DNA from: Rhizobium lusitanum
Lineage (GTDB): Bacteria; Pseudomonadota; Alphaproteobacteria; Rhizobiales; Rhizobiaceae
Reading direction: 5' to 3'
Length of the DNA: 64,000 nt
Assembly: GCF_014189535.1 (NCBI RefSeq)
Contig: NZ_CP050307.1
Coordinates: forward strand, 2,108,001 to 2,172,000
This document shows positions 1 to 64,000 of this stretch, in pieces. Numbering within the stretch: position 1 is the stretch's first letter; each line of letters begins with the position of its first letter. The notes below the pieces were generated by a model. It worked only from the letters and a program-made list of their open reading frames with translations, had not been told where the DNA came from and searched no databases. The position numbers and the translations under genes are program-made.

Positions 1-15
1 CATCAGGAGACAGAC

Positions 16-1461
16 ATGCATATTTCCCTTCTCATCAACGGTATGGATCGAGCCGCCGCCAGCGGCCGAACCTATGACCGTATGGATCCCTTCACCGAAG
101 AGCTTGCAACCCGCGCGCCGGCGGCCGGTCTCGATGATGTCACGGCAGCGATCGACGCTGCATCGGCCGCTTTTCCCACATGGTCGAAGACCGGACCCAG
201 CCAGCGCCGCGCGATCCTGATGAAGGCCGCCGATATCATGGATTCCAAGGTCGGCGAATTCACCCGGCTGATGATCGAGGAGACGGGAGCCACCGCCCCC
301 TGGGCCGGCTTCAATGTGATGCTCGCCGCCAAAATCCTGCGCGAAGCCGGCGCGATGACGACGCAGATTTCCGGCGAGATCATTCCCTCGGACAAGCCCG
401 GTACGCTCGCCATGGGCGTTCGCCAGGCGGCTGGCGTCTGCCTTGCAATCGCCCCCTGGAACGCCCCCGTCATCCTCGGCACCCGCGCCGTCGCCATGCC
501 GATTGCCTGCGGTAACACGGTGATCTTCAAGGCATCCGAACAATGCCCGGGCACACATCGGCTGATCGCGACGGCGCTCGTTGAAGCGGGCCTGCCGGCA
601 GGGGTCATCAATGTCATCACCAATGCGCCTGAAGACGCGCCGCAGATCGTGGAAGCGCTGATTGCTCATCCGGCCGTGCGTCGCGTCAACTTCACCGGCT
701 CGACCAAGGTCGGCAAGATCATCGCCGAACTCAGCGGCCGGCACCTGAAGCCGGCGCTTCTGGAACTCGGCGGCAAGGCACCGCTTGTCATTCTCGACGA
801 CGCGGATATCGACGGTGCAGTGAATGCGGCGATCTTCGGTGCCTTCATGCATCAGGGCCAGATCTGCATGTCGACGGAACGCATCATCGTCCATCAGGCA
901 ATCGCAGATGAATTCGTCGATAAGCTCGCGGCGCGTGCCGCAAGACTTCCGGCAGGCGATCCGCGCGGCCATGTCGTGCTCGGCTCCCTCATCAGCCTGG
1001 ACGCGGCCAAAAAGATGGAAGCACTGATCGCCGACGCTGAGGCCAAGGGCGCAAAGTTGGTTGCCGGCGGCAAGCGGACCGGCACGGTCGTCGAGGCGAC
1101 CCTTCTCGACCACGTCACGCCTGAAATGCGCGTCTATGCGGAGGAGTCCTTCGGGCCGGTGAAGCCGATCATCCGCGTTGCAGATGAGGACGAGGCGGTG
1201 CGCGTCGCCAATGATACCGAATATGGGCTTTCGTCGGCGGTCTTCAGCCGCGATGTCCAGCGGGCGCTCGCTGTCGCAGCCCGCATCGAGACGGGGATCT
1301 GCCACATCAACGGCCCGACCCTGAACGACGAAGCGCAGATGCCCTTTGGCGGCGTCAAAGGCAGTGGCTACGGCCGCTTCGGCGGCAAGGCAGCCATCGC
1401 CGAATTCACCGACCTGCGCTGGATCACCATCGAAGATTCGGCTCAGCACTATCCATTCTGA
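16..1461 (+). CDS. NAD(P)-dependent aldehyde dehydrogenase (salicylaldehyde/vanillin dehydrogenase-like)
   Basis: This 481-residue protein has the full length and motifs of the aldehyde dehydrogenase superfamily, which oxidises aldehydes to carboxylic acids with NAD(P)+. The general-base glutamate lies in LELGGK (Glu250) and the nucleophilic cysteine in GQICMS (Cys284); the C-terminal MPFGGVKGSGYGRFGG segment is also typical. The ATG at 16 follows a GGAGA-type ribosome binding site at 5-10, so the start is well supported. Substrate cannot be read from the sequence; the closest style is the aromatic aldehyde (vanillin/salicylaldehyde) branch. It is probably the last gene of an operon whose other members lie left of the window, since the next gene has its own iron operator. 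The family call is firm, the substrate is not. Confidence 0.9.
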   Translation: MHISLLINGMDRAAASGRTYDRMDPFTEELATRAPAAGLDDVTAAIDAASAAFPTWSKTGPSQRRAILMKAADIMDSKVGEFTRLMIEETGATAPWAGFNVMLAAKILREAGAMTTQISGEIIPSDKPGTLAMGVRQAAGVCLAIAPWNAPVILGTRAVAMPIACGNTVIFKASEQCPGTHRLIATALVEAGLPAGVINVITNAPEDAPQIVEALIAHPAVRRVNFTGSTKVGKIIAELSGRHLKPALLELGGKAPLVILDDADIDGAVNAAIFGAFMHQGQICMSTERIIVHQAIADEFVDKLAARAARLPAGDPRGHVVLGSLISLDAAKKMEALIADAEAKGAKLVAGGKRTGTVVEATLLDHVTPEMRVYAEESFGPVKPIIRVADEDEAVRVANDTEYGLSSAVFSRDVQRALAVAARIETGICHINGPTLNDEAQMPFGGVKGSGYGRFGGKAAIAEFTDLRWITIEDSAQHYPF

Positions 1462-1683
1462 GAAAACAGGCGGCAGGCACTGATCGATAGATTTTCCTGC
1501 CGCCTATACTCCGCGTTTGAAGACTGCCGACATGGAGCTTGCCAAAACTATCTGGCCCGGCGTTGGTGATGTAGGCGCCGCATGACGCCAGTCCGAGCGT
1601 AGCGCCTATACGTCTGAAATCACTAATGTTCTTAAGTTCTATTGCTATATCTGTATTGCTCCCTCCCCCGGGCCAATTTATCT

Positions 1684-1698
1684 TGACTATATTAATCA
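1684..1698 (+). promoter_or_regulatory. RirA-type iron-responsive operator (IRO) before the TonB receptor
   Basis: The sequence TGACTATATTAATCA fits the TGA-N9-TCA consensus known for RirA-controlled genes of rhizobia. It overlaps a candidate -35 hexamer (TTGACT at 1683-1688) and lies about 75 bp before the GTG start of the TonB-dependent receptor. Two further sites with the same layout stand before the other iron genes of this window (12319 and 36810). Binding by RirA is inferred. Confidence 0.7.
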
Positions 1699-1773
1699 TA
1701 TTATATAGCTCCGCTAGCGTCGCGTGCGGGGATCAATGAACTCGCGTCGGTAACGTATCTAAGGGGGCATAGT

Positions 1774-3906
1774 GTGAATAAGCGTATTGGACTTCTGTCC
1801 GCGCTGATGGCGGGAGTGTGCACTCCCGCGATGGCGCAGACTGCGACCGAGTTGCAGCCCATCATCGTCAAGGCATCGGAGAATCCGACGGCCCTGCCGG
1901 AGGAATATCCGGGCGGGCAGATTGCGAAAGGCGGCCGCGTCGGAATGCTCGGCAACCGCGACGTGATGGACACACCGTTCAGTTCCACGAGCTATACGGC
2001 CACGATAATCGAGAACAAGGGAGCAAGCACCGTCGCGGAGGTGGTTGCGAGCGATCCGTCTGTCAGAAATACCCATGCCGCCGGTGGCATGCTTGACTCC
2101 TTCTATATCCGTGGTTTCCCGGTCAATGAAGGTAATTTCGGCGAAGTCGCCTTCGACGGCGTCTACGGCATTGCGCCGACCTATCGCGTCTTCACCGACT
2201 ATGCGGAGCGGGTGGAGGTGCTCAAGGGGCCAAGCGCCCTGCTTTACGGCATTTCGCCGAACAGCAGCGTCGGCGGCGCGATCAATATCGTGCCCAAGCG
2301 CGCCCCGGACGAGGATCTGACGCGGGTCACCACCGATTATACGTCCGACCTGCAGGGCGGCACGCATCTCGATTTTGCCCGCCGCTTCGGCGAAGAGCGG
2401 CAGTTCGGCATGCGCTTCAATGGCAGCCTGCAGGGCGGGAACACCCCGATCGACGATCAGACTCAGCAAGCCTATGTCGGCTCGCTTGCCCTTGACTACG
2501 AGGGGGAGAACTTTCGCGCCACCGTCGATGTCATCGGTCAGAAGCAGCATTTCGATGCTCCGCAGCGCCCCTTCTTTCCGGTGGCGGGGATCGCCATTCC
2601 TGACGCTCCTGACGGCCGGCTGAATATCCAGGAGCCCTGGGAATGGTCAAGGAGCCGGGATCTCTCCTGGCTGACCCGAGCCGAATATGACGTCAGCGAC
2701 ACGGTGACGATCTTCGGCGCGGTCGGCGGCGGCAGCTCACATGTCGCAAGACTTTTCGGCACGCCAACGCTTCTGAATTCGAACGGCGATGTCAGCGTCA
2801 CACCGCAGAACTTTGTGTTCGACGTCGACAGAATGACGGCCGAAACCGGCGCGCGCGCAAAGTTTGACACCGGCCCTGTCTCGCACGCCGTCACGCTGCA
2901 GGCCACCTACTTGCGGCAGACATTGGATCGTGGTTCCAATTCGGGCACTGCGCAGTTCACCAACATCTATGATCCGGTATTGCGTCCCGAACAGAACGTG
3001 CTGGCGCCGAGAAACGTTGGCAGAGTATCGGAAAGCGTCCTGTCCGGCATTGCCTTGTCGGATACGCTTTCGATCCTCGACGAACGCGTGCAGTTAACGG
3101 TTGGTGGCCGTTGGCAGTCGATCGATTCGAAGAATTTCAACGCAACGACAGGCGTGGTCACCTCGTCTTCCGACGAAACCGCGGTCACGCCGCTCATCGG
3201 CCTCGTGGTCAAGCCATGGGAAAACGTATCGCTCTATGCCAACTATATCGAAGGCCTCGGCGTTGGCGATACCGCGCCGGCAACCGCTGTAAACGCCGGC
3301 GAAACGCTGGCGCCCTATCGAACGAAGCAATACGAGATCGGCGCGAAGTTCGATCTCGGGCGGATTATTCTGAGCACCGCCGTTTTCCAGATCGAGAAGC
3401 CTTTCGGACAGCTTGAAAGCCAGAGCTCCGGCCTGGTCTTCGTGAACGGAGGGGAGCAACGCAATCGCGGCCTGGAGATCAATGTCGCTGGCGAAGTCAC
3501 CGCGGATCTGCGCTTGCTCGGCGGGGTTGCTTTCATCGACGGCGAGCTTACCAAGACCAATAATGCCGCCACGGTCGGAAACACGCCGATCGGCGTCCCC
3601 TCGATTCAGGCAAATCTCGGCGCCGAATGGGATACGCCCTTCGTGGAAGGCCTGACGCTTGCTGCAAACATGATCTACACAGACGAGCAATTCGCCGACA
3701 CTGCCAACAAACAGGAACTCCCTTCCTGGACGAGGTTTGATCTTGGTACGCGCTATGCGACCAAAATCCAGGATCGACCGGTGACCTTCCGCGCCTCCGT
3801 CGAGAACGTCTTCAACAAGGACTACTGGTCAGGCGTTGCAAGCTTCGGCACGATTTCGCAGGGCGCGCCCTTGACCGTCAAGGTGTCGATGACAACCGAT
3901 TTCTGA
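1774..3906 (+). CDS. TonB-dependent ferric-siderophore receptor
   Basis: A 710-residue outer-membrane receptor that would import a ferric siderophore using TonB energy. A signal peptide (about residues 1-22, ending AMA-Q) is followed by a plug domain with PFSSTSYTATII, DPSVRNTHAAGG, FYIRGFPV and VEVLKGPSALLYG, then a long beta-barrel ending in an aromatic residue (TDF). The start is a GTG at 1774, preceded by the purine-rich AAGGGGG at 1760-1766. It converges on the leftward siderophore operon ending at 4062, and both units carry an IRO, so it is the likely cognate receptor for that siderophore. A strong terminator follows. Ligand identity is inferred from position only. Confidence 0.92.
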   Translation: MNKRIGLLSALMAGVCTPAMAQTATELQPIIVKASENPTALPEEYPGGQIAKGGRVGMLGNRDVMDTPFSSTSYTATIIENKGASTVAEVVASDPSVRNTHAAGGMLDSFYIRGFPVNEGNFGEVAFDGVYGIAPTYRVFTDYAERVEVLKGPSALLYGISPNSSVGGAINIVPKRAPDEDLTRVTTDYTSDLQGGTHLDFARRFGEERQFGMRFNGSLQGGNTPIDDQTQQAYVGSLALDYEGENFRATVDVIGQKQHFDAPQRPFFPVAGIAIPDAPDGRLNIQEPWEWSRSRDLSWLTRAEYDVSDTVTIFGAVGGGSSHVARLFGTPTLLNSNGDVSVTPQNFVFDVDRMTAETGARAKFDTGPVSHAVTLQATYLRQTLDRGSNSGTAQFTNIYDPVLRPEQNVLAPRNVGRVSESVLSGIALSDTLSILDERVQLTVGGRWQSIDSKNFNATTGVVTSSSDETAVTPLIGLVVKPWENVSLYANYIEGLGVGDTAPATAVNAGETLAPYRTKQYEIGAKFDLGRIILSTAVFQIEKPFGQLESQSSGLVFVNGGEQRNRGLEINVAGEVTADLRLLGGVAFIDGELTKTNNAATVGNTPIGVPSIQANLGAEWDTPFVEGLTLAANMIYTDEQFADTANKQELPSWTRFDLGTRYATKIQDRPVTFRASVENVFNKDYWSGVASFGTISQGAPLTVKVSMTTDF

Positions 3907-3942
3907 GGAACAGAACTTCCCGGATCGCTGTCTGCAATTGTC

Positions 3943-3983
3943 GGCGCGCCTGCTCATTTATGGCAGGCGCGCCCTTTTGTTTT
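3943..3983 (+). terminator. Rho-independent terminator of the TonB receptor gene
   Basis: A perfect 11-bp GC-rich stem (GGCGCGCCTGC at 3943-3953 pairing with 3963-3973) has a 9-nt loop and is followed directly by a T-rich tract (TTTTGTTTT, 3975-3983). It starts 36 bp after the receptor stop codon. Confidence 0.9.
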
Positions 3984-3997
3984 GTGGACGCTCGACC

Positions 3998-4036
3998 AAA
4001 CAAAAGGCCGACGCAGGACATAGAGCTGCGTCGGCC
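3998..4036 (-). terminator. Rho-independent terminator of the leftward siderophore operon
   Basis: A perfect 10-bp stem (GGCCGACGCA at 4006-4015 with 4027-4036) has an 11-nt loop. Read on the minus strand it is followed by TTTTGTTT (3998-4005). It lies 25 bp beyond the stop codon of the binding-protein gene, back to back with the terminator of the convergent receptor gene. Confidence 0.88.
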
Positions 4037-4061
4037 ATGACACTGTCTGAGAAGCAGGTTC

Positions 4062-5219
4062 TTACGGCGTTTTTGCCGTCAGGCTGACGCTATAACCCGG
4101 CTTGTAGGCAATCGGCAGAAAGCGCCGATGATATTCCGCGAAGGTCGCATCGGGATCAAGATCGGCGAAGAGGTCGGGGTGAAACCATTTCGCCAATTGC
4201 TGAATGGCGACGAATTCATAAGGACTATTGTAGAACTGGTGCCATATGCCGTGGAAATTGCGCGTCTTCTGCGCCTGGGTCCCGGTATAGGCGGGACGTG
4301 TCAGATACCATTCAAGCCTTTTCCGCAGGATCTCCGGATCTGCTCCCGGACCGAGCGGAATCCAGTGACCGCCTGGGGCATAGGCCTGCCAGTCCGAGCT
4401 GGTGACAACGACATGCTGCGGGTCTGAAACGATGACCTGCTCGGGATTGATCTGACCGAACGTCGTCGGCAGAAAGTCGCTGCCGATATTGTGACCACCA
4501 GCCACTTCGACATACCTGCCGAAGTTTTCCGCGCCGAAGGACAGGCAGCAGTCGTCCGAATAGCCGCCGATACGCTCGACGAACACGCGCGGGCGATCAG
4601 GTTTTGCCGTGTCGAGCACGTCGGTGACGCGGGCGACCGCTTGTCGGCGGAAGGCTATGATTTCCTCGGCAAGCTCCTTGCGATCCATGATCTCGCCCAG
4701 CAGGCGGATGGTCCGCTCGGTATTTTCGAGCGGATGGTGGCGGAAGTCGACATAAAGCACCGGAATGCCTAAGGATGCGAGCTTGTCTACATATTGGGCC
4801 TCCTCGTTGGCGCGCATCGCCTCGAGGTTGAGAAGAACGACATCCGGCTTGCGTATGATCGTCGATTCGATGTCGATCAGGCTACCTTCCTGTCCGGTAA
4901 AGGTCGGCAGTTTCGCAAGATCGGGAAAGGCCTCGAGATATTGGGCATAGGTTCCCGGATCGGCCTGGATCAGGTCGTTACGCCAGGCGACGATGCGCGA
5001 AAGCGGGTCCTTGGGCTCCAGTGAGGCGATCAGATAAAGTTGCCGGCCTTCGCCGAGCAGAATGCGCTGGACTGGCGCTTTGAGCGTCACCTTGCGGCCG
5101 GCGATGTCGGTAACGGTGATCGATGACTGTTCTTCCTGCGCCGTTGCCGGTGCATGCCAAAGGATGGGCAGCACGAACAATACCATTGCAGCCCGCCATA
5201 TCGAACTCCGTCTTTTCAC
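4062..5219 (-). CDS. Periplasmic ferric-siderophore binding protein (FepB/FhuD-type)
   Basis: A 385-residue class III periplasmic binding protein with an N-terminal signal peptide (positively charged start, hydrophobic core, APATA-Q cleavage around residue 27). The pattern [16 protein letters not shown] near residues 34-50 followed by VQRILLGEG is typical of iron-complex binding components. It should deliver the ferric siderophore to an inner-membrane ABC importer, which is not encoded here. The GTG start (5217-5219) overlaps the stop of the MFS gene as GTGA, making it the last gene of the operon. Its C-terminal half ([28 protein letters not shown]) resembles that of the binding protein at 32638-33765, so the two are paralogues serving the two siderophores. 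Confidence 0.88.
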
Positions 5220-6446
5220 GAATACGCTCCTTCTTCGAATGCCTTGCGTGTCTTAAGCCACAGACCCAGCGCAAGGAAAAGCGACAATGTGTAAAGGGCC
5301 GAAACCAATGGGAAGGCTGCCTTCAATCCCAGGGCCTGCGTTACGGCGACACCAGCAGCGATGCCGGCGATCGAGGCTACCTGCTGGCAGGTCTGGGCAA
5401 GACCGAGAATGGAGCCTTGCCGCTCACTTGGCGTCGCCGCCGAAATCAGGGCGAGCAACACAGGTGTGGTCCCACCGAGAAGCGCGCCCCAGATGAGATA
5501 GACGGCGGAGAACAGAACGATGGATGTCGTCAGGCCCGCTAAAGTGGAAACCAGGGCACAGCTTGCCGAAATGACGATCATCCAGCCGAGAACGACAGTC
5601 CTTGGGCTGCCTTTCAAGAGCCGCGCCCAAAGCGGTGCGCCGATCACGAATCCCAGGGCAAGCAGCCCGTAGCTGAGGCCCGCCATCCAGTGGCGAGCGC
5701 CAAAGACTTGCGTCATGTACAAGGCGAACGGCACCTGTAGCACCATGCGGCTGGCCAGCAGCAAACCGATTAGCCAAAGGAGCCCGGTGACCGAGGGATC
5801 CTTGGCGGGCATGGGTTTATGGGTTTGAGCGTGAGAGACACCGGGTGTTGCAGCCACGCTCGACGGCAATGGCAGCGTTGCCCAGGCAACGACCGCGCAT
5901 AAGGCGCAGACACCCCCAGCCGTAAGATTGATGTCGGAGAAGGAGGCGGCGTCAAGAATAAGGCCGCCGAAGAAGGCTCCGCCGAGCGATCCGACATTGG
6001 TCGCGACCTGCAACCAGGCGAACAATCCGGCGCGGTTACGGCCACCGGTGACCTCCACGCCGTAAGCCTGCGCCGGCGCGATATAGCCTGCGAAGGCGCC
6101 CTGCAGGAATCGCAGAGCGAGGATCGTCCAGACATCCTGAGCGAAGGCGACGAATAACTGCGTGACGGCCAGTCCGGCAAGCGCGCGCACCATCATCAGC
6201 CGATTTCCGTAACGATCGCCCATCCGGCCCCAAAAGGCGCTGGTCAGCGAGATACCGATCATCGGGCAAATGTAGACGCCGATACTTGCAAAGGAAAAGA
6301 CGCTCTCGGAAGAGCTGAGCGTCTCGATCTGGATCGGCCAGAAGGGGACCGCTCATCTCCATGGCTCCCATGGAGATGAACTGCAATGCGAAGAGAAGCA
6401 GGAAGACCGGTCCGAAACTGCGGATCGCAAGAGCGGCATGCTTCAT
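5216..6446 (-). pseudogene. MFS siderophore exporter, interrupted by a one-base frameshift
   Basis: A major facilitator superfamily transporter of about 410 residues, probably exporting the siderophore made by the operon. The N-terminus ([10 protein letters not shown]..., first membrane helix ending MGAMEMSG) is read in one frame and the rest ([14 protein letters not shown]... then [11 protein letters not shown], the loop 2-3 signature) in another. The shift falls in the G run at 6344-6347: removing one G restores a continuous protein. The start ATG (6444-6446) overlaps the stop of the synthetase gene as ATGA, and the stop overlaps the next gene as GTGA, so the operon architecture is intact. 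This may be a sequencing error rather than a dead gene; the downstream open frame is otherwise clean over 348 codons. Confidence 0.8.
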
Positions 6447-8320
6447 TTCGCGGCCACCAACGGATTATCGAGCTGATGCTCGACGCGGTAGTCGCGATAT
6501 CGTTCGAGATGCATCCGCAGGACCGAACGCGTCGGCCAAGGCTTTTCAAGAAAGGCTTGCCGCTCTTCTGTCCAGAACGCATCCGACAGCATGCGGGGCC
6601 TCAAGAGATCGAATGCGGCCTGCGTTTCCTCGCGCAGGATCTGCCACGGATCGTCAATGGTGCAATGCTCCGCGAGGCACAGGGCCATCTCGTGGAGATG
6701 GCAGACGAAGCAGGCATCGATCACGAAGGAGCGCACGAGGCTGATGTCATCATTGAACGTCGTCGGCAGGATGCCCTTGCGGCTGAAAGGCGCCAGCCGA
6801 TAACCGCGTTCTTCGAAAAGCGGCGCAAAGCTGCGTCCATCCCCGAAGTCGCGGATGAGCAGCTTTTGAGGATTGCCCGACGTGTCAAAGAGTATCGTGC
6901 TGTTTTGCTGGTGTGCCTCGAAGGCAATACCGTAGAGAAGATACATAGCAAGTGTCGGTCGAATAACCGTGCGGGCATAGGCTCTGAAAAAGGCGGATGC
7001 CCTCTCTTTCTCCACAACCGAATTCCGGGCAATTAGTTCACAGACGAGCGGCCGCTGAACCAGCGGACTTTCGGCGAGAAGGGCGGCCACGGTCACAGGG
7101 ATGAGGCCGTCCTTGCGGGCAAGTGCATTCACCTCGCGGTAGACGACCGACAGGAACCGGCCCGGATGCTCGTCGCCGGTTTCCGGATCATGCAGAATTG
7201 CGCCGAGCTCCTCCGTGAAAATCTCCAGCGAGCCCTTGAGCAGATCCTCATTCGCAAGGATGTCGCTGACCAAGGTGCTGAGGCGCGGCCCCATGTGGAT
7301 CGACTTCGCCTGCAGCGTTCTCTGCTCGCTGGTCATCCAGATGGCAACCGGTAGCTTGATGAACGGCTGCGGCTCCACAGTATCCGGCAGCATCGTCCGG
7401 AAGGACATGGCGGGGATCGTGATGATATCCGGACCGTCCACATCGAGGATACCCGAGGCGATCTGTGACGCGAACTCACGGCGAACGAAGTTTTCCAGAT
7501 GCCATCCATGGATCGGCATGGGAAGCCAGTCGCTCACCTTCCTTCCCCGGCGCAGAAGACCGTCGCTCCACTGTTCCCACACATCCGGAAACGCGTTTGC
7601 GAACCATTCGGAATAGTCGGCGACATGGGACATCGCCTCGACATAGGCCCAATCCCTGCGCAAGGCGGCAATGCGCAGCGGAACGCGTGCACCGAACTCC
7701 GGTGAAAGAGCACTGATTTCCTCCGCCGACAGTCCGGGCTTGGCTTTCCAGGTGGGGTAGAAGGGATGACCCTCCAGCGAACCCCATTGATCGAGCGCCA
7801 TCGCAACCAGATGCGTCGGCTGGCTTTTCTCGAGATGATCGATGAAGCCACCCGCGCCGCTGCCCGCTATCGCATGGCGAAGCTCGACGCTCCATTCCTC
7901 ACGATAACCGCGCGCCAGCACGTCATTTTTCATGCTGTCTTCCACGTCCCGCAGAAGAACCTCGAAGCCGTCAGGCGCCGACGAGACATCAAGGGCCGGC
8001 GCGATCTCCTTGAGAAGAGCCGCCGGATCGTCCAGTCTTCGGCGAACGCCGTTTTCCTCGATCACCTCGATGACGCCCCGATTGAGCAAGGTGTCCGCCG
8101 GCGCGTGCTGCAGGCGGGTAAAATGCAGCACCCGGCGCGACACCCAAAGCGGCAACCAGGCCTGGTCTCCGTTCTCAGCCCACAGCAGGGCCTTGGCATC
8201 GAGCAGTTTTTCGGCAAAGACGCAGCGAACCAGGCGCCGGATCGCGTTTTGCGAGGCGGCTTCCCAAAGTTGGCTTTCGACGGTTGGACTTTGTGTCTTT
8301 TCGGAAATGGTTTCGCTCAT
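6443..8320 (-). CDS. NIS siderophore synthetase (IucA/IucC family)
   Basis: A 625-residue NRPS-independent siderophore synthetase. This family adenylates a carboxylate (citrate, malate, succinate or alpha-ketoglutarate) and couples it to an amine or alcohol. Recognisable blocks are [15 protein letters not shown] near the first third (ATP/substrate loop), HGWHLENFV, the AMSFRTM and [14 protein letters not shown] region, and the C-terminal AFEAHQQN...RDFGDG...LPTTF segment with the fingers/palm-like domain. It is the only such enzyme in the operon, so the product should contain one enzyme-made amide, unlike staphyloferrin B (three synthetases). The ATG overlaps the stop of the opine dehydrogenase by one base (TGATG). 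Which carboxylate is used is not evident. Confidence 0.93.
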
Positions 8321-9459
8321 CAGGCAACTCCCGGCCAGTTGGTGGGAACATGGGTGTGCGAGGGCTGAGGCAATGCGCCATGATAGTCCCGCGCCCAGGA
8401 ATAGGTTTTCGTGATCGCCGGGATCGGTACGCGCAGGCGCGAAGCCACCTCCACGAGAAGGGCGAGCCCGAAGGCGATATCCTCGTGAAAGGCCCTGCTG
8501 TCGCGGTCGATCAGGTAACCGGCGCCGTGAGGATTGGGTATCAGCGGCGCCAGGATTCCGGCATAGGCTCGATTGGTGCGCAACAGGGAATACATGGTGC
8601 GATCATCCTCGATCTGATCGCCATAAGCCTCGATGAGCTCCTGGCGCAGCGGCTTGACCGAGCTCAGATCGATGCCGAAACGCTCCTGCGCCGCGTTGCG
8701 GATTGCCTGATTTTCGGCGTCACAGGCTTCCAGCAACTCTGCCCCTTCACGCGGGCAATCGCTCCACCAGCATAGCGGCGTCTCGAACGGTTTGTCGTGC
8801 CATGGGGCTTCGGGGCCGAGGAGCCCGTACAAGACGGCGGGATGCATGAGAGCGTTACCCGGCGTCAAGGTGATTTCGAGATAATTGTCGAGCATGGTCA
8901 CGGGCGCTTCGAAAAGCTGTCCGAGCATATGTTGCAGTCGGCTACGGTCGGCCGTGCTTTCGCGCGCATGCAGCGCGGCGAAAAGCTCGGCCTTTGCGCC
9001 GCCCATGCGAACCTGCCTGCCGGCAACCAGCTCGAATGCGGTATGGGGCACGTCTTTCATGCCCCAGATCACCACATTGTCCTGACCGGCAAACGCTTGC
9101 GCAGCCAGCCAGTCGAAGCCGCAGAAGCCGGGAATGGCACCGATATAGACCGGTTTGTCGCGCGGCAGATGCGGTGCGATCCTCGCCAGGAGATCGGAAC
9201 GGAGATGGGCTGGCTGCGTAACCACCACGATATCCGCGTCCTCAAGCGCCCGGTCGGGATCGGTTCCGACATAATCGGGCCGCCCGGAAAGCACCTGGCC
9301 CTCCGGAGTAAGCGCCTGCCATATGTCGTTCCCGGCCGCCCATTGCTCGGCCACCGAAGTGGAGCTGGTCAGCACGGATACCACCGTCTCCGGCCGCTGT
9401 TTGAAGAGGACGGCATTCAGATGGCCGGTGCGACCGGCCCCGCAGATCGTTACTTTCAT
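8320..9459 (-). CDS. Opine dehydrogenase family protein (octopine/nopaline dehydrogenase-like)
   Basis: A 379-residue NAD(P)-dependent dehydrogenase of the opine family, which reductively couples an alpha-keto acid to an amino group to give N-(carboxyalkyl)amino acids. The N-terminus carries a Rossmann motif (GAGRTGHLNAV), and the C-terminal part has the family's NALMHPAVLYG and RDSRAFHEDIAFGL segments with conserved histidines. I take the ATG at 9457-9459 because it forms an ATGA overlap with the preceding gene and starts right at the Rossmann strand (MKVTICGAG); an upstream in-frame ATG at 9540 would add 27 residues lying inside that gene. In staphyloferrin B operons this slot holds SbnB, an ornithine-cyclodeaminase homologue. 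The replacement suggests different chemistry, for example addition of a carboxyethyl group from pyruvate. Confidence 0.88.
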   Translation of the reverse strand: MKVTICGAGRTGHLNAVLFKQRPETVVSVLTSSTSVAEQWAAGNDIWQALTPEGQVLSGRPDYVGTDPDRALEDADIVVVTQPAHLRSDLLARIAPHLPRDKPVYIGAIPGFCGFDWLAAQAFAGQDNVVIWGMKDVPHTAFELVAGRQVRMGGAKAELFAALHARESTADRSRLQHMLGQLFEAPVTMLDNYLEITLTPGNALMHPAVLYGLLGPEAPWHDKPFETPLCWWSDCPREGAELLEACDAENQAIRNAAQERFGIDLSSVKPLRQELIEAYGDQIEDDRTMYSLLRTNRAYAGILAPLIPNPHGAGYLIDRDSRAFHEDIAFGLALLVEVASRLRVPIPAITKTYSWARDYHGALPQPSHTHVPTNWPGVA

Positions 9460-10466
9460 GCTGCCCGCGCCCTGTTCACCAACCAGCCGTCGAGTTGGTC
9501 GGCGATCGAAGGATCGAGAAGACCGCGCTTTTCCATCCACTCGTCGTCGAAGAAGGAGCTAAGATATTTCTCGCCTCCATCGGCTACGGTCGTTACCACG
9601 TTGCCGCTCAGTTTGCCGGCCACGATGAATTCCAGCGCCTTGTAGATGGCGCCGCCGGTCGAGCCGCCAACCAGGAGCCCCTTGCGTCGAGCAATATAGC
9701 GGGCCGTCTCGAAGGCCTGGGTGTCAGTGACCTGAACACCTTCGTCGATGCAGGAATAGTCCAGCACCTTGCCAACCTCGTCGCCGGCGGGTGTGCCCGT
9801 ACCGGACTGGTAATAGGGATAGCCCGGTTTTCCGAAGACGATCGATCCGGCGGGCTCGACCGCGATGGTCTTGATGCGAGCATTATGCCGCTTGAGGCCT
9901 TGGGAAATACCGGTCATCGAGCCGCCGGTGCCCACGCAACCGACGAATGCGTCGATGCCTTCAGGCAGCTGGGTCAGGAGCTCCTCGACGAAACCGGCAT
10001 AACCTTCTGGATTTGCCGGATTGTCGGACTGGTTCATGAACAGCGCGCCGGGAAGCTGGGCGCCGAGCTGCGAGGCGAGACGCTGGCGTTCGACCACGGC
10101 GACCTCATCCTCGCGGTAGGTGCCTTCGACATAACGAATCTCCGCCCCGAGCGCCCGCATCGTGCGGATCTTGTCCGGAGCGGCATGATGATCCACCACC
10201 GCGATGAAACGCATGTCGAATTCAAGGGCGGCAAGCGCAAGGCCGATACCGGTATTGCCGGAGGAGGATTCGACGATGGTACCGCCCGGCTTCAGGCGAC
10301 CATCGTTCAGCGCGGCAACCACCATGCTGCGTGCCATCCGGTCCTTCATCGAGCCGCCCGGATTGTTCTTCTCGATCTTGAGGATCAGAGTCGCGTTCCG
10401 ACCGGGCAGATCTATCGACATCAACGGCGTCTGGCCGATAAACTGGGTTATCGTCGTGTAAGTCAT
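9456..10466 (-). CDS. SbnA-like PLP-dependent cysteine-synthase-family enzyme
   Basis: A 336-residue fold-type II PLP enzyme of the cysteine synthase/cystathionine beta-synthase family. The PLP lysine sits in NNPGGSMKDR (about residue 44), the substrate loop is SSSGNTGIGLA, and the phosphate-binding loop is GTGGSMTGISQ. In Staphylococcus, SbnA uses O-phosphoserine and glutamate to form a C-N bond; the presence of an SbnI/SerK-like serine kinase in the same operon supports O-phosphoserine as the donor here. The amine acceptor is unknown; lysine would fit a rhizobactin-like product. The gene overlaps both neighbours as ATGA. A plain biosynthetic cysteine synthase is less likely given the operon. 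Confidence 0.88.
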   Translation of the reverse strand: MTYTTITQFIGQTPLMSIDLPGRNATLILKIEKNNPGGSMKDRMARSMVVAALNDGRLKPGGTIVESSSGNTGIGLALAALEFDMRFIAVVDHHAAPDKIRTMRALGAEIRYVEGTYREDEVAVVERQRLASQLGAQLPGALFMNQSDNPANPEGYAGFVEELLTQLPEGIDAFVGCVGTGGSMTGISQGLKRHNARIKTIAVEPAGSIVFGKPGYPYYQSGTGTPAGDEVGKVLDYSCIDEGVQVTDTQAFETARYIARRKGLLVGGSTGGAIYKALEFIVAGKLSGNVVTTVADGGEKYLSSFFDDEWMEKRGLLDPSIADQLDGWLVNRARAA

Positions 10467-11839
10467 AGGTACATCTCCAAATCGTCGGTGGTGAGAAAAG
10501 GCATGCCGTCCGCACCGTGATGCACACGGAAGCGCTTCGGCATCGGATGGCGATGAAATTCGTTTTCGAGCAGATCCATCTGGTATCCGGCTGTGTTGGC
10601 ATAGACCAGAAGATCACCGGCGCGGGGCATGGCGGGGAAATCCAGCCAGCGGTTGGTCAGTACGTCCTCGTCAAGGCAGCTATGGCCTGCGAGATAGGCC
10701 TTGCATGGCTTTTCGGCAGGCGTGTACGCGGCAGCGGGAATGATGATCGGATCGATCAGGAACTCCGATGCGAACCAGGTCTCGCAGGCACTGAAGCTGC
10801 TGCCTTCCACGAAGACGACGGCCGTGTCCGGCCCCAGCGTCTTGACGCGGGTGATCCTGAAGACGGAGACGGCGGCCTGGTCGGCCAAGGCGCGGCCGGG
10901 TTCCAGCGCCAGCGTGAGGTTCTCGTCCCTGAAATAGTCGGCGATGCTCCGGCCGTCGTCGAGTGCCGCGGCAAGCAGGCAGCCCAGCCAGTCGGCGGCC
11001 GAAACCTCGCCGCCATACGGATAGAAGGAAGACGGCTGCTTATGGTTGCGATAGTCCGCCGCGCTCTGGCGCTCGATGTGAGCTTGATAGCCACGCGCAT
11101 CGACATAGCGTATCGGCAGTCCGCCGCCGATATCGATCATTCTGGGAGTGAGGCCAATCGCGCGCGCCTCGCTGATCAACCAGGAGGCTTCGCGGATTGC
11201 GGCGGCCCGCGTTTCCCAGCCATAGCCGGAGAGATGGAAATGCAGACCGTCGAAGCGAAACCGCTTATCGGCGGCAATGACTGACAGGCAAAGCAGCACC
11301 TCATCGGCGTCCATGCCGAAGCGGCTACCGGCCTGACTGCCGGGGCGCAGGCGCAGCAGCACTGGCTGCGGCTCTCCATCCTCCGGCAGGCGGGCAGAGA
11401 GGTCATCCAGTTCTTCCGGCGAATCGACCGAGATCAGCGCCTTGCAGGCAATCAGCGCATCGTGAAATGCCCGCGTTTTCGCAGGGCCGGTTGCGACAAT
11501 GCGGTCTCCCGCAGCACCCAGCGCCAGCGTGTCCCGCAGTTCATAGAGGCTGGAGACGTCGACGCCGATACCGGCATTGAGCGCAGCATGCATCAAACCC
11601 GGCGACTTGTTGACCTTCGCGCCATAATAGAGCGCGTGATTTACTCCATGTTGCGCGAGCACGTCGGTCAGCGCACGCGCATTTTCGCCCAATGCCTCGG
11701 GGCTTACCAAATGAAATGGGGAGCCATGTTTCTCCACCCACTCGATCAGCAACGTGCCATTGTGGCTGATAAGATCAGCTGTTCGGGGGCGCAGAATGGG
11801 AGAGAGACCAGCATCAGATCCTTGCCGATATAGCGTCAT
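10463..11839 (-). CDS. PLP-dependent decarboxylase (fold type III; SbnH/diaminopimelate decarboxylase-like)
   Basis: A 458-residue alanine-racemase-fold decarboxylase of the DAP/ornithine decarboxylase family. YYGAKVNKS near residue 70 holds the PLP lysine, HFHLSGYG the His stacking on PLP, IDIGGGLP the glycine-rich phosphate loop, and ALEPGRAL a second phosphate contact. In staphyloferrin B synthesis the homologue SbnH decarboxylates a diaminopropionate-containing intermediate to an ethylenediamine unit, and an equivalent step is likely here. I set the start at the ATG 11837-11839, which forms an ATGA overlap with the upstream gene; a longer frame from 11890 would lie inside that gene. Confidence 0.88.
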   Translation of the reverse strand: MTLYRQGSDAGLSPILRPRTADLISHNGTLLIEWVEKHGSPFHLVSPEALGENARALTDVLAQHGVNHALYYGAKVNKSPGLMHAALNAGIGVDVSSLYELRDTLALGAAGDRIVATGPAKTRAFHDALIACKALISVDSPEELDDLSARLPEDGEPQPVLLRLRPGSQAGSRFGMDADEVLLCLSVIAADKRFRFDGLHFHLSGYGWETRAAAIREASWLISEARAIGLTPRMIDIGGGLPIRYVDARGYQAHIERQSAADYRNHKQPSSFYPYGGEVSAADWLGCLLAAALDDGRSIADYFRDENLTLALEPGRALADQAAVSVFRITRVKTLGPDTAVVFVEGSSFSACETWFASEFLIDPIIIPAAAYTPAEKPCKAYLAGHSCLDEDVLTNRWLDFPAMPRAGDLLVYANTAGYQMDLLENEFHRHPMPKRFRVHHGADGMPFLTTDDLEMYL

Positions 11840-12273
11840 AGCGATGCTCCTGCACCGGCCGTCGCAAATGAGGCGTGCGTTGTAGGCCAATCCGGCCGCA
11901 GGCGCTCAAGCGGCACCATGCACGACGGCAGAGGCGCATCGACAATATGCCGTGTCGTTTTGAACGGAAATTTGCCGCCGCTTCTGGCCATGGCAAAAAT
12001 CTTTTCGGGCGTGATAGTTTCGCCGCTCCGCCAGCCTTCCACCCGGACAAGATCGTAGCTCAGCATAAAGACTGGGACAGCGGTCAGCTGCAGTCGCCGT
12101 GCAACGCATAGGCGATGGTGACCGTCCATAACGAGAAGCTCGTCCTTTTCCACCATGATCGGCACCGTCCAGTAGCCGGTTTGGAGGATCTGAGCTTCAA
12201 GGATTTCGACGCGATCTGGATCAACCTCCTCGGTCGGGATCAACTGATCGGGGCATAAGAAATGGTATTTCAT
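11836..12273 (-). CDS. ParB/Srx-fold free serine kinase-like protein (SbnI/SerK type)
   Basis: A 145-residue protein with the ParB/sulfiredoxin fold signature VMDGHHRLCVARRL around residues 48-62 and the segment PFKTTRHI around residues 103-110, which matches the PPKTTRH motif of archaeal SerK and of SbnI. Those proteins phosphorylate free serine to O-phosphoserine. Here it would supply the SbnA-like enzyme two genes downstream. It is shorter than SbnI (about 250 residues) and lacks its C-terminal part, so SbnI's haem-sensing or DNA-binding role need not apply. First gene of the operon: ATG at 12271-12273 with AAGGCGG just upstream, 46 bp after an IRO. Function is inferred from motif and context. 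Confidence 0.8.
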   Translation of the reverse strand: MKYHFLCPDQLIPTEEVDPDRVEILEAQILQTGYWTVPIMVEKDELLVMDGHHRLCVARRLQLTAVPVFMLSYDLVRVEGWRSGETITPEKIFAMARSGGKFPFKTTRHIVDAPLPSCMVPLERLRPDWPTTHASFATAGAGASL

Positions 12274-12318
12274 CGATCCGCCTTCTTGGTCAGTGGCTGT
12301 TGACGGGCGCGATAAAGG

Positions 12319-12333
12319 TGAGAAATTTTGTCA
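12319..12333 (-). promoter_or_regulatory. IRO and -35 box of the NIS siderophore operon
   Basis: On the coding (minus) strand the sequence TGACAAAATTTCTCA fits TGA-N9-TCA, the RirA operator. It overlaps a perfect TTGACA -35 hexamer (12329-12334) and ends 46 bp before the first ATG. Iron-dependent repression by RirA is the expected control. Confidence 0.72.
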
Positions 12334-12545
12334 AGTTTGTGGCGGAGAGTATTTTTCTTTTTGGCTACTATAAATTGTAGTAATGCAGGAAATATCTTCC
12401 GTTCTCACCAGGCTTGAGCGCTACGAGACCCATTGAAACGTTTGAAAAATGGTAGCCAAACCCAACCAACGGCCGCATTCAAGGTAATGAATGGTAGTTC
12501 CAGGAAACACGCTGACTTTCAATCTAGCGAACAGGGACGCACGAA

Positions 12546-12581
12546 ATAAACATGACTATTAATATCATGTTTATAGTCATG
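12546..12581. promoter_or_regulatory. Nested inverted repeats containing a second IRO-like site
   Basis: Two perfect inverted repeats interlock here: a 10-bp pair (ATAAACATGA at 12546-12555 with 12565-12574) and a 9-bp pair (CATGACTAT at 12551-12559 with 12573-12581). The centre (12553-12567, TGACTATTAATATCA) again fits TGA-N9-TCA and closely resembles the site before the receptor at 1684. It lies about 275 bp upstream of the siderophore operon, and no intact gene begins to its right. It could be a distal operator or promoter of the operon, or the leftover control region of a lost gene. Confidence 0.55.
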
Positions 12582-12853
12582 TATTGTAACTATCCACCAT
12601 CTAAAATTGCATAGATATCATTAGCGACCGTCATCGAAGAACCTCTGGCACGCCCAACTGAGGCGATCGAATTTTTCGAGGGAAGCATAAATTCCAGCCA
12701 GAGGAGAATTAATCTGTTGATTTCCGCCAGGAGCTGACCCGGTTCCGGAAGTCCGGGTCAAAGCGGCGTTGAAACACTGCAGAATGTTTCGAGGCTCCGT
12801 AAGGTTAGCCTGTTGGCGATCGGTCTGTGCAATCTTGCAGCACGATCCAAGTT

Positions 12854-12913
12854 GCTCGTGATCGCCTTTATCGCCGCCACCGGTTTCCAGCTGAAGTGAT
12901 CGCGCACGCGGTA
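12854..12913 (+). pseudogene. Remnant of an IS6-family transposase
   Basis: About 20 codons translate to ARDRLYRRHRFPAEVIAHAV, which matches the N-terminal start of IS6-family transposases found in rhizobia. The similarity stops abruptly and the frame runs on with unrelated sequence to a stop at 13009. No terminal repeats were recognised. The surrounding 12600-13000 stretch otherwise holds nothing I can identify. Confidence 0.55.
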
Positions 12914-13005
12914 ACTCTGTTGGCAGCTAAATCACCTGATTTGCAAATGACGCGACGCGCCATAGGTCGGCCTTGGAAACCCAAGCATCCTGGGGTCCTG
13001 GCTAT

Positions 13006-13326
13006 TTAAATCAGGTCACTCCCCTCTACTACTTCGAGCCCAAAAGACGAGCGGGCCTCCAGGCAGGCTGCGTCTCCTGGAACGCAAGCGCGACAAACAT
13101 CTGGCCGAAGATCATAAACCAGGCATGATGTGTTCGAACCGACGCGGCCGGACAAAGCTGAACAGCGCGCGCCGTGACACCGCATTCCTCCTTGATCTTC
13201 CGAGACGAAATGCGCCGGTAAAGCGTCGAGCTCAGCTTCCGTCTCTGTGGAAAATCTTGGCCAACTGGGCGAAAATGAGCAGCAAGCGCCGCAGGCTTCA
13301 CAGTCAAGGTCAACAGCAAGGATCAT
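13006..13326 (-). CDS. YkgJ-family cysteine-cluster protein
   Basis: A 106-residue protein with eight cysteines arranged as in the YkgJ (zinc- or iron-chelating) family: CEACGACCSF near the N-terminus, then MRCHGARCSAL and CLVYDLRPDVCRAC. These proteins probably bind a metal ion or cluster; their biological role is not known. The gene stands alone between two transposase remnants, has no obvious promoter that I could pick out, and its position beside a siderophore locus may be coincidental. The motif agreement over the full length makes it likely to be a real gene despite its size. Confidence 0.75.
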   Translation of the reverse strand: MILAVDLDCEACGACCSFSPSWPRFSTETEAELDALPAHFVSEDQGGMRCHGARCSALSGRVGSNTSCLVYDLRPDVCRACVPGDAACLEARSSFGLEVVEGSDLI

Positions 13327-13677
13327 AGTGCGTTCTATCGCAGCGATCCGGGAATGCCAGGCTTTTTATATCCTAGTCGGCATCAGATCGTGCCTGCGAG
13401 ACTTCTTGGCCTTGAAAGGGTCTGAACTGCCGGCCCTGTCGTTCGACAAGCGTAAGCTGGCGCGGAACGGTGACCCCGTTGAAAACCCCCATACGATTTA
13501 AAATTGATAGCAAAATTAGGTCATCTATGGAGTTGACCTTGCCCTGGAGTTCTATCCAGTTTTGAGTTCGTCCCAGCCATCTACGATGGTACCCCTGATT
13601 TGGGCCAGCGGGAGCTGGAATTTTCCGGAGGTAAGCTCAATTCGGCAATGGATCGGGTGAGCCGTTCATCAGGGAAA

Positions 13678-13914
13678 TTAGCACTTTGTTGCCGGCCGGA
13701 ATTCATTATAGTCCCTGCACCAGCCCTCAATTTCCCCGCGTGCGTCGTCAAGTCTCCTGAACCCGTGGGCATCTGGGCACCCTGCCCGGAACTTGCCATT
13801 GAAGAATTCGATGAAGGCCTTGTCGGTGGGTTTGCCACGTCGGGAGACTTCGAGGACAACATCCTTCTGGCCGCCCATAGATCGGATGACCGCGCTGCCA
13901 TTGCCGCCGAACAC
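13678..13914 (-). pseudogene. Remnant of an IS3-family transposase (OrfB C-terminus)
   Basis: The minus-strand frame reads SRRGKPTDKAFIEFFNGKFR...DDARGEIEGWCRDYNEFRP, the hallmark end of the rve integrase core of IS3-family transposases (SRPGKPTDNAFIEAFNGxFR...YNxxRPH). Only the last 75 or so codons survive; the expected RPHSAIG continues as RPATKC and a stop, and upstream catalytic parts are missing. It abuts the end of the LysR gene, so insertion followed by decay may have altered that gene's tail. The 13330-13670 stretch next to it shows no gene. Confidence 0.75.
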
Positions 13915-13941
13915 CTACAAGCCAGAAGGCAAGGTGGATCA

Positions 13942-14904
13942 CTATTCCGTTTTCGACCAACTCCTCGGATCCAGGCCGAGTGTCGGATAAAGCGCGTCTA
14001 CCGCGACGATGTCACTGTTGAGTTCGGCGATCATCCAGTCGCGAACCTGCGTGACGATGGCGCGGGCCGGCTTGTCCCGCAGACGGACGAGATGGCACTG
14101 GCGGCCGGTCGTCATCAGATGTTCGCGCGCCGGCACCAGTGCCTTGGTTCGCAGCCAATGCGCAACGACGTTCAGCCAGCCGAGTGCAACGCCCTGCCCG
14201 AGAAGCGCTGCCTGCACCACGATGGCGTAGTCGGAAAAGATCATCGAGTTGATCGCATCGCCCTCGTTCGCCGGAGAAAACAGGCTCGACCAGTTCGGCT
14301 GGGCATCGCTGAGATTGATGGTGATGTCGGGGCTTCGTTTCATATCGTTACCGTCAGGCCCGTGGCTCTCCCGATAGGCTGGGCTGCAGATCGGGACCAG
14401 AATTTCCGGCATGACGAAGACCGCCTCGTGCCGCTCATCCGAGCCGTTGACGAAGCGCATGCCGAGATCCACGTCGTTGACCGGGCCTGCGAGCGCGCCC
14501 ATCACGAGCTGGAAACGCAGGTCGACGGTCGGAAACTGCTTCTTGAATTCCGCCATGCGCGGCATCATCCAATGGGTGATGAAACCGGTCGAGACCGACA
14601 AGGAGACTGTCTGAATGCCGATGCGGCGATCCTCGATTTCGCGCAGCGCGTTCTCGATTCCCGAAAAACCGCGCGCAATCGCATCGAAGAGGATCCGGCC
14701 GGGTTCGGTCAGGCCGACACCTCCCGGCTGGCGGCTAAACAGCGCCGTATCGAGATGCTCCTCCAGACGCGCGATCATCCGGCTGACGGCCGCCGGTGTG
14801 ACGTTGAGCTCGTTCGCTGCCTTGGAGAAGTTGCCGCAGCGCGCCGCAGCCTCGAAAGTAAAGAGGCCATTCATGGACGGCAGGGACCGGCGCAATTTAT
14901 TCAT
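13942..14904 (-). CDS. LysR-family transcriptional regulator (GcvA-like)
   Basis: A LysR regulator of about 320 residues. The N-terminal helix-turn-helix reads FEAAARCGNFSKAANELNVTPAAVSRMIARLE, followed by a substrate-binding domain with the GcvA-type segments LSVSTGFITHWMMPRM, DVDLGMRF and LGQGVALGW. I start it at the ATG 14902-14904 (MNKLRRSLPSMNG), the position expected for this subfamily; a longer in-frame start at 14973 adds 23 atypical residues. It is divergent from the transporter/oxidase operon beginning at 15139, which it very likely controls. Its C-terminal tail, after about residue 295, runs into the IS3 remnant and may be altered. Confidence 0.88.
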   Translation of the reverse strand: MNKLRRSLPSMNGLFTFEAAARCGNFSKAANELNVTPAAVSRMIARLEEHLDTALFSRQPGGVGLTEPGRILFDAIARGFSGIENALREIEDRRIGIQTVSLSVSTGFITHWMMPRMAEFKKQFPTVDLRFQLVMGALAGPVNDVDLGMRFVNGSDERHEAVFVMPEILVPICSPAYRESHGPDGNDMKRSPDITINLSDAQPNWSSLFSPANEGDAINSMIFSDYAIVVQAALLGQGVALGWLNVVAHWLRTKALVPAREHLMTTGRQCHLVRLRDKPARAIVTQVRDWMIAELNSDIVAVDALYPTLGLDPRSWSKTE

Positions 14905-14916
14905 TACATAATGTAA
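14904..14916. promoter_or_regulatory. Perfect palindrome at the LysR start, candidate operator
   Basis: TTACATAATGTAA (two 6-bp arms around a single A) lies across the start of the LysR gene and within the divergent control region of the 15-22.8 kb operon. Position and symmetry suit autoregulation by the LysR protein; binding is not shown. Confidence 0.4.
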
Positions 14917-15138
14917 CACCTTTCTGAACTTTTTTTCAATTGCGGACAGCTCGGTTCTTTGGTCTGTTACCAATCAAGGAAGGCAAAAGACCTTCAAGGA
15001 AAATCGGGGAACAGGATATGCAAACCCGCCGGGCGGACAGCGTTCCGGCATGGGCCACATATCCAGGTTTCTACTCAACAATGAATGCAGCGCATGTCGA
15101 TCCGGCATCGCCGTGTACAAATTTTGCAGTGGAATCAA

Positions 15139-16230
15139 ATGATTGATCTAAAGAGCGCTGAGCGTTTGGGCGTTTCCATTCGCGCTGCAAACAAGAGCTA
15201 CGGAGAATTCCGGGCGCTGGACAATGTCAGCCTGGAAGTGGCTGCGGGCGAATTCGTCTCGATCCTCGGGCCTTCCGGATCGGGAAAGACGACCTTTCTG
15301 GGAATTCTGGGCGGCTTTGTGCAGCCCACGTCCGGATCCATCTGGCTCGGCGAACGGGATATTACATTCGAGCCTCCGCACAAACGCAATATCGGCATCG
15401 TCTTCCAGAACTACGCGCTTTTTCCGCATATGAGCGTCGCCGAGAACATCACATTTCCCCTCAGGGCACGCCGCCTACCGAAATCGGAGTGGCCAAGCAA
15501 GCTGCGGGAAGCGCTCGATATGGTCGAACTGACCGGATACGGAGAACGGCGCGTTCATGAACTTTCCGGCGGCCAGCGCCAGCGTGTCGCACTCGCTCGC
15601 GCCATGATTTTCGAGCCGGGACTGATCCTGATGGACGAGCCGCTGTCCGCGCTCGACAAGCAATTGCGCGAATCCATGCAGATCGAACTCAAGCGCCTGC
15701 ACAAGCGGCTGGGCGCAACTATCATCTATGTCACGCACGACCAGCGCGAGGCTCTGACGATGAGCGATCGCGTCGCCATCATGAACAAGGGCCGGTTCGT
15801 GCAGGTCGATACACCAGAGCAGCTTCATGACCATCCGGCGGATTCCTTCGTCGCCCGTTTTATCGGCGAGGCAACGCTGCTGCCGGTCAAGCGCGAAAGC
15901 AACGACACCGTAAGGCTGGGCGACACGGTCCTGCGCACGTCGCATCGCGTTCCAGAGAACGGCCACCTTCATCTTGCGGTCCATTCCGAAAAGCTCGTCG
16001 TCGCAGATGGCAGCGAGCCGTCGGCATCGAACCGGCTGACGGGAACCGTGACCGACACGCTTTATCAGGGCGAGAGCATCCGGGTTTTCCTGACGCTGTC
16101 ATCCGGTGGCGACCTCAGCCTCAGGCTCCCAAGCAATCATACGGGCCGCGCGCAACTCAAGAAGCCGGGCGACCCGATCGTCGTGGCACTGCATCCCGAA
16201 GACACGATCATTGTGCCGGAAGCGTCCTGA
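15139..16230 (+). CDS. ABC transporter ATPase, PotA-like (polyamine/opine type)
   Basis: A 363-residue ATPase of the spermidine/putrescine (PotA) branch. Walker A GPSGSGKTT, Q-loop VFQNYALFPHMSV, signature LSGGQRQRVALARA, Walker B LILMDEPLSALD and H-loop YVTHDQ are all intact, and a C-terminal TOBE domain follows from about residue 275. I start it at ATG 15139 (MIDLKSAERL); the open frame extends back to 15085 but the extra residues are not family-like. It would energise the two permeases at 19454-21127. First gene of the operon divergent from the LysR gene. Confidence 0.92.
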   Translation: MIDLKSAERLGVSIRAANKSYGEFRALDNVSLEVAAGEFVSILGPSGSGKTTFLGILGGFVQPTSGSIWLGERDITFEPPHKRNIGIVFQNYALFPHMSVAENITFPLRARRLPKSEWPSKLREALDMVELTGYGERRVHELSGGQRQRVALARAMIFEPGLILMDEPLSALDKQLRESMQIELKRLHKRLGATIIYVTHDQREALTMSDRVAIMNKGRFVQVDTPEQLHDHPADSFVARFIGEATLLPVKRESNDTVRLGDTVLRTSHRVPENGHLHLAVHSEKLVVADGSEPSASNRLTGTVTDTLYQGESIRVFLTLSSGGDLSLRLPSNHTGRAQLKKPGDPIVVALHPEDTIIVPEAS

Positions 16231-16275
16231 AATCTCGCGTTCATTCATTCTTACAGTCAACAAGGAAAGAAGACT

Positions 16276-17007
16276 ATGAAACTCACCGAATTCAAGGTCA
16301 TGACCTTTGATGTCGTCGGCACTTTGATCGATTTCGAAATGGGCGTCCTGAATGCCGTTCGGGCGCTTGGCGGGGAGAAAGCGGCCGCCGCTTCCGATGA
16401 CCAGATCTTTGAGCCCTACAAGCGCGGCCGGGACAAATTTTACGGCCGCTCCTCCTTTGCCATGAAGGACGTCTATCTTTCCCTGGCGACGGAATGCGGC
16501 TTTGTGAAAGACGCCGCGACCGCGGAAGCCTTTCAGCTGGCGGTCCTGCGCTGGCCGGCCTTCTCGGACTCGGTTGAGGCGCTCGCACGCCTGCGCAAGA
16601 ATTTCCGGCTGGTGGCGATGACGAATGCAGACCGCACGGCCTTCTCGGCCTATTCGGACACGCTCGGCAATCCCTTCCACGACAGCGTCACTTGCGACGA
16701 AACCGGATGCGCCAAGCCCAATCCGCAGTTCTTCGCCTTCAACAAGGGCCGTCAATCCGCTTCCGGCTTCAAGCAGTCGGAAATCCTGCACGTCGCCCAG
16801 AGCCAGCACCACGATATCGGCGTGGCCAAGGAACTCGGCTACACGACATGCTGGATCGAGCGGCGTCAGGGTCTGAAGGGGTTTGGCGGCACGCCGGAAC
16901 CCAAGATACTGACGAAGCCGGACTTCCATTTCTCCTCGCTGAAACAGCTTGCCGACGCCGTTGACGCCGAGCTTGCCGCCGGCGTTCAGACCGCAAGCGC
17001 GGCCTGA
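16276..17007 (+). CDS. HAD-superfamily hydrolase, haloacid-dehalogenase (type II) like
   Basis: A 243-residue HAD hydrolase. Motif I is FDVVGTLIDF (nucleophilic Asp about residue 11), motif II is MTNADR, the lysine lies in GCAKPNPQFF, and motif IV is HVAQSQHHDIGVAKELG. The DxxGT form of motif I is that of type II haloacid dehalogenases rather than phosphatases (DxDGT). It sits between the transporter ATPase and an FAD oxidase, with AAGGAAAGA as ribosome binding site, so it is probably a catabolic step or a repair/proofreading activity for the imported compound. The actual substrate is unknown. Confidence 0.85.
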   Translation: MKLTEFKVMTFDVVGTLIDFEMGVLNAVRALGGEKAAAASDDQIFEPYKRGRDKFYGRSSFAMKDVYLSLATECGFVKDAATAEAFQLAVLRWPAFSDSVEALARLRKNFRLVAMTNADRTAFSAYSDTLGNPFHDSVTCDETGCAKPNPQFFAFNKGRQSASGFKQSEILHVAQSQHHDIGVAKELGYTTCWIERRQGLKGFGGTPEPKILTKPDFHFSSLKQLADAVDAELAAGVQTASAA

Positions 17008-17016
17008 GGATAGACG

Positions 17017-18324
17017 ATGACCGCCGCCCACCCTCCCTTCCCCGATATCAGCTCCCTCTGGCAGGAGACAGCCGTGGACCGTCCGGTCTTCGGCACACTG
17101 TCGGGCGATCATCGCTATGACGTGGCCATCATCGGCGGCGGTTATACGGGCCTGAGCACGGCCCGTTATCTCGCCCGCCGAGGCCTGTCATCGGTGGTGC
17201 TGGAAGCAAACCGCATCGGCTGGGGCGCAAGCGGGCGCAATGGCGGCGTCGTCTCCGGAAAGTTCCGGCTCGCCTTTTCCGACATCGCCGGCCGGTTCGG
17301 CATCGAGACCGCCCGCCGCATGCACGATCTCGGCATCGAGGCCATCGAACATGTCGGCGAGCTGGTCGAGGATTACGGCATCACATCCGCCGGGTACAGG
17401 CCGACGGGCTCACTGCGTTGCGCCCACAATGCGGTCTCGCTTGAAGCCCTCAAGACGGAAGTGGACTGGTTGAAGCAAGCGCTCGGCGACAACGCCTGCT
17501 CCATCCTTTCACCGGGGGACATGGAACGGGAAACCGGCTCGCGGGATTTCACCGGCGGCATGCTCAACACCCATGGCGGCGTTATTCATCCGCTCAATTT
17601 CGTGTTCGGCATCGCCGCCGGGCTCAAAGCCGCCGGTATCGATATCTTTGAGAGTGCTCCGGTCACCGGCCTCAGGCGCGAGGGCTCTGGCGTGCGTCTG
17701 GAAACGCCACACGGTATCATCACCGCCGGACAGGCCGTGATCGCCACCAATTCCTATTCCGACCTGACACGCGCGACGGCGGAAGTCCGCAAGGCGATCA
17801 TCCCCTTCCGCTCAGCCATGATCGCCACGGAACCACTATCCGGTAAAGCTGGCGGCACTCTCTTGGCCAATGGCCGCAGCTATACCGAGACCCGGCGGAT
17901 GATGCGCTGGTTTCGCAAGGCGGGTGACCGGCTGCTCTATGGCGGTCGCGGTGCCTTCGGCAAGACGGATTCGGAAAGCGCCTTCGCCGCGCTGCACAAA
18001 GCGATGGTGCGACAGTTCCCGGAACTTTCCGACGCCGCCGTTACCCACCGGTGGTCCGGTCTCGTCGCCATGACCATGGACAGCATTCCGCATGTGGGAC
18101 GGCTGGACGAACGCGTCGTCTATGCGGTCGGTTACAACGGCACCGGCGTGGCGCTTGCCTCCTGTATGGGCAAACACGTCGCCGCGATCGTCGCCGGCGA
18201 GAGCCCGGACCTCGGGCTTCTGACTTCCGAACGGTTGAAACCCGTTCCCTTCTATCCCATCCGGGAACCCGCCGTCCGGCTCGTCGCCGGCTGGTACCAG
18301 TTCCTGGATGCAATCGGGCGATAA
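17017..18324 (+). CDS. FAD-dependent oxidoreductase (DAO family, gamma-glutamylputrescine oxidase-like)
   Basis: A 435-residue flavoprotein of the D-amino-acid-oxidase fold. The N-terminal DVAIIGGGYTGLSTARYLARRG is the dinucleotide-binding motif (about residues 30-52), followed by WGASGRNGGVVSG as in PuuB-like oxidases; the C-terminal YAVGYNGTGVALASCMGK closes the FAD site. Relatives oxidise secondary or gamma-glutamylated amines to aldehyde plus ammonia or amine with H2O2. Its placement among PotABCD-like genes indicates that it oxidises the imported amine. It begins 9 bp after the HAD gene stop. Confidence 0.9.
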   Translation: MTAAHPPFPDISSLWQETAVDRPVFGTLSGDHRYDVAIIGGGYTGLSTARYLARRGLSSVVLEANRIGWGASGRNGGVVSGKFRLAFSDIAGRFGIETARRMHDLGIEAIEHVGELVEDYGITSAGYRPTGSLRCAHNAVSLEALKTEVDWLKQALGDNACSILSPGDMERETGSRDFTGGMLNTHGGVIHPLNFVFGIAAGLKAAGIDIFESAPVTGLRREGSGVRLETPHGIITAGQAVIATNSYSDLTRATAEVRKAIIPFRSAMIATEPLSGKAGGTLLANGRSYTETRRMMRWFRKAGDRLLYGGRGAFGKTDSESAFAALHKAMVRQFPELSDAAVTHRWSGLVAMTMDSIPHVGRLDERVVYAVGYNGTGVALASCMGKHVAAIVAGESPDLGLLTSERLKPVPFYPIREPAVRLVAGWYQFLDAIGR

Positions 18325-18387
18325 GACCCTGCATTTCACGCATCAAAAAAACGGGGTTTGAAACCCTGCCAAAAGAGGAGAACGGAC

Positions 18388-19428
18388 ATGATACTGAAAT
18401 TTTCCACTCTCGTGCTTTCCGCATCAGCCATCGCCCTCTCAGCCGGCCTTGCTTCGGCTGAACAGATCACCTTCGTATCCCAGGGCGGCGCCTATCAGGA
18501 CGCACAGACCAAGGCGATCCTCGACCCGGTCGCCAAATTGCTCGGGATCACCGTCAACCAGGATAGCGCGCCGGACGCCTGGCCGGTCATCAAGACCCAG
18601 ACATCGACAGGCAAGCCGATCTGGGATGTTGTCGATACCCCAACACAGGATTGCGTCCGTGGCGGCCAACAGGGCATGATCGAGACCCTCGACTTCTCCA
18701 AGATCCCCAATGCCGAGAAAATGCCCGCGGAATACAAGAGCCCCTATTCCGTGGCCTATGAATTCTATTCGAGCGTGCTTGCCTACAACAAGGACAAGTT
18801 CGGAACAAACCCGCCAAAGAGCTGGGCGGATTTCTGGGACGTCAAGAAGTTCCCGGGCACACGCGCGCTGCGCAACCATCCGCTCGCCACGCTGGAAGCG
18901 GCCCTGCTCGCCGACGGCGTTCCAGCAGATAAGCTCTATCCGCTGGACGTCGACCGCGCCTTCAAGAAGCTCGAGGAAATCAAGCCTTACGTCACCGTCT
19001 GGTGGACCTCAGGCGCCCAGTCGGCGCAGCTGCTTGCCGACGGCGAGGTCGACATGGAAATGGCCTGGAATGGTCGCGTGACCGCCGTCGCCAAGGAAGG
19101 AGCCCCGATCAGCTACACATTCAACCAGGGCTTCCTGCAATACACATCGCTTTGCATTCTGAAAGGTGCGCCCAATCTCGACACCGCCGTGAAATTCGTT
19201 AACGCGGCGATGACGCCGGAGATCCAGGCGAACTTCCCGGCCTACATTGATTACGGCCCAGGCAATCCGGAAGCCTACAAGACCGGCAAGATTTCCCCGG
19301 AGCGCGCGGCTGAAATGCCAAGCTCACCGGAGAACGCCGCCAAGCAGGTGCTGGTGTCGGACAAGTGGTGGAGTTCGCCGGCTGGCGAGGAAGCGCAGAA
19401 GCGCTGGGCATCCTTCATCCAGAAGTAA
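18388..19428 (+). CDS. Periplasmic substrate-binding protein of the PotD/F-type ABC importer
   Basis: A 346-residue extracellular solute-binding protein with a clear signal peptide (MILKFSTLVLSASAIALSAGLASA-EQ). The mature part (ITFVSQGGAYQDAQTKAILDPVAK, then VVDTPTQDCVRGGQQG and TVWWTSGAQSAQLLADGEVDMEMAWNGRV) is typical of the polyamine/opine binding-protein family. The ATG at 18388 is preceded by AGAGGAG at 18374-18380, which favours it over the in-frame start at 18358. It supplies substrate to the two permeases immediately downstream. The ligand cannot be predicted beyond a probable amine. Confidence 0.9.
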   Translation: MILKFSTLVLSASAIALSAGLASAEQITFVSQGGAYQDAQTKAILDPVAKLLGITVNQDSAPDAWPVIKTQTSTGKPIWDVVDTPTQDCVRGGQQGMIETLDFSKIPNAEKMPAEYKSPYSVAYEFYSSVLAYNKDKFGTNPPKSWADFWDVKKFPGTRALRNHPLATLEAALLADGVPADKLYPLDVDRAFKKLEEIKPYVTVWWTSGAQSAQLLADGEVDMEMAWNGRVTAVAKEGAPISYTFNQGFLQYTSLCILKGAPNLDTAVKFVNAAMTPEIQANFPAYIDYGPGNPEAYKTGKISPERAAEMPSSPENAAKQVLVSDKWWSSPAGEEAQKRWASFIQK

Positions 19429-19453
19429 TCACCCGGCCCATGGAGGGTCATCT

Positions 19454-20326
19454 ATGACCGTGTCGACAAGAAATCCTTCGGAGCGTCATGACCGGCGCGA
19501 GCAGAGGCTGATGCTGATGCTTCTTGCCCCGGCCCTGCTCGTGGTCGTGTCGCTGCTGATCGTGCCGCTGCTCTGGCTTGCCTGGCAGTCGATCTGGCAG
19601 GATGGCGGTTTCACGCTCGTCAACTACCAACGGTTCCTGACCGATTCCGTCTACTGGATGACCTTCCTCCAAACCTTCCGCATCGCGTTCGTGGTGACGC
19701 TCGCGACGCTTCTGCTCGGCTATCCCGTCGCCTATGTGGCGGCGGGCCTGCCGCAGCGATGGAGCGTGCTCATTCTCGCGATGGTCCTGCTGCCCTTCTG
19801 GACCAGCGTACTCGTGCGCGCTTATGCCTGGCTCATCCTGTTGCAGAGAACCGGCATCGTCAATTCCGCGCTGAAGAGTGCCGGGCTGATCGACAGTCCG
19901 CTGCCGCTCATCAACAACGAGTTCGGCACGGTGGTCGCAACCATTCACATCCTGCTGCCCTTCATGGTGCTGCCGCTCTATGCGACAATGAAGAAGATCC
20001 CGCCCGAGCTGACGATGGCAGGTGCCAGCCTCGGCGGATCGCCGGCGCATGTGTTTGCGCGGGTTTTCCTGCCCCTGTCCCTGCCCGGCATGATCGCCGG
20101 CATGGTTCTGGTCTTCGTGCTGACGCTCGGTTTCTACATCACCCCGGAACTTCTCGGCGGCGGCCGCACCTACATGGTCTCCATGCTCGTCTCCCGCAAC
20201 ATCGAGGTCTACAATGAATGGGGTGCGGCATCGTCGATCAGCGTGGTGCTGATGGCCTGCGTCTTCCTCGTCTTCCGGCTGGCAAGCCTGATCATCCCGT
20301 TTGAACGCATCATGGGAACGAGGTGA
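19454..20326 (+). CDS. ABC transporter permease, PotB-like
   Basis: A 290-residue inner-membrane protein with about six hydrophobic helices, starting LMLMLLAPALLVVVSLLIVP and carrying the permease coupling motif around ELTMAGASLGGSPAHVFARVFLPLSLPGM (EAA loop). The ATG at 19454 has TGGAGG eight bases upstream; the open frame extends far back to 19247 but that part overlaps the binding-protein gene and is not family-like. It pairs with the next gene to form the transmembrane channel. Confidence 0.92.
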   Translation: MTVSTRNPSERHDRREQRLMLMLLAPALLVVVSLLIVPLLWLAWQSIWQDGGFTLVNYQRFLTDSVYWMTFLQTFRIAFVVTLATLLLGYPVAYVAAGLPQRWSVLILAMVLLPFWTSVLVRAYAWLILLQRTGIVNSALKSAGLIDSPLPLINNEFGTVVATIHILLPFMVLPLYATMKKIPPELTMAGASLGGSPAHVFARVFLPLSLPGMIAGMVLVFVLTLGFYITPELLGGGRTYMVSMLVSRNIEVYNEWGAASSISVVLMACVFLVFRLASLIIPFERIMGTR

Positions 20327-20329
20327 CGC

Positions 20330-21127
20330 ATGCATATGTCCAAAATCCTGCTTTATGCCGTCGTCGCCCTCATCCTCGCCTGGCTGATCATTCCGATCCT
20401 CATCATCGTGCCCATGTCGTTTTCCGGCGCCCGGTTCCTGTCGTTCCCGCCACCATCATGGTCCCTGCGCTGGTACGAGGCCTATCTGAGCAGTGCCGCA
20501 TGGATGCAGGCAACCCGCGTCAGCCTTATCGTCTCGGTTTCGAGCGCCATCCTGGCGACGATTTTCGGCACGGCTGCCGCCTACGCGCTTGATATGACCT
20601 CGTCCCGGCTGGTGCGCAGCTTGCAGATGCTGCTGCTCCTGCCGCTGATCGTGCCGATCGTCATCACCGCCGTCGGCGTCTTTCTCGTCTATGCGCAGAT
20701 CGGCCTGATCGCCACCATGACGGGGCTGATCCTTGCCAATGTCATGCTCGGCCTGCCCTATGTCATCACCTCGGTTCTGGTTGGACTCCGAAAATTCGAC
20801 CATACGCAGGAGATGGTGTCGCGCAGCCTCGGCATGAACCGGTTGCGCACCTTCTTCGTCGTAACCCTGCCGCAGATCCGGCCCAGCGTGATTTCCGGCA
20901 TGCTGTTCGCCTTCATTTCGGCGATGGACGAGACCGTCGTTTCGTTGTTCATTTCCGGCGGCCAATACCAGACGCTGACAAAGCGCATGTTCACTGCGTT
21001 GCGCGACGAGATCGATCCGACGATCGCATCGATCAGCTCGCTGCTGACGGCGATTTCCTTCATCCTGGTGATGCTGGTGGCGATTAATGCGCGCAACACG
21101 GATCGCCGCCAGGGGAAGACGGCATGA
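20330..21127 (+). CDS. ABC transporter permease, PotC-like
   Basis: A 265-residue inner-membrane permease with about six membrane helices and an EAA-type loop (QEMVSRSLGMNRLRTFFVVTLPQIRPSVISG near residues 162-192). It begins three bases after the partner permease stops and overlaps the GMC oxidoreductase gene as ATGA, so it is translationally coupled. ATG codons at 20330 and 20336 are both possible. Confidence 0.92.
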   Translation: MHMSKILLYAVVALILAWLIIPILIIVPMSFSGARFLSFPPPSWSLRWYEAYLSSAAWMQATRVSLIVSVSSAILATIFGTAAAYALDMTSSRLVRSLQMLLLLPLIVPIVITAVGVFLVYAQIGLIATMTGLILANVMLGLPYVITSVLVGLRKFDHTQEMVSRSLGMNRLRTFFVVTLPQIRPSVISGMLFAFISAMDETVVSLFISGGQYQTLTKRMFTALRDEIDPTIASISSLLTAISFILVMLVAINARNTDRRQGKTA

Positions 21128-22818
21128 TTGCCGATCACCTGATCCTCGGCGGCGGATCGGCCGGATGCGTTCTGGCGGCGCGGCTGTCGGAGGATCCGAA
21201 GCGGACGGTGATTCTTGTCGAAGCGGGACGCAACATTGCCGCCGGCGACATCCCCGATGACGTGCGCAGCCGTTATCCCGGCCGCGCCTATCTCGATACC
21301 AGCAACATATGGTCTTCGCTCACTGCGTTGATGGGCTCGTCCCGATCAAACAGCGCCCCCCGCTCATCCCGCCGCTACGAGCAGGCAAAGCTGCTCGGCG
21401 GCGGCTCCGCCATCAACGCGCTGATGGCCAATCGCGGCGCACCGTCCGACTATACCGAATGGGAGGAACTGGGGGCGACCGGCTGGGGATGGGAGAGCTG
21501 CCTGCCCTATTTCCGCAGAATAGAGGCTGACCGGGATTTCGGCGGCCCCCTGCATGGAGCGGACGGACCGCTTTCGATCCGGCGGGTTACGGACGAGAAG
21601 ATATCGCCCTTCGTCGATCGCGTGATGAAAACGCTGGAGACACAAGGACACCCGATCCGTCCCGACCAGAATGGCCCCTGGGAGAACGGCACGTTCCGGG
21701 GCGCCGTCGCCGTCAGCGATGCCGGCGAACGTTTACCGACCTCGATTGCCTATCTCACACCCGACGTTCGCCGTCGTCCGAACCTCACGATCATCACCGA
21801 CAGCACCGCGACGCGTATTCTCTTTGAGGGCACGCGGGCGATCGGCGCCACGCTCACAGGTACTCACCCCCAGACGATCAGAGCACACGAAGTCATCGTG
21901 GCTTCGGGCGCGATCCACTCCCCGGCGCTGTTGCTGCGCTCCGGCATCGGTCCCGGCGCGGATCTCGCAGCCCTGGGCATTCCCGTCATCTCATCACGCG
22001 CCGGCATCGGCCGCAATCTGATGGAACATCCGTCCATCGCGGTCGCCGCCTATCTGCCACCACGGATGCGGGTGCAAGACCGCACGGAGCATCACGAGCA
22101 ATCGATCTGGCGTTTTTCCTCAGGCCTTCCCGATACGCCGCAGGGCGACATGCATGCCGCCATCCTGTCACGCTCCGGCTGGCATTCGGTCGGCCTGCGG
22201 ATGGGCAGCCTGTTCTTCTGGGTCAACAAGTCCTACTCGCGCGGCATCCTGAAGCTTGGCTCCGCCGATCCGCTGGCCGAGCCCGAGGTCGATTTCCGGA
22301 TGCTGACGGATGAACGTGACCTCGAACGACTGAAACTGGCATTGCGCATGGGCGCGCATGCACTGCTCGATCCGCATATGAACGGCTACCGGGACACGGT
22401 GTTTCCCTCCAGCTATTCCCCGCGCGTCGCCAAAGTCGCCGTTCCCGGCGCATGGAATGCGATCCAGCGCGGCGCATTATCGGCGATGCTCGACCTCGCG
22501 GGGCCTTTGCGCGCCGCCCTCATCCATTCCGCCGTCACCCTGGGCACCACCATGGACGGCCTGCTCAACGACGATGCGATGCTCACCGAATTCGTCCGCC
22601 GGCATGTCGGCGGCACCTGGCATCCCTCCGGCACCTGCCGCATGGGCGCGCCGGACAATCCGATGGCCGTGACTTCTCCGACAGGCCGGGTTTACGGCGT
22701 CGAGGGACTACGGGTCTGCGATGCCTCGCTGATGCCGTCGATCCCCTGCGCCAACACCAACATACCGACCATAATGATCGCCGAACGCATTGCTGATTTC
22801 ATCCGCAACGGTCAATGA
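21124..22818 (+). CDS. GMC-family FAD oxidoreductase (choline dehydrogenase-like)
   Basis: A 564-residue glucose-methanol-choline oxidoreductase. It opens with the ADP-binding motif DHLILGGGSAGCVLAARLSE, contains the GMC signature KLLGGGSAINALMANRG and GAIHSPALLLRSGIGPG, and near the C-terminus has the catalytic-site stretch GTWHPSGTCRMG and NTNIPTIMIAERIAD. Such enzymes oxidise alcohols to aldehydes or ketones. Last gene of the operon, coupled to the permease by an ATGA overlap. Together with the DAO-type oxidase and the HAD enzyme it would degrade an imported amino alcohol or polyamine-like compound. Confidence 0.9.
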   Translation: MIADHLILGGGSAGCVLAARLSEDPKRTVILVEAGRNIAAGDIPDDVRSRYPGRAYLDTSNIWSSLTALMGSSRSNSAPRSSRRYEQAKLLGGGSAINALMANRGAPSDYTEWEELGATGWGWESCLPYFRRIEADRDFGGPLHGADGPLSIRRVTDEKISPFVDRVMKTLETQGHPIRPDQNGPWENGTFRGAVAVSDAGERLPTSIAYLTPDVRRRPNLTIITDSTATRILFEGTRAIGATLTGTHPQTIRAHEVIVASGAIHSPALLLRSGIGPGADLAALGIPVISSRAGIGRNLMEHPSIAVAAYLPPRMRVQDRTEHHEQSIWRFSSGLPDTPQGDMHAAILSRSGWHSVGLRMGSLFFWVNKSYSRGILKLGSADPLAEPEVDFRMLTDERDLERLKLALRMGAHALLDPHMNGYRDTVFPSSYSPRVAKVAVPGAWNAIQRGALSAMLDLAGPLRAALIHSAVTLGTTMDGLLNDDAMLTEFVRRHVGGTWHPSGTCRMGAPDNPMAVTSPTGRVYGVEGLRVCDASLMPSIPCANTNIPTIMIAERIADFIRNGQ

Positions 22819-22972
22819 GCACGGTGTCAATGCCACTCAAGCCGGGTTGGCGAACTGTCCTGAGCAGCGTAGTCGCCACATCGAAGAACAAGTGGAAATG
22901 AGTGCGTTTTCATCCACCGGCCGAGAGTTACAATTCGTTGCCTTGAGGGGAAGCTGAACCGGCGCGCCGTAA

Positions 22973-23173
22973 ATTCGGACTTCAGCCCAGACGTTAGCCC
23001 GCGCTCCTGTCGATGCGATCATCATCCTCTGCACGAATTTAGCCGGCTCATCGATTGCGCCGATGCTTTCAGTGGAACTTGGAATTCCCGTACTGGATTC
23101 TGTTCGTGTGGCAATCGAACATAGTCTGATTTGCCTGGCTGGTGGGCCACGGGCTGTTGAGCGTGACGTCTGA
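22973..23173 (+). pseudogene. Fragment of a maleate isomerase / Asp-Glu racemase-family gene
   Basis: This 67-codon stretch, open only from a stop at 22970-22972, contains VDAIIILCTNLAG...SVELGIPVLDSVRVAIEH and ends at TGA 23171-23173. The active-site CTN and the following ELGIPVLDSV are the C-terminal catalytic segment of the maleate isomerase/arylmalonate decarboxylase branch of the racemase superfamily. The N-terminal two thirds are absent. It lies just after the amine-degradation operon on the same strand and may be a decayed former member. The rest of 22819-23213 holds nothing recognisable. Confidence 0.55.
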
Positions 23174-23213
23174 TCTCAAGCGGCAGACTTTGCATCAGCA
23201 AGACTGCTCAAAG

Positions 23214-24122
23214 TCAGACGATGGTCTCGCCGCCGCCGACAAAGCGCAACGCTCGACAAAGTGACGCCGTCACGATCGTGGCATGATCCTCGTCCTCACC
23301 AAGCTCAAACCGCACGTTCACCTTCTTTCCGAAGGCAGCACCAACCTCACTCGAAATCTCGCGCGCATTGTCAATCATACGTCGGACCTCCCTAATCTCG
23401 TGATATTGGTCGCTGAAATTCTCCTTCGCCTGCCAAGGCGCGAACTCCTGCTCCCAGAGCCCGACGGCTGTATAGAGGCGGATTGGACGTGTGATTTGGC
23501 GCGCCGACGCCAGCGCCCGCGACAACCCAGCCCTGTCCCACCAAACCGAGGGACTGAAACTGATATAGCCATGGAACATGTCCGGGTGCTGCGCTAGCAG
23601 ATCGAGTACGAAATACCCGGCGAGAGAATGACCGAGAAGGGTGCAACAATCCGGATCGGCATCGAGCCACGATGCGATATAGGACATCAGTTGGCCGCTG
23701 AGGAAGCGGATATAGGCTGCCTGGCCGCCACAACTATCCCTGGCCTTATCCGGGAATGCTCCCGCATCCGCCGGACCGCGGGTGAAATCCGCATGGCGGC
23801 GGTCAACATTGTATCCGCCGGTATTGGGGTAACCGATGCCGACCACGATCGAAGGAGCGATACCGGTCGCCTTGGGACGTCGCGAGACACGTCGCACGGT
23901 CTCCGCAACGGTTATAAAATCCGAATTGGCGTCGAGAACATAAATGACCGGAAATCCGGAAGCAGGCGGCGCGGTCTCCGGAACATAGACAAAGATCTCA
24001 TAATCCAAACCCGTTTCCGATGAACGCAGCTCAAATCTCTGACAGCCCGGCATTGCCAGCGATTGCGGAACCGACATCCCCACAACGTCCTGCCGCGTTT
24101 TTCCCATAATTTTGTTAGGCAT
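23214..24122 (-). CDS. Siderophore-esterase-like alpha/beta hydrolase (IroE/Fes type)
   Basis: A 302-residue esterase of the PF00756-like alpha/beta hydrolase family. FPVIYVLDANSDFITVAETVRR is the usual early strand block, LLGHSLAGYFVLDLLAQHPDMFHGYISFSPSVWW holds the nucleophile serine, and the C-terminal GEDEDHATIV carries the catalytic histidine. Relatives include IroE, Fes and BesA, which hydrolyse the ester backbone of catecholate siderophores. As the last gene of the catecholate operon it probably releases iron from, or linearises, the DHB-serine siderophore. I use ATG 24120-24122, overlapping the end of the entA-like gene by 8 bp; an in-frame ATG at 24227 would lie well inside that gene. 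There is no clear signal peptide, so action in the cytoplasm is likely. Confidence 0.82.
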   Translation of the reverse strand: MPNKIMGKTRQDVVGMSVPQSLAMPGCQRFELRSSETGLDYEIFVYVPETAPPASGFPVIYVLDANSDFITVAETVRRVSRRPKATGIAPSIVVGIGYPNTGGYNVDRRHADFTRGPADAGAFPDKARDSCGGQAAYIRFLSGQLMSYIASWLDADPDCCTLLGHSLAGYFVLDLLAQHPDMFHGYISFSPSVWWDRAGLSRALASARQITRPIRLYTAVGLWEQEFAPWQAKENFSDQYHEIREVRRMIDNAREISSEVGAAFGKKVNVRFELGEDEDHATIVTASLCRALRFVGGGETIV

Positions 24123-24876
24123 GAAGCGTCGCGCCTCCATCGACGTAAATATCAGCCATCGTAATATGCCCCGCCTTCTCCGATAGCAGGAAAAGGACCG
24201 AATTGGCGATATCGTCCGGGGTTGCAAGTTTGCGGAGCGGAATGCCGGTCTTGTAATTCTCCAGGGAGCCGGCGATCACCCGCTCGCCGCCGTTATCGTC
24301 AGTCCACATACCCGTCTGCATCGATGTCAGTGTCGAGCCAGGCGCAACGATGTTGCAGCGGATACCATGCTCTGCCAACTCCAGACCGAGGCAACGGGTG
24401 AACATGGTCGAGGCCGCCTTCGATGCGGCGTATGCCGCCATGTTCCGGCGCGGCACGCCGACTGCGTTGGAACTTACCGTGACGATGCTGCCTCGACGGC
24501 GCGGTACCATGTGCCGGGCGAGCGCGCGCGAAACGTGGAAGACGCCGGCCGTGTTGACGGCAAAGACGCGCGCCCATTCCACGTCGCTTGTTTCCAGAAC
24601 CGGCGTCGTGGAGAGCACACCGGCGACATTAATCCCGTAGTCGATGCCATCGCATTGCGCCGCCATGTCGTCCATCAGCCGGTCCACATCTGCACTTTTC
24701 GTCACATCGAGCGGGCGGGCATAGAGATTGTCACAGGCAAGCTCCGTCAGTCCGTCCACCGAAACATCGGTGGCGACGACGTTTGCGCCTTCCTGCAGAA
24801 GCGCCTTGACCACCGCGAAGCCGATTCCACCGGCTGCACCCGTCAGGAACGCGGTCTTGCCTTTGAACTCGCTCAC
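24115..24876 (-). CDS. entA: 2,3-dihydro-2,3-dihydroxybenzoate dehydrogenase (EntA/DhbA)
   Basis: A 253-residue short-chain dehydrogenase. TGAAGGIG is the NAD-binding motif, NVAGVLS the structural loop, YAASKAA holds the catalytic Tyr-x3-Lys with Ser in VTVSSNAVGVPR, and the specific segments PRRNMAAYAASKAA and GSTLTSMQTGMW match EntA. It performs the NAD-dependent last step of 2,3-dihydroxybenzoate formation. The GTG start (24874-24876) overlaps the NRPS stop as GTGA. The operon with entC-, entE- and entB-like genes makes the assignment firm. Confidence 0.93.
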   Translation of the reverse strand: MSEFKGKTAFLTGAAGGIGFAVVKALLQEGANVVATDVSVDGLTELACDNLYARPLDVTKSADVDRLMDDMAAQCDGIDYGINVAGVLSTTPVLETSDVEWARVFAVNTAGVFHVSRALARHMVPRRRGSIVTVSSNAVGVPRRNMAAYAASKAASTMFTRCLGLELAEHGIRCNIVAPGSTLTSMQTGMWTDDNGGERVIAGSLENYKTGIPLRKLATPDDIANSVLFLLSEKAGHITMADIYVDGGATLHA

Positions 24877-27800
24877 AATTTGCCTCCCTCTTTCTGCTGC
24901 ATTTCGTGGTCCAGAAGTGCCGCCTTCAAGGCCGGCGCCACATGCGCCACTGCCTCGGCGCCCGTCATGTGAGCATGAGCAAAGGGGACATTTCGAACGT
25001 CAACCGAAGCGACATAAGGGTTCCAGCTGTCTGGCTGCAGGCCCGTTCCGTCATCTGCATGATCTTTGGCTGCCCGGAAGTGCAGGACCGGACCGTCGTA
25101 GCGACGATGGCGATGACCGCGTACGAAGCGGTTGTTGAGCGCGACCACGCGGGCCATCCCATCAAGTGCGGCCAATGGCAGCTTGCCGAGGGGGCTGCCG
25201 CTTTCGGCGAGAAACGCCGTAACAGCCTCTCGTGTCAGCGGCAGCTCCGGCAGCGCATCGGGATCGTGTCCGCCAATCGCCAGCAGTGCCTTGAGTTCGG
25301 CGCCCGGCCCTGGATCCGGCTCGTCGCGCCAGCAATCGCATGGATAGGCATCAAGCATGGCGACGACACCGACCTGTCGCCCTAGCTCCCCCAGATGCAC
25401 GGCAATAGCTTGCGCGAGAATGCCGCCGACCGACCAGCCGACGAGATGGATTGGCTCCGGTCCTGCGATGAAAGCAATCCGCTCGGCATAGTCGAGCGCC
25501 ATCTTGTCCAGGCTATGCGGCGCCTCGGCATCCGGGTCGAGCGCCAGAGCCTGGACGCCCCAGGCAGGGCGATCGGCGCCGAGCGCCCGCGCCAGTCCGT
25601 TGTAGCACCAGGAAAGCCCACCGGCCGGATGCAGCATGAAGACCGGCGATTTCCCCCGATCGGCGGAGTTAAGCTTGACGATTGGCTGCAGTCCCGCGCT
25701 TTCGGTCGCCGGCCCCTGATCCAGGTATTGAGCAAGCCTGCCGATGGTGGAATGCTCGAACAGGACACCGATGCCCGGCTCGTGGCCGGTGATTTCGCGC
25801 AGATGCAACATCAACTCCACCGCCAGAAGCGAGTGCCCGCCGAGATCGAAAAAGTCGTCATCGGCGAGGAAGGGGCCTTGTGCCCGCAAAACCCGCTCGA
25901 ACAGCATCGCCGCCAGCTTTTCATTGTCCGTTTCGGGCGCCCGTCCGCGTCCGCCTGCAAAGACCGGCGCGGGCAGAAGTTTGCGGTCGAGTTTGCCGTT
26001 GGGGTTCACCGGCAAGACATCAAGCAGAATGATTGCAGAGGGCAGCATATAGTCCGGCACCAGGCGCCCGGCATGGGCGACAATATTCGCCTCGGCCCCT
26101 TCCGACCTCTTACCCTCCTCAAGGGTCGCATAGGCAACGATGCGCTTGTCGCCAGCCGGATCCTCGCGCAGGACGACCACCGCCTGCGTCACTGCCGGAT
26201 AAGAGAGAATTGCCGTCTCGATCTCGCCGAGTTCGATGCGCAGGCCACGCAGTTTGATCTGATGGTCGGACCGCCCGAGATAGAGGATCGCGCCATCAGG
26301 ACGAATGCGAGCGAGGTCGCCGGTGCTATACATGCGCTCCCCTGGATGGAAGGGATCGGCGATGAAGCGCTCCGCCGTCAGCGCCTTCTGGCCGAGATAT
26401 TCGCGGGCCAGCTGAACGCCGGCGAGATAAAGATGCCCCTCGACGCCAACCGGCACCGGGCGCATGTGATCGTCGAGCACGTAGAGCCGCGTGTTCCAGA
26501 CCGGAAAGCCGATCGGGATCGGGCGGGAAAGATCGCCGGCGCCGGCTGGCCAATAGCTGACATCGACTGCAGCTTCTGTCGGGCCGTAGAGATTGTGTAA
26601 TTCAGCCGTCATCCGCTCGTGAAAGCGGTCGCGCAGATCGGCGGTCAGTTCCTCGCCACTGCAGAAGACCCGCTTCATCGAAAGGCCGAGTGAGCCGGGC
26701 TCGGCCAGAAAGGCCGATAGCATGGAGGGTACGAAATGCGCCGTCGTGATCCTCTCGTCGCGGATCATGCTCGCCATCGCCCTCGGGTCTTTGTGCGCAT
26801 CGGGCGGCGCAACCACGAGGCGTCCGCCGGACAGAAAGGCGAGGAAAAACTCCCAGACCGAGACGTCGAAGGTCATCGGGGTTTTCTGGAGAATGACGTC
26901 ATCAGGGCTGAAGCCGTAGTGTTGCCGCATCCATTCGAGGCGGTTGACGATCGCGGCGTGCTCAACCACCACGCCTTTGGGCTCACCGGTCGAGCCGGAT
27001 GTGTAGATCACATAGGCGGCGCTATCGCCGGCGACCTCTGCGGGGGTTGTGCCGCGCGGCTTGTCCGGCCAGGCAAGGGGCGGGAAGGCCGGCACTGTAC
27101 CCAGCGCTTCCGCGTCGTCGGCACCAAGAACGACAACCGGACGCGAAGAGCTGATAATTCTCTCCAGCCGTTCTTTCGGATGGTTGAGATCGAGCGGCAT
27201 ATAGGCAGCGCCTGCCCGCAGGGTCGCGATCAGCGCCACGACGAGTTCGATCGAGCGTGGCAATGTGACGGCAATGATCGCATCCCGCCTCGCCCCACGT
27301 TCCACAAGCGCTTCCGCCAATGCCGCCGTGCGGCGATCAAGTTCGGCATAGGTCAGGGATTGCCCGTCAAAGCGCAGCGCCTCCTTGCTCGCGAAAGAGA
27401 CGAAACTGTCCTCCAGCAATTGCGATAGCGTCTTGTCCGTCACGGCATGCGCGGTGTCGTTCAGGCTTTCGATCAGCCAGCGGCGCTCGTCGTCCGTGAC
27501 CGTGGCAACCTCGCGCAGCGGGCAGCCGGCAAGGGCCGCCTCGACGGCGGATCGAACGAAGGCTGCGAGCCGCTTGGCATGGGTCTCGGCCTCGCCGGTT
27601 TCATAGAGGGCGGGATTGGTATCAACCTCAAGACTGAGGCCCCGGGCAGTGGGGTCACCGCGGAAACTGAACGTGATGTCGTCCACCGGCCCGGTTCCCA
27701 GAATCTCAAGACGCGTTTTCAGCCCCGCCAGCCTGGGCGGCGCATCGAACGGCAAAACGTTGATAAGCGGGCCGTAGAGCCGCCGCTGTCCGCCGAGAAG

Positions 27801-28829
27801 ACCAAGGTCGCGGCGCATCTGTTCGCCACGATAACGTCCGTGGCGACGATCGCGGGCGATGCGCCCAGAGGCCGTGACCAGCCAGTCGCCGAGCGCGGCG
27901 TCCTCGTCAACGACAAGCCGCAAGGGCAATATATTCATCAACATCGTCGGAACGCGCGCCGCTGACGAACCGAAACGGCCCATGAAGGGCACACCGACAA
28001 CAACCTCATCGCGCCGAACGTGCCGGGCGACATAAGCACCGGCGAGCGCCGTCAGGATATCGGGCCAGGATAGCTTCAACGTTCGGGCAAGTTTCAGGAG
28101 GCTATCGCAGATATCCTGCGCAAGCTGGCATTCGACGTGGTTGTAAGATGTCGCGGTGCGGGCCAGCCCCAGCTTCATGCCGGTGACATCAGGCATATCC
28201 CGCAGGGCCTCGCGCCAATAGGCTGCGTCTTTGACTGCCCGCTCCGACCCCCGATATTCGCCTTCTACACTGACGGCAAGGTCGATGTCGGCAAGTGGCC
28301 CGCCGCGCGGTTCACCGGCAACGGAAGCATTATAGATCTCTGCGATGCGATGCGTCACAAGCCCGGTCGCAAAGCCGTCGGTTACGACGTGATGCATGCG
28401 CTGATACCAGACGAAATGATCGCCATCGAGCCGGTAAAGCACCTGCCGTGCGAGCGGTCCCTTGGCCATGTCGATTGGGGTGCGCATGTCGGCCAGCATG
28501 GCAGCGAAGGCGACAGCTTTGGGATCGGCGTGATCCGACAGATCTTCCAGCTGGAGCAGCGGGCGATTGTCTTCCTCCACCCGCTGCATGTCCTTGCCGA
28601 CAATGCGGACGGATAGGCTATCCGCCTCCATCGCGACGCGACGCACCGCGTCCTCGAACGCCGGGACATCAAGCCCCCCATCGATTTCGACATAGTGTCC
28701 GGTGTTGAAGACGGGATTGGCGGGATCGATGCCCTGCGCGAACCAGATACCGGCCTGCGCCTGTGTCAGGGGGAGGGAGCCGGCCGGCCGGCTAACCGCG
28801 GCCTTCGCGACATGTGCCGTCATGGTCAT
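24873..28829 (-). CDS. entF: EntF-like nonribosomal peptide synthetase (C-A-PCP-TE), serine-activating
   Basis: An NRPS of about 1318 residues with one module. The condensation domain (about 15-430) has the HHxxxDG motif as HHVVTDG near residue 146. The adenylation domain (about 450-950) has YTSGSTGEPKG and a specificity pocket reading D-V-W-H-F-S-L-V-D from FDVSVWEF, TAHFVP, CSGEE, YGPTEAAVDVS, the same as EntF for serine. The carrier domain has GGHSLLAVEL (phosphopantetheine Ser1000) and the thioesterase has GWSVGG (Ser1133). It should join 2,3-dihydroxybenzoyl to serine and cyclise or release the product. I start it at ATG 28829, which forms an ATGA overlap with the carrier gene; the frame is open to 28871. 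No MbtH partner or phosphopantetheinyl transferase is encoded nearby. Confidence 0.93.
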   Translation of the reverse strand: MTMTAHVAKAAVSRPAGSLPLTQAQAGIWFAQGIDPANPVFNTGHYVEIDGGLDVPAFEDAVRRVAMEADSLSVRIVGKDMQRVEEDNRPLLQLEDLSDHADPKAVAFAAMLADMRTPIDMAKGPLARQVLYRLDGDHFVWYQRMHHVVTDGFATGLVTHRIAEIYNASVAGEPRGGPLADIDLAVSVEGEYRGSERAVKDAAYWREALRDMPDVTGMKLGLARTATSYNHVECQLAQDICDSLLKLARTLKLSWPDILTALAGAYVARHVRRDEVVVGVPFMGRFGSSAARVPTMLMNILPLRLVVDEDAALGDWLVTASGRIARDRRHGRYRGEQMRRDLGLLGGQRRLYGPLINVLPFDAPPRLAGLKTRLEILGTGPVDDITFSFRGDPTARGLSLEVDTNPALYETGEAETHAKRLAAFVRSAVEAALAGCPLREVATVTDDERRWLIESLNDTAHAVTDKTLSQLLEDSFVSFASKEALRFDGQSLTYAELDRRTAALAEALVERGARRDAIIAVTLPRSIELVVALIATLRAGAAYMPLDLNHPKERLERIISSSRPVVVLGADDAEALGTVPAFPPLAWPDKPRGTTPAEVAGDSAAYVIYTSGSTGEPKGVVVEHAAIVNRLEWMRQHYGFSPDDVILQKTPMTFDVSVWEFFLAFLSGGRLVVAPPDAHKDPRAMASMIRDERITTAHFVPSMLSAFLAEPGSLGLSMKRVFCSGEELTADLRDRFHERMTAELHNLYGPTEAAVDVSYWPAGAGDLSRPIPIGFPVWNTRLYVLDDHMRPVPVGVEGHLYLAGVQLAREYLGQKALTAERFIADPFHPGERMYSTGDLARIRPDGAILYLGRSDHQIKLRGLRIELGEIETAILSYPAVTQAVVVLREDPAGDKRIVAYATLEEGKRSEGAEANIVAHAGRLVPDYMLPSAIILLDVLPVNPNGKLDRKLLPAPVFAGGRGRAPETDNEKLAAMLFERVLRAQGPFLADDDFFDLGGHSLLAVELMLHLREITGHEPGIGVLFEHSTIGRLAQYLDQGPATESAGLQPIVKLNSADRGKSPVFMLHPAGGLSWCYNGLARALGADRPAWGVQALALDPDAEAPHSLDKMALDYAERIAFIAGPEPIHLVGWSVGGILAQAIAVHLGELGRQVGVVAMLDAYPCDCWRDEPDPGPGAELKALLAIGGHDPDALPELPLTREAVTAFLAESGSPLGKLPLAALDGMARVVALNNRFVRGHRHRRYDGPVLHFRAAKDHADDGTGLQPDSWNPYVASVDVRNVPFAHAHMTGAEAVAHVAPALKAALLDHEMQQKEGGKL

Positions 28830-29077
28830 GCCTCCGCCATCGCATCCATGCGCTGTTTCGCGATCAGCCACCAGCCAGCAAGCGTTGGGCGCGTGGCCAA
28901 TTGGGAGAAGTCGAGATGGACTCCACGCTCCCGCCAGAGCAGCACGAGGTTCATGGCCCGCATCGAATCCAATCCGAGATCCATCAGATTGTCATCGTCA
29001 CCGATCTCTTCAGGATCGATGTGAATGATTGCTGCGATATCGTCGCGCATGAGGTCGAGGCTGAGAGGTTCCGTCAT
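28826..29077 (-). CDS. Free-standing aryl carrier protein
   Basis: An 83-residue acyl/aryl carrier protein. DDDNLMDLGLDSMRAMNLV contains the phosphopantetheine-accepting serine (about residue 38). In E. coli this domain is the C-terminal part of EntB; here it is a separate gene following an isochorismatase that lacks it, joined to both neighbours by ATGA overlaps. It should carry 2,3-dihydroxybenzoate loaded by the DHB-AMP ligase and hand it to the condensation domain of the NRPS. Confidence 0.92.
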   Translation of the reverse strand: MTEPLSLDLMRDDIAAIIHIDPEEIGDDDNLMDLGLDSMRAMNLVLLWRERGVHLDFSQLATRPTLAGWWLIAKQRMDAMAEA

Positions 29078-29723
29078 GCGGCCTCCCTCCCCTCAATAGC
29101 GGAGACGAATAAGTCTACCGGCAAAGGAATACCGCAGGTCGCGGCGATATAGCTCAATGCCATATCGTGCCGCTCCCGCGAGAAATCGGCCACCGCGTCC
29201 GCCACGAAGAACGGCTTGATGTCGCGCTGGAATGCTTCGCCCGCCGTCATCAGGCAACCTATATGCGCGTAGATCCCGCTGATGACGATCTGGTCACGGC
29301 CGCGCACCTGCATCAGATGGGCAAGATTGCTCATCTGGAAGGCGCTGTAGCGGTGCTTGACGAGAACGATATCGCTCGCCGTGGGGCGTAGCGCATCGAT
29401 GATCGGCTGGTGCTCGGGCGCATCGCTCATCCCCGGCCCCCAGAGATCGGCCTGCAGGCCACGATCACGCCGATCCTGATTGCCGTTCTGCGCCGTGTAA
29501 AAGATCGGCATGCCCGCAGAGACGGCGGCGGATTTCAGACGCGCGATATTGGCGACGACAGGAGCTATGGGCGAAGCGTCCTGTTCGAAAGCGCCGACGA
29601 AGTAGTTCTGCATGTCATGGATGAGCAGCACGGCGCGATTGGGATCGAAACTCCATTTCGCGCGTGCGGGGGAATTTCGGCAAAGGCGGGAAGTTCGTAA
29701 TTCGCTATTTTCGGCAGCCCCAT
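29074..29723 (-). pseudogene. entB: Isochorismatase (EntB N-terminal domain type), interrupted by a one-base frameshift
   Basis: An isochorismatase of about 216 residues converting isochorismate to 2,3-dihydro-2,3-dihydroxybenzoate. The N-terminus (MGLPKIANYELPAFAEIPP, ATG at 29721-29723) and the body (WSFDPNRAVLLIHDMQNYF onward, with YSAFQMSNL and GIYAHIGCL) are in different frames. The shift maps to the G5 run at 29668-29672; one extra G gives EIPPARAKWSFDPNRAVLL, exactly as in the family. The intact body is open from 29631. The gene starts 1 bp after the DHB-AMP ligase stop and ends in an ATGA overlap with the carrier gene. An internal start could still make most of the domain. A sequencing error is a strong alternative. 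Confidence 0.85.
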
Positions 29724-29724
29724 T

Positions 29725-31365
29725 TCAGGCCTCCATCGGTATTGTCTTGAGAAATTGTCCGCGAAGCTGCTGGCGAAGCACCTTGCGGCTGACCTTGCCG
29801 ACAGCTGTCGTCTCGAAGGCTTCGACGAAGACGATCTGATCGGGCACCTTGAATTCGGCGAGACCGCGACCACGCACGAAAGCCTTGAGCGCCGCCATCT
29901 TTGGCTTTTCGCCCTGCGGGATGACGAAAGCGCAGCTGCGTTCACCCAGATATGGATCGGGGATGGAGACCACCGCCGCATCGAAGACGCCGGGATGAGC
30001 GAGAAGATGGTCCTCAATCTCTTCGGCGGAGATTTTTTCGCCGGCGCGGTTGATATGGTCGCCCGCCCGTCCCCTGACGACGAGATAGCCTTCCGGCGTA
30101 CGCGATACGATATCGCCCGTGCGGTAAAAGCCGTCTTCCGTGAAGGAGCGGGCGTTCGCGGCGGCGTCATTGTGGTAGCCGCGGATCGTGTAGGGTCCGC
30201 GCGCGAGCAGCAGGCCCGGCTCGCCTTCCGCGACAGGCTGGCCATGATCGTCAACGATCAGCACCTCGTCGTCCGGGCTGATCGGCCGGCCCTGAGTGTT
30301 GACGATAACGTCTTCCGGATCATCGAGCCGCGTATAGTTCACAAGTCCTTCGGCCATGCCGAAGACCTGCTGCAGGGTGCAGCCGAGCGCCACGCGGACA
30401 CGGGATGCTGCTTCCGGCGTGAATTTCGCGCCGCCGACGAGCAAGACCTCAAGGCTCGAAATATCATGTCCCGATGTCGGCGCTGCCTGCATCCACAACA
30501 GCGCCAGCGGCGGGACGACACCTGTGATCGTGACGCGTTCGTTTTCGATAAGGGTAAAGGCGGTTTCGGCACTTGGAGATGGGCACATGACAATACGGCT
30601 TCCGGCATAGAGCGCGCCGAAGACACCAGGCGAGCTCATCGGAAAATTATGCGCAACGGGCAGAGCCGCCATGAAGACGCTCTTCTCGCTCAAGCCGCAG
30701 ATGTCTGCGCTGGCGCGAAAGCTGTAGATATAGTCGTCGTGGGTACGCGGGATGAGCTTCGATAAGCCGGTACTGCCCCCCGATATCTGCAGGAAAGCGA
30801 CGGAGGATGGCGAAGGCTCCGCCGGAAGCAGTGTTTGATCGTGAGGCAGATCTTCGAGCGCATGGAACTCTTCCGCCTCGCCGATGACCACGACGTGGCG
30901 AAGGCCGGGGGCCCTCGCCGCCACATCGCGGGCAAGCATGCGATAGTCGAAATCTCCATCCTTTGCGGCAATCACGTAGGCGCTCGCCTCGGACTTCTCC
31001 ACGAAATGCGAGATCTCCGTGACGCGATGCGCAGGCAACGCAAAAACCGGAATGAGATTGGCGCGAAAGAGCCCGAAAACGACGGATAGGAATTCCGGGA
31101 TATTCGGCAATTGCACGACGACGCGCTCACCGGGACGAAGCCCGAACGAGAGGAAACGAGCCGCATTTTCATTGGCTCGGTGAAGCAGATCGGCATAGGT
31201 CCAGCGCTGTTCGCCACCGATGACTGCAATATGCTCCGGAATATCGCGGGCGCGCCGTTCGAGAAAGCCGAACATGGTTTCACCGCGCCAATAACCTTTT
31301 TCGCGATAGCGCGCGATGTAGTCCTCCGGCCAGACTTGCTTTGGTTCCAGCATCTCAAGCCTCAC
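29725..31365 (-). CDS. entE: 2,3-dihydroxybenzoate-AMP ligase (EntE/DhbE)
   Basis: A 546-residue adenylating enzyme. [26 protein letters not shown] (about residues 190-216) is the P-loop region diagnostic of EntE/DhbE/YbtE-type aryl acid ligases; [30 protein letters not shown] is the hinge and core A8 motif, and [14 protein letters not shown] contains the C-terminal catalytic lysine. It activates 2,3-dihydroxybenzoate with ATP and loads it on the free carrier protein. The GTG start at 31363-31365 overlaps the isochorismate synthase stop as GTGA. Salicylate as substrate is less likely because an entA-like gene is present. Confidence 0.95.
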
Positions 31366-32570
31366 GCGCTGAACTTGCTGCGATCGATGCCGAAGGCGTC
31401 GAGCATCGCACGAAACTTGGCGGCGGTTTCGGCTACTTCGCCGTCCGGCGTCGATCCCGGCACGATGCCGGCGCCCGCATAAAGCCGCGCCTGATCGCCA
31501 TCAAGTTCGGCGCAACGGATCGACACATACCATCGCCCGTCTCCGGCGGAATCGCACCAGCCGACAGCACCGGCATAGAATGCCCGATCATAGGGTTCGA
31601 GTTTCATGATCTGACCGTGTGCAAGCTTGCGTGGCAGACCGCAAACGGCAGGCGTGGGATGCAGCAATCCGGCAAAATATGCGGACGAAAGCGAGGCGTT
31701 CTTCAACCGCCCGACGATGCGCGTGCCGAGGTGCCACATGCTGGCGGTCGGTCGCAAAGCGATACCTTCGGGTGTCGAAAGCTCGACGCAATAGGGGGTG
31801 AGAATATCAAGGATGGACTCGACCACCATCGCATGTTCGCGACGATCCTTTTCAGACTTGAGCAGTGTGTCTGCCGCGTTGCGATCTTCTGCCGTATCCT
31901 TGTGGCGGCGCGCAGACCCCGCGAGCGGATGAGAGGCAATATGCCCACCCCGCTTCTCGATAAGGAGCTCCGGCGTTGCACCGATGAGGGCACGCGGATG
32001 ATGCCCGCGTGCCGGCAAGGGTGTGGCGAAGACGGTGACGCTCTCATCAACGGAAAGCCTGCGCATCAGATCGGCGGCGCAGAAGTCATGGCTCGCAGTC
32101 ACTTTCAGGCTGCGCGACAGGACGACCTTGCGCAAAGCCGCGCCCGGAGCGTTCATTTGGTCGAGGGCCGCGGCAACGGCATTGGCAAAGTCGGCTGGGG
32201 CTGGATCCGAATCGACCGACAGGATCCTGCCGGCTGCCGATTGCAATGACGCTACGCCACCGAGACCTGGAATGGCGCCGATGTCGTGTTTTCCCTGCAC
32301 ACGCAGAACGCGCTCGGGCTGGATGAGATGGGCGGGCTCCGACGGATCAAACGGTAAGGCGCCGACCAGAACATCCGGCCCTTCGGTTTGCTTCTCGAAG
32401 AAGTCTGCCGCGCGATCCGCGAGATTGGAAAGGGGACCATCGCCGAGGGCGCCGATCTGACCAAGCGCCAGCATCGTCTCGCCGGATGTCTTGAAGACAA
32501 AGGGAATTGGACGGGCGAGCGCAGTTTCCGTCTGCGCGTCCTCATCGATCCAGATCAGGGGATTTGCCAT
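31362..32570 (-). CDS. entC: Isochorismate synthase (EntC/DhbC)
   Basis: A 402-residue chorismate-utilising enzyme. [26 protein letters not shown] (about residues 203-228) and the C-terminal [47 protein letters not shown] are the chorismate-binding core seen in EntC, DhbC and MenF. It converts chorismate to isochorismate, the first committed step to 2,3-dihydroxybenzoate. The start ATG is at 32568-32570. A 67-bp gap without a recognised signal separates it from the binding-protein gene. Confidence 0.94.
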
Positions 32571-32637
32571 GTTGCTCTCCAGTCTTTGTCGGGGGTTTGG
32601 AATGTCTATGCTGCTGTCGCCGCAGCCTTAACGACCG

Positions 32638-33765
32638 TCAGTCGGTCCAGTAGGTTCCGGTGAGCGGCACGGCCATGAAGCCGTTGAGTGTTCGCCGAGT
32701 CGCCTCGACGTCGATGTCCTGAAACAGCTTCGGGTGGGTCCATTTGGCGATCAGCTCGAGCGCCAGTAGATCAAGGGGTGAGTTGAAGATCTGTTGCGAC
32801 AGGCCGTGCACTGCTCCCGTCGTCACGGCAGGGATCGCGGCGAAGCCCGGGCGGTCGAGAAGTTTCGCCATCGTGTCCCTGGTGTCTTGCGCGCTGTAAT
32901 GCGGACCGATCAGAAGCCCCCCACGCTTCGCCATATATTCGCCGCCGCTGGCGATATAGACGTCGGGCTTCGAGGAAAGCGCATATTCGAGGCTGATCTG
33001 CCCGAACGGCTTGCCGGCGAGGATGTCGCCAATATTGCGCGCATCCACGAAGTCGATGAATTTGCCGACATTGCCCGTACCCGGTGAATTGCAGCAAGCC
33101 TCCTGCGTCGAGGCATGTGTCTCCATGAAGACCGCAGGTCTGTCGGACGGATCGGTCTTGGCAACGCGCTCGGCGATCAGATCCTTTTGCTGTTTGCGGA
33201 AGGCGATAACCTTGTCGGCCTCGGTTTCGCGGCCGATGGCCTTACCCAGGATTTGGAGACTCCGGTCCGAATTGGCGAAGGGATCGGCAACGAAATCAAT
33301 GAAGATGACCGGAATCCCGACTTGGCTGAGTTGCTCAAGCTGCTGCTCGGCAGGATGCGAATAGAGCGACAGCACCACGAGATCGGGCTTTGCGGCGATG
33401 ACTTGCTCGGCGACCATGTCCTGGGCGCTGCTCGTCGATTTCGGTAGACTATCGATCGCCGGAAACCTCTGCCGGTAGGTGGCGTAGAGTTCGCGGCCGA
33501 AGCGATCGACATCGTGCGGCCAGGCCGCGACAAGGTTGACCGGATCGTCGGTGAGGAAGGAAAGCGCCAGGATCAGACGGCCGTCGTCCACCAGCACGCG
33601 GCTTGCGGGCTTTGCCAACGTGATCGTGCGGCCCTTGAGATCGTTCAGGATGATGTCAGCGCGCGCAAGCGTCGGTATCGTGAAGGCGATCAGAAGCGCG
33701 GCGATCGCCACGATCTGCTTGCGAACAATGGAACCTGTCTTGATACTGGCTATGGTCTTGGGCAT
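32638..33765 (-). CDS. Periplasmic ferric-siderophore binding protein
   Basis: A 375-residue periplasmic binding protein with a signal peptide (hydrophobic VAIAALLIAFTIPTLARA near residues 18-36). The start of the mature part, DIILNDLKGRTITLAKPASRVLVDDGR, and the FMETHASTQEACCNSPGTGNVGKFIDFVDARNIGDI stretch fit the ferric-siderophore class. It ends in a segment homologous to the binding protein at 4062-5219. It should bind the catecholate produced by the neighbouring enzymes. No permease or ATPase lies in the operon, so it must work with an importer encoded elsewhere or the gene product feeds a shared one. Confidence 0.88.
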   Translation of the reverse strand: MPKTIASIKTGSIVRKQIVAIAALLIAFTIPTLARADIILNDLKGRTITLAKPASRVLVDDGRLILALSFLTDDPVNLVAAWPHDVDRFGRELYATYRQRFPAIDSLPKSTSSAQDMVAEQVIAAKPDLVVLSLYSHPAEQQLEQLSQVGIPVIFIDFVADPFANSDRSLQILGKAIGRETEADKVIAFRKQQKDLIAERVAKTDPSDRPAVFMETHASTQEACCNSPGTGNVGKFIDFVDARNIGDILAGKPFGQISLEYALSSKPDVYIASGGEYMAKRGGLLIGPHYSAQDTRDTMAKLLDRPGFAAIPAVTTGAVHGLSQQIFNSPLDLLALELIAKWTHPKLFQDIDVEATRRTLNGFMAVPLTGTYWTD

Positions 33766-33814
33766 CGCGATTATTCCAGTTTTGGGACTTGATGGCCGCC
33801 TGCGAGCGGGGCAG

Positions 33815-34471
33815 TCAGGGCCGTCGGCGAACCAGTGTCATGCCGTCGCCGAGCGGTAGCATGGACATATCCACTCGCTCGTCGTCGCGGATCTTCCGAT
33901 TTAGATCGCGCAGGGCCACTGTCTCGGCGCTGTGGTCTTCAGGATCGGCAACGGACCGCCCCCAGAACATATTGTCGAAGCAGATCAATCCGCCTGGACG
34001 CATGAGTCGTAGACTGCGCTCGTAGTAAGCGTCGTAATTTTCCTTGTCGGCATCGATGTAGACGAAATCGAAACGCGCCTCGCCGTCGTCGGCAAGAAGC
34101 TGATCGAGAGATGTGACAGCGTCGCCAAGCTTTAGCTCGATACGATCCGCAACCCCTGCTTCCTGCCAGTACCGGCGCCCAATCGCTGTCCATTCTTCAC
34201 TGGCATCCAAGGCAACGAGCTGTCCTCCGGGCGGCAGCGCAAGCGCCATGGCGAGTGCGCTGTAGCCCGTGTAGGTGCCGATCTCCAGCACCCGGTGAGC
34301 GCCGATCGCCGTCATCAGGAAAGCGAGCAATTGGCCGGCAGGCGGTGAGCTGACCATGTTCCCTTCGGGGAGCGCCAGGGTTTCCTCGCGCAATTTCCGT
34401 TGTAGTTCGGTCAGGCGCGTGCCGAATTCGACGGCGTACTGGCGTATCTGTATGTCTGTTACGTGTTTCAT
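33815..34471 (-). CDS. SAM-dependent O-methyltransferase (caffeoyl-CoA/catechol O-methyltransferase family)
   Basis: A 218-residue class I methyltransferase of the CCoAOMT/SafC family. VLEIGTYTGYSALAMALALPPGGQLVALDA is the SAM-binding motif, RFDFVYIDADKENYDAYYERSLRLMRPGG the metal-binding aspartate region, and LICFDNMFWGRSV the second metal ligand block, as in catechol O-methyltransferases. I start it at ATG 34469-34471, preceded by AGAAGGA; the frame is open to 34546 but that would overlap the receptor gene. Its presence inside a catecholate siderophore operon is unusual: it could methylate a catechol ring of a precursor or of a degradation product. Substrate unproven. Confidence 0.85.
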   Translation of the reverse strand: MKHVTDIQIRQYAVEFGTRLTELQRKLREETLALPEGNMVSSPPAGQLLAFLMTAIGAHRVLEIGTYTGYSALAMALALPPGGQLVALDASEEWTAIGRRYWQEAGVADRIELKLGDAVTSLDQLLADDGEARFDFVYIDADKENYDAYYERSLRLMRPGGLICFDNMFWGRSVADPEDHSAETVALRDLNRKIRDDERVDMSMLPLGDGMTLVRRRP

Positions 34472-34499
34472 ATCTGATCCTTCTGTCCCGCGTGGGGCC

Positions 34500-36734
34500 T
34501 CACCATTTGTAGGAGGCTGTCGCCATGATCGTCCGGCCGGTGCCATAGAAGCACTGGTTGGCCGAGGCGCAGGCGGAGACGAATTCCTTGTTGAACAAGT
34601 TGGTCGCGTTGACGGCTAATTCGAAGCCCTTGAGCTTGGGATCGTAATTGCCGAAGTCATAGTGGATCGCAGCGTCCACCAGCGTGTAGGACGGCACCCG
34701 CATGGCCCTGGTGTTGGCGGCATCGCCATTCGTCGAGCCCATGTAGCGGACGCCCACACCGAAGCCGAGCCCGGCCAATGCGCCGGAGTCGAGCGTGTAG
34801 TCCCCCCACAGACTTGCCATGTGTTCAGGCGCGCCGGCCGGCGTTTTTCCGACTGTGGTGGCGACGTTACTCTTCGTTACTTCGACGTCGGCATAGGTAT
34901 AGGCGGCGCTGAGGCTGAAATTGTCAGTGACCGCGAACTTCGCACCGAGTTCGACGCCCCGCGAGCGGACTTCGCCGGTCTGCGTCTGGCAGACGGTCGA
35001 GCTGCAGCCGGTCAGCGTCGTATTCGTGCTCGTGTGTGCCAGGTCCGTCGTCAGCACGTTTTGCTGCGTCAGATCATAGAGCGCGACGGTGAAAAGCGCG
35101 TCGAAGTTCGTCGGCTGGTATTTTACGCCAACTTCGTATTGCTGGCCCGTTGTCGGCTTGAAGGTGGTGCCGCCATAACCGGTTCCCATGGTGGGGTCGA
35201 ACGAGGTCGAATAGCTTGCATAGGGCGCGACACCATTGTCGAACTCGTAGAGAAGCCCGGCCTTCCATGTGAAGGCGCCGTCCGTCGTATCGGAATTGGT
35301 GGATGCGCCTGTGGCGAGGGTTGTCGTCCTGCTGTCGAGCGAAGACCAGTCATGACGCCCGGCAAGGACAAAAGCCCAGTTGTCGAGCTTCATCTGGTCC
35401 TGAAGATAAACGCCGGTCTGATAGCGTGTCTGGTTCTGGCGTCCGGTCAATTTGACGTTCGGCGTGCTTTCATAGGCCGGATTGAGATAGTTGATATAGG
35501 TGACTGCGCCGTTGCCGTAAGTCGAGGTCGCGTCAAGCTGCTGGTAGTCGACGCCCATCAGGAGCTTGTGTTCGAGCTTTCCGGTGTCGAAATCGGCTTC
35601 GGCCTGGTTGTCGACCGCCAGCGAATTGAATTGCTCGATATAATGCGTCGATTGCCGGCCGAGGCACAGATACGCCACGCCGCCGCAGTTTGCGGCCGAG
35701 GCCCAGGCGCTTCCGCCGCCCGGAACGGAATAAGCCTTGAAATCGCTGCTGCTGTGCATGAAGCGCAGGTTTTGCCGCACGGTCCAGACGTCATCGAAGT
35801 GATGCTCGAATTCGTATCCGGCCGTCGCCTGCGTGCGCGAGAAGGAATTGTAATTCGGATTGCCGCTGAAGAAGTTGGACGAAATCTGGCCGTTCGGATT
35901 CTTCTGCAAGGTTCCGAGCGCCGGCATCCAGTTGGTAAGCGCGGCATTCGGGTCGCGCGTGTAGCTACCCTTCACCGTCAAGGTCGTATCGGCATCCGGC
36001 GACCATGTCACGGATGGAGCGATAGCCACGCGCTTGCTGTCCGAATTGTCAAAGCCGAGATCGTAGAGGCGGCCGACGCCCGTCAACCGGTAGAGAAACT
36101 GTCCCTCCTCATCGACCGGTCCCGTGAAATCGAAACCAGTCTCGGCGCGGCCGTTGTTACCGAAGCGCGTGAATACTTCATGGGACGCTTCAGTTTCCGG
36201 CTTCTTGCTGACAAGGTTGACCAACCCGCCGGGATTTCCGGAACCATAAAGGACGGAAGCCGGACCGCGCATGATCTCGATGCGATCGATGAGGTAAGAG
36301 TCGATCGATGGCACGTCATAATTGATGCCGGTCGGCAACCTCAATCCATCCCAATAATGGATATAGTTGGCATTCGGGCCGAAGCCACCAAAACCGCGAA
36401 TGAAAACGCTGTCAAAGCGATCGCCTGGCCGCGAGCCGGTCGTAACGCCGGGCTCATAGCGCAGTGCCGAGGAAACACTGGTTGCGCCCTGCTTCTTGAT
36501 CTGTTCGCTTGTAACGACCGACACCGACTGTGGGGTTTCAATGATTGCCGTATCGGTTTTGCTGCCAGCGCGGGCGCGCTTGGCAATCGGTCCCTTATCC
36601 TGCATATCGCTGGACGTGATCGTAATTTTTTCCAGGGCTGTCGGAGACTGATCATCGGCCACCGCGATCGTCGTCGCCGCAAGCAGGCTCACCGTTCCCG
36701 TCAATAATCCTGCAAAGGCCTGTCTGTGTTGCAT
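34500..36734 (-). CDS. TonB-dependent ferric-siderophore receptor
   Basis: A 744-residue outer-membrane receptor. Signal peptide (about residues 1-26), then a TonB-box-like LEKITITSS, plug motifs TPQSVSVVTSEQI, ALRYEPGVTTGSRPGDRFDSVFIRGFGG and DRIEIMRGPASVLYGSGNPGGLVNLVSKKP, a beta-barrel, and the C-terminal ATASYKW with terminal aromatic residue. The plug motifs are those of the FhuA/FpvA-like siderophore receptor group. First gene of the catecholate operon, 76 bp behind an IRO, and divergent from an AraC-type regulator; both features indicate induction under iron starvation, probably with the cognate siderophore as co-inducer. Confidence 0.94.
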   Translation of the reverse strand: MQHRQAFAGLLTGTVSLLAATTIAVADDQSPTALEKITITSSDMQDKGPIAKRARAGSKTDTAIIETPQSVSVVTSEQIKKQGATSVSSALRYEPGVTTGSRPGDRFDSVFIRGFGGFGPNANYIHYWDGLRLPTGINYDVPSIDSYLIDRIEIMRGPASVLYGSGNPGGLVNLVSKKPETEASHEVFTRFGNNGRAETGFDFTGPVDEEGQFLYRLTGVGRLYDLGFDNSDSKRVAIAPSVTWSPDADTTLTVKGSYTRDPNAALTNWMPALGTLQKNPNGQISSNFFSGNPNYNSFSRTQATAGYEFEHHFDDVWTVRQNLRFMHSSSDFKAYSVPGGGSAWASAANCGGVAYLCLGRQSTHYIEQFNSLAVDNQAEADFDTGKLEHKLLMGVDYQQLDATSTYGNGAVTYINYLNPAYESTPNVKLTGRQNQTRYQTGVYLQDQMKLDNWAFVLAGRHDWSSLDSRTTTLATGASTNSDTTDGAFTWKAGLLYEFDNGVAPYASYSTSFDPTMGTGYGGTTFKPTTGQQYEVGVKYQPTNFDALFTVALYDLTQQNVLTTDLAHTSTNTTLTGCSSTVCQTQTGEVRSRGVELGAKFAVTDNFSLSAAYTYADVEVTKSNVATTVGKTPAGAPEHMASLWGDYTLDSGALAGLGFGVGVRYMGSTNGDAANTRAMRVPSYTLVDAAIHYDFGNYDPKLKGFELAVNATNLFNKEFVSACASANQCFYGTGRTIMATASYKW

Positions 36735-36809
36735 TCGTTCCTCTTGATCGCACCCGGTGCTAATTCTTATGTCGGCGCAGCCGAGATCAAACGGCTTGCC
36801 AACTAAATA

Positions 36810-36824
36810 TGATTGAATTTGTCA
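36810..36824 (-). promoter_or_regulatory. IRO in the receptor/araC divergent promoter region
   Basis: On the minus strand the sequence TGACAAATTCAATCA fits TGA-N9-TCA and overlaps ATGACA, a candidate -35 hexamer for the receptor gene. It is nearly the same sequence as the operator of the NIS operon at 12319 (both begin TGACAAA). It probably also affects the divergent regulator at 36944. Confidence 0.7.
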
Positions 36825-36943
36825 TGTTTTTGCGTTATACGCGTTTGCTAGCGAAAGGCCATTGCGAACTTGTTTGAGAAAACGCCATTTTTGTTTGTGC
36901 AATCAGGCACCGCTCAGCGACACGCGATGGGAATGGCCGCCGG

Positions 36944-37930
36944 ATGAGCTCTCTGGTCAAAGCGCACGAATTCTTCGGTCAAATGCAGAAGGAAGATCAG
37001 GCCTTCCGCCTGATCAATTCCAATATTGGCGCGGATGATACGGTCCTGCGCGGCACGTTCAGAAAGACGACCGTGAGAGACGGCCTGACGGTGCATTATT
37101 CCGATGTCACGAATCTCTGCGATCTCCACACGGAGGCTGAATCTGCGCCGCACCTGGGAATCAAGCTGTTCTTCCAGGGTGGTGTGAGCGCCAGCATCGG
37201 CGACCAGGACATTCCGATGCCGCATCGGCTCGAAAACTCCGACCGCTGGATCCCGTCAGCCACGCTGTTCCACCAGCAGGAGCGGGAACTCTTCCGCCGC
37301 CGGGCCGCCATAGGCGATCGCGTGCGCAAGCTGACAATCAAGATTTTTCCGGAATGGCTGGAGTCGGGCGACGTCTTTGGAGATGCAAGCGCGCAGGGCC
37401 TGAAGCGCTTCACCTCAACGCGGCTTGCTGCACGATCCTGGAGCCCGAGCGCGTCGCTGGTGGCACTGGCCACGCAGGCAATCAGGCCGCCAGTTTTCGA
37501 ACCCTATCTGGCGCGCCTCTACATGGAGAGCCGCACGCTTGGCATCGTCGCGGAAGCCTTTTCCCTGCTGGCGGGGATCTCCTCTGTCCCGGCACCCGGC
37601 GCAAGACTGAGCGCCGCCGAGAACAAGCACCTCCGCCGCGCCGAGGAATTGCTCAACAATAGCCGTGTTGCGCCCTCCCTTGAAGAGCTGGCTGCCGAAG
37701 TCGGCGTCAGCGTTAATACGTTGCAGCGCCTATTTCATGCCGCTTATGGCACGACGGTCTTCCATTACATTCGGCGGCTGAAATTGGAGCAGGCAAGGAC
37801 AGCGCTTGAGAATGAGGGGGTGACGATCGCCCAAGCCGCCTACCTTGCCGGCTACACCAGCCCGGCGAACTTCGCGACCGCCTTTAAACGGCAATATGGA
37901 TTTTCACCGAAGGACGCCCGATCACATTAG
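36944..37930 (+). CDS. AraC-family regulator, PchR-like, of siderophore genes
   Basis: A 328-residue regulator. The C-terminal 100 residues form the AraC double helix-turn-helix (LEELAAEVGVSVNTLQRLFHAAYGTTVFHYIRRLKLEQAR ... ITIAQ-type second helix VTIAQAAYLAGYTSPANFATAFKRQYGFSPKD). The N-terminal part, with LGIKLFFQGGVSASIGDQ and HQQERELFRRRAAIGDRVRKLTIKIFPEWL, resembles PchR/AlcR-type regulators that sense a ferric siderophore in the cytoplasm. It is divergent from the receptor gene and shares its IRO region, so it is expected to activate the receptor and biosynthetic operon when siderophore is available. Confidence 0.9.
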   Translation: MSSLVKAHEFFGQMQKEDQAFRLINSNIGADDTVLRGTFRKTTVRDGLTVHYSDVTNLCDLHTEAESAPHLGIKLFFQGGVSASIGDQDIPMPHRLENSDRWIPSATLFHQQERELFRRRAAIGDRVRKLTIKIFPEWLESGDVFGDASAQGLKRFTSTRLAARSWSPSASLVALATQAIRPPVFEPYLARLYMESRTLGIVAEAFSLLAGISSVPAPGARLSAAENKHLRRAEELLNNSRVAPSLEELAAEVGVSVNTLQRLFHAAYGTTVFHYIRRLKLEQARTALENEGVTIAQAAYLAGYTSPANFATAFKRQYGFSPKDARSH

Positions 37931-38979
37931 ACTGGCTTGCCAATCATATTCCCATAACGCCAACGTATTGCTCTGAATGCCGGAGGATTCCCCCGCCCCT
38001 CGGCAGCCTTGCCCGACAGCCGCCGCACTCTACTGCGACCCGTTGCTATGCTCGATCGCCGCTCCACTGCTCATCCGACAATCGCGCAGCGTCTATCCGC
38101 CGAACGCCGAAATCGCTTTCCCCGGAATGAACTTCCGTGGATACGTCGGCCGCGACGCTTGATCGGATCGCTAGGTCTTGTTTGTCTGTTCCGCGCTCGA
38201 CATGATGACGAGCAACGCCATGGCCCCGTGCTTCCCCCCAGAATAATGACACGGTCAGCCATGGCGACTTCGATCATCTCCCGCCTCGAATACCGCACAA
38301 GCTCGATCCCAAGCCCACACTCCCGATGCGACCGATGATCCTCATGCGTATTCGGCGACAATAGATGGCCGTCATATTCGCCTATCGCATCGGAGTGGCC
38401 AAATAGCCGTCTTCAGCAGATTTGAACGTCCGACCACGTCATTTTGTTGAACCAGCGAGCTTCCTACGAAAGCCGTAAATGCCGATCTTGATGAGAGCTG
38501 AACCGAAGGCAGGTCACATGAGAAAAGACATTGTCATGTGCGGATCCAGATACTACTCATTGTGTACCGCTTTGAAGAAATTGGGCGCTGGCCATACACT
38601 CGTCCACAGTCGGCGAGGAATGAGGTGGCGATAAAACCTCCAAACTCCAAACTATTTTCTACATAACCAATAGAAAAAGAACGACCTGTCTTTCTTGAGG
38701 CGGTTCGCATGCCTAAGCTTGGCTATGTTGTCAGGAGACGGTCTGCTCGTGACCGATTTACGTATGCGGATTTCAAGGAACACCGATGTTGAGCGAAAAC
38801 GTTGTATCGGAACCGTTCCGCTGGCCGTCAAGCACCAGTTACTTATTTAGTGCCGCTTGACGCGATCCAGTCACTTGTCGACAGATCCTACCAAGGTAGC
38901 AAAAGCAGTCTTGCGGCAATGCGATGATATGTAGCCGACTAATTATTCAACGATGCAACCACCAACCTGAAGCGATTCA
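37931..38979. other. Long intergenic region without an intact gene
   Basis: I see no convincing coding frame in this 1049-bp stretch. It holds copy A of the 43-bp repeated element (38654-38696), followed by a 24-codon frame starting ATG at 38785 (MLSENVVSEPFRW) that stops early and matches nothing I know. A minus-strand stretch around 38200-38300 reads REMIEVAMADRVIIL, faintly like the end of a sugar ABC ATPase. The arrangement suggests a deleted gene that used the element as its promoter. Confidence 0.45.
38654..38696 (+). repeat. Copy A of a 43-bp conserved upstream element
   Basis: This copy begins ATTTTCTA and ends AAGAACGACCTGTCTTTCTT; the last 20 bases form an imperfect dyad (8 of 9 positions) around CT. 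It aligns without gaps to copies at 42802-42844 and 49699-49741 (35 of 43 identical with the latter by eye). No intact gene follows closely; the next start is at 38980. Confidence 0.7.
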
Positions 38980-39549
38980 ATGAGAGAAACCATATCAGAT
39001 CAGATTCTCACCGCAGCCGGTGGGCTGTTTTACAGCGAAGGTATTCGGGCCGTTGGGATAGATCGCATTATCGAGGAAGCCAAGGTTGCGAAGGCAACGC
39101 TATATCGACACTTCCCGTCCAAGGATCATCTGGTTGCGGCCTATCTCCAGGATCGCCACGATCGTGTTATTCGCTCCCTGCAGGAGGTCCTGGACGCGAC
39201 CGGCGCTCCGAGAGACCAGATCACCGTCATTTTCGAGCGTCTGTATGAAAAGGCCGACAGCCCGGAGTTCCGCGGCTGCGCATTTGCGCTTGCCGTGGCC
39301 GAGCACGGCGACTCCGAACGCGTTGTGTCGGTCGCCCGAACCCACAAGAAGGCAGTGAGGGATATTTTCCACGCCATCATATCCAACACCGGGCTGAGCC
39401 TTGACCAGACGGCCGCTCATCTATCGCTTCTTTATGAAGGAGCGCTTGCGACGGTGGCGGTTGGACGCGATCCAACTGCAGTCCTCGTCGCGCGAGACTG
39501 CGCACTTTCCGTCTTCGACGCCACGGTCCTTCATAACCGGACATCTTGA
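38980..39549 (+). CDS. TetR-family transcriptional regulator
   Basis: A 189-residue TetR regulator. The N-terminal domain reads SDQILTAAGGLFYSEGIRAVGIDRIIEEAKVAKATLYRHFPSKDHLVAAYL, a full TetR helix-turn-helix; the remainder is the variable ligand-binding domain. It lies 12 bp before the DsbA-family gene in the same direction, so it probably regulates that gene and itself. Ligand unknown. Confidence 0.92.
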   Translation: MRETISDQILTAAGGLFYSEGIRAVGIDRIIEEAKVAKATLYRHFPSKDHLVAAYLQDRHDRVIRSLQEVLDATGAPRDQITVIFERLYEKADSPEFRGCAFALAVAEHGDSERVVSVARTHKKAVRDIFHAIISNTGLSLDQTAAHLSLLYEGALATVAVGRDPTAVLVARDCALSVFDATVLHNRTS

Positions 39550-39561
39550 GAGCACCAGATC

Positions 39562-40164
39562 ATGACAAAGACCATTGACTATTTCTTCGGCATCGGCTCG
39601 CCTTGGGCGTTCATCGGATTGGAGCCATTCGCGGCACTTGCTTCCAAACAGAACGCCAAGATCCGCCCGTATGTCATCCCCCTGATTGAGGATAACGGCG
39701 CCATCTATTCCCGTAATCGGCCGGAAGCCCGTCGGGCCTACTGGACGAAGGACCTCAAGCGCTGGGCGGCGGTCCGTGGAAAAGAGCTGAACTTCGAAAA
39801 CCGTGCCGCTTTGTCGGATCCGACGCCCGCCGGTTTCCTGGTCCTTGCCGCCATCGATGCGGGCGAAGACTGGCTGAAGCTGACGAAGGCTCTTCAGGAG
39901 GCCTTCTGGTCTCGCCGGGAAAATATCGGCGAAGCCGAGGTGCGTCGCGCAATCGCTGATGCAGCGGGTTTCGATGGCGCAGCTCTGGAGCAGCGCGCTC
40001 AAGGCGAATCCGTAAAATCGGCCTGGAAAACCAACTACGAGACCGCCAAGGACGCCGGCGTCTTCGGGCTTCCGACCTTTCGCTATGAAGGCGAGCTTTA
40101 CTGGGGTCAGGACAGCTTGCCCTTCCTCGAGCGTCACCTGAAGGGTGAAAAGCTCCTCGCTTGA
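39562..40164 (+). CDS. DsbA-family oxidoreductase / 2-hydroxychromene-2-carboxylate isomerase-like
   Basis: A 200-residue thioredoxin-fold protein of the GST-kappa/DsbA superfamily. IDYFFGIGSPWAFIG at the N-terminus replaces the CxxC of true DsbA by SPWA, as in 2-hydroxychromene-2-carboxylate isomerases; GVFGLPTFRYEGELYWGQDSLPFLERHL at the C-terminus carries the cis-proline loop (GLPTF) and the WGQDRL-like ending. Such enzymes use glutathione to isomerise aromatic degradation intermediates, but many members have other roles. Cotranscribed with the TetR gene. Confidence 0.88.
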   Translation: MTKTIDYFFGIGSPWAFIGLEPFAALASKQNAKIRPYVIPLIEDNGAIYSRNRPEARRAYWTKDLKRWAAVRGKELNFENRAALSDPTPAGFLVLAAIDAGEDWLKLTKALQEAFWSRRENIGEAEVRRAIADAAGFDGAALEQRAQGESVKSAWKTNYETAKDAGVFGLPTFRYEGELYWGQDSLPFLERHLKGEKLLA

Positions 40165-40175
40165 TCTTGTCACAG

Positions 40176-40201
40176 GTCGACGGCATGGCGATACCGTCGA
40201 C
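40176..40201 (+). repeat. Stem-loop after the isomerase gene
   Basis: GTCGACGG (40176-40183) and CCGTCGAC (40194-40201) form a perfect 8-bp stem with a 10-nt loop, 12 bp past the stop codon. There is no T tract, so it may act as a transcript-stabilising hairpin or a Rho-assisted terminator rather than a classic terminator. Confidence 0.5.
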
Positions 40202-40282
40202 ATCATGAATCCCGGGAAGATTTAGCCTGAGTAGGGCCTGAAGCAGCCTGTCAATAGACCTCGATTGCCTGGATATCTCCCT

Positions 40283-42616
40283 ATGAACACCTTCAAGCCT
40301 CACAGCTCTCATTGGGGGGCCTTTTCGGGCCGATACCAAGATGGAAAGCTTGAAATCCGTCCCCATCCGGGAGATCCGCATCCGTCGCCTCTGCTTGGAA
40401 ACCTGCCGGCAATCGCCGACAGCTCCATGCGTATCAAGCGCCCGGCGGTGAGGCGCGGCTGGCTTGAGGGGGCCGCCGACAACGCACAAAATCGCGGGGC
40501 GGACGACTATGTGGAAGTGAGCTGGCCGACGGCGGTGGACCTTGTCGCGGCAGAACTTCGGCGCGTTTACGGAGACTTCGGTCCGGGGGCCGTTTTCGGC
40601 GGATCCTATGGCTGGTCGAGCGCCGGGCGGTTCCATCATGCGCAGAGCCAGATCCATCGCTTTTTGAATGTGCTGGGGGGATACGTTCGATCCGTCAATA
40701 CGTACAGTTCCGGTGCTGCCATGGTCATCATCCCGCATGTGTTGGGACCATACGACCATTTCGACCGCAAGAGCGTCACCTGGGATGCCATCGGACGGAG
40801 CAGCGAACTGGTCGTTGCCTTTGGCGGCATGGCGATCAAAAATGCCGATGTACATGGCGGCGGCATTAGCGCCCATATCGTGCGCCAGACGCTGAACGGT
40901 GCAAGCGCACGAGGCGCGCGCTTTGTCCTCGTCAGCCCGCTGAACGACGATTTTCCCGCCGAGTTGAATGCACAATGGCTTCCGATCGTGCCGGGCACCG
41001 ATGTCGCGCTGATGCTCGGTCTCGCGCATGTGCTGGTCCGTGAGGGATTGCACGACCGCGGATTTCTCGACAGCTATACGGTCGGTTACGAGCGTTTTGA
41101 GGACTATCTGCTTGGCCGGAGCGATGGTGTCGAAAAGAGCCCGGAATGGGCTTCCGGCATTTGTGGAATCGACGTCGACAGCATCAAGGGACTGGCCCGG
41201 GCAATGGCCGGCGCCAGGACATTGATCACCGTCAGCCATTCCCTCCAGCGCGCCGACTATGGCGAACAGCCCGTCTGGATGGGCATCGTGCTCGCTGCAA
41301 TGCTCGGGCAGATCGGGCTGGATGGCGGCGGCTATGCCTATTCACTTGGCGCGTTGGGGAATATCGGCAAGGGCCAGCTTGCCGTTCCACTGCCCACCTT
41401 TAGCCAGTTCAAAAATCCTGTGCCGGATTTCATTCCCGTCGCGCGTATCGCCGACATGCTCCTCAATCCGGGCGACGAGTTCCACTACAACGGCCGCGCG
41501 ATGCATTATCCTGACATCCGCCTCGTCTATTGGGCGGGAGGCAACCCGTTCCACCATCATCAGGATCTCAACAGGCTGCGCGCAGCATTCAAGAGACCGG
41601 AGACCATCATCGTCCATGAGACGGCCTGGACATCCTCCGCGCGTCACGCGGACATCGTGCTGCCGGCAACCACGACGCTCGAGCGTAACGATATCGGTGC
41701 GGCGGACCGCGATCCACTGATGGTCGCCATGAAGAAGCTGATCGAGCCGGTCGGCGAAGCACGGGATGACTATGAGATTTTTTCCGAGATAGCCCGACGT
41801 CTCGGAAAATTCGAGAACTTCACCGAAAACCGCACCAGCAAAGAATGGCTGTCCACCCTGTTCGAGACGACGCGCGCGGCACTCGTCGCCGGTGGACACG
41901 ACGCTCCGGACTTCGAGGCGTTCTGGGATCACGGTGAACTGCGCCTTCCGCTCAAGCCCGACGACGGAGGTCCAGCATGTGCATTTCGAAATGATCCACT
42001 CGCATCTGCGCTGCAGACGCCATCCGGGAAGATCGAGATCTTTTCGGAGACGATCGAGAGCTTCGGCTACGACGATTGCCGCGGCCATCCGCAGTGGTAT
42101 CCTCCTCGGGCAGAAGCGGAGGGCAATGAAAGTCGCTTCCCGCTCTATCTGGTCTGCAACCAGCCGCATCAACGGCTGCATAGTCAGCTGGACTACGGCG
42201 ATTTCAGCCGTTCAACCAAGATAAAAAGCCGGGAACCCGTTCGCATCAACCCCCTTGACGCAGCCGAGCGCGGGATCTCGGATGGCGACATCGTGAGGTT
42301 GTTCAACGACCGCGGCAGTTGCCTTGCGGCAGCGGTGATCAGCGAAGATGTGCGAAAGAGCGTGATGCAGCTTGCGACAGGCGCTTGGTTCGAGCCCGAA
42401 AATGCGACCGCCGACAAAACCATGTGCGTTCACGGCAATCCGAATATTCTCACCCGTGACGTTGGAACCTCCCAACTCGCCCAGGGCTCGACCGGACAGC
42501 TCACCAAAGTGGAGGTGGAACGCTTTGTCGGCGAGGCGCCCCCCGTGCAGATATTCGAGATGATGAAATTCATGGAGCGTGCTGCCGAGCCCGGCGGGAT
42601 CGCTGATCCCAGGTGA
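40283..42616 (+). CDS. bisC: Molybdopterin oxidoreductase, biotin/methionine sulfoxide reductase type (BisC)
   Basis: A 777-residue enzyme of the DMSO/TMAO/biotin sulfoxide reductase family, with bis-MGD cofactor. VFGGSYGWSSAGRFHHAQSQIHRFLNVLGGYV (near residues 100-135) contains the molybdenum-ligating serine region; HETAWTSSARHADIVLPATTTLERND and the C-terminal VCNQPHQRLHSQLDYG are family blocks for guanine-nucleotide binding. There is no N-terminal iron-sulfur motif and no Tat signal, so it is cytoplasmic like BisC. It would reduce S- or N-oxides. The ATG at 40283 begins NTFKPHSSHWGAF as in relatives; the frame opens at 40265. Its presence among monooxygenases for sulfur compounds is consistent with organosulfur metabolism. 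Confidence 0.92.
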   Translation: MNTFKPHSSHWGAFSGRYQDGKLEIRPHPGDPHPSPLLGNLPAIADSSMRIKRPAVRRGWLEGAADNAQNRGADDYVEVSWPTAVDLVAAELRRVYGDFGPGAVFGGSYGWSSAGRFHHAQSQIHRFLNVLGGYVRSVNTYSSGAAMVIIPHVLGPYDHFDRKSVTWDAIGRSSELVVAFGGMAIKNADVHGGGISAHIVRQTLNGASARGARFVLVSPLNDDFPAELNAQWLPIVPGTDVALMLGLAHVLVREGLHDRGFLDSYTVGYERFEDYLLGRSDGVEKSPEWASGICGIDVDSIKGLARAMAGARTLITVSHSLQRADYGEQPVWMGIVLAAMLGQIGLDGGGYAYSLGALGNIGKGQLAVPLPTFSQFKNPVPDFIPVARIADMLLNPGDEFHYNGRAMHYPDIRLVYWAGGNPFHHHQDLNRLRAAFKRPETIIVHETAWTSSARHADIVLPATTTLERNDIGAADRDPLMVAMKKLIEPVGEARDDYEIFSEIARRLGKFENFTENRTSKEWLSTLFETTRAALVAGGHDAPDFEAFWDHGELRLPLKPDDGGPACAFRNDPLASALQTPSGKIEIFSETIESFGYDDCRGHPQWYPPRAEAEGNESRFPLYLVCNQPHQRLHSQLDYGDFSRSTKIKSREPVRINPLDAAERGISDGDIVRLFNDRGSCLAAAVISEDVRKSVMQLATGAWFEPENATADKTMCVHGNPNILTRDVGTSQLAQGSTGQLTKVEVERFVGEAPPVQIFEMMKFMERAAEPGGIADPR

Positions 42617-42801
42617 ATCTGGTTTGCACCTGCCCCGCCAGCGAGCCCCACCAATAGAAGTTATTGCCTACGAGGGTCGCGGAACAATAGGGACCGGAAT
42701 TCCGTCAACCAAACTCGGGATCCTTTTGAAAAAGGGCGCCACCAAGAGGATCTTTACACGCCGGAAAAGCTGATCCTTAGCAAAGCCGAAAACGAAACAA
42801 A

Positions 42802-42844
42802 AAAATCTATAAAATCTATAGAATAAGAACAACTAGTCTTTCTT
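42802..42844 (+). repeat. Copy B of the 43-bp conserved element, upstream of the ABC operon
   Basis: The copy contains ATAAAATCTATAGAATAAGA followed by the AAGAACAACTAGTCTTTCTT dyad. It lies about 340 bp before the binding-protein gene (43184). About 33 of 43 positions agree with copy C by eye. The other parts of the 42617-43183 gap show no gene. Confidence 0.72.
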
Positions 42845-43183
42845 GCCCGATGCGGATTGCCTACGCTGTCCCTCATGATTTTTGTCAAAGAAACTAAGGG
42901 ACGCATTCAATGCTGAGGGGCAAACAAAGCCATCAAACCGATGCCGTGACACAAATATTAAGTCGGGAATGAGCCTTACAGCGGCCCCGCGCAACTCATC
43001 AGACCCCTTAATCCAACCATCGCTACCTCGCGGTTAGAGCGAGCGCTTTTGCCGATAAATACGTCTGATGGCGGTCGATATCGCGCCTGAAGTTGCAATA
43101 CCCGGATCAAATACATCTGCGGAACAGCAACAGCCAGCGCTACGCGCCCTATCAGACACAACCCGAACCATCAGGATTTTCTC

Positions 43184-44829
43184 ATGACCGAACGTTCCAG
43201 CTTGCTCTCTCTTTCCCGGCGCCGACTGCTGATAACAACTTCAGCTGCCGCGCCGCTATGTTGGTGGCAACGGCAGGGTTCACTCCGGCTCAGAGCGCTG
43301 ATGGCAACGGCGGCGAGATCACTTTCCTTATCGACTCCCTGGGCGATACCTGGATCCCAAACAACAGCGCGATCTCCAGCTTCCAGGGCCACATCTGGGG
43401 GCACGTCACCGACAAGCTCCTCTACGTCGATGCTGACGGCAAGGTTAGCCCCTGGATCGCCGAGCGGTGGGAGCAGAACGACACGGCCACCGAGTTCACC
43501 CTGCACCTGAAGAACGGCGTGACTTTCTCCGACGGCACTCCGCTTGATGCGGCAGCCGTCGTCGCCAACCTAGACATCTGGTACGCAGGCCGCAAGAACG
43601 AGGGCATCAACCCGATTGGTCTCTTCCCGAAAACCTACGACCATGCCCAGGCAATCGACGCGAGCACAGTGAAGGTCTTCTTCAAGAAGCCGACGCTTGG
43701 CTTCATCCCGACTCTCGGCTACCACGGTTCGATCCTCATCTCCCCGAAAACCATCGCGCAGCCCGCCCCCCAGCAGGCTGACCTCGGCAAAACCTCCGGC
43801 AGCGGCCCGTATGTGGTCGATTCCTGGAAGGAGGGCGACTTCGTCAAGCTGGTCAAGCGCAAGGACTACAACTGGGGTCCTCCGGCGGTCGGTCACACCG
43901 GCCCAGCCTATCTCGACACGATCACCTACAAGCTGGTGTCCGAACCGTCGCTGCGCGTTGCAGCCGTGCAGTCCGGCCAAGCCGATGTCGCCTACAACGC
44001 CTCGCCGCAGGAGTTGGAGTCCCTCAAGGCAGACGGCTTCACCATCGCGACACCGCGCTATCTCGGCTTCGTGAACGGTTGGGCGATCAACACCAAGCTT
44101 GCTCCGTACGACGACGTGAAAGTACGTCAGGCTCTCCAGGCCGGCATCAATCGCCAGGAGATCATCGACACCGTCTACACGCCCGACTGGAAGCTCGCGA
44201 CATCCTTCATCCAGAGCAACGTACCCGGCGCGACGGACCAAAGCGATCTGTTGGCCTACAACCCGGACAAGGCTGAAAAGCTTCTCGATGAGGCGGGCTG
44301 GAAAAAGGGCGCCGACGGCATCCGCACAAAGAACGGCGAGCCGCTGTTGCTGACGCTGAATTCCAACCCCTACCTCGCAACGTCCAAATCAGTCGACGAA
44401 CTCATCGCCCAGCAGCTCGGCAAGATTGGCTGGAAAGTCTCCATCCGTGCCTACGATGTTGTCACCTTCGGCCAGAAGGTCAAATACGGCGGTCCGGCTG
44501 TTCCAGCCTACGAGGTAACGCGTAGCTTCATCGACGCCGGGACCGTCGCCAGTATTCTGACCAACGCCAACAGCGGCGAGAACTGGTTCGCTCTCGACGA
44601 GAGCGACACGAGACTCAATGAGCTACGCGACAAGATCGCCGGCGCTGGCTCCACGGAAATTCGCAAACCGCTCCTCGACGAGTTGCAGAAGTACATTCTT
44701 GATCAGGGCTACTTCATCCCCCGCACGCAGATCGTTCAGCGAATCTACGCTCAGTCTCCCAAGCTCAAGGGCGAGGTCTACAACGGTGTCGCCTATGCCA
44801 GTTACTACACGGCCACGAAAAGCGAGTAG
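43184..44829 (+). pseudogene. Dipeptide-type ABC binding protein with Tat-like signal, one-base frameshift in the signal region
   Basis: An extracellular solute-binding protein family 5 member of about 548 residues (DppA/OppA type). The N-terminus MTERSSLLSLSRRRLLITTS (ATG at 43184) has a twin-arginine-like signal, but it is out of frame with the mature protein (AMLVATAGFTPAQSADGNGGEITFLIDSLGD onward). One base added near the CC at 43253-43254 joins them. The mature part has the family landmarks LLYVDADGKVSPWIAERW, TFSDGTPLDAAAVVANLD and ALQAGINRQEIID. A frame beginning at 43093 is open but its first 60 residues are not signal-like. First gene of a five-gene operon; ligand not predictable, possibly a sulfur-containing compound or peptide. 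Confidence 0.82.
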
Positions 44830-44865
44830 CCCATAATTCAACCGCAAAGTAAGAAGGTGACGGGC

Positions 44866-45875
44866 ATGAGCAAAGCCTACCTAAACTACGCCGCAAAGCG
44901 CCTCGTGCAGGCGATCGTCGTGATCCTGCTGGCTTATGTCTTCACCTTCGTTGTCGTCAGCATCCTGCCGGGCGACCCGATCTCCAACGTCCTGAACAAC
45001 CCCCAGAATGGGTTCACACAGGACGAGATCAAGGAGATCATCGCCGCCCAAGGTCTGGATAAGCCGATCCCGGTCCAGCTTTGGACATCGTTTTCCGGGT
45101 TCGTCACCGGTGATCTGGGCCTGTCGATGCGGACCAATCGCCCCGTGACAACTCTGATCGCCGAGGTGCTCCCGTCGACGCTTGTCCTCGCTTCGTCGGG
45201 TCTCGTCGTCGCGCTTCTGCTCGCAGCGGTGATCGCCTATGGCACACAGTTTCTTCCAAAACGGTTTGGCCAGGGCCTGCTGCGAGGCTTCCCGTCATTG
45301 TTCCTGTCGGTGCCAAATTTCGTGATCGGCCTGGTTCTGATCCACCTCTTTGGTTTCCAGCTTGGCGTCTTTCGCGTGATCCAGCCTGATAGCTTCTGGG
45401 CGACACTTTTCGCGGCGATCGCGCTCGGCATCCCCATCTCCGCGCAAATCGCCGAGGTGCTTATCGCCAACCTCGACCATGAGTCCGGCCAGGAATACGC
45501 CGCTGTCGCGCGCGGACGCGGCCTTTCGCAAATGCGCCTGTTCGCCAAGCATTTGCTCAAGCCGTCGTCGCTGCCGGTCGTTACCGTCATCGCGCTGACT
45601 ATCGGCGAACTGCTCGGGGGTCGCTGATCACCGAGACGGTCTTTGGGCGCACCGGTCTTGGCAGCTTGGTGCAAAGGTCGGTGAGCACGCAGGACCTGCC
45701 CGTCCTTCAGGCGGTCGTCTCGCTGGCAGCGGTGGTCTTCGTGATCGTCAACCTGATCGCCGATCTTCTCTACCCACTGCTCGACCCACGCATAAAGCTC
45801 CTCGGAGCCCCCAAGCTTCGTCCAACCACAGCTGACGAGGGTTCCGTCGGCATTTCCAAGGTGGTGACGCCATGA
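44866..45875 (+). pseudogene. ABC permease (DppB type), one-base frameshift near the C-terminus
   Basis: A dipeptide-type permease of about 336 residues. The first 254 residues (RLVQAIVVILLAYVFTFVVVSILPGDP at the start, AVARGRGLSQMRLFAKHLLKPS as coupling loop) run to a premature stop after TIGELLGG. The frame then continues as SLITETVFGRTGLGSLVQRSV and a last membrane helix to TGA 45873-45875. The break is the G5 run at 45616-45620, where G6 would restore the frame. ATG 44866 follows AAGAAGG at 44851-44857. The true stop overlaps the next permease as ATGA. Confidence 0.85.
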
Positions 45876-46720
45876 CCCTCGCCTCCGCCTACTCTCCCAC
45901 ACGCGTCACCGCGATCAGCCGGTTGACAGCTTTCCGCGTACCGCCTGTTGTCGCACTCTCTTTCGCAGTCGTCGCGCTCGCGATCGCCTGGTCGCTCGTC
46001 CCGAGCCTGTTCACGAGCTATGACCCGATCAACGGTGTTCCTGCTCAAAAGCTGCTTGGCCCAAGTGCCGCGCACTGGTTCGGCACCGATCACCTGGGTC
46101 GCGATCTCTACTCCCGCGTCGTCTATGGCACAGCCTCTTCGGTCGCGAGCGCACTGATCGCCGTGGTCATCGGTGTTGTCGCCGGCGGGCTCATCGGCCT
46201 ACTGGCCGGCTTCTTCGGCGGCTGGGTGGACACCGTGTTTGCCCGGCTAGTCGACGTTCTGCTTGCAATTCCAAAGTTCTTGCTGGCCGTCATCGTCGTC
46301 ACCGCGATCGGCTTCGACACCACGAATGCGGCCATCGCAACGGGTGTTTCGGCCGTGGCTCTGTTCGCCCGGGTGATGCGCTCGGAGGTGATCAAGACCC
46401 GGCAGGCGACATTCGTCGAGTCTTCCTTTCTCCTCGGCGGGTCGCGCTGGCACATCCTGTGGCGTCACGTACTCCCGAATGCGTCACGCTCGGTGCTGCC
46501 GCTTGCGGTGCTCCAGTTCGGCGACTCCATCCTGGTGATCGCCAGTCTTGCTTTCCTCGGCTACGGCGACCCGCCGCCCGCCTCCGATTGGGGTCTGCTG
46601 ATCTCGATCGGCAAGGACTACCTCAAATGGCCGTGGCTCGTTTACGCGCCCGCTTTTGTCACGATCGCAACCGTCCTCTCTGTGAACAGGATCAGCCGAT
46701 GGCTCCGCAAGACAGACTGA
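45872..46720 (+). CDS. ABC permease (DppC type)
   Basis: A 282-residue inner-membrane permease. HWFGTDHLGRDLYSRVVYG near residue 70 is the conserved DppC/OppC motif, FVESSFLLGGSRWHILWRHVLPNASRSVLPLAVLQFG is the ATPase-coupling EAA loop, and FLGYGDPPPASDWGLLI closes the family pattern. It forms the channel with the preceding DppB-type permease. Start and end overlap both neighbouring genes. Confidence 0.93.
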   Translation: MTLASAYSPTRVTAISRLTAFRVPPVVALSFAVVALAIAWSLVPSLFTSYDPINGVPAQKLLGPSAAHWFGTDHLGRDLYSRVVYGTASSVASALIAVVIGVVAGGLIGLLAGFFGGWVDTVFARLVDVLLAIPKFLLAVIVVTAIGFDTTNAAIATGVSAVALFARVMRSEVIKTRQATFVESSFLLGGSRWHILWRHVLPNASRSVLPLAVLQFGDSILVIASLAFLGYGDPPPASDWGLLISIGKDYLKWPWLVYAPAFVTIATVLSVNRISRWLRKTD

Positions 46721-48428
46721 CTGAGCTTTTCGCTCGCCCTGACGCCACCGGATCGATATCTCAACGACCAGCCCCGTTGCTCAGGATCGACGGGTTGTCG
46801 GTTTCCTACGGAAAGCAAGAGGTCGTCTCCAACGTCGGATTCGAACTGGGTCGCGGCAAGAGCCTCGCCCTTATCGGAGAGTCTGGCTCGGGCAAGTCGA
46901 CGATTGCCCGCGCAGTGCTGCGACTGCTCCCCGCCGGAGGACACGCTACCGGCCGAGTCGAGTTCGCCGGCCAGGAAGCGCTGGGGCTTTCGGAGCGTCG
47001 TTTTCGGCCGCTGCGAGGACGCGCTATCGGGTTCGTTCCGCAGGACCCCGGCAACTCGCTGAACCCCGTCCGGACGATCGGCGCCCAGTCGATGGAGGCG
47101 GCCGCGCTCATCGACGAACCGAACAAGGCAATCCGCAAGGCGCTCATTCTGGAAACGTTCGCCCAGGTCGGGCTCGACAACCCCCAGCGGATCTATGACT
47201 CCTACCCTCATCAGTTGTCCGGCGGTATGCTGCAGCGGGTGTTGATTGGGCTCGCGGTCCTGCCGCGCCAGCGCTCCTGGTCGCGGATGAGCCCACCTCA
47301 GCCCTCGACGTCACGATCCAGAAGCGCATTCTCGATTTGCTGTCGCGATTGCAGCACGAGCTCGATATCAGCCTTCTCCTCATCACCCACGACCTTGCGA
47401 TCGCCGCCGAACGGGCGGACTCGCTGGTGGTACTCAAGGGTGGAGTGGTGCAGGAGGCCGGAAAAACATCGGATATCTTCTCATCGCCCAAATCGACCTA
47501 TGCGAAAAAGCTGCATGGAGATGTCCCGGCCCTCAACCCGGACCGCTACGCCGCACTACGCGACCCCGGCTTCCGTTTACTCAATACCACTTTCGGCAAG
47601 GCACCGAAGATTGAGGTTAGCGGCGTCACCAAGACTTTCACGGTCGATGGCAAGGTTCTGAAGGCGGTCAATGACGTGTCCTTTAACGTGCCTGCTGGCA
47701 CCACACACGCGCTGGTCGGCGAATCCGGCTCCGGCAAGACGACCGCAATCCGGCTGCTGCTTGGGCTAGAGCAACCCGACACCGGCAAGATCGCGGTCGC
47801 CGGCGAGCAGCTCAACGGTCGCTCGCACGACTCGCTGCGCGCGGTATGGCGCCACCTTCAGCTCGTCTACCAGAACCCGTTCACCTCGCTGGATCCGACC
47901 TGGAGGGTCGAGCAGCTGGTGCGCGAACCACTCGACCGGTTCAAGATCGGAACCGCCACGGAGCGTGCCGAGCGGGTTCGCGAAGCGCTGGCCGATGTCG
48001 GGCTCGATGAGCACCTGCTTTTGCGCAAGCCGGAAGCCTTGTCAGGTGGCCAGCGCCAGCGCGTGGCGATTGCACGTGCATTGGTCCTCAAGCCGGATGT
48101 CATCGTGCTCGACGAGCCGACCTCCGCGCTCGACGTCAGCGTCCAGGCGGACATTGTGGAGGTGCTGCTTTCACTGCAATCCAAGCTTGGCCTGACCTAT
48201 GTCTTCGTATCCCACGATTTGGCGCTGGTTCGCCAACTCGCCCACACCGTCTCGGTGATGCAGCGGGGGCGCATCGTCGAACATGGGACCGTCACCGACA
48301 TCTTTGAAAAACCCCAGCAGCCCTATACCCGGTCGTTGCTTGAGTCGATCCCGTCCGGCATTGCCGGAAGTGCCCGCGTGTCCCGCTTGCAACCCCGACG
48401 GATCGTCAGCAAGGAAAAGATCGCATGA
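46699..48428 (+). pseudogene. Fused double ABC ATPase (DppD-DppF type), one-base frameshift in the first half
   Basis: An ATPase of about 576 residues containing two complete nucleotide-binding domains. The first has Walker A GESGSGKST and LSGGMLQRVLIGLAVLPR, then loses its frame; the continuation ADEPTSALDVTIQKRILDLLSRLQHELD is found in another frame. The shift lies near the CC at 47268-47269, where an extra base would restore PALLVADEPTSALD. The second domain (from about 47600) has GESGSGKTT, LSGGQRQRVAIARAL, VIVLDEPTSALD and SHDLALV, all intact, and stands in an open frame from 47337. Start ATG 46699 overlaps the permease end by 22 bp. Confidence 0.85.
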
Positions 48429-49507
48429 CCATCGCTGCGCCTGTCAGTACGCTGCCCGCGTCGTTCCGCCCAAAGCAGCGGCTTGGCTTTAACACCAGGG
48501 TTTCGTTCAACGACGAAGCCGGACCGGCGCAGGGCTTGCGCGACGGGATCGAGCTCTTCAAGGAAGCGGAGCGGCTGGGTTACCAGTCAGGCTGGGCCTA
48601 TCAGCGCCATTTCGACCACTACCTTTCCTCGCCACTTCCGTTTTTCGCCGCCGCCGGTCAGCACACCAGGCATATCATGCTGGGATCGGCGGTCATCCCG
48701 ATGCGCTATCAGGACCCTATCCTGCTCGCCGAAGCGGCGGGCACGACTGACTTGCTGATCGGCGGCCGGCTTGAACTTGCGATCTCGACCGGTGCCAACG
48801 CGACATTCGACGCGGTGTTCGGTACAGTCGACACAGACGCCCGAACGGAAGCCAAACGCCGCCAGGCGCGCTTCCTTTCGGCAATCGCAGGCGAAGTCCT
48901 CCACACTGTCGGCGGGCTGGACAAGGGTGGCCCGCAGGGCGCCGAGCTGCGCGTGACGCCGCATAGCCCGACTTTGCGCTCGCGCATTCGACAAGGCTCA
49001 GCCAGTCTGAACTCGGCAATCCAGGCGGCCGAGCTCGGGATCGGGCTTATCTCGGGAACCGTGCAACACGACCAAGCCGAGGGCGAGACCTTCGGGCAGT
49101 ACCAGGCTCGTATCATCGAAGCCTTCCGCGTTACCTGGCGTGAGACATGGGGAACGGAACCGCCATCGGTCGCCGTCGCCGCCTCCATCCTGGTTGGGAC
49201 CACCGCGGAACTCCGGGAGAAGTACGCTGCCTATGACCTCGAACGTCGCACCATGGGAATTGCCGCGTCGCGTCCCAAAGGGGCTCTCGCGCCCCCTAGC
49301 CAGCCAGCCGGCGTTCAGATTTCGCCTGTTTTCCAAGGCTCGCCCGATCAGGTGATTGAGGCAGTGTTCAATGATCCAGGCCTTGCCGCGGCGGACGAGG
49401 TCGTGCTCTTCCTACCCCCCGCTTTCGGCCTCTCCGAGAACGTGCGGTTGCTGACCGATCTGATCGAGACAGTCGCGCCGGGGCTAGGCTGGTCGCCGGG
49501 CTGGTAA
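48425..49507 (+). CDS. LLM-class flavin-dependent oxidoreductase
   Basis: A 360-residue luciferase-like monooxygenase. LGYQSGWAYQRHFDHYLSSPLPFFAAAGQHTRHIMLGSAVIPMRYQDPILLAEAAGTTDLLIGGRLELAISTG is the usual F420/FMN-binding TIM-barrel core of the family; the middle contains a substrate region with GIGLISGTV. It uses reduced flavin from a separate reductase to oxidise its substrate, typically breaking a C-S, C-N or C-C bond. It overlaps the ABC ATPase as ATGA and so belongs to the transport operon, implying that it acts on the imported compound. Confidence 0.88.
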   Translation: MTIAAPVSTLPASFRPKQRLGFNTRVSFNDEAGPAQGLRDGIELFKEAERLGYQSGWAYQRHFDHYLSSPLPFFAAAGQHTRHIMLGSAVIPMRYQDPILLAEAAGTTDLLIGGRLELAISTGANATFDAVFGTVDTDARTEAKRRQARFLSAIAGEVLHTVGGLDKGGPQGAELRVTPHSPTLRSRIRQGSASLNSAIQAAELGIGLISGTVQHDQAEGETFGQYQARIIEAFRVTWRETWGTEPPSVAVAASILVGTTAELREKYAAYDLERRTMGIAASRPKGALAPPSQPAGVQISPVFQGSPDQVIEAVFNDPGLAAADEVVLFLPPAFGLSENVRLLTDLIETVAPGLGWSPGW

Positions 49508-49698
49508 CGACGAAAAACCTATCCCGTTCCAGTTGAAATCGTCGACCACATTGGGGACTTGTGGCAACAAGAATGAGCACTCTGGACCTGTCTTAGGATC
49601 GGAGGACATGTTGCGCCCAGCGGCATTCCACTCACGACCAGCCCGTATAAGGACGATATCGGGGAACGAGTCCTATTCAACCGGCAGGGATAGCGAAT

Positions 49699-49741
49699 AT
49701 TTTCTATAAAATCGATAGAATAAGAAAGACCTGTCTTCCTC
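49699..49741 (+). repeat. Copy C of the 43-bp conserved element, upstream of the SsuD-like gene
   Basis: The copy has ATAAAATCGATAGAATAAGA followed by AAGAAAGACCTGTCTTCCTC, in which AAGAC-CT-GTCTT is a perfect dyad. It ends 56 bp before the ATG at 49798, where promoter or operator sites are expected. The rest of the 49508-49797 gap shows no gene. Confidence 0.75.
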
Positions 49742-49797
49742 ACCCTGCCGTCGCGCTTTAACGTCAGTGCATTGGTCGGCAACCTGAAGGAGCTCAC

Positions 49798-50901
49798 ATG
49801 GCCGCGGAATTCATTAGTGTAAGCTTTCCTAACGCGTCGAACGAGCTCAACCCCATTCCCGACGCGCCGGTGGATCCTCTATTCCTGGAGCGGTACGCGC
49901 GTGCTCTCGATGACTATGGCTTCAACTATACGCTGATCCCCTACTCGTCCTCGTCTTTCGATCCCTTCACGATCGGCGCAACGGTTCTGGCACACACGAA
50001 GAATATCAAGATCATCGTGGCCTTGCGCCCGAACACCGTCTATCCGACGGTCGCAGCCAAATCACTGGCGACGCTCGACCAGCTGAGTGGTGGGCGCGTC
50101 GTCGTTCACTTCATTGCAGGCGGCAGCGACGAAGAGCAGGCTCGTGAAGGCGACTTCCTCGACAAGGAGGAGCGCTACGAGCGGCAGGAGGAATATATCC
50201 GGATCCTGCGTCAGGTCTGGACATCAACGGAACCCTTCGATTTCGATGGGAAATATTACCAGTTCAAGCAATTCCGTAGCGCGGTGCACCCCACCAATGG
50301 ACTGATCCCAATTTCGGTCGGCGGCTCGTCGGATGCCGCGTATCGTATCGGGGGTTCACTGGGCGACATTTTCGGGCTCTGGGGCGAGCCGCTTGCGGAA
50401 ACAAAGCAGCAGATCGAGCGGATATACGCGGAAGCCGCAAAGGCGGGTCGGACAGATCGCCCCCGCATTTGGGTCACCTTCCGGCCGATCGTGGCGGAAA
50501 CTGATGAACTGGCGTGGAAAAAGGCGCACGGAATTCTGGATCGGCTGAACGAAAACCGCCAGAAAGGCTTGGCGCGCGCGCCACTCAATGCTGCGCGCCC
50601 GGCCAATGTCGGTTCGCAGCGGCTTCTGGACATTGCGGCACGCGGTGATGTGCATGACCGTGCCCTTTGGTATCCGACGGTAACCGCGACCAACGCTAGC
50701 GGCGCCACGACCGCGCTGGTGGGTTCGCCGCGCACCATCGCAGATTCCATCCTCGACTACATCGATCTTGGCGCCGATCTGATCTCTATCCGAGGCTATG
50801 ACAATTATAACGATGCGGTCGATTACGGCCGTTACATCCTGCCGCTTGTGCGTGAAGGCATTCGCGAACGGGAAGATGCGAACAACAAGGCTGCCGCGTG
50901 A
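49798..50901 (+). CDS. LLM-class FMNH2-dependent monooxygenase (alkanesulfonate monooxygenase, SsuD-like)
   Basis: A 367-residue luciferase-like monooxygenase of the SsuD group. IKIIVALRPNTVYPTVAAKSLATLDQLSGGRVVVHFIAGGSDEEQAREGDFLDKEERYERQEEYIRILRQVW contains the characteristic sulfonate monooxygenase pattern with the flavin phosphate region and conserved Arg/His residues; PISVGGSSDAAYRIGG is a further family block. Relatives desulfonate alkanesulfonates to sulfite and aldehyde with FMNH2 and O2. GGAG precedes the ATG at 49798. It overlaps the next gene as GTGA, forming a two-gene unit. Confidence 0.88.
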   Translation: MAAEFISVSFPNASNELNPIPDAPVDPLFLERYARALDDYGFNYTLIPYSSSSFDPFTIGATVLAHTKNIKIIVALRPNTVYPTVAAKSLATLDQLSGGRVVVHFIAGGSDEEQAREGDFLDKEERYERQEEYIRILRQVWTSTEPFDFDGKYYQFKQFRSAVHPTNGLIPISVGGSSDAAYRIGGSLGDIFGLWGEPLAETKQQIERIYAEAAKAGRTDRPRIWVTFRPIVAETDELAWKKAHGILDRLNENRQKGLARAPLNAARPANVGSQRLLDIAARGDVHDRALWYPTVTATNASGATTALVGSPRTIADSILDYIDLGADLISIRGYDNYNDAVDYGRYILPLVREGIREREDANNKAAA

Positions 50902-52085
50902 CCCGCATGTCCTATGATGCAACCGTCCTAGACGAAGCCGTGCGTGTTGTCGCAGAAGCCGCACCGGATGCGGATCGAACCGGTCAATTTCCCTGGACCG
51001 GTATCCGTGCCGTTCATCAGAGCGGCCTTCTTGAGAGCACGGTTGCAACCCGCTACGGCGGCGCAGGCGCCACGCTTAACGATGCCACCCACATTCTGGC
51101 GGCGCTGGGGCGCGGCGATCCATCGGTGGCGCTGATCAGTGCCATGACGATCTTCAGTCATCTCGGCCAGGCCGCAAAGAACCATTGGCCGGACGATCTG
51201 TACAGGCGGCTGCTTGCAGAGGGAAAGCAGCGACCGCTGCTGCTCAACGCCGCACGCGTCGAGCCGGAACTGGGATCTCCGGCACGCGGCGGTCTACCCG
51301 CGACCGTCGCCCGCCGCACGGCAAACGGCTGGTCCATCACGGGGCGCAAGCGCTTCGTGACAGGCGCATACGGTCTGACCCATTTCCTTGTCTGGGCGCA
51401 TACTGACGAAACGCCTGCGCGCGTCGGAACGTTCGTCGTGCCAAACGGATTGCCCGGCATACATGTCATCGAGAACTGGAACAGTTTGGGGATGCGCGCC
51501 ACAGGGTCGCATGACGTCGAATATACCGACGTCGAGATCCCAGCGGAAAACGTTTTGGAACTCGTCGATCCTTCGGTGGCCCAGCAGGACAATCGCGCCC
51601 ATGCGGCAATCACCTTGGCGCTGACCGCGATCTATCTCGGCGCGGCCGAAGCCGCGCAAGCAGCCTTCATTCGCTTCGCGCATGAGCGCGTGCCGGCCAA
51701 TCTGGGCCATCCCATTGCCCGAACGGAGCGGTTCGTGGCGCTCTCGGGTGAGATCGACCTGCTCGTCTCCGGCGCCCGTCAAATCATTTTCGGTGCGCTC
51801 GAAGCCGACCATGGGGATGCGGAAAGGCTGATAAGGGCGCGGCTCATCGCGGGTCGGCAACTACGCGAAGCCGTGCAGATCGCGGTACGCGGCATCGGCA
51901 ATCCGGGCCTTAGTTCAGACTTGGGGCTTGAGCGGCATTTCAGGGATGTTCAGTCCGTGCTCGTCCATGCACCGCAGGAAGACACATCTGTTTCGATACT
52001 GGGCCGTGCCGCCTTTGATCGATGGAACCGAGAAGAAGCCGCCCGCCTGGACTATCCAGGGCTTACCGTCATCAAGACAGCCTAA
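50898..52085 (+). CDS. Acyl-CoA dehydrogenase-family monooxygenase (SfnB/DszC-like)
   Basis: A 395-residue flavoprotein of the acyl-CoA dehydrogenase superfamily. The N-terminal domain has FPWTGIRAVHQSGLLESTVATRYGGAGATLND, the middle WSITGRKRFVTGAYGLTHFLVWAHTDE, NSLGMRATGSHDVEYTDVEIP is the FAD-interacting beta domain, and the C-terminal helices end with RHFRDVQSVLVHAPQEDTSVSILGRAAFDRW. The SfnB/DszC branch oxygenates sulfones or other heteroatom compounds with reduced flavin rather than dehydrogenating acyl-CoA. Pairing with an SsuD-like gene is a known arrangement in sulfur-starvation operons. GTG 50898 is coupled to the upstream stop; ATG 50907 is the alternative. Confidence 0.88.
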   Translation: MTRMSYDATVLDEAVRVVAEAAPDADRTGQFPWTGIRAVHQSGLLESTVATRYGGAGATLNDATHILAALGRGDPSVALISAMTIFSHLGQAAKNHWPDDLYRRLLAEGKQRPLLLNAARVEPELGSPARGGLPATVARRTANGWSITGRKRFVTGAYGLTHFLVWAHTDETPARVGTFVVPNGLPGIHVIENWNSLGMRATGSHDVEYTDVEIPAENVLELVDPSVAQQDNRAHAAITLALTAIYLGAAEAAQAAFIRFAHERVPANLGHPIARTERFVALSGEIDLLVSGARQIIFGALEADHGDAERLIRARLIAGRQLREAVQIAVRGIGNPGLSSDLGLERHFRDVQSVLVHAPQEDTSVSILGRAAFDRWNREEAARLDYPGLTVIKTA

Positions 52086-52337
52086 CGGAACAGACAGACC
52101 GCCTTCCTAGATCTCATGCTCTCCTAAAATGTATCCGCTTGAGGCCTCCGCCTTCTTCGTGATCGACAGCCCGCGCCTCGATTTTCCCAACTGCCAACGG
52201 GGGAAATCCGTTCAACCATTGCGCATGCCATGCGGGTGTAAGTTCCCGGCACTCATACAGCGCTTCAGCCCGGCGGCGACATCCGCCGCCGGCATGCAAA
52301 CGCGAGGCGAAATGGTTCATTTTCCGCTGGGCGGTGC

Positions 52338-53147
52338 TTAGGCGATAACAGGATAATTCAGACGTTGCGCGTCACGCTCTAGATCGGCCAGAGGCTGGTA
52401 ATCCGCATCGGTAAGGACGGCGAAGCCTTTGAGGGATAGTGCGTCACGCGCTTCGGCAAGTGCCGGTTCGACTGCCGCTTTTTCGAGCGCGCTACGAAGT
52501 TTAACAATCTCCTCGTCCGTGGCGTTTGCCCGGGTGATGAACGGAAGCCCCGGCCCTTTGACGGTCTCCGCAAGAACCCGCACTCCGGAAAGACGTTCCG
52601 GATCGAAGCGCAGCGTATTGCCATAGGTGACACAGTCGATCGCGGCCACATCGGCGATGCCAGCGGAAACGGCGGCGATGCTGTTTAAATGTCCACCGGT
52701 TTCGATGACCGAGGAGAAGAAATGACCATTTCTGGCAAGCGGCGCGATGGCGGCACGAAACAGGTTAACGCCGGAATTGCTGTCGGGCTCGTTAATTGCC
52801 GCCTTGGCGCCGCGCAGGTCTTCCAGTGAATGCGCTTCGGTCTCCTTTCGGACGATGACGAAGCTGCATTTTTCGGGACCGTCGCAACCGGGATGACCAA
52901 AGATCGGGGTTGCCACCAGCCGGACCTTGCCACGCAAGTGTTTGACATAGGGATAGCCGCAGGTCTGCGCCAGCAACAGGTCCGGATGAAGCCACGCCTC
53001 GTTGTATTGGACCCGATCGTCCAGTGATTCCGGAACGCCGTCAACGCCTTCCCGGCGTAGTTCATCTCGAAGGAAACGCCAAAACGCCGTCGTGGCTTCG
53101 GCCACCGGTGGTGGACTGACATACATCGCAAGGCTTGCAAGGCGCAT
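52338..53147 (-). CDS. PhnD/SsuA-like periplasmic binding-protein fold protein without a signal peptide
   Basis: A 269-residue protein of the phosphonate/phosphite binding-protein (PhnD-like) family. LLLAQTCGYPYVKHLRGKVRLVATP, CSFVIVRKETEAHSLEDLRGAKAAINEPDSNSGVNLFRAAIAPLARNGHFFSSVIETGGHLNSIAAVSAGIADVAAIDCVTYG match the two-lobed fold of PF12974. It begins MRLASLAMYVSPPPVAEATTAFWRFL with no signal peptide, so it may stay in the cytoplasm as a ligand sensor or enzyme-like protein, or the start may be missed. It runs convergently to the acyl-CoA dehydrogenase homologue. I do not know the ligand. Confidence 0.8.
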   Translation of the reverse strand: MRLASLAMYVSPPPVAEATTAFWRFLRDELRREGVDGVPESLDDRVQYNEAWLHPDLLLAQTCGYPYVKHLRGKVRLVATPIFGHPGCDGPEKCSFVIVRKETEAHSLEDLRGAKAAINEPDSNSGVNLFRAAIAPLARNGHFFSSVIETGGHLNSIAAVSAGIADVAAIDCVTYGNTLRFDPERLSGVRVLAETVKGPGLPFITRANATDEEIVKLRSALEKAAVEPALAEARDALSLKGFAVLTDADYQPLADLERDAQRLNYPVIA

Positions 53148-53258
53148 TTTTCAAACTCTCACCGATGTCTGATAGAATATATTTGAAACGAGCGTGACGG
53201 CGCCTTCTTGCGATCTCCGGCCGTAACGGGCAAGCATTCGAGCGGCGATGCTGCTCGC

Positions 53259-54185
53259 TCACGAGTGACGAGGATGCGTCGGATCGTCGTGCGGCTTCAA
53301 AAAGAACCGGAGCATGATATCCCAGTAACCGTTATAGACGAGCCCGCCATTTGAACGAATGAGGGTTTCACGGTTGTCGCGATAGATCCGCGGCAGGCGA
53401 TACCACGGTATGCCAGGCTTGCGATGGTGAAGGACGTGCAGATTATTGTATAGGAAAAGCAAACCGAAGAGACGGCTATTTTCGACAATCGCGGTCCGTT
53501 CGTCGTGGTTTTCAGCGTATCTGTGCTCAGCGTAAGACCTGAGCCGCGTCATCGCCGCACCGACATAGACGAAGCCGAAAAGATAAAGCCAAAGTGGCAT
53601 GCCGCAAACGGCGGTGATCCAAAAAATGACCACAGCGACGCCGAGACCGTGAGCTGCCCACATACGTCGCCTGCCTGGCTCGTTTGCAAGGACAAGGCGC
53701 CATTCCTGCACCAGGAAGCTCAGGATCATCACGGCCGGACCGATGGTCAATCTGCCGAACAACGTCGTATTCCAACGCGCCAAGATTTTTCCGGCCGCGC
53801 CGAGCTGTTCCCAGGCGGCTCGAGTAAAATACGAGGACTCAGGATCTTCGATCGGATCGGTAAGATGCTCGTCACGGTGATGATCGAGATGGCTTTCCTT
53901 GTAGATCGCATAGGGAAGCCAGAGCGAGAGCGGCACCCAGCCGATGGCGTCGTTCACCCAGCTTAGCCTGGTCGGATGGCCGTGAATGACCTCATGTTGA
54001 AGTGAACCATGCCACGCGATCAACCATCCCCCGACGACCACCACCAGAGCCAGCTGCAACGATTGCCACCACCAAGTGACCGCCAGGAAACCGCCATAGA
54101 TAGCGATCGAAAGCGCAACAGTCGGCCACTCCGGCAAGCGCGCGGCGGGATGTGCTCCGCCCACGGCCTTTGATCTATCGAGCAT
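53259..54185 (-). CDS. Membrane fatty acid desaturase / hydroxylase
   Basis: A 308-residue membrane-bound diiron enzyme. The three histidine clusters are HEVIHGH near residue 65, HLDHHRDEH near residue 100 and NLHVLHHRKPG near residue 245, separated by hydrophobic segments, as in the fatty acid desaturase superfamily (PF00487). It would desaturate or hydroxylate a lipid or a small hydrophobic substrate with O2. Its place between a PhnD-like gene and an LLM monooxygenase suggests a role in converting a scavenged compound. Alternatively it is a general membrane-lipid desaturase. Start ATG at 54183-54185. Confidence 0.88.
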   Translation of the reverse strand: MLDRSKAVGGAHPAARLPEWPTVALSIAIYGGFLAVTWWWQSLQLALVVVVGGWLIAWHGSLQHEVIHGHPTRLSWVNDAIGWVPLSLWLPYAIYKESHLDHHRDEHLTDPIEDPESSYFTRAAWEQLGAAGKILARWNTTLFGRLTIGPAVMILSFLVQEWRLVLANEPGRRRMWAAHGLGVAVVIFWITAVCGMPLWLYLFGFVYVGAAMTRLRSYAEHRYAENHDERTAIVENSRLFGLLFLYNNLHVLHHRKPGIPWYRLPRIYRDNRETLIRSNGGLVYNGYWDIMLRFFLKPHDDPTHPRHS

Positions 54186-54382
54186 GATGTATTTTCCCCT
54201 ATCAACTCTGACAGGTTATTCGAGACGGGTTCGTTTTAAAAAATAAAATCTACTTATTTTATGGACTTACGTGGAAAAAAGGTTTCGGCTCAGGGTCTTA
54301 ACATCGGCAAAGGATACGCGCCGGTCGACAGGCTCGCTGCGGCGGCACCCTCAAACGGCAGGGATATATCCGGCCATGACCC

Positions 54383-55717
54383 CTACCTCACGGAAAATCT
54401 GTTTGCCGGACGAGCCAAACCCAGGCGTTCACGCAGTGTCCCGGGTTCATATTCGGTGCGGAAAAGACCACGTCTTTGCAGTTCCGGAACCACTTGAGTC
54501 ATGAAATTTTCCCAGTCTTCAGGCAAGAGCGGAAACATGAGATTGAAGCCGTCGGCCGCACCCGAAACGAACCAGTGTTCCAACTCGTCCGCCACTTGGC
54601 GCGGCGTACCCGCGACAAGCGGCACGGAACCGGTGTTGGCGATCTTGCGCGCCAGTTGCCTGATCGAAAGCCCCTTGTTGGCCTCGTTCCGGACAATCGC
54701 AAGCCAGGTTCTCCAGCCATTGTAGCTGGCCTCTTCGGGCAGGTCTGGCACAGGACCGTCGAGAGGGTAGATAGAAAGATCCGTCCCGGCCCAGCTCGAC
54801 AAGAGATCGACAGCGACTTCATCAAGCATCAGTGATTCTAGGTATGCCTGCTTTTCCTGCGCCTCGGATGTCGATGAAGCCACGATCGGCAGGATGCCCG
54901 GCAGCAGCTTGAGGCTTTCGGCTTTGCGGCCGTATTTTGCCAGCCGATCATTGATGTCGGCGCGATAGGCAAGCCCTTCCTGCTCGCTGCGTACAATGGC
55001 GAAATGCAAATCTGCTTGCGCGGCGGCGAGTTCCTTGCCGGCATCCGATGACCCGGCTTGGACAATCACCGGGTGCCCCTGCGGCGGGCGCGGAACGTTA
55101 AGGGGGCCTTTGACCTTGAAGTGCTTTCCATGATGGTTGAGGGCATGCACATGGTCGCGGGTGGCGAAAACGCCCGAGCTCCTGTCGATCACCAGCGCAT
55201 CATCTTCCCAGCTGTCCCATAGAGACTTCACGACGTCGAGGAATTCGTTGGCACGCTCATAACGTGTGGCGTGATCGATGTTTGAATCGCGCCCGAAATT
55301 GACCGCCTCTTCCTCGAGTGCCGACGTCACCACGTTCCAGCCCACGCGTCCCTTGCTGATATGGTCGATCGAGGCAAACATTCTGGCCGTGTTGAAAGGC
55401 TCTGTGTAGGAAGTGGATGCAGTGACCAGGAACCCAATGTCCTTGACGACAGCGGACAGGGCGGAAACGAGCGAAAGAGGCTCCAGCCGGGGATTGGCAT
55501 AATGGGTCAATCCGCTTCCATAGGTATCCCAGATGCCAAGATGATCTGCGATAAAGATTGCATCCAGCTTGGCACCTTCGGCGATGCTGGCAAGCCGGCG
55601 GTAGTAGTCGAGATCGAGAAATTCGTGACGAGGCGCGCGCGGGTGCCGCCATGACAGGCGGTGGTCTCCCTGCGGATTGAAGAAGAAACCAGCCAGGATC
55701 ATGCTTTGGCGCGACAT
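54383..55717 (-). CDS. LLM-class flavin-dependent monooxygenase (NtaA/SnaA/DszA family)
   Basis: A 444-residue FMN-dependent monooxygenase of the nitrilotriacetate monooxygenase/DszA family. It has the N-terminal MILAGFFFNPQGDHRLSWRHP typical of this group, AEGAKLDAIFIADHLGIWDTYG, TEPFNTARMFASIDHISKGRVGWNVVTSALEEEAVNFGRD and ADLHFAI blocks. These enzymes use FMNH2 from a partner reductase, which is not encoded here. I start it at ATG 55715-55717 (MSRQSMIL), preceded by GGAG; the frame opens at 55729. It is divergent from a LysR regulator that probably controls it. Confidence 0.9.
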   Translation of the reverse strand: MSRQSMILAGFFFNPQGDHRLSWRHPRAPRHEFLDLDYYRRLASIAEGAKLDAIFIADHLGIWDTYGSGLTHYANPRLEPLSLVSALSAVVKDIGFLVTASTSYTEPFNTARMFASIDHISKGRVGWNVVTSALEEEAVNFGRDSNIDHATRYERANEFLDVVKSLWDSWEDDALVIDRSSGVFATRDHVHALNHHGKHFKVKGPLNVPRPPQGHPVIVQAGSSDAGKELAAAQADLHFAIVRSEQEGLAYRADINDRLAKYGRKAESLKLLPGILPIVASSTSEAQEKQAYLESLMLDEVAVDLLSSWAGTDLSIYPLDGPVPDLPEEASYNGWRTWLAIVRNEANKGLSIRQLARKIANTGSVPLVAGTPRQVADELEHWFVSGAADGFNLMFPLLPEDWENFMTQVVPELQRRGLFRTEYEPGTLRERLGLARPANRFSVR

Positions 55718-55803
55718 TCCGCACTCCATTTCGGGGTTCAGGATGGTAAGGTAGTACAGCGCCTGCTTCTTAACATGCGCTTTGTGCGGGCAATTTAGGC
55801 AAG

Positions 55804-55819
55804 TTTACTTTCGGGTAAA
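55804..55819. promoter_or_regulatory. Candidate LysR operator between the monooxygenase and lysR genes
   Basis: TTTAC and GTAAA form a perfect 5-bp dyad with a 6-bp spacer (TTTACTTTCGGGTAAA), a plausible T-N11-A LysR box. It lies 87 bp before the monooxygenase ATG and about 50 bp before the lysR ATG. Confidence 0.4.
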
Positions 55820-55869
55820 AACGATTATTTCTACCAGAATGAAAAGCTCAGCTTAACTTTGGTGCATGC

Positions 55870-56799
55870 ATGACTGGTGTTCTATCCCTTCGAGGTCTGC
55901 AGGCGTTTGAGGCCGCCGCCCGGTCCGGAAGCTTTGTCGCGGCCTCCGAAGAACTCGGGATTTCGGCGGCCGCCGTCAGCCAGCTCATTCGCGCCCTCGA
56001 AGAGCAGGCCGGACGCAAACTGTTTCATCGCGCCAACAGGCGTGTCGTGCTGACGGAAGCAGGAATGGACGTGTTTCCGCAACTTCTCAACGCCTTCGCG
56101 GATCTGCGCAGCGTTGCACGCGAACTCGACGGGGGCGACCATCGGTCCTCACTGGTGATATCGGTGGCGCCGTCTGTGGCAATGGGTTGGCTATCCGCGC
56201 GCCTGCCGGACTTCCTTCGCTTACACGGCTCGGTCGATATTTCCCTACGCGGAGAGGATGACCCCGTGCCATTCGAACGTGAGCGGATCGATTTCCGTCT
56301 CTCCTACGGGCGCTCGCATTACCCGCAGCATCAGGTGGAAGACATTGTCACTGACGCCGTCTATCCGGTTTGTTCGCCCGCATTCCTGGACAAATACGGA
56401 GGGTCGCTCTCCACCGAGAGCATGCTGGGGGCGACCTTGATCCACACGGACTGGGGACCTTCCGCCGCATCGTTCCCGTCATGGAGAACCTGGTTTGAAA
56501 AAGCCGGTCTAACACCGAACCGCCAGATGCAACGCGGTATCACGGCGAATTCATCCATGGCGGCGATCGATTTTGCATGTGGCGGTTTGGGTATCGCGCT
56601 TGGTCAAGGACTGTTCTGCGCCGATCTGGTCGAGGCGGGCCGTCTGGTCGTCGCCATGAAACAGAGAATCCTGCTCGCAAATCCGTATTGCATCAACCTA
56701 CCTCAGCGCAGTGCAAACCGCCCCATGGTGACGTCGTTCAAAACCTGGTTTGCGGCAGAGTGCGTGCGGTGTGTTGAATCGCCCGCGCTTGTCACATGA
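55870..56799 (+). CDS. LysR-family transcriptional regulator (GcvA-like)
   Basis: A 309-residue LysR regulator with LRGLQAFEAAARSGSFVAASEELGISAAAVSQLIRALEEQAG as helix-turn-helix and a substrate-binding domain with the GcvA-type pattern VAPSVAMGWLSARLPDFLRLHGSVDISL, FRLSYGRSHYP and AIDFACGGLGIALGQG. It is divergent from the NtaA-family monooxygenase and likely controls it. No clear ribosome binding site precedes the ATG. It resembles the LysR at 13942 in type but not closely enough to be a recent duplicate. Confidence 0.9.
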   Translation: MTGVLSLRGLQAFEAAARSGSFVAASEELGISAAAVSQLIRALEEQAGRKLFHRANRRVVLTEAGMDVFPQLLNAFADLRSVARELDGGDHRSSLVISVAPSVAMGWLSARLPDFLRLHGSVDISLRGEDDPVPFERERIDFRLSYGRSHYPQHQVEDIVTDAVYPVCSPAFLDKYGGSLSTESMLGATLIHTDWGPSAASFPSWRTWFEKAGLTPNRQMQRGITANSSMAAIDFACGGLGIALGQGLFCADLVEAGRLVVAMKQRILLANPYCINLPQRSANRPMVTSFKTWFAAECVRCVESPALVT

Positions 56800-57292
56800 T
56801 CTGATGTATCGATAAAAACGTGCATCACAGCTGGATCAGCCGAGAAGCGAGAAACATTGCTCTCTTCCAAAATGTTGCGGGCGAGTTGCAATTTCGACCA
56901 AGCTCATCGCTGCCTTAGAATGCCATGGCTCTATCGCACAACTTGAAGGCATGTTTTTCTATCGCCTCGCAAAAGTTGATGATTTTCGACCACTTCGCCC
57001 GTGGGCCCATGATATAATCTCCTAATGATATCATAGATTTGCTCGCCTGCCGGAGGCAGGGTCACTCTCGTTCTTTCGGGTAATTTCATGCGATCGCGAT
57101 TTGGCCAGCCACCTGCGGAGAACAAGACTATTTAAAGTGCCACAGCTTGGTTTCTCTCAGTATAATCGTCCCAATCGGCATCATATCGAGGTCCACCGTC
57201 TCTGCCGGACTGACGCGATGCCTGGGACGGCAGCGCTCATCAAAGAGCAACTTTTTTCACCCCAATGACGATTAACAAACGGAGTAGCTCGC
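56800..57292. other. Intergenic region with palindromes and a possible tiny gene
   Basis: Within this 493-bp gap the minus strand holds a 31-codon frame (56915-57010) beginning MGPRAKWSKIINFCEA with AGGAG upstream. It matches no family I know and may be spurious or the end of a lost gene. Just before it are an inverted pair ATGATAT/ATATCAT (57009-57015 with 57028-57034) and a small hairpin (CCTGCC gga GGCAGG around 57047-57061). I see nothing else supported. Confidence 0.3.
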
Positions 57293-58207
57293 ATGACATT
57301 CAAGATGATCACCGCTGTTGGCGCATTCGCGCTTATGGCCCTTTCAGCCGCGTCGGTGCTTGCAGCAGGCGATCCGCTGTCAGCAGCCCCTGCTGTGCGA
57401 AGCGACACCACGACCATCGTCGTCGGTTCTGCGGATTTTCCTGAAAGCCAGCTATTGGCCACGATCTACGCCAAGGCGTTGGCTGCAAAGGGTGTTCCAG
57501 TGGAAACGAAGCTGAACATTGGCAGTCGCGAGGTATATATTCCCGCGCTGCTCGATGGATCGATCGATCTTCTGCCGGAATATGCAGGCGCGACATTAAA
57601 TTATCTCGACAAGAGCGCCACCGCCCACTCGCCGAGTGATGTCGCCGCCGCCCTCAAGGCGGCCCTGCCGAAGGGAATCTCAATGCTGACGCCTTCCGCA
57701 GCGCAGGATTCCGACGGCATTGCCGTGACGCGTAAAACAGCCGAGAAATACAAGCTGAAGACGATCGCTGATCTTACACCTGTCGCATCGCAACTCGTGC
57801 TTGGCGGTCCGCCGGAATGGAAGACGCGCAAGGAAGGCATGATCGGCCTCAAAGATCTCTACGGCATAGAGTTCAAGTCGCTAAGAGCGCTCGATGTGGG
57901 CGGACCTCTGACGCTTGCGGCACTCGTCAATGACCAGGTGCAGGTTGCAAATCTATTTTCGACTGACCCGGCTATCGCCGAAAATGACCTCGTTGTGCTG
58001 GAGGACGTCAAGAATCTTTTCTCCGCTCAAAACATCGTTCCGGTGATCGCCACGCCCAAAGTCAGCGACGTCGTAACCAAAACGCTCGATGCGGTCTCTG
58101 CTGCTCTGACGACCACGGATCTTGTTGTCATGAATGGCCGTCTGGCCAACCATGACAGCTTCGATGTCGTGGCCGGCGATTGGCTTGCCAAACACAAGTT
58201 GGACTAG
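57293..58207 (+). CDS. Glycine betaine/osmoprotectant-type substrate-binding protein (OsmF/OpuC-like)
   Basis: A 304-residue periplasmic binding protein with a signal peptide (MTFKMITAVGAFALMALSAASVLAA). The mature start TTTIVVGSADFPESQLLATIYAKALAAKGVPVETKLNIGSREVYIPALLDGSIDLLPEYAGATLNYL is the PF04069 pattern for quaternary-amine binding proteins such as OsmF (YehZ). It binds osmoprotectants or related compounds for an ABC importer. No permease or ATPase genes are adjacent, so it is an orphan component. The ATG at 57293 follows a weak purine stretch (ACGGAG). Confidence 0.88.
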   Translation: MTFKMITAVGAFALMALSAASVLAAGDPLSAAPAVRSDTTTIVVGSADFPESQLLATIYAKALAAKGVPVETKLNIGSREVYIPALLDGSIDLLPEYAGATLNYLDKSATAHSPSDVAAALKAALPKGISMLTPSAAQDSDGIAVTRKTAEKYKLKTIADLTPVASQLVLGGPPEWKTRKEGMIGLKDLYGIEFKSLRALDVGGPLTLAALVNDQVQVANLFSTDPAIAENDLVVLEDVKNLFSAQNIVPVIATPKVSDVVTKTLDAVSAALTTTDLVVMNGRLANHDSFDVVAGDWLAKHKLD

Positions 58208-58370
58208 TTGCAACCAGGTGGGGCGCGGCGTTCAGCGCGCTCCACGCAATGATCGGTGGCAGCGTTTCAGTGACCTTAGCCGGTTGAAAAGGCCAAGGCA
58301 GTGACAACTAATACTCTGAGCCAGCGATCTGGGTATTGAGACCCGGCATTGATGGGTTGAGAGAGTTTGA

Positions 58371-58388
58371 ATTGCGATCTATCGCAAT
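58371..58388. promoter_or_regulatory. Perfect 16+2 palindrome in the cold-shock gene upstream region
   Basis: ATTGCGAT and ATCGCAAT flank the dinucleotide CT. It lies about 155 bp before the cold-shock gene in an otherwise gene-free 335-bp stretch (58208-58542), which may in part be a long 5' leader as is common for csp transcripts. An operator or a leader hairpin is possible. Confidence 0.4.
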
Positions 58389-58542
58389 TATAAGCAGCTC
58401 TTGGTCGTCGAATATCGAGGCCGCTTGGCAGCGACGAGTAGGTTTTCGATCCTTTTAGGGGACGTAAGCCATTGATAGCCAAGGATTCGCGCTATAAGTT
58501 CGATTGGCGGGCAAACTGCCGCAGAATTAAAGAGGAACTATC

Positions 58543-58746
58543 ATGCCTACAGGTACCGTTAAATTTTTCAACGATGACAAAGGATTTGGCTTCATCACGC
58601 CCGAGAATGGCGGAACGGATGTGTTCGTTCATGTGTCTGCCTTGCAGCGGGGCGGCTCGCTCAGAGAAGGCGAGAAGGTCAGCTACGAGTTGGGCCAGGA
58701 CCGCAAGACCGGAAAGTCGAAGGCCGAGAACGTCAGCGTTCTCTAA
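58543..58746 (+). CDS. cspA: Cold-shock domain protein (CspA family)
   Basis: A 67-residue single-domain cold-shock protein. [17 protein letters not shown] contains RNP1 (KGFGFI) and DVFVHVSAL contains RNP2, with the aromatic RNA-binding residues conserved. It binds single-stranded RNA/DNA and acts as an RNA chaperone. AGAGGAA lies seven bases before the ATG. Monocistronic; several paralogues are usual in rhizobia. Confidence 0.97.
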
Positions 58747-58772
58747 TCCTATGATCTAGGAAATCTGCCACG

Positions 58773-58810
58773 GATTTAGCCTGATCTATTTTTTTGGAAT
58801 GGGCTAAATC
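58773..58810 (+). repeat. Inverted repeat after the cold-shock gene
   Basis: GATTTAGCC (58773-58781) and GGCTAAATC (58802-58810) form a perfect 9-bp stem with a 20-nt loop that contains a T7 run. The T run is in the loop rather than after the stem, so this is not a standard terminator, but it is the only candidate transcript end behind cspA. Confidence 0.45.
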
Positions 58811-58968
58811 AACCTCTCGCCTTGGGGACAATCGAACCGCAGGGCCTGAATTCCACGTCTATAGGCTTTCGTTATTTAGGGGTGGCCGGCCGTTCCTGGA
58901 TCGCCGCATGTAGCTCTTGCCTAAGCAGCCATGCTGGAGCAAATTGCGGCGGCAATGGAGACAGACGC

Positions 58969-61392
58969 ATGACACAGGACGATACTTCGAGCTCAAGTGC
59001 GGGGGGTATCGCGCCTCGCTGGACATCCAGCGCGAAGAGTGGTGTTGGCACGGCGCTCTCGCCAGCCTGCCGCATATGGTTCACGCTAAGCCACGGCATC
59101 CTGAACGAAGTCTATTTTCCGCGCGTTGATTGCGCCTGTACGCGCGACCTCGGCCTGATCGTTACCGGTCCGGACGGCTATTTTTCCGAGGAAAAGCGCG
59201 ATACCGAAAGCGTCGTTACGACGATCGAGGACGGCGTCCCGGCCTACCGGCTCGTCAATACGGCACTTGATGGACGCTACCGCATCGTCAAGCGCATCAT
59301 CGTCGATCCGGTTCGCAACAGCTTGCTTCAGCAAATATCGTTCGAAGCCCTGCAAGGATCGGTTCACGACTATCGCCTCTATGTGCTTGCCGCCCCGCAT
59401 CTGGTCAATGCCGGCAGCGGCAACACCGGCTGGGTGGGAAACTACAAAGGCACGCCGATGCTGTTTGCGACGGGCACGGGTGGCATCTCGCTGGCCCTTG
59501 CCGTCAGTGGCGGATGGCGGACCGCGTCCGCAGGCTATGTCGGCATTTCCGACGGATGGCGCCAGTTGCAGGATGCCGGCCAATTGGACCCAAGTGTCAC
59601 CCATGCCGCCAACGGCAACGTCGCGCTTGCCGGCGAAATCGATCTTGCGGCCGGCAGTGATACCGTCCTTCTCTCGCTTGGCTTCGGAAGCCGCTCCGAG
59701 GAAGCCGGCTACAACGCGCTTGCCAGCTTGCAAGCCGGCTACAAGGATGCCGAGCGCACCTACGTCGCCGACTGGCGGAGATGGCAAAGCACGCTACTGG
59801 CGCTCGACGAACCGAGAGCACCACCGCCCGAAGTCAATCGCTACCGGATATCGACGGCCGTTCTTGCGACACACCGGCCTTTGTCCTTTGAAGGGCCGGC
59901 CGTCGCATCACTGTCCATTCCGTGGGGCTTTGCCAAGGGCGACGAGGATCTCGGAGGCTATCATCTGGTCTGGCCGCGTGATCTCGTTGAGACCGCCGGC
60001 GGCTTCCTTGCAGCCGGTGCCCCTCAGGATGCGCTCCGCATCCTTGCCTATCTTCGGGTGATCCAGGAAGCTGATGGACACTGGCCGCAGAATGCCTGGC
60101 TCGACGGCGTGCCCTACTGGACCGGCATACAGATGGATGAATGCGCCTTTCCGATCCTGCTTGCCGACGCGCTGCGCCGCGAAGGAGCACTGACCGGCGA
60201 TGCGCTCCTGTCCTACGTTTCAATGGTCGAACGAGCGGCACGCTATGTGGTCGTCAATGGCCCAGTCACGGGTGAGGACCGCTGGGAGGAAGATGGCGGC
60301 TTCTCTCCCTTCACGCTCGCTGTCGAGATTGCCGCATTGCTTGCCGCCGCGGACATACTGGAGATTGCCGGACAGGACCACAATGCCGATTATCTTCGGC
60401 AGACTGCGGATGCCTGGAACGATCAGATCGAGCGCTGGACCTATGTTCGTGCCGATGCCGCCAGCGCCGATCTTGGGGTCAAGGGATATTACGTCCGCAT
60501 CGCCCCGCCCGAGATCGCCGATGGCGCCTCGCCTGCCGATGGCTTTGTGCCGATCAAGAACCGGCCACCCGGAGAATCGTATCTGCCAACGGCCCGCGTC
60601 GTCAGTCCGGATGCCCTGGCGCTGGTTCGCTTCGGCCTGCGTTCCGCCAATGACCCACGTATTGTCGACACCGTTAGAGTTATTGACGCGCAGCTCAAAT
60701 GCGATCTGCCACAAGGTCCGCTCTGGTATCGCTACACCGGCGACGGCTATGGCGAACATGCCGACGGCGGCGCATTCGACGGTACCGGCATCGGTCGCCC
60801 ATGGCCATTGCTCGCCGGCGAACGAGCCCACTACGAGCTTGCTGCCGGCAGGCCGAAGGCGGCCATCGCCTTGCTCAGCGCTCTCGAAGGGTCAGCGGGA
60901 CCGGGCGGGCTATTGCCCGAGCAGGTTTGGGACCAGCCTGATATCCCCGAGCGCGGCCTTGTTTTCGGCGAACCCTCCGGCAGCGCGATGCCGCTTGTCT
61001 GGGCACATGCCGAACATATCAAGCTGCTGCGTTCGCTGAGAGACAACGCCGTGTTCGACATGCCTCCGCAGGGTGTCGAGCGCTATGTCAAAAACAGGAC
61101 CACCGCGCCCTTTGTGCTCTGGCGCTTCAACAACAAGACACCGCAGGTTACTGTCGGCAAGCGCCTCAGGATCGAAGTGTTGGCGCCGGCAGTCGTTCGC
61201 TGGAGTTTTGATGGTTGGGGTAGCGCAAGCGATACCGCAACGCGCCAGAACGGCTTCGGCATCGACGTCGTGGAGCTTTCGACTGAGCGACTACCAACGG
61301 GCACAGTGATCGCCTTCACCTTCAATTGGCCCGATTCCGGCCATTGGGAGGGGACGGATTTCTCCGTCGTCGTGACAGATGGCGACGAATAA
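58969..61392 (+). CDS. Glucoamylase / glucodextranase-type glycoside hydrolase family 15
   Basis: An 807-residue GH15 enzyme that releases glucose from alpha-1,4 (or alpha-1,6) glucans. An N-terminal beta-sandwich (about residues 20-290, FTLSHGILNEVYFPRVD onward) precedes the (alpha/alpha)6 catalytic domain. WGFAKGDEDLGGYHLVWPRDLVETAGGF is the substrate-binding core, WTGIQMDECAFPILLADAL carries the general acid glutamate and GLLPEQVWDQPDIPE the general base. No signal peptide is visible (MTQDDTSSSSAGGIAPRW), so it is probably cytoplasmic and acts on stored glycogen or imported maltodextrin. I use ATG 58969, preceded by TGGAG; the frame opens at 58822. The next gene encodes a glucose kinase. 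Confidence 0.92.
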   Translation: MTQDDTSSSSAGGIAPRWTSSAKSGVGTALSPACRIWFTLSHGILNEVYFPRVDCACTRDLGLIVTGPDGYFSEEKRDTESVVTTIEDGVPAYRLVNTALDGRYRIVKRIIVDPVRNSLLQQISFEALQGSVHDYRLYVLAAPHLVNAGSGNTGWVGNYKGTPMLFATGTGGISLALAVSGGWRTASAGYVGISDGWRQLQDAGQLDPSVTHAANGNVALAGEIDLAAGSDTVLLSLGFGSRSEEAGYNALASLQAGYKDAERTYVADWRRWQSTLLALDEPRAPPPEVNRYRISTAVLATHRPLSFEGPAVASLSIPWGFAKGDEDLGGYHLVWPRDLVETAGGFLAAGAPQDALRILAYLRVIQEADGHWPQNAWLDGVPYWTGIQMDECAFPILLADALRREGALTGDALLSYVSMVERAARYVVVNGPVTGEDRWEEDGGFSPFTLAVEIAALLAAADILEIAGQDHNADYLRQTADAWNDQIERWTYVRADAASADLGVKGYYVRIAPPEIADGASPADGFVPIKNRPPGESYLPTARVVSPDALALVRFGLRSANDPRIVDTVRVIDAQLKCDLPQGPLWYRYTGDGYGEHADGGAFDGTGIGRPWPLLAGERAHYELAAGRPKAAIALLSALEGSAGPGGLLPEQVWDQPDIPERGLVFGEPSGSAMPLVWAHAEHIKLLRSLRDNAVFDMPPQGVERYVKNRTTAPFVLWRFNNKTPQVTVGKRLRIEVLAPAVVRWSFDGWGSASDTATRQNGFGIDVVELSTERLPTGTVIAFTFNWPDSGHWEGTDFSVVVTDGDE

Positions 61393-61413
61393 ACGCAGCG
61401 AAAAGGGAGACGC

Positions 61414-62136
61414 ATGATGGCCGCAAAACCCAAATCCCCCAAACCCACGACGCCTACCGCTCCAAAGGATCTCGTCGTGCTGGCGATCGATCTCGGCGGT
61501 TCTCATGTCAAAATGCTTTTGAGCTCGGGCAGTGACCGGCGAACCGCCATCTCCGGTGCAGCGATGTCGGCACAGAAGATGGTCGAAACGGTCAAAGAGC
61601 TTACTGCCGACTGGCAATATGACGTCATCGGCATGGGATATCCCGGCCCGGTCACCGACAACAAACCAGCGGCGGAGCCGCACAATCTCGGTCCCGGCTG
61701 GAAGGACTTCGATTTTTCAGCCGCTTTCGGCAAGCCTGTCAAGCTCGTCAACGACGCGGTCATGCAGGCGATTGGTAGCTATAAGGACGGCAATATGCTG
61801 TTTCTTGGGCTCGGCACAGGACTGGGTTCGGCAATGATCGTCAATCACGTCTGCCTGCCCATGGAGCTTGCACACCTGCCCTACAAGAAGGATGGGACGT
61901 TCGAGGATTTCGTCGGCGAACGAGGGCTTGAAAAATATGGCAAGAAGAAATGGCGCAAGTCGGTCGAGAAGGTCGTAGGCAAATTGCAAGCGGCACTCCT
62001 GCCGCATGAAATTGTCATTGGTGGCGGCAATGTCGAAAAGCTCGAGAACCTACCCAACGGCTGCCGCGCCGGCGACAACGAGAATGCTTTTCTCGGCGGA
62101 TTTCGCCTGTGGAAAGACGAAAGCCTGAGGTTTTAG
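61414..62136 (+). CDS. ROK-family glucokinase, polyphosphate-glucokinase-like
   Basis: A 240-residue ROK kinase. VLAIDLGGSHVKMLLSSG is the phosphate-binding loop, GMGYPGPVTD and LGPGWKDFDFSAAFGKPVKLVNDAVMQAIG contain the sugar-binding and catalytic Asp (VNDA), and FLGLGTGLGSAMIV the second nucleotide loop. The match to PpgK-type enzymes (GPGW, DAxxQAxG) suggests polyphosphate and/or ATP as phosphate donor. The usual ROK zinc motif (CxCGxxGC) is missing, as in that subgroup. It begins 21 bp after the glucoamylase and would phosphorylate the released glucose. ATG 61414 or 61417 are both possible starts. Confidence 0.87.
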   Translation: MMAAKPKSPKPTTPTAPKDLVVLAIDLGGSHVKMLLSSGSDRRTAISGAAMSAQKMVETVKELTADWQYDVIGMGYPGPVTDNKPAAEPHNLGPGWKDFDFSAAFGKPVKLVNDAVMQAIGSYKDGNMLFLGLGTGLGSAMIVNHVCLPMELAHLPYKKDGTFEDFVGERGLEKYGKKKWRKSVEKVVGKLQAALLPHEIVIGGGNVEKLENLPNGCRAGDNENAFLGGFRLWKDESLRF

Positions 62137-62321
62137 ATTGGATTCGGCAAGCGTGGAACACGTCGTTACCCCATGCTTCATGGATTGCGATTGACCCTCG
62201 ACGATCGGTGGAGGCGCAACAGTAAATCGCCAATCTCGTGCGATGGACATGACCAAATTACGCTTTCAGCCGACAGTGTCTCATCTTGAATGTGGGTGCG
62301 GTAATCAGATCGCACCGACCT

Positions 62322-63605
62322 TCAAGCCTCGTCCAGCGCCAGCGTCAGATCGGCGATCAGGTCGTCGGGATGTTCGATACCGATCGAAAGCCGGATCGTC
62401 GATTCAAGCACACCGATGCGTTGGCGGACGTCGACCGGCACGCCGGAATGCGTCGTCGTCGCCGGGTGGGAGGCAAGGGATTCTGTTCCACCGAGGCTGA
62501 CAGCGAGCTTGAAGATCTTCAGCGCGTTCAGGAACTTGAACGAGGCCGGCTGTCCGCCCTTGATGTCGAAGGAGAAGGTCGAGCCAGCGCCGGTGCACTG
62601 GGCAGCGAATGTCTGGCCGAGCGCGGATTTCGGGTCGCTGTAGGACAGGTAGTGGATCCTTTCGACCTTGGGATGCTCCCGCAGGAAATCGGCGACTGCC
62701 TTACCGTTGCTGTTCGCGCGCTCCATACGGATCTGCAAGGTTTCCAGCGATCGCCCGAGCATCCAGCAGGAATGCGGATCGAGCTGCGTGCCGATCGCGC
62801 CTCTCAGCGCCTTCACCTGCTTCATGACCGCCTTGCGACCGAGCGCGGCCCCGGCAATCAGGTCCGAATGCCCGCCGACATATTTCGTCAGCGAGTAGAG
62901 CGAAATGTCTGCCCCGTGTTCGATCGGCCGTTGGAAGACCGGTCCGAGCAGCGTGTTGTCGCAAGCGATGATCGGGGTATGGCCTTGCTTCTCGCCGATT
63001 GCATCGGCCACCCGGCGGATCATCGCAACATCAACGAGGCTGTTGGTCGGATTGGCCGGCGTTTCTATCAGGATAACCGAGATCCGGCCCTTGGCCATGG
63101 CCTCCTCTGCCGCGACCTGCACCGATGCTTCGTTGACCCCATCCGCAAAGCCCACGGCGGAGACACCGAGATTGGCGAACGTCTTGGCGAGCAACGTTTC
63201 CGTGCCGCCGTAAAGCGGCTGCGAATGCAGTACAGCATCACCGGGGCGGACGAATGCAAGAAGCGTCGTCGCAATAGCCGACATGCCCGACGAGAACAGG
63301 GCGCAGCTTTCCGTGCGCTCATAGACCGCCAGGCGGTCCTCAACGATCTCGCTGTTCGGGTGGTTGAAGCGCGAATAGACAAGCCCCGCTCCCCTGCCCT
63401 CCGGCGGCTCCTTGCGGCCTGAGACGTAGTCGAAGAAATCGCGGCCATCTTCTGCGGACTTGAAGACGAAAGTCGACGTCAGAAAGACCGGCGGCTTGAC
63501 GGCGCCTTCGGAGAGTTCGGGATCATAGCCATAGTTCAACATCTGTGTTTCGGGATGCAGGGCATGATTGCCGATGTGGGTTCTCGGCGGATGCGGCGCG
63601 GTCAT
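62322..63605 (-). CDS. Cystathionine gamma-lyase / methionine gamma-lyase-family PLP enzyme
   Basis: A 427-residue PLP enzyme of the Cys/Met metabolism family. [33 protein letters not shown] and [37 protein letters not shown] are family blocks, the last holding the PLP lysine ([11 protein letters not shown]). The substrate cannot be told apart between methionine gamma-lyase, cystathionine gamma-lyase and O-acylhomoserine sulfhydrylase from these motifs. The ATG at 63603-63605 has GAGGAG upstream; the in-frame ATG at 63620 does not. It is divergent from an Lrp-type regulator, an arrangement typical of methionine gamma-lyase and related amino-acid catabolic genes. Confidence 0.9.
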
Positions 63606-63725
63606 GAGACGTCTCCTCAATCGATGTCACGAACTCTGAATCGCAGATTATATCAAACATGGCGGCTCGTTCTTGCTATTTCACGCGCTCTGATGTTGTT
63701 GAAAGCAACTTCTTGCGGAGATTAC

Positions 63726-64000
63726 GTGATAGTGACGCAGAAAATTGCAGATGATATCGACCGGCGCATTCTAAAAGAGCTGGTTGCCGATGCTCGCATC
63801 ACCAACAACGAATTGGCTGAACGCGTCGGTCTTTCCGCTTCGGCCTGTCTACGGCGACTGCGACGGCTCGAGGAAACGGGCGTCATCCAGGGTTACGCGG
63901 CACTGGTGGATCCTGCCGTCGAAGGCTGGACCATGACCGCTATTGCCTCGATCCGTCTCAGCCGCCAGCACGACGACGAAATCCAGATGTTCGAGAATGC
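63726..64000 (+). CDS. Lrp/AsnC-family transcriptional regulator (partial, cut by window end)
   Basis: The visible 91 residues include DDIDRRILKELVADARITNNELAERVGLSASACLRRLRRLEETGVIQGYAALVDP, a complete Lrp/AsnC winged helix-turn-helix, and the start of the RAM ligand domain (TMTAIASIRLSRQHDDEIQMFE). The start is probably GTG 63726, five bases after GCGGAG, or GTG 63732. It shares the 120-bp divergent promoter region with the PLP lyase gene and likely activates it in response to an amino acid. Confidence 0.9.
   Translation, partial: MIVTQKIADDIDRRILKELVADARITNNELAERVGLSASACLRRLRRLEETGVIQGYAALVDPAVEGWTMTAIASIRLSRQHDDEIQMFEN

Follow-up and report, generated by a model that had tools for sequence, protein, structure and literature searches.

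A seven-gene operon of Rhizobium lusitanum with an enzyme set fitting rhizobactin-type siderophore synthesis

Which siderophore is made by an operon that combines a single NIS synthetase with an opine dehydrogenase, and is that compound already known? We addressed this question in a 64,000-nucleotide stretch of Rhizobium lusitanum contig NZ_CP050307.1, hereafter the window. A preliminary description had proposed a seven-gene operon here, and all seven genes do lie inside 4062..12273 on the minus strand, as a run of overlapping same-strand genes read from 12273 to 4062. A convergent TonB-dependent receptor gene (1774–3906) belongs to the same system. The genes are:

11836..12273, minus strand: SerK/SbnI-like compact free-serine-kinase-like protein of 145 aa (weak NCBIfam match, SerK alignment, fold)
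10463..11839, minus strand: fold-III PLP decarboxylase of the Y4yA family (Orn_Arg_deC_N, PF02784)
9456..10466, minus strand: SbnA/cysteine-synthase-like PLP enzyme, Y4xP homologue (PALP, PF00291)
8320..9459, minus strand: octopine-type opine dehydrogenase, Y4xO homologue (PF02317, 101 bits)
6443..8320, minus strand: IucA/IucC NIS synthetase, Y4xN homologue (PF04183 and PF06276)
5216..6446, minus strand: MFS exporter, Y4xM homologue (MFS_1, 151 bits)
4062..5219, minus strand: FhuP-like periplasmic siderophore-binding protein (PF01497)
1774..3906, plus strand: TonB-dependent siderophore receptor, convergent with the operon (TIGR01783)

These limits differ from those of the ORF finder, as the starts were set where annotated relatives start. 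The decarboxylase probably begins at 11839, where an ATG overlaps the preceding stop, and not at the listed ORF start of 11890; the dehydrogenase probably begins at 9459, as in annotated relatives. With the revised starts, successive genes overlap by 4, 4, 4, 1, 4, and 4 bases. The window also carries a second siderophore locus, of the catecholate type.

The enzyme names proposed earlier held, six of the seven by Pfam and the kinase-like one through a weak SerK match, an alignment, and its fold. This protein scored 33 bits against the NCBIfam SerK model (NF053625), under the cut-off of 380. When aligned to SerK, its E15 corresponds to SerK E30, and the motifs DGHHR (D50–R54) and KTTRH (K105–H109) are present. 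Its AlphaFold model (pLDDT 89.4) gave TM-scores by query of 0.78–0.80 to SerK entries and 0.77–0.78 to SbnI, so that both the SerK/SbnI fold and the catalytic residues (E30, DG[HN]HR, KTTRH) were found, and the compact protein is predicted to make O-phospho-L-serine. The nearest solved structures of the decarboxylase were diaminopimelate and ornithine decarboxylases, and its K92 was near-invariant (97% or more) across 83 sequences. The SbnA-like enzyme scored 228.5 bits against the SbnA equivalog TIGR03945, under the cut-off of 349.95, with a cystathionine beta-synthase model marginally better (238 bits); its predicted SbnA-type work is assigned from context.

The dehydrogenase exceeded the PF02317 cut-off of 30 with its 101 bits and was the only PF02317 gene found in the window's own genome. 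Its best solved relative was octopine dehydrogenase 3c7a, and the positions of H212 and R324, which we take to be functional in that enzyme, are conserved. The NIS synthetase, the only PF04183 gene found in its genome, scored above cut-off for PF04183 (154 bits) and for a C-terminal FhuF-like domain (111 bits). The exporter was FslB-like (110 bits) and the binding protein matched PRK14048 (241 bits, cut-off 374), both under cut-off, while the receptor exceeded the TIGR01783 cut-off with 358 bits.

From these sequences we infer a five-step route, each catalytic step being conditional, as are lysine, pyruvate, and malate as building blocks of the window's own product. The compact SerK-like protein would phosphorylate serine, and the alpha-amine of lysine would be joined by the SbnA-like enzyme to the aminoacrylate formed from it. 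Next, the fold-III decarboxylase would strip the serine-derived carboxyl, leaving an aminoethyl arm to which the octopine-type dehydrogenase would add pyruvate reductively; decarboxylation is placed before the dehydrogenase step since the substrate of a PLP decarboxylase must carry a free primary amine beside its carboxyl. Finally, the IucA/IucC synthetase would link malate as an amide to the epsilon-amine of lysine. The computed product of this route is C15H27N3O8 ([M+H]+ 378.187), the formula measured for rhizobactin.

That measurement (378.1866, C15H27N3O8) comes from Pseudomonas sp. FEN, a strain known to release both rhizobactin and rhizobactin B (PMC7676072). The FEN draft genome contained one IucA/IucC gene and one octopine-dehydrogenase gene, both in a cluster homologous to the operon (L075). 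The gene set was thus found in a strain whose rhizobactin production is chemically proven and whose draft genome shows no other candidate for the key enzymes. Like the window, L075 has the kinase, decarboxylase, SbnA-like enzyme, dehydrogenase, NIS synthetase, exporter, binding protein, and receptor, with proteins 43–71% identical to the window's; unlike the window, it has a citramalyl-CoA-lyase-like gene, located by tblastn under a longer reverse-strand ORF, and encodes both this gene and the kinase on the opposite strand. The FEN authors pointed to rhbAB homologues for the rhizobactin genes (PMC7676072), and the present result likely corrects this attribution. Both the match in formula and the location of FEN's sole IucA/IucC and octopine-dehydrogenase genes support the rhizobactin-type product proposed in the preliminary description. 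We therefore consider, with a probability of about 0.8, that rhizobactin, or an aminopolycarboxylate siderophore very similar to it, is what the operon produces and exports, and that the receptor and binding protein retrieve its iron complex.

Relatives were fetched with the dehydrogenase alone, and 80 of the 92 confirmed loci were examined. The decarboxylase, SbnA-like, and NIS genes were present in all 80, and this recurrence of the core set around a single query gene argues that the grouping is not due to chance. The kinase was found in 75 of the 80 loci at varying places in the cluster, the MFS exporter in 79, the binding protein in 69, and the receptor in 75; the receptor gene adjoins the operon in S. 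meliloti L003 and many other loci. A RipC/CitE-like (citramalyl-CoA-lyase-like) gene lay by 30 of the 80 clusters, FEN's included. It occurred in the Pseudomonas, Pectobacterium, and Proteus versions and in one Bosea version of the cluster, and was absent from the rhizobial loci. Rhizobactin B contains citramalate, so the acid varies between rhizobactins (PMC7676072). The lyase-like gene by FEN's cluster fits this citramalate, and where present it probably supplies citramalate (or malate), which would lead to rhizobactin B.

Three IRO-box-like sites lie upstream of these genes, TGA-N9-TCA being taken here as the RirA/IRO-box consensus:

12319..12333: the operon's nearer IRO-box-like site, TGA-N9-TCA, at 60 bp upstream
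12553..12567: a farther one, 294 bp upstream of the operon, at a position that is not conserved
1684..1698: a site of this type upstream of the receptor gene

Over the whole window, 16 such sites were counted where 13.6 were expected, which is not above chance, so weight is placed only on site position and conservation. A site lay 53–67 bp upstream in 21 of 34 related operon promoters, counted in rhizobial-type loci (31 of the 80 examined plus L002–L004). Among related receptor promoters, a site was found within 300 bp in all 21 counted, receptors with less than 64% identity to the window's (P0008) having been dropped beforehand. The fixed place is shared by most rhizobial copies, the exceptions being copies from Bradyrhizobium and those that sit within type III secretion loci. 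Judged from these motifs, the operon would be under iron control.

The alternative that survives best keeps the architecture and changes a block, with citrate for malate, another amino acid for lysine, or 2-oxoglutarate for pyruvate. We regard it as a lesser but serious possibility. It draws on the NIS synthetase, whose best NCBIfam match was the rhizoferrin enzyme FslA (271.5 bits, under the cut-off of 1000) and which ranks with the less conserved proteins, sharing 51% identity with its FEN counterpart, so that the window's enzyme may use another acid; a varying acid has its precedent in rhizobactin B. The choice of amino acid, however, would fall to the SbnA-like enzyme, which is the most conserved of all (66–93% identity over 80 loci, and 123 of its 336 positions invariant across 83 sequences), and the lyase-like gene in other versions of the cluster points to malate or citramalate.

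It appears improbable that the operon has decayed here, with its product no longer released through a broken exporter. The first 34 residues of the exporter match its relative in L015, after which the window runs on in another frame, the rest being the open frame 5216–6262; the L015 protein is unbroken at 409 aa, and no other uncompensated non-triplet difference falls within a gene in the 10.7 kb compared. Yet the remaining operon genes are open and conserved, and in the catecholate locus the isochorismatase gene shows a similar apparent frame change at its beginning, so scattered assembly errors would fit too.

Least credible by far is a role in sulfur metabolism or symbiosis, in which the SbnA-like enzyme would truly be a cysteine synthase and the genes would serve as a type III secretion accessory. 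In its favour, the review PMC3973906 reports that Y4xP is a cysteine synthase, that the genes lie between nopX and nopL and depend on flavonoids for expression, and that USDA191 mutated in y4xP nodulates one soybean better; apigenin is also reported to induce y4yB–y4xM about 53 to 83-fold. Against it, the NGR234 type III flanks were matched at the DNA level only in L032 and L033 (and L002 itself) among the loci tested, most of the other rhizobial copies come with IRO-box-like sites, a receptor, and a binding protein, and NGR234 itself has a second such copy on pNGR234b. Mutations of y4yA, y4yB, and y4xP are described as having no or mild symbiotic effects, and no siderophore result is quoted for them.

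Rhizobactin itself is not new, having been described in 1984–85 (references in PMC7676072), and the gene set was known before as y4yB–y4xM and proteobactin. A 2023 title by Blanco Nouche et al. attributes rhizobactin, as an NIS siderophore, to Caballeronia mineralivorans PML1(12) (reference in PMC12943173), so the link of genes to rhizobactin is probably in print, as far as a title can tell. The Caballeronia locus L068 has the window's cluster and the single IucA/IucC gene of its genome, and the C. mineralivorans genes are likely homologous to the window's, although the dehydrogenase occurred in only 2 of 58 genomes of the genus of L068. Among the matches listed from the open-access literature, no paper joined rhizobactin with y4yB–y4xM, proteobactin, or an opine dehydrogenase. 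The excerpts of PMC8822346 and PMC12815270 treat other clusters, and those of PMC9694258, PMC10393863, PMC7204214, and PMC8706082 refer to rhizobactin or rhizobactin 1021 and not to this cluster. Both the succession of enzyme steps and the distribution of the genes become open to testing.

Of the known systems, staphylopine-type metallophores are made with a CntL nicotianamine-synthase-like enzyme and a staphylopine-type dehydrogenase, and neither marker was among the operon's Pfam matches. Staphyloferrin B (sbnA–I) shares with the operon an SbnI-type kinase, SbnA, a fold-III decarboxylase, and the NIS logic; it differs in having SbnB in place of the octopine-type dehydrogenase and three NIS enzymes against one. 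Rhizobactin 1021 (rhbABCDEF), a hydroxamate product (PMC7676072), shares the name and NIS chemistry only. It is made with two NIS synthetases and hydroxamate-forming enzymes, against one NIS synthetase in the window's own genome and no monooxygenase among the operon's Pfam matches. A single IucA/IucC gene was found in each genome counted (the window's own, FEN and seven further genomes, and three more), against two on S. meliloti 1021 pSymA, a plasmid that has no octopine dehydrogenase, and the rhizobactin 1021 model was rejected because of the differing IucA/IucC counts. S. meliloti (strain DM4) is the species of the first rhizobactin description (PMC7676072), and some of its strains carry the cluster on accessory plasmids. 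In strain 1021 it was absent from the two megaplasmids, pSymA and pSymB, which the search covered, the one octopine-dehydrogenase-family gene of pSymB being very unlike the window's (P0004).

The operon belongs to the y4yB–y4xM/proteobactin family, whose full gene set (kinase-like, decarboxylase, SbnA-like, octopine dehydrogenase, and a single NIS enzyme) it carries. According to PMC11026637, proteobactin (pbt) of Proteus mirabilis (L094), described as a predicted hydroxycarboxylate siderophore, shares the receptor, decarboxylase, PLP enzyme, octopine-type dehydrogenase, MFS, binding protein, and a hypothetical protein, and its NIS enzyme is placed with Y4xN; it differs in gene order, in an ABC permease and ATPase, and in the citrate-lyase-beta-like pbtI. 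The y4yB-y4yA-y4xPONM genes of Sinorhizobium fredii NGR234 and the accessory-plasmid copies of S. meliloti/medicae have the window's gene order at 59–88% protein identity. Unlike the window, the pNGR234a copy lies inside a type III secretion locus, has neither an IRO-box-like site nor genes for a receptor and a binding protein, and reads DDYHR where the window's kinase has DGHHR.

Somewhat short of even odds, we tentatively propose that in alpha-, beta-, and gammaproteobacteria alike this whole family encodes the rhizobactin pathway, following the five-step SerK–SbnA–decarboxylase–opine dehydrogenase–NIS route, that the lyase-like gene shifts the product to rhizobactin B, that proteobactin is a rhizobactin, and that the S. 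fredii type III copy has moved from iron to flavonoid control. If true, that copy would make a siderophore on a host signal. The comparison offers a likely product both for proteobactin and for the "enigmatic" y4yB–y4xM genes that soybean symbionts carry. It also puts forward the citramalyl-CoA-lyase-like gene as a candidate for what separates rhizobactin from rhizobactin B, and the two copies of NGR234 as a natural pair in which iron control may be compared with plant-signal control.

As the preliminary description had stated, the window carries a seven-gene siderophore operon. Seven minus-strand genes run from 12273 to 4062 with overlaps of 1 or 4 bases between neighbours, and six of the seven proteins were assigned by Pfam. 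The features, in operon order, are:

12273 to 4062, minus strand:
P0007, compact kinase-like protein
P0006, decarboxylase
P0005, SbnA-like protein
P0004, octopine-type dehydrogenase
P0003, IucA/IucC synthetase
P0002, MFS exporter
P0001, binding protein
1774–3906, TonB-dependent receptor gene (P0008), tail to tail with the operon, as in S. meliloti

In the exporter, 34 N-terminal residues match that of Rhizobium sp. BK602 (L015), which has a single open frame of 409 aa, and the window sequence then shifts to another frame. Over the 10.7 kb compared with L015 (85.2% identity), this break was the sole uncompensated non-triplet difference within any gene.

The operon product is most probably rhizobactin or a very close analogue (probability about 0.8). 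The earlier proposal of a rhizobactin-type aminopolycarboxylate is supported by the uniqueness of two of the cluster genes in Pseudomonas sp. FEN and by the agreement of formulae. The proposed route (serine + lysine + pyruvate + malate − CO2) sums to C15H27N3O8, [M+H]+ 378.187, and its intermediates are predicted at [M+H]+ 234.145, 190.155 and 262.176. FEN secretes rhizobactin, measured at 378.1866 (C15H27O8N3), and makes more of its citramalate variant, rhizobactin B (392.2020, C16H29O8N3), while pyoverdine was undetected, according to the available part of PMC7676072. In the draft FEN genome, IucA/IucC and octopine-dehydrogenase genes occur once each, in both cases inside the cluster (L075). 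The same part of PMC7676072 credits synthesis to two homologues of rhbAB from the rhizobactin 1021 cluster. On pSymA of strain 1021 there are two IucA/IucC genes and octopine dehydrogenase is absent, whereas FEN has one of each. The FEN cluster is linked to rhizobactin by exclusion, not by knockout.

Counted against rhizobactin are the protein identities of 43–71% between the window and FEN, and also reports on y4yB–y4xM, the same gene set in Sinorhizobium fredii NGR234. The available part of PMC3973906 gives the SbnA-like homologue Y4xP as a cysteine synthase. Symbiotic phenotypes of y4 mutants, as far as the accessible text describes them, were none or mild. Phenotypes of the window strain are complicated by two features, the frame break in the exporter and a second siderophore locus (23.2–36.8 kb).

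To survey conservation, representative genomes were scanned with an alignment of the dehydrogenase alone, yielding 92 confirmed loci, 80 of which were kept for gene counts. These 80 were spread over rhizobia, Bradyrhizobium, Pseudomonas, Pectobacterium, Thalassospira, Burkholderiales and Proteus mirabilis. Decarboxylase, SbnA-like and NIS matches were present in all 80, the exporter in 79, the receptor in 75, the binding protein in 69 and the kinase in 75 (absent from L064, L069, L084, L087 and L092). Rhizobia have the kinase gene ahead of the decarboxylase gene, Pectobacterium and Proteus have it after the operon, and in Pseudomonas it is on the opposite strand; its retention despite these moves points to a role. 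A dehydrogenase match occurred in 10 of 100 genomes of the window's genus; 8 of these matches were strong and covered the full length, one of the 8 having an internal stop. Matches also occurred in 45 plasmid records, in 38 of them at 60–80% identity. A distant dehydrogenase (L014, G073:C4:57055-58140; 39% identity, one internal stop) probably represents a different opine system, and plasmid record H62 holds a similar match (38.5%).

Confidence in the exact acid used by the window strain is lower than in rhizobactin or a close analogue. An HpcH/HpaI (citrate lyase beta) family gene adjoins the cluster in 30 of the 80 loci and is nearest to citramalyl-CoA lyase RipC (155–169 bits in the five examined, against a cut-off of 375 bits). 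Its carriers were all 21 Pseudomonas loci including FEN, all 7 Pectobacterium loci, one Proteus and one Bosea; within the fetched flanks, the other 50 of 80 loci had no match. The RipC-like gene may supply citramalate or malate, and the window product is predicted to be rhizobactin rather than rhizobactin B.

The kinase-like P0007 is 145 aa long, compared to about 242 for SerK. In phmmer, its residues 2–81 and 88–112 match the two ends of SerK, leaving the middle of SerK unaligned, and E15 pairs with the glutamate that is substituted in the SerK E30Q entry. Across 34 aligned kinase sequences (window included), D50, G51, H53, R54, K105, T107, R108 and H109 were fully conserved, and E15 and T106 almost fully. 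The AlphaFold model (pLDDT 89.4, pTM 0.81) matched SerK entries (TM by query length 0.78–0.80; E 2.6e-9 for 5x0b) and SbnI (0.77–0.78), with ParB and sulfiredoxin behind at about 0.4. Because P0007 scored 33 bits on the SerK model, whose cut-off is 380 bits, we name it only "SerK-like". Staphyloferrin B provides a precedent, in which SbnI feeds O-phosphoserine to SbnA; a deposited SbnI entry carries the name O-phospho-L-serine synthase.

TGA-N9-TCA, which we take to be the consensus IRO box of RirA, occurs 60 bp and 294 bp before the window operon and once before the receptor gene. Such a site lay within 300 bp upstream in 22 of 34 rhizobial-type operon promoters, 21 of these at 53–67 bp, and in 21 of 21 promoters of receptors with 64% or more identity to P0008, 19 at 87–109 bp; both counts come from kin sequences that are not independent, and carry no P value. 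The same 34 stretches held 5 more sites at other positions, and 10.2% of random 300-bp stretches of the same loci, mostly coding, had one. A site at 53–67 bp was lacking from 13 operon promoters: seven from Bradyrhizobium (L027 has its only site at 139 bp), two from Leisingera, and those of L015, L002, L032 and L033.

The last three lie within a type III secretion locus, and the flanks of L032 and L033 are 98.8% identical to those of NGR234. The pNGR234a copy of NGR234 (L002) has neither receptor, binding protein nor either site, while its second copy, on pNGR234b (L109, NC_012586.1 348764-363891), has the receptor, the binding protein and both IRO-box-like sites. Apigenin induces the pNGR234a copy about 53 to 83-fold, according to part of PMC10970691, and the two copies form a natural pair in which iron control could be compared with flavonoid control. 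The available part of PMC3973906 terms the role of the y4 genes enigmatic. The kinase-like protein of L002 (5372-5800) has DDYHR, not the conserved DGHHR/DGNHR, which suggests that it may depend on the pNGR234b copy.

Two further loci were observed in the window:

23214–36824, second siderophore locus, catecholate type: EntA/DhbA, EntF-like C-A-PCP-TE synthetase, EntE, isochorismate synthase, FhuP-like binding protein, O-methyltransferase, receptor (IRO-box-like site 76 bp upstream), esterase and AraC regulator; isochorismatase and carrier protein as separate ORFs, the isochorismatase start apparently in another frame
43093–55729, three luciferase-like monooxygenase genes, an acyl-CoA-dehydrogenase-like gene and ABC transporter parts, possibly serving organosulfur compounds

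No FecCD-type permease was found among the scanned window ORFs. The strain's own genome (G000) had 13 FecCD matches, 12 above the cut-off, and a FhuB-like tandem FecCD pair in one 668-aa frame (C4:1737752-1739614) is a possible shared importer.

A title by Blanco Nouche et al. 2023 (doi 10.1128/aem.00453-23), seen in the reference list of PMC12943173, concerns rhizobactin as an NIS siderophore in Caballeronia mineralivorans PML1(12). The Caballeronia locus L068 contains the cluster, and its genome has a single IucA/IucC gene; in this genus, the dehydrogenase occurred in 2 of 58 genomes, in one of them as two contig-end pieces. Given this title and the L068 cluster, the link between these genes and rhizobactin is probably already in print, which strengthens the rhizobactin reading and makes it less new.
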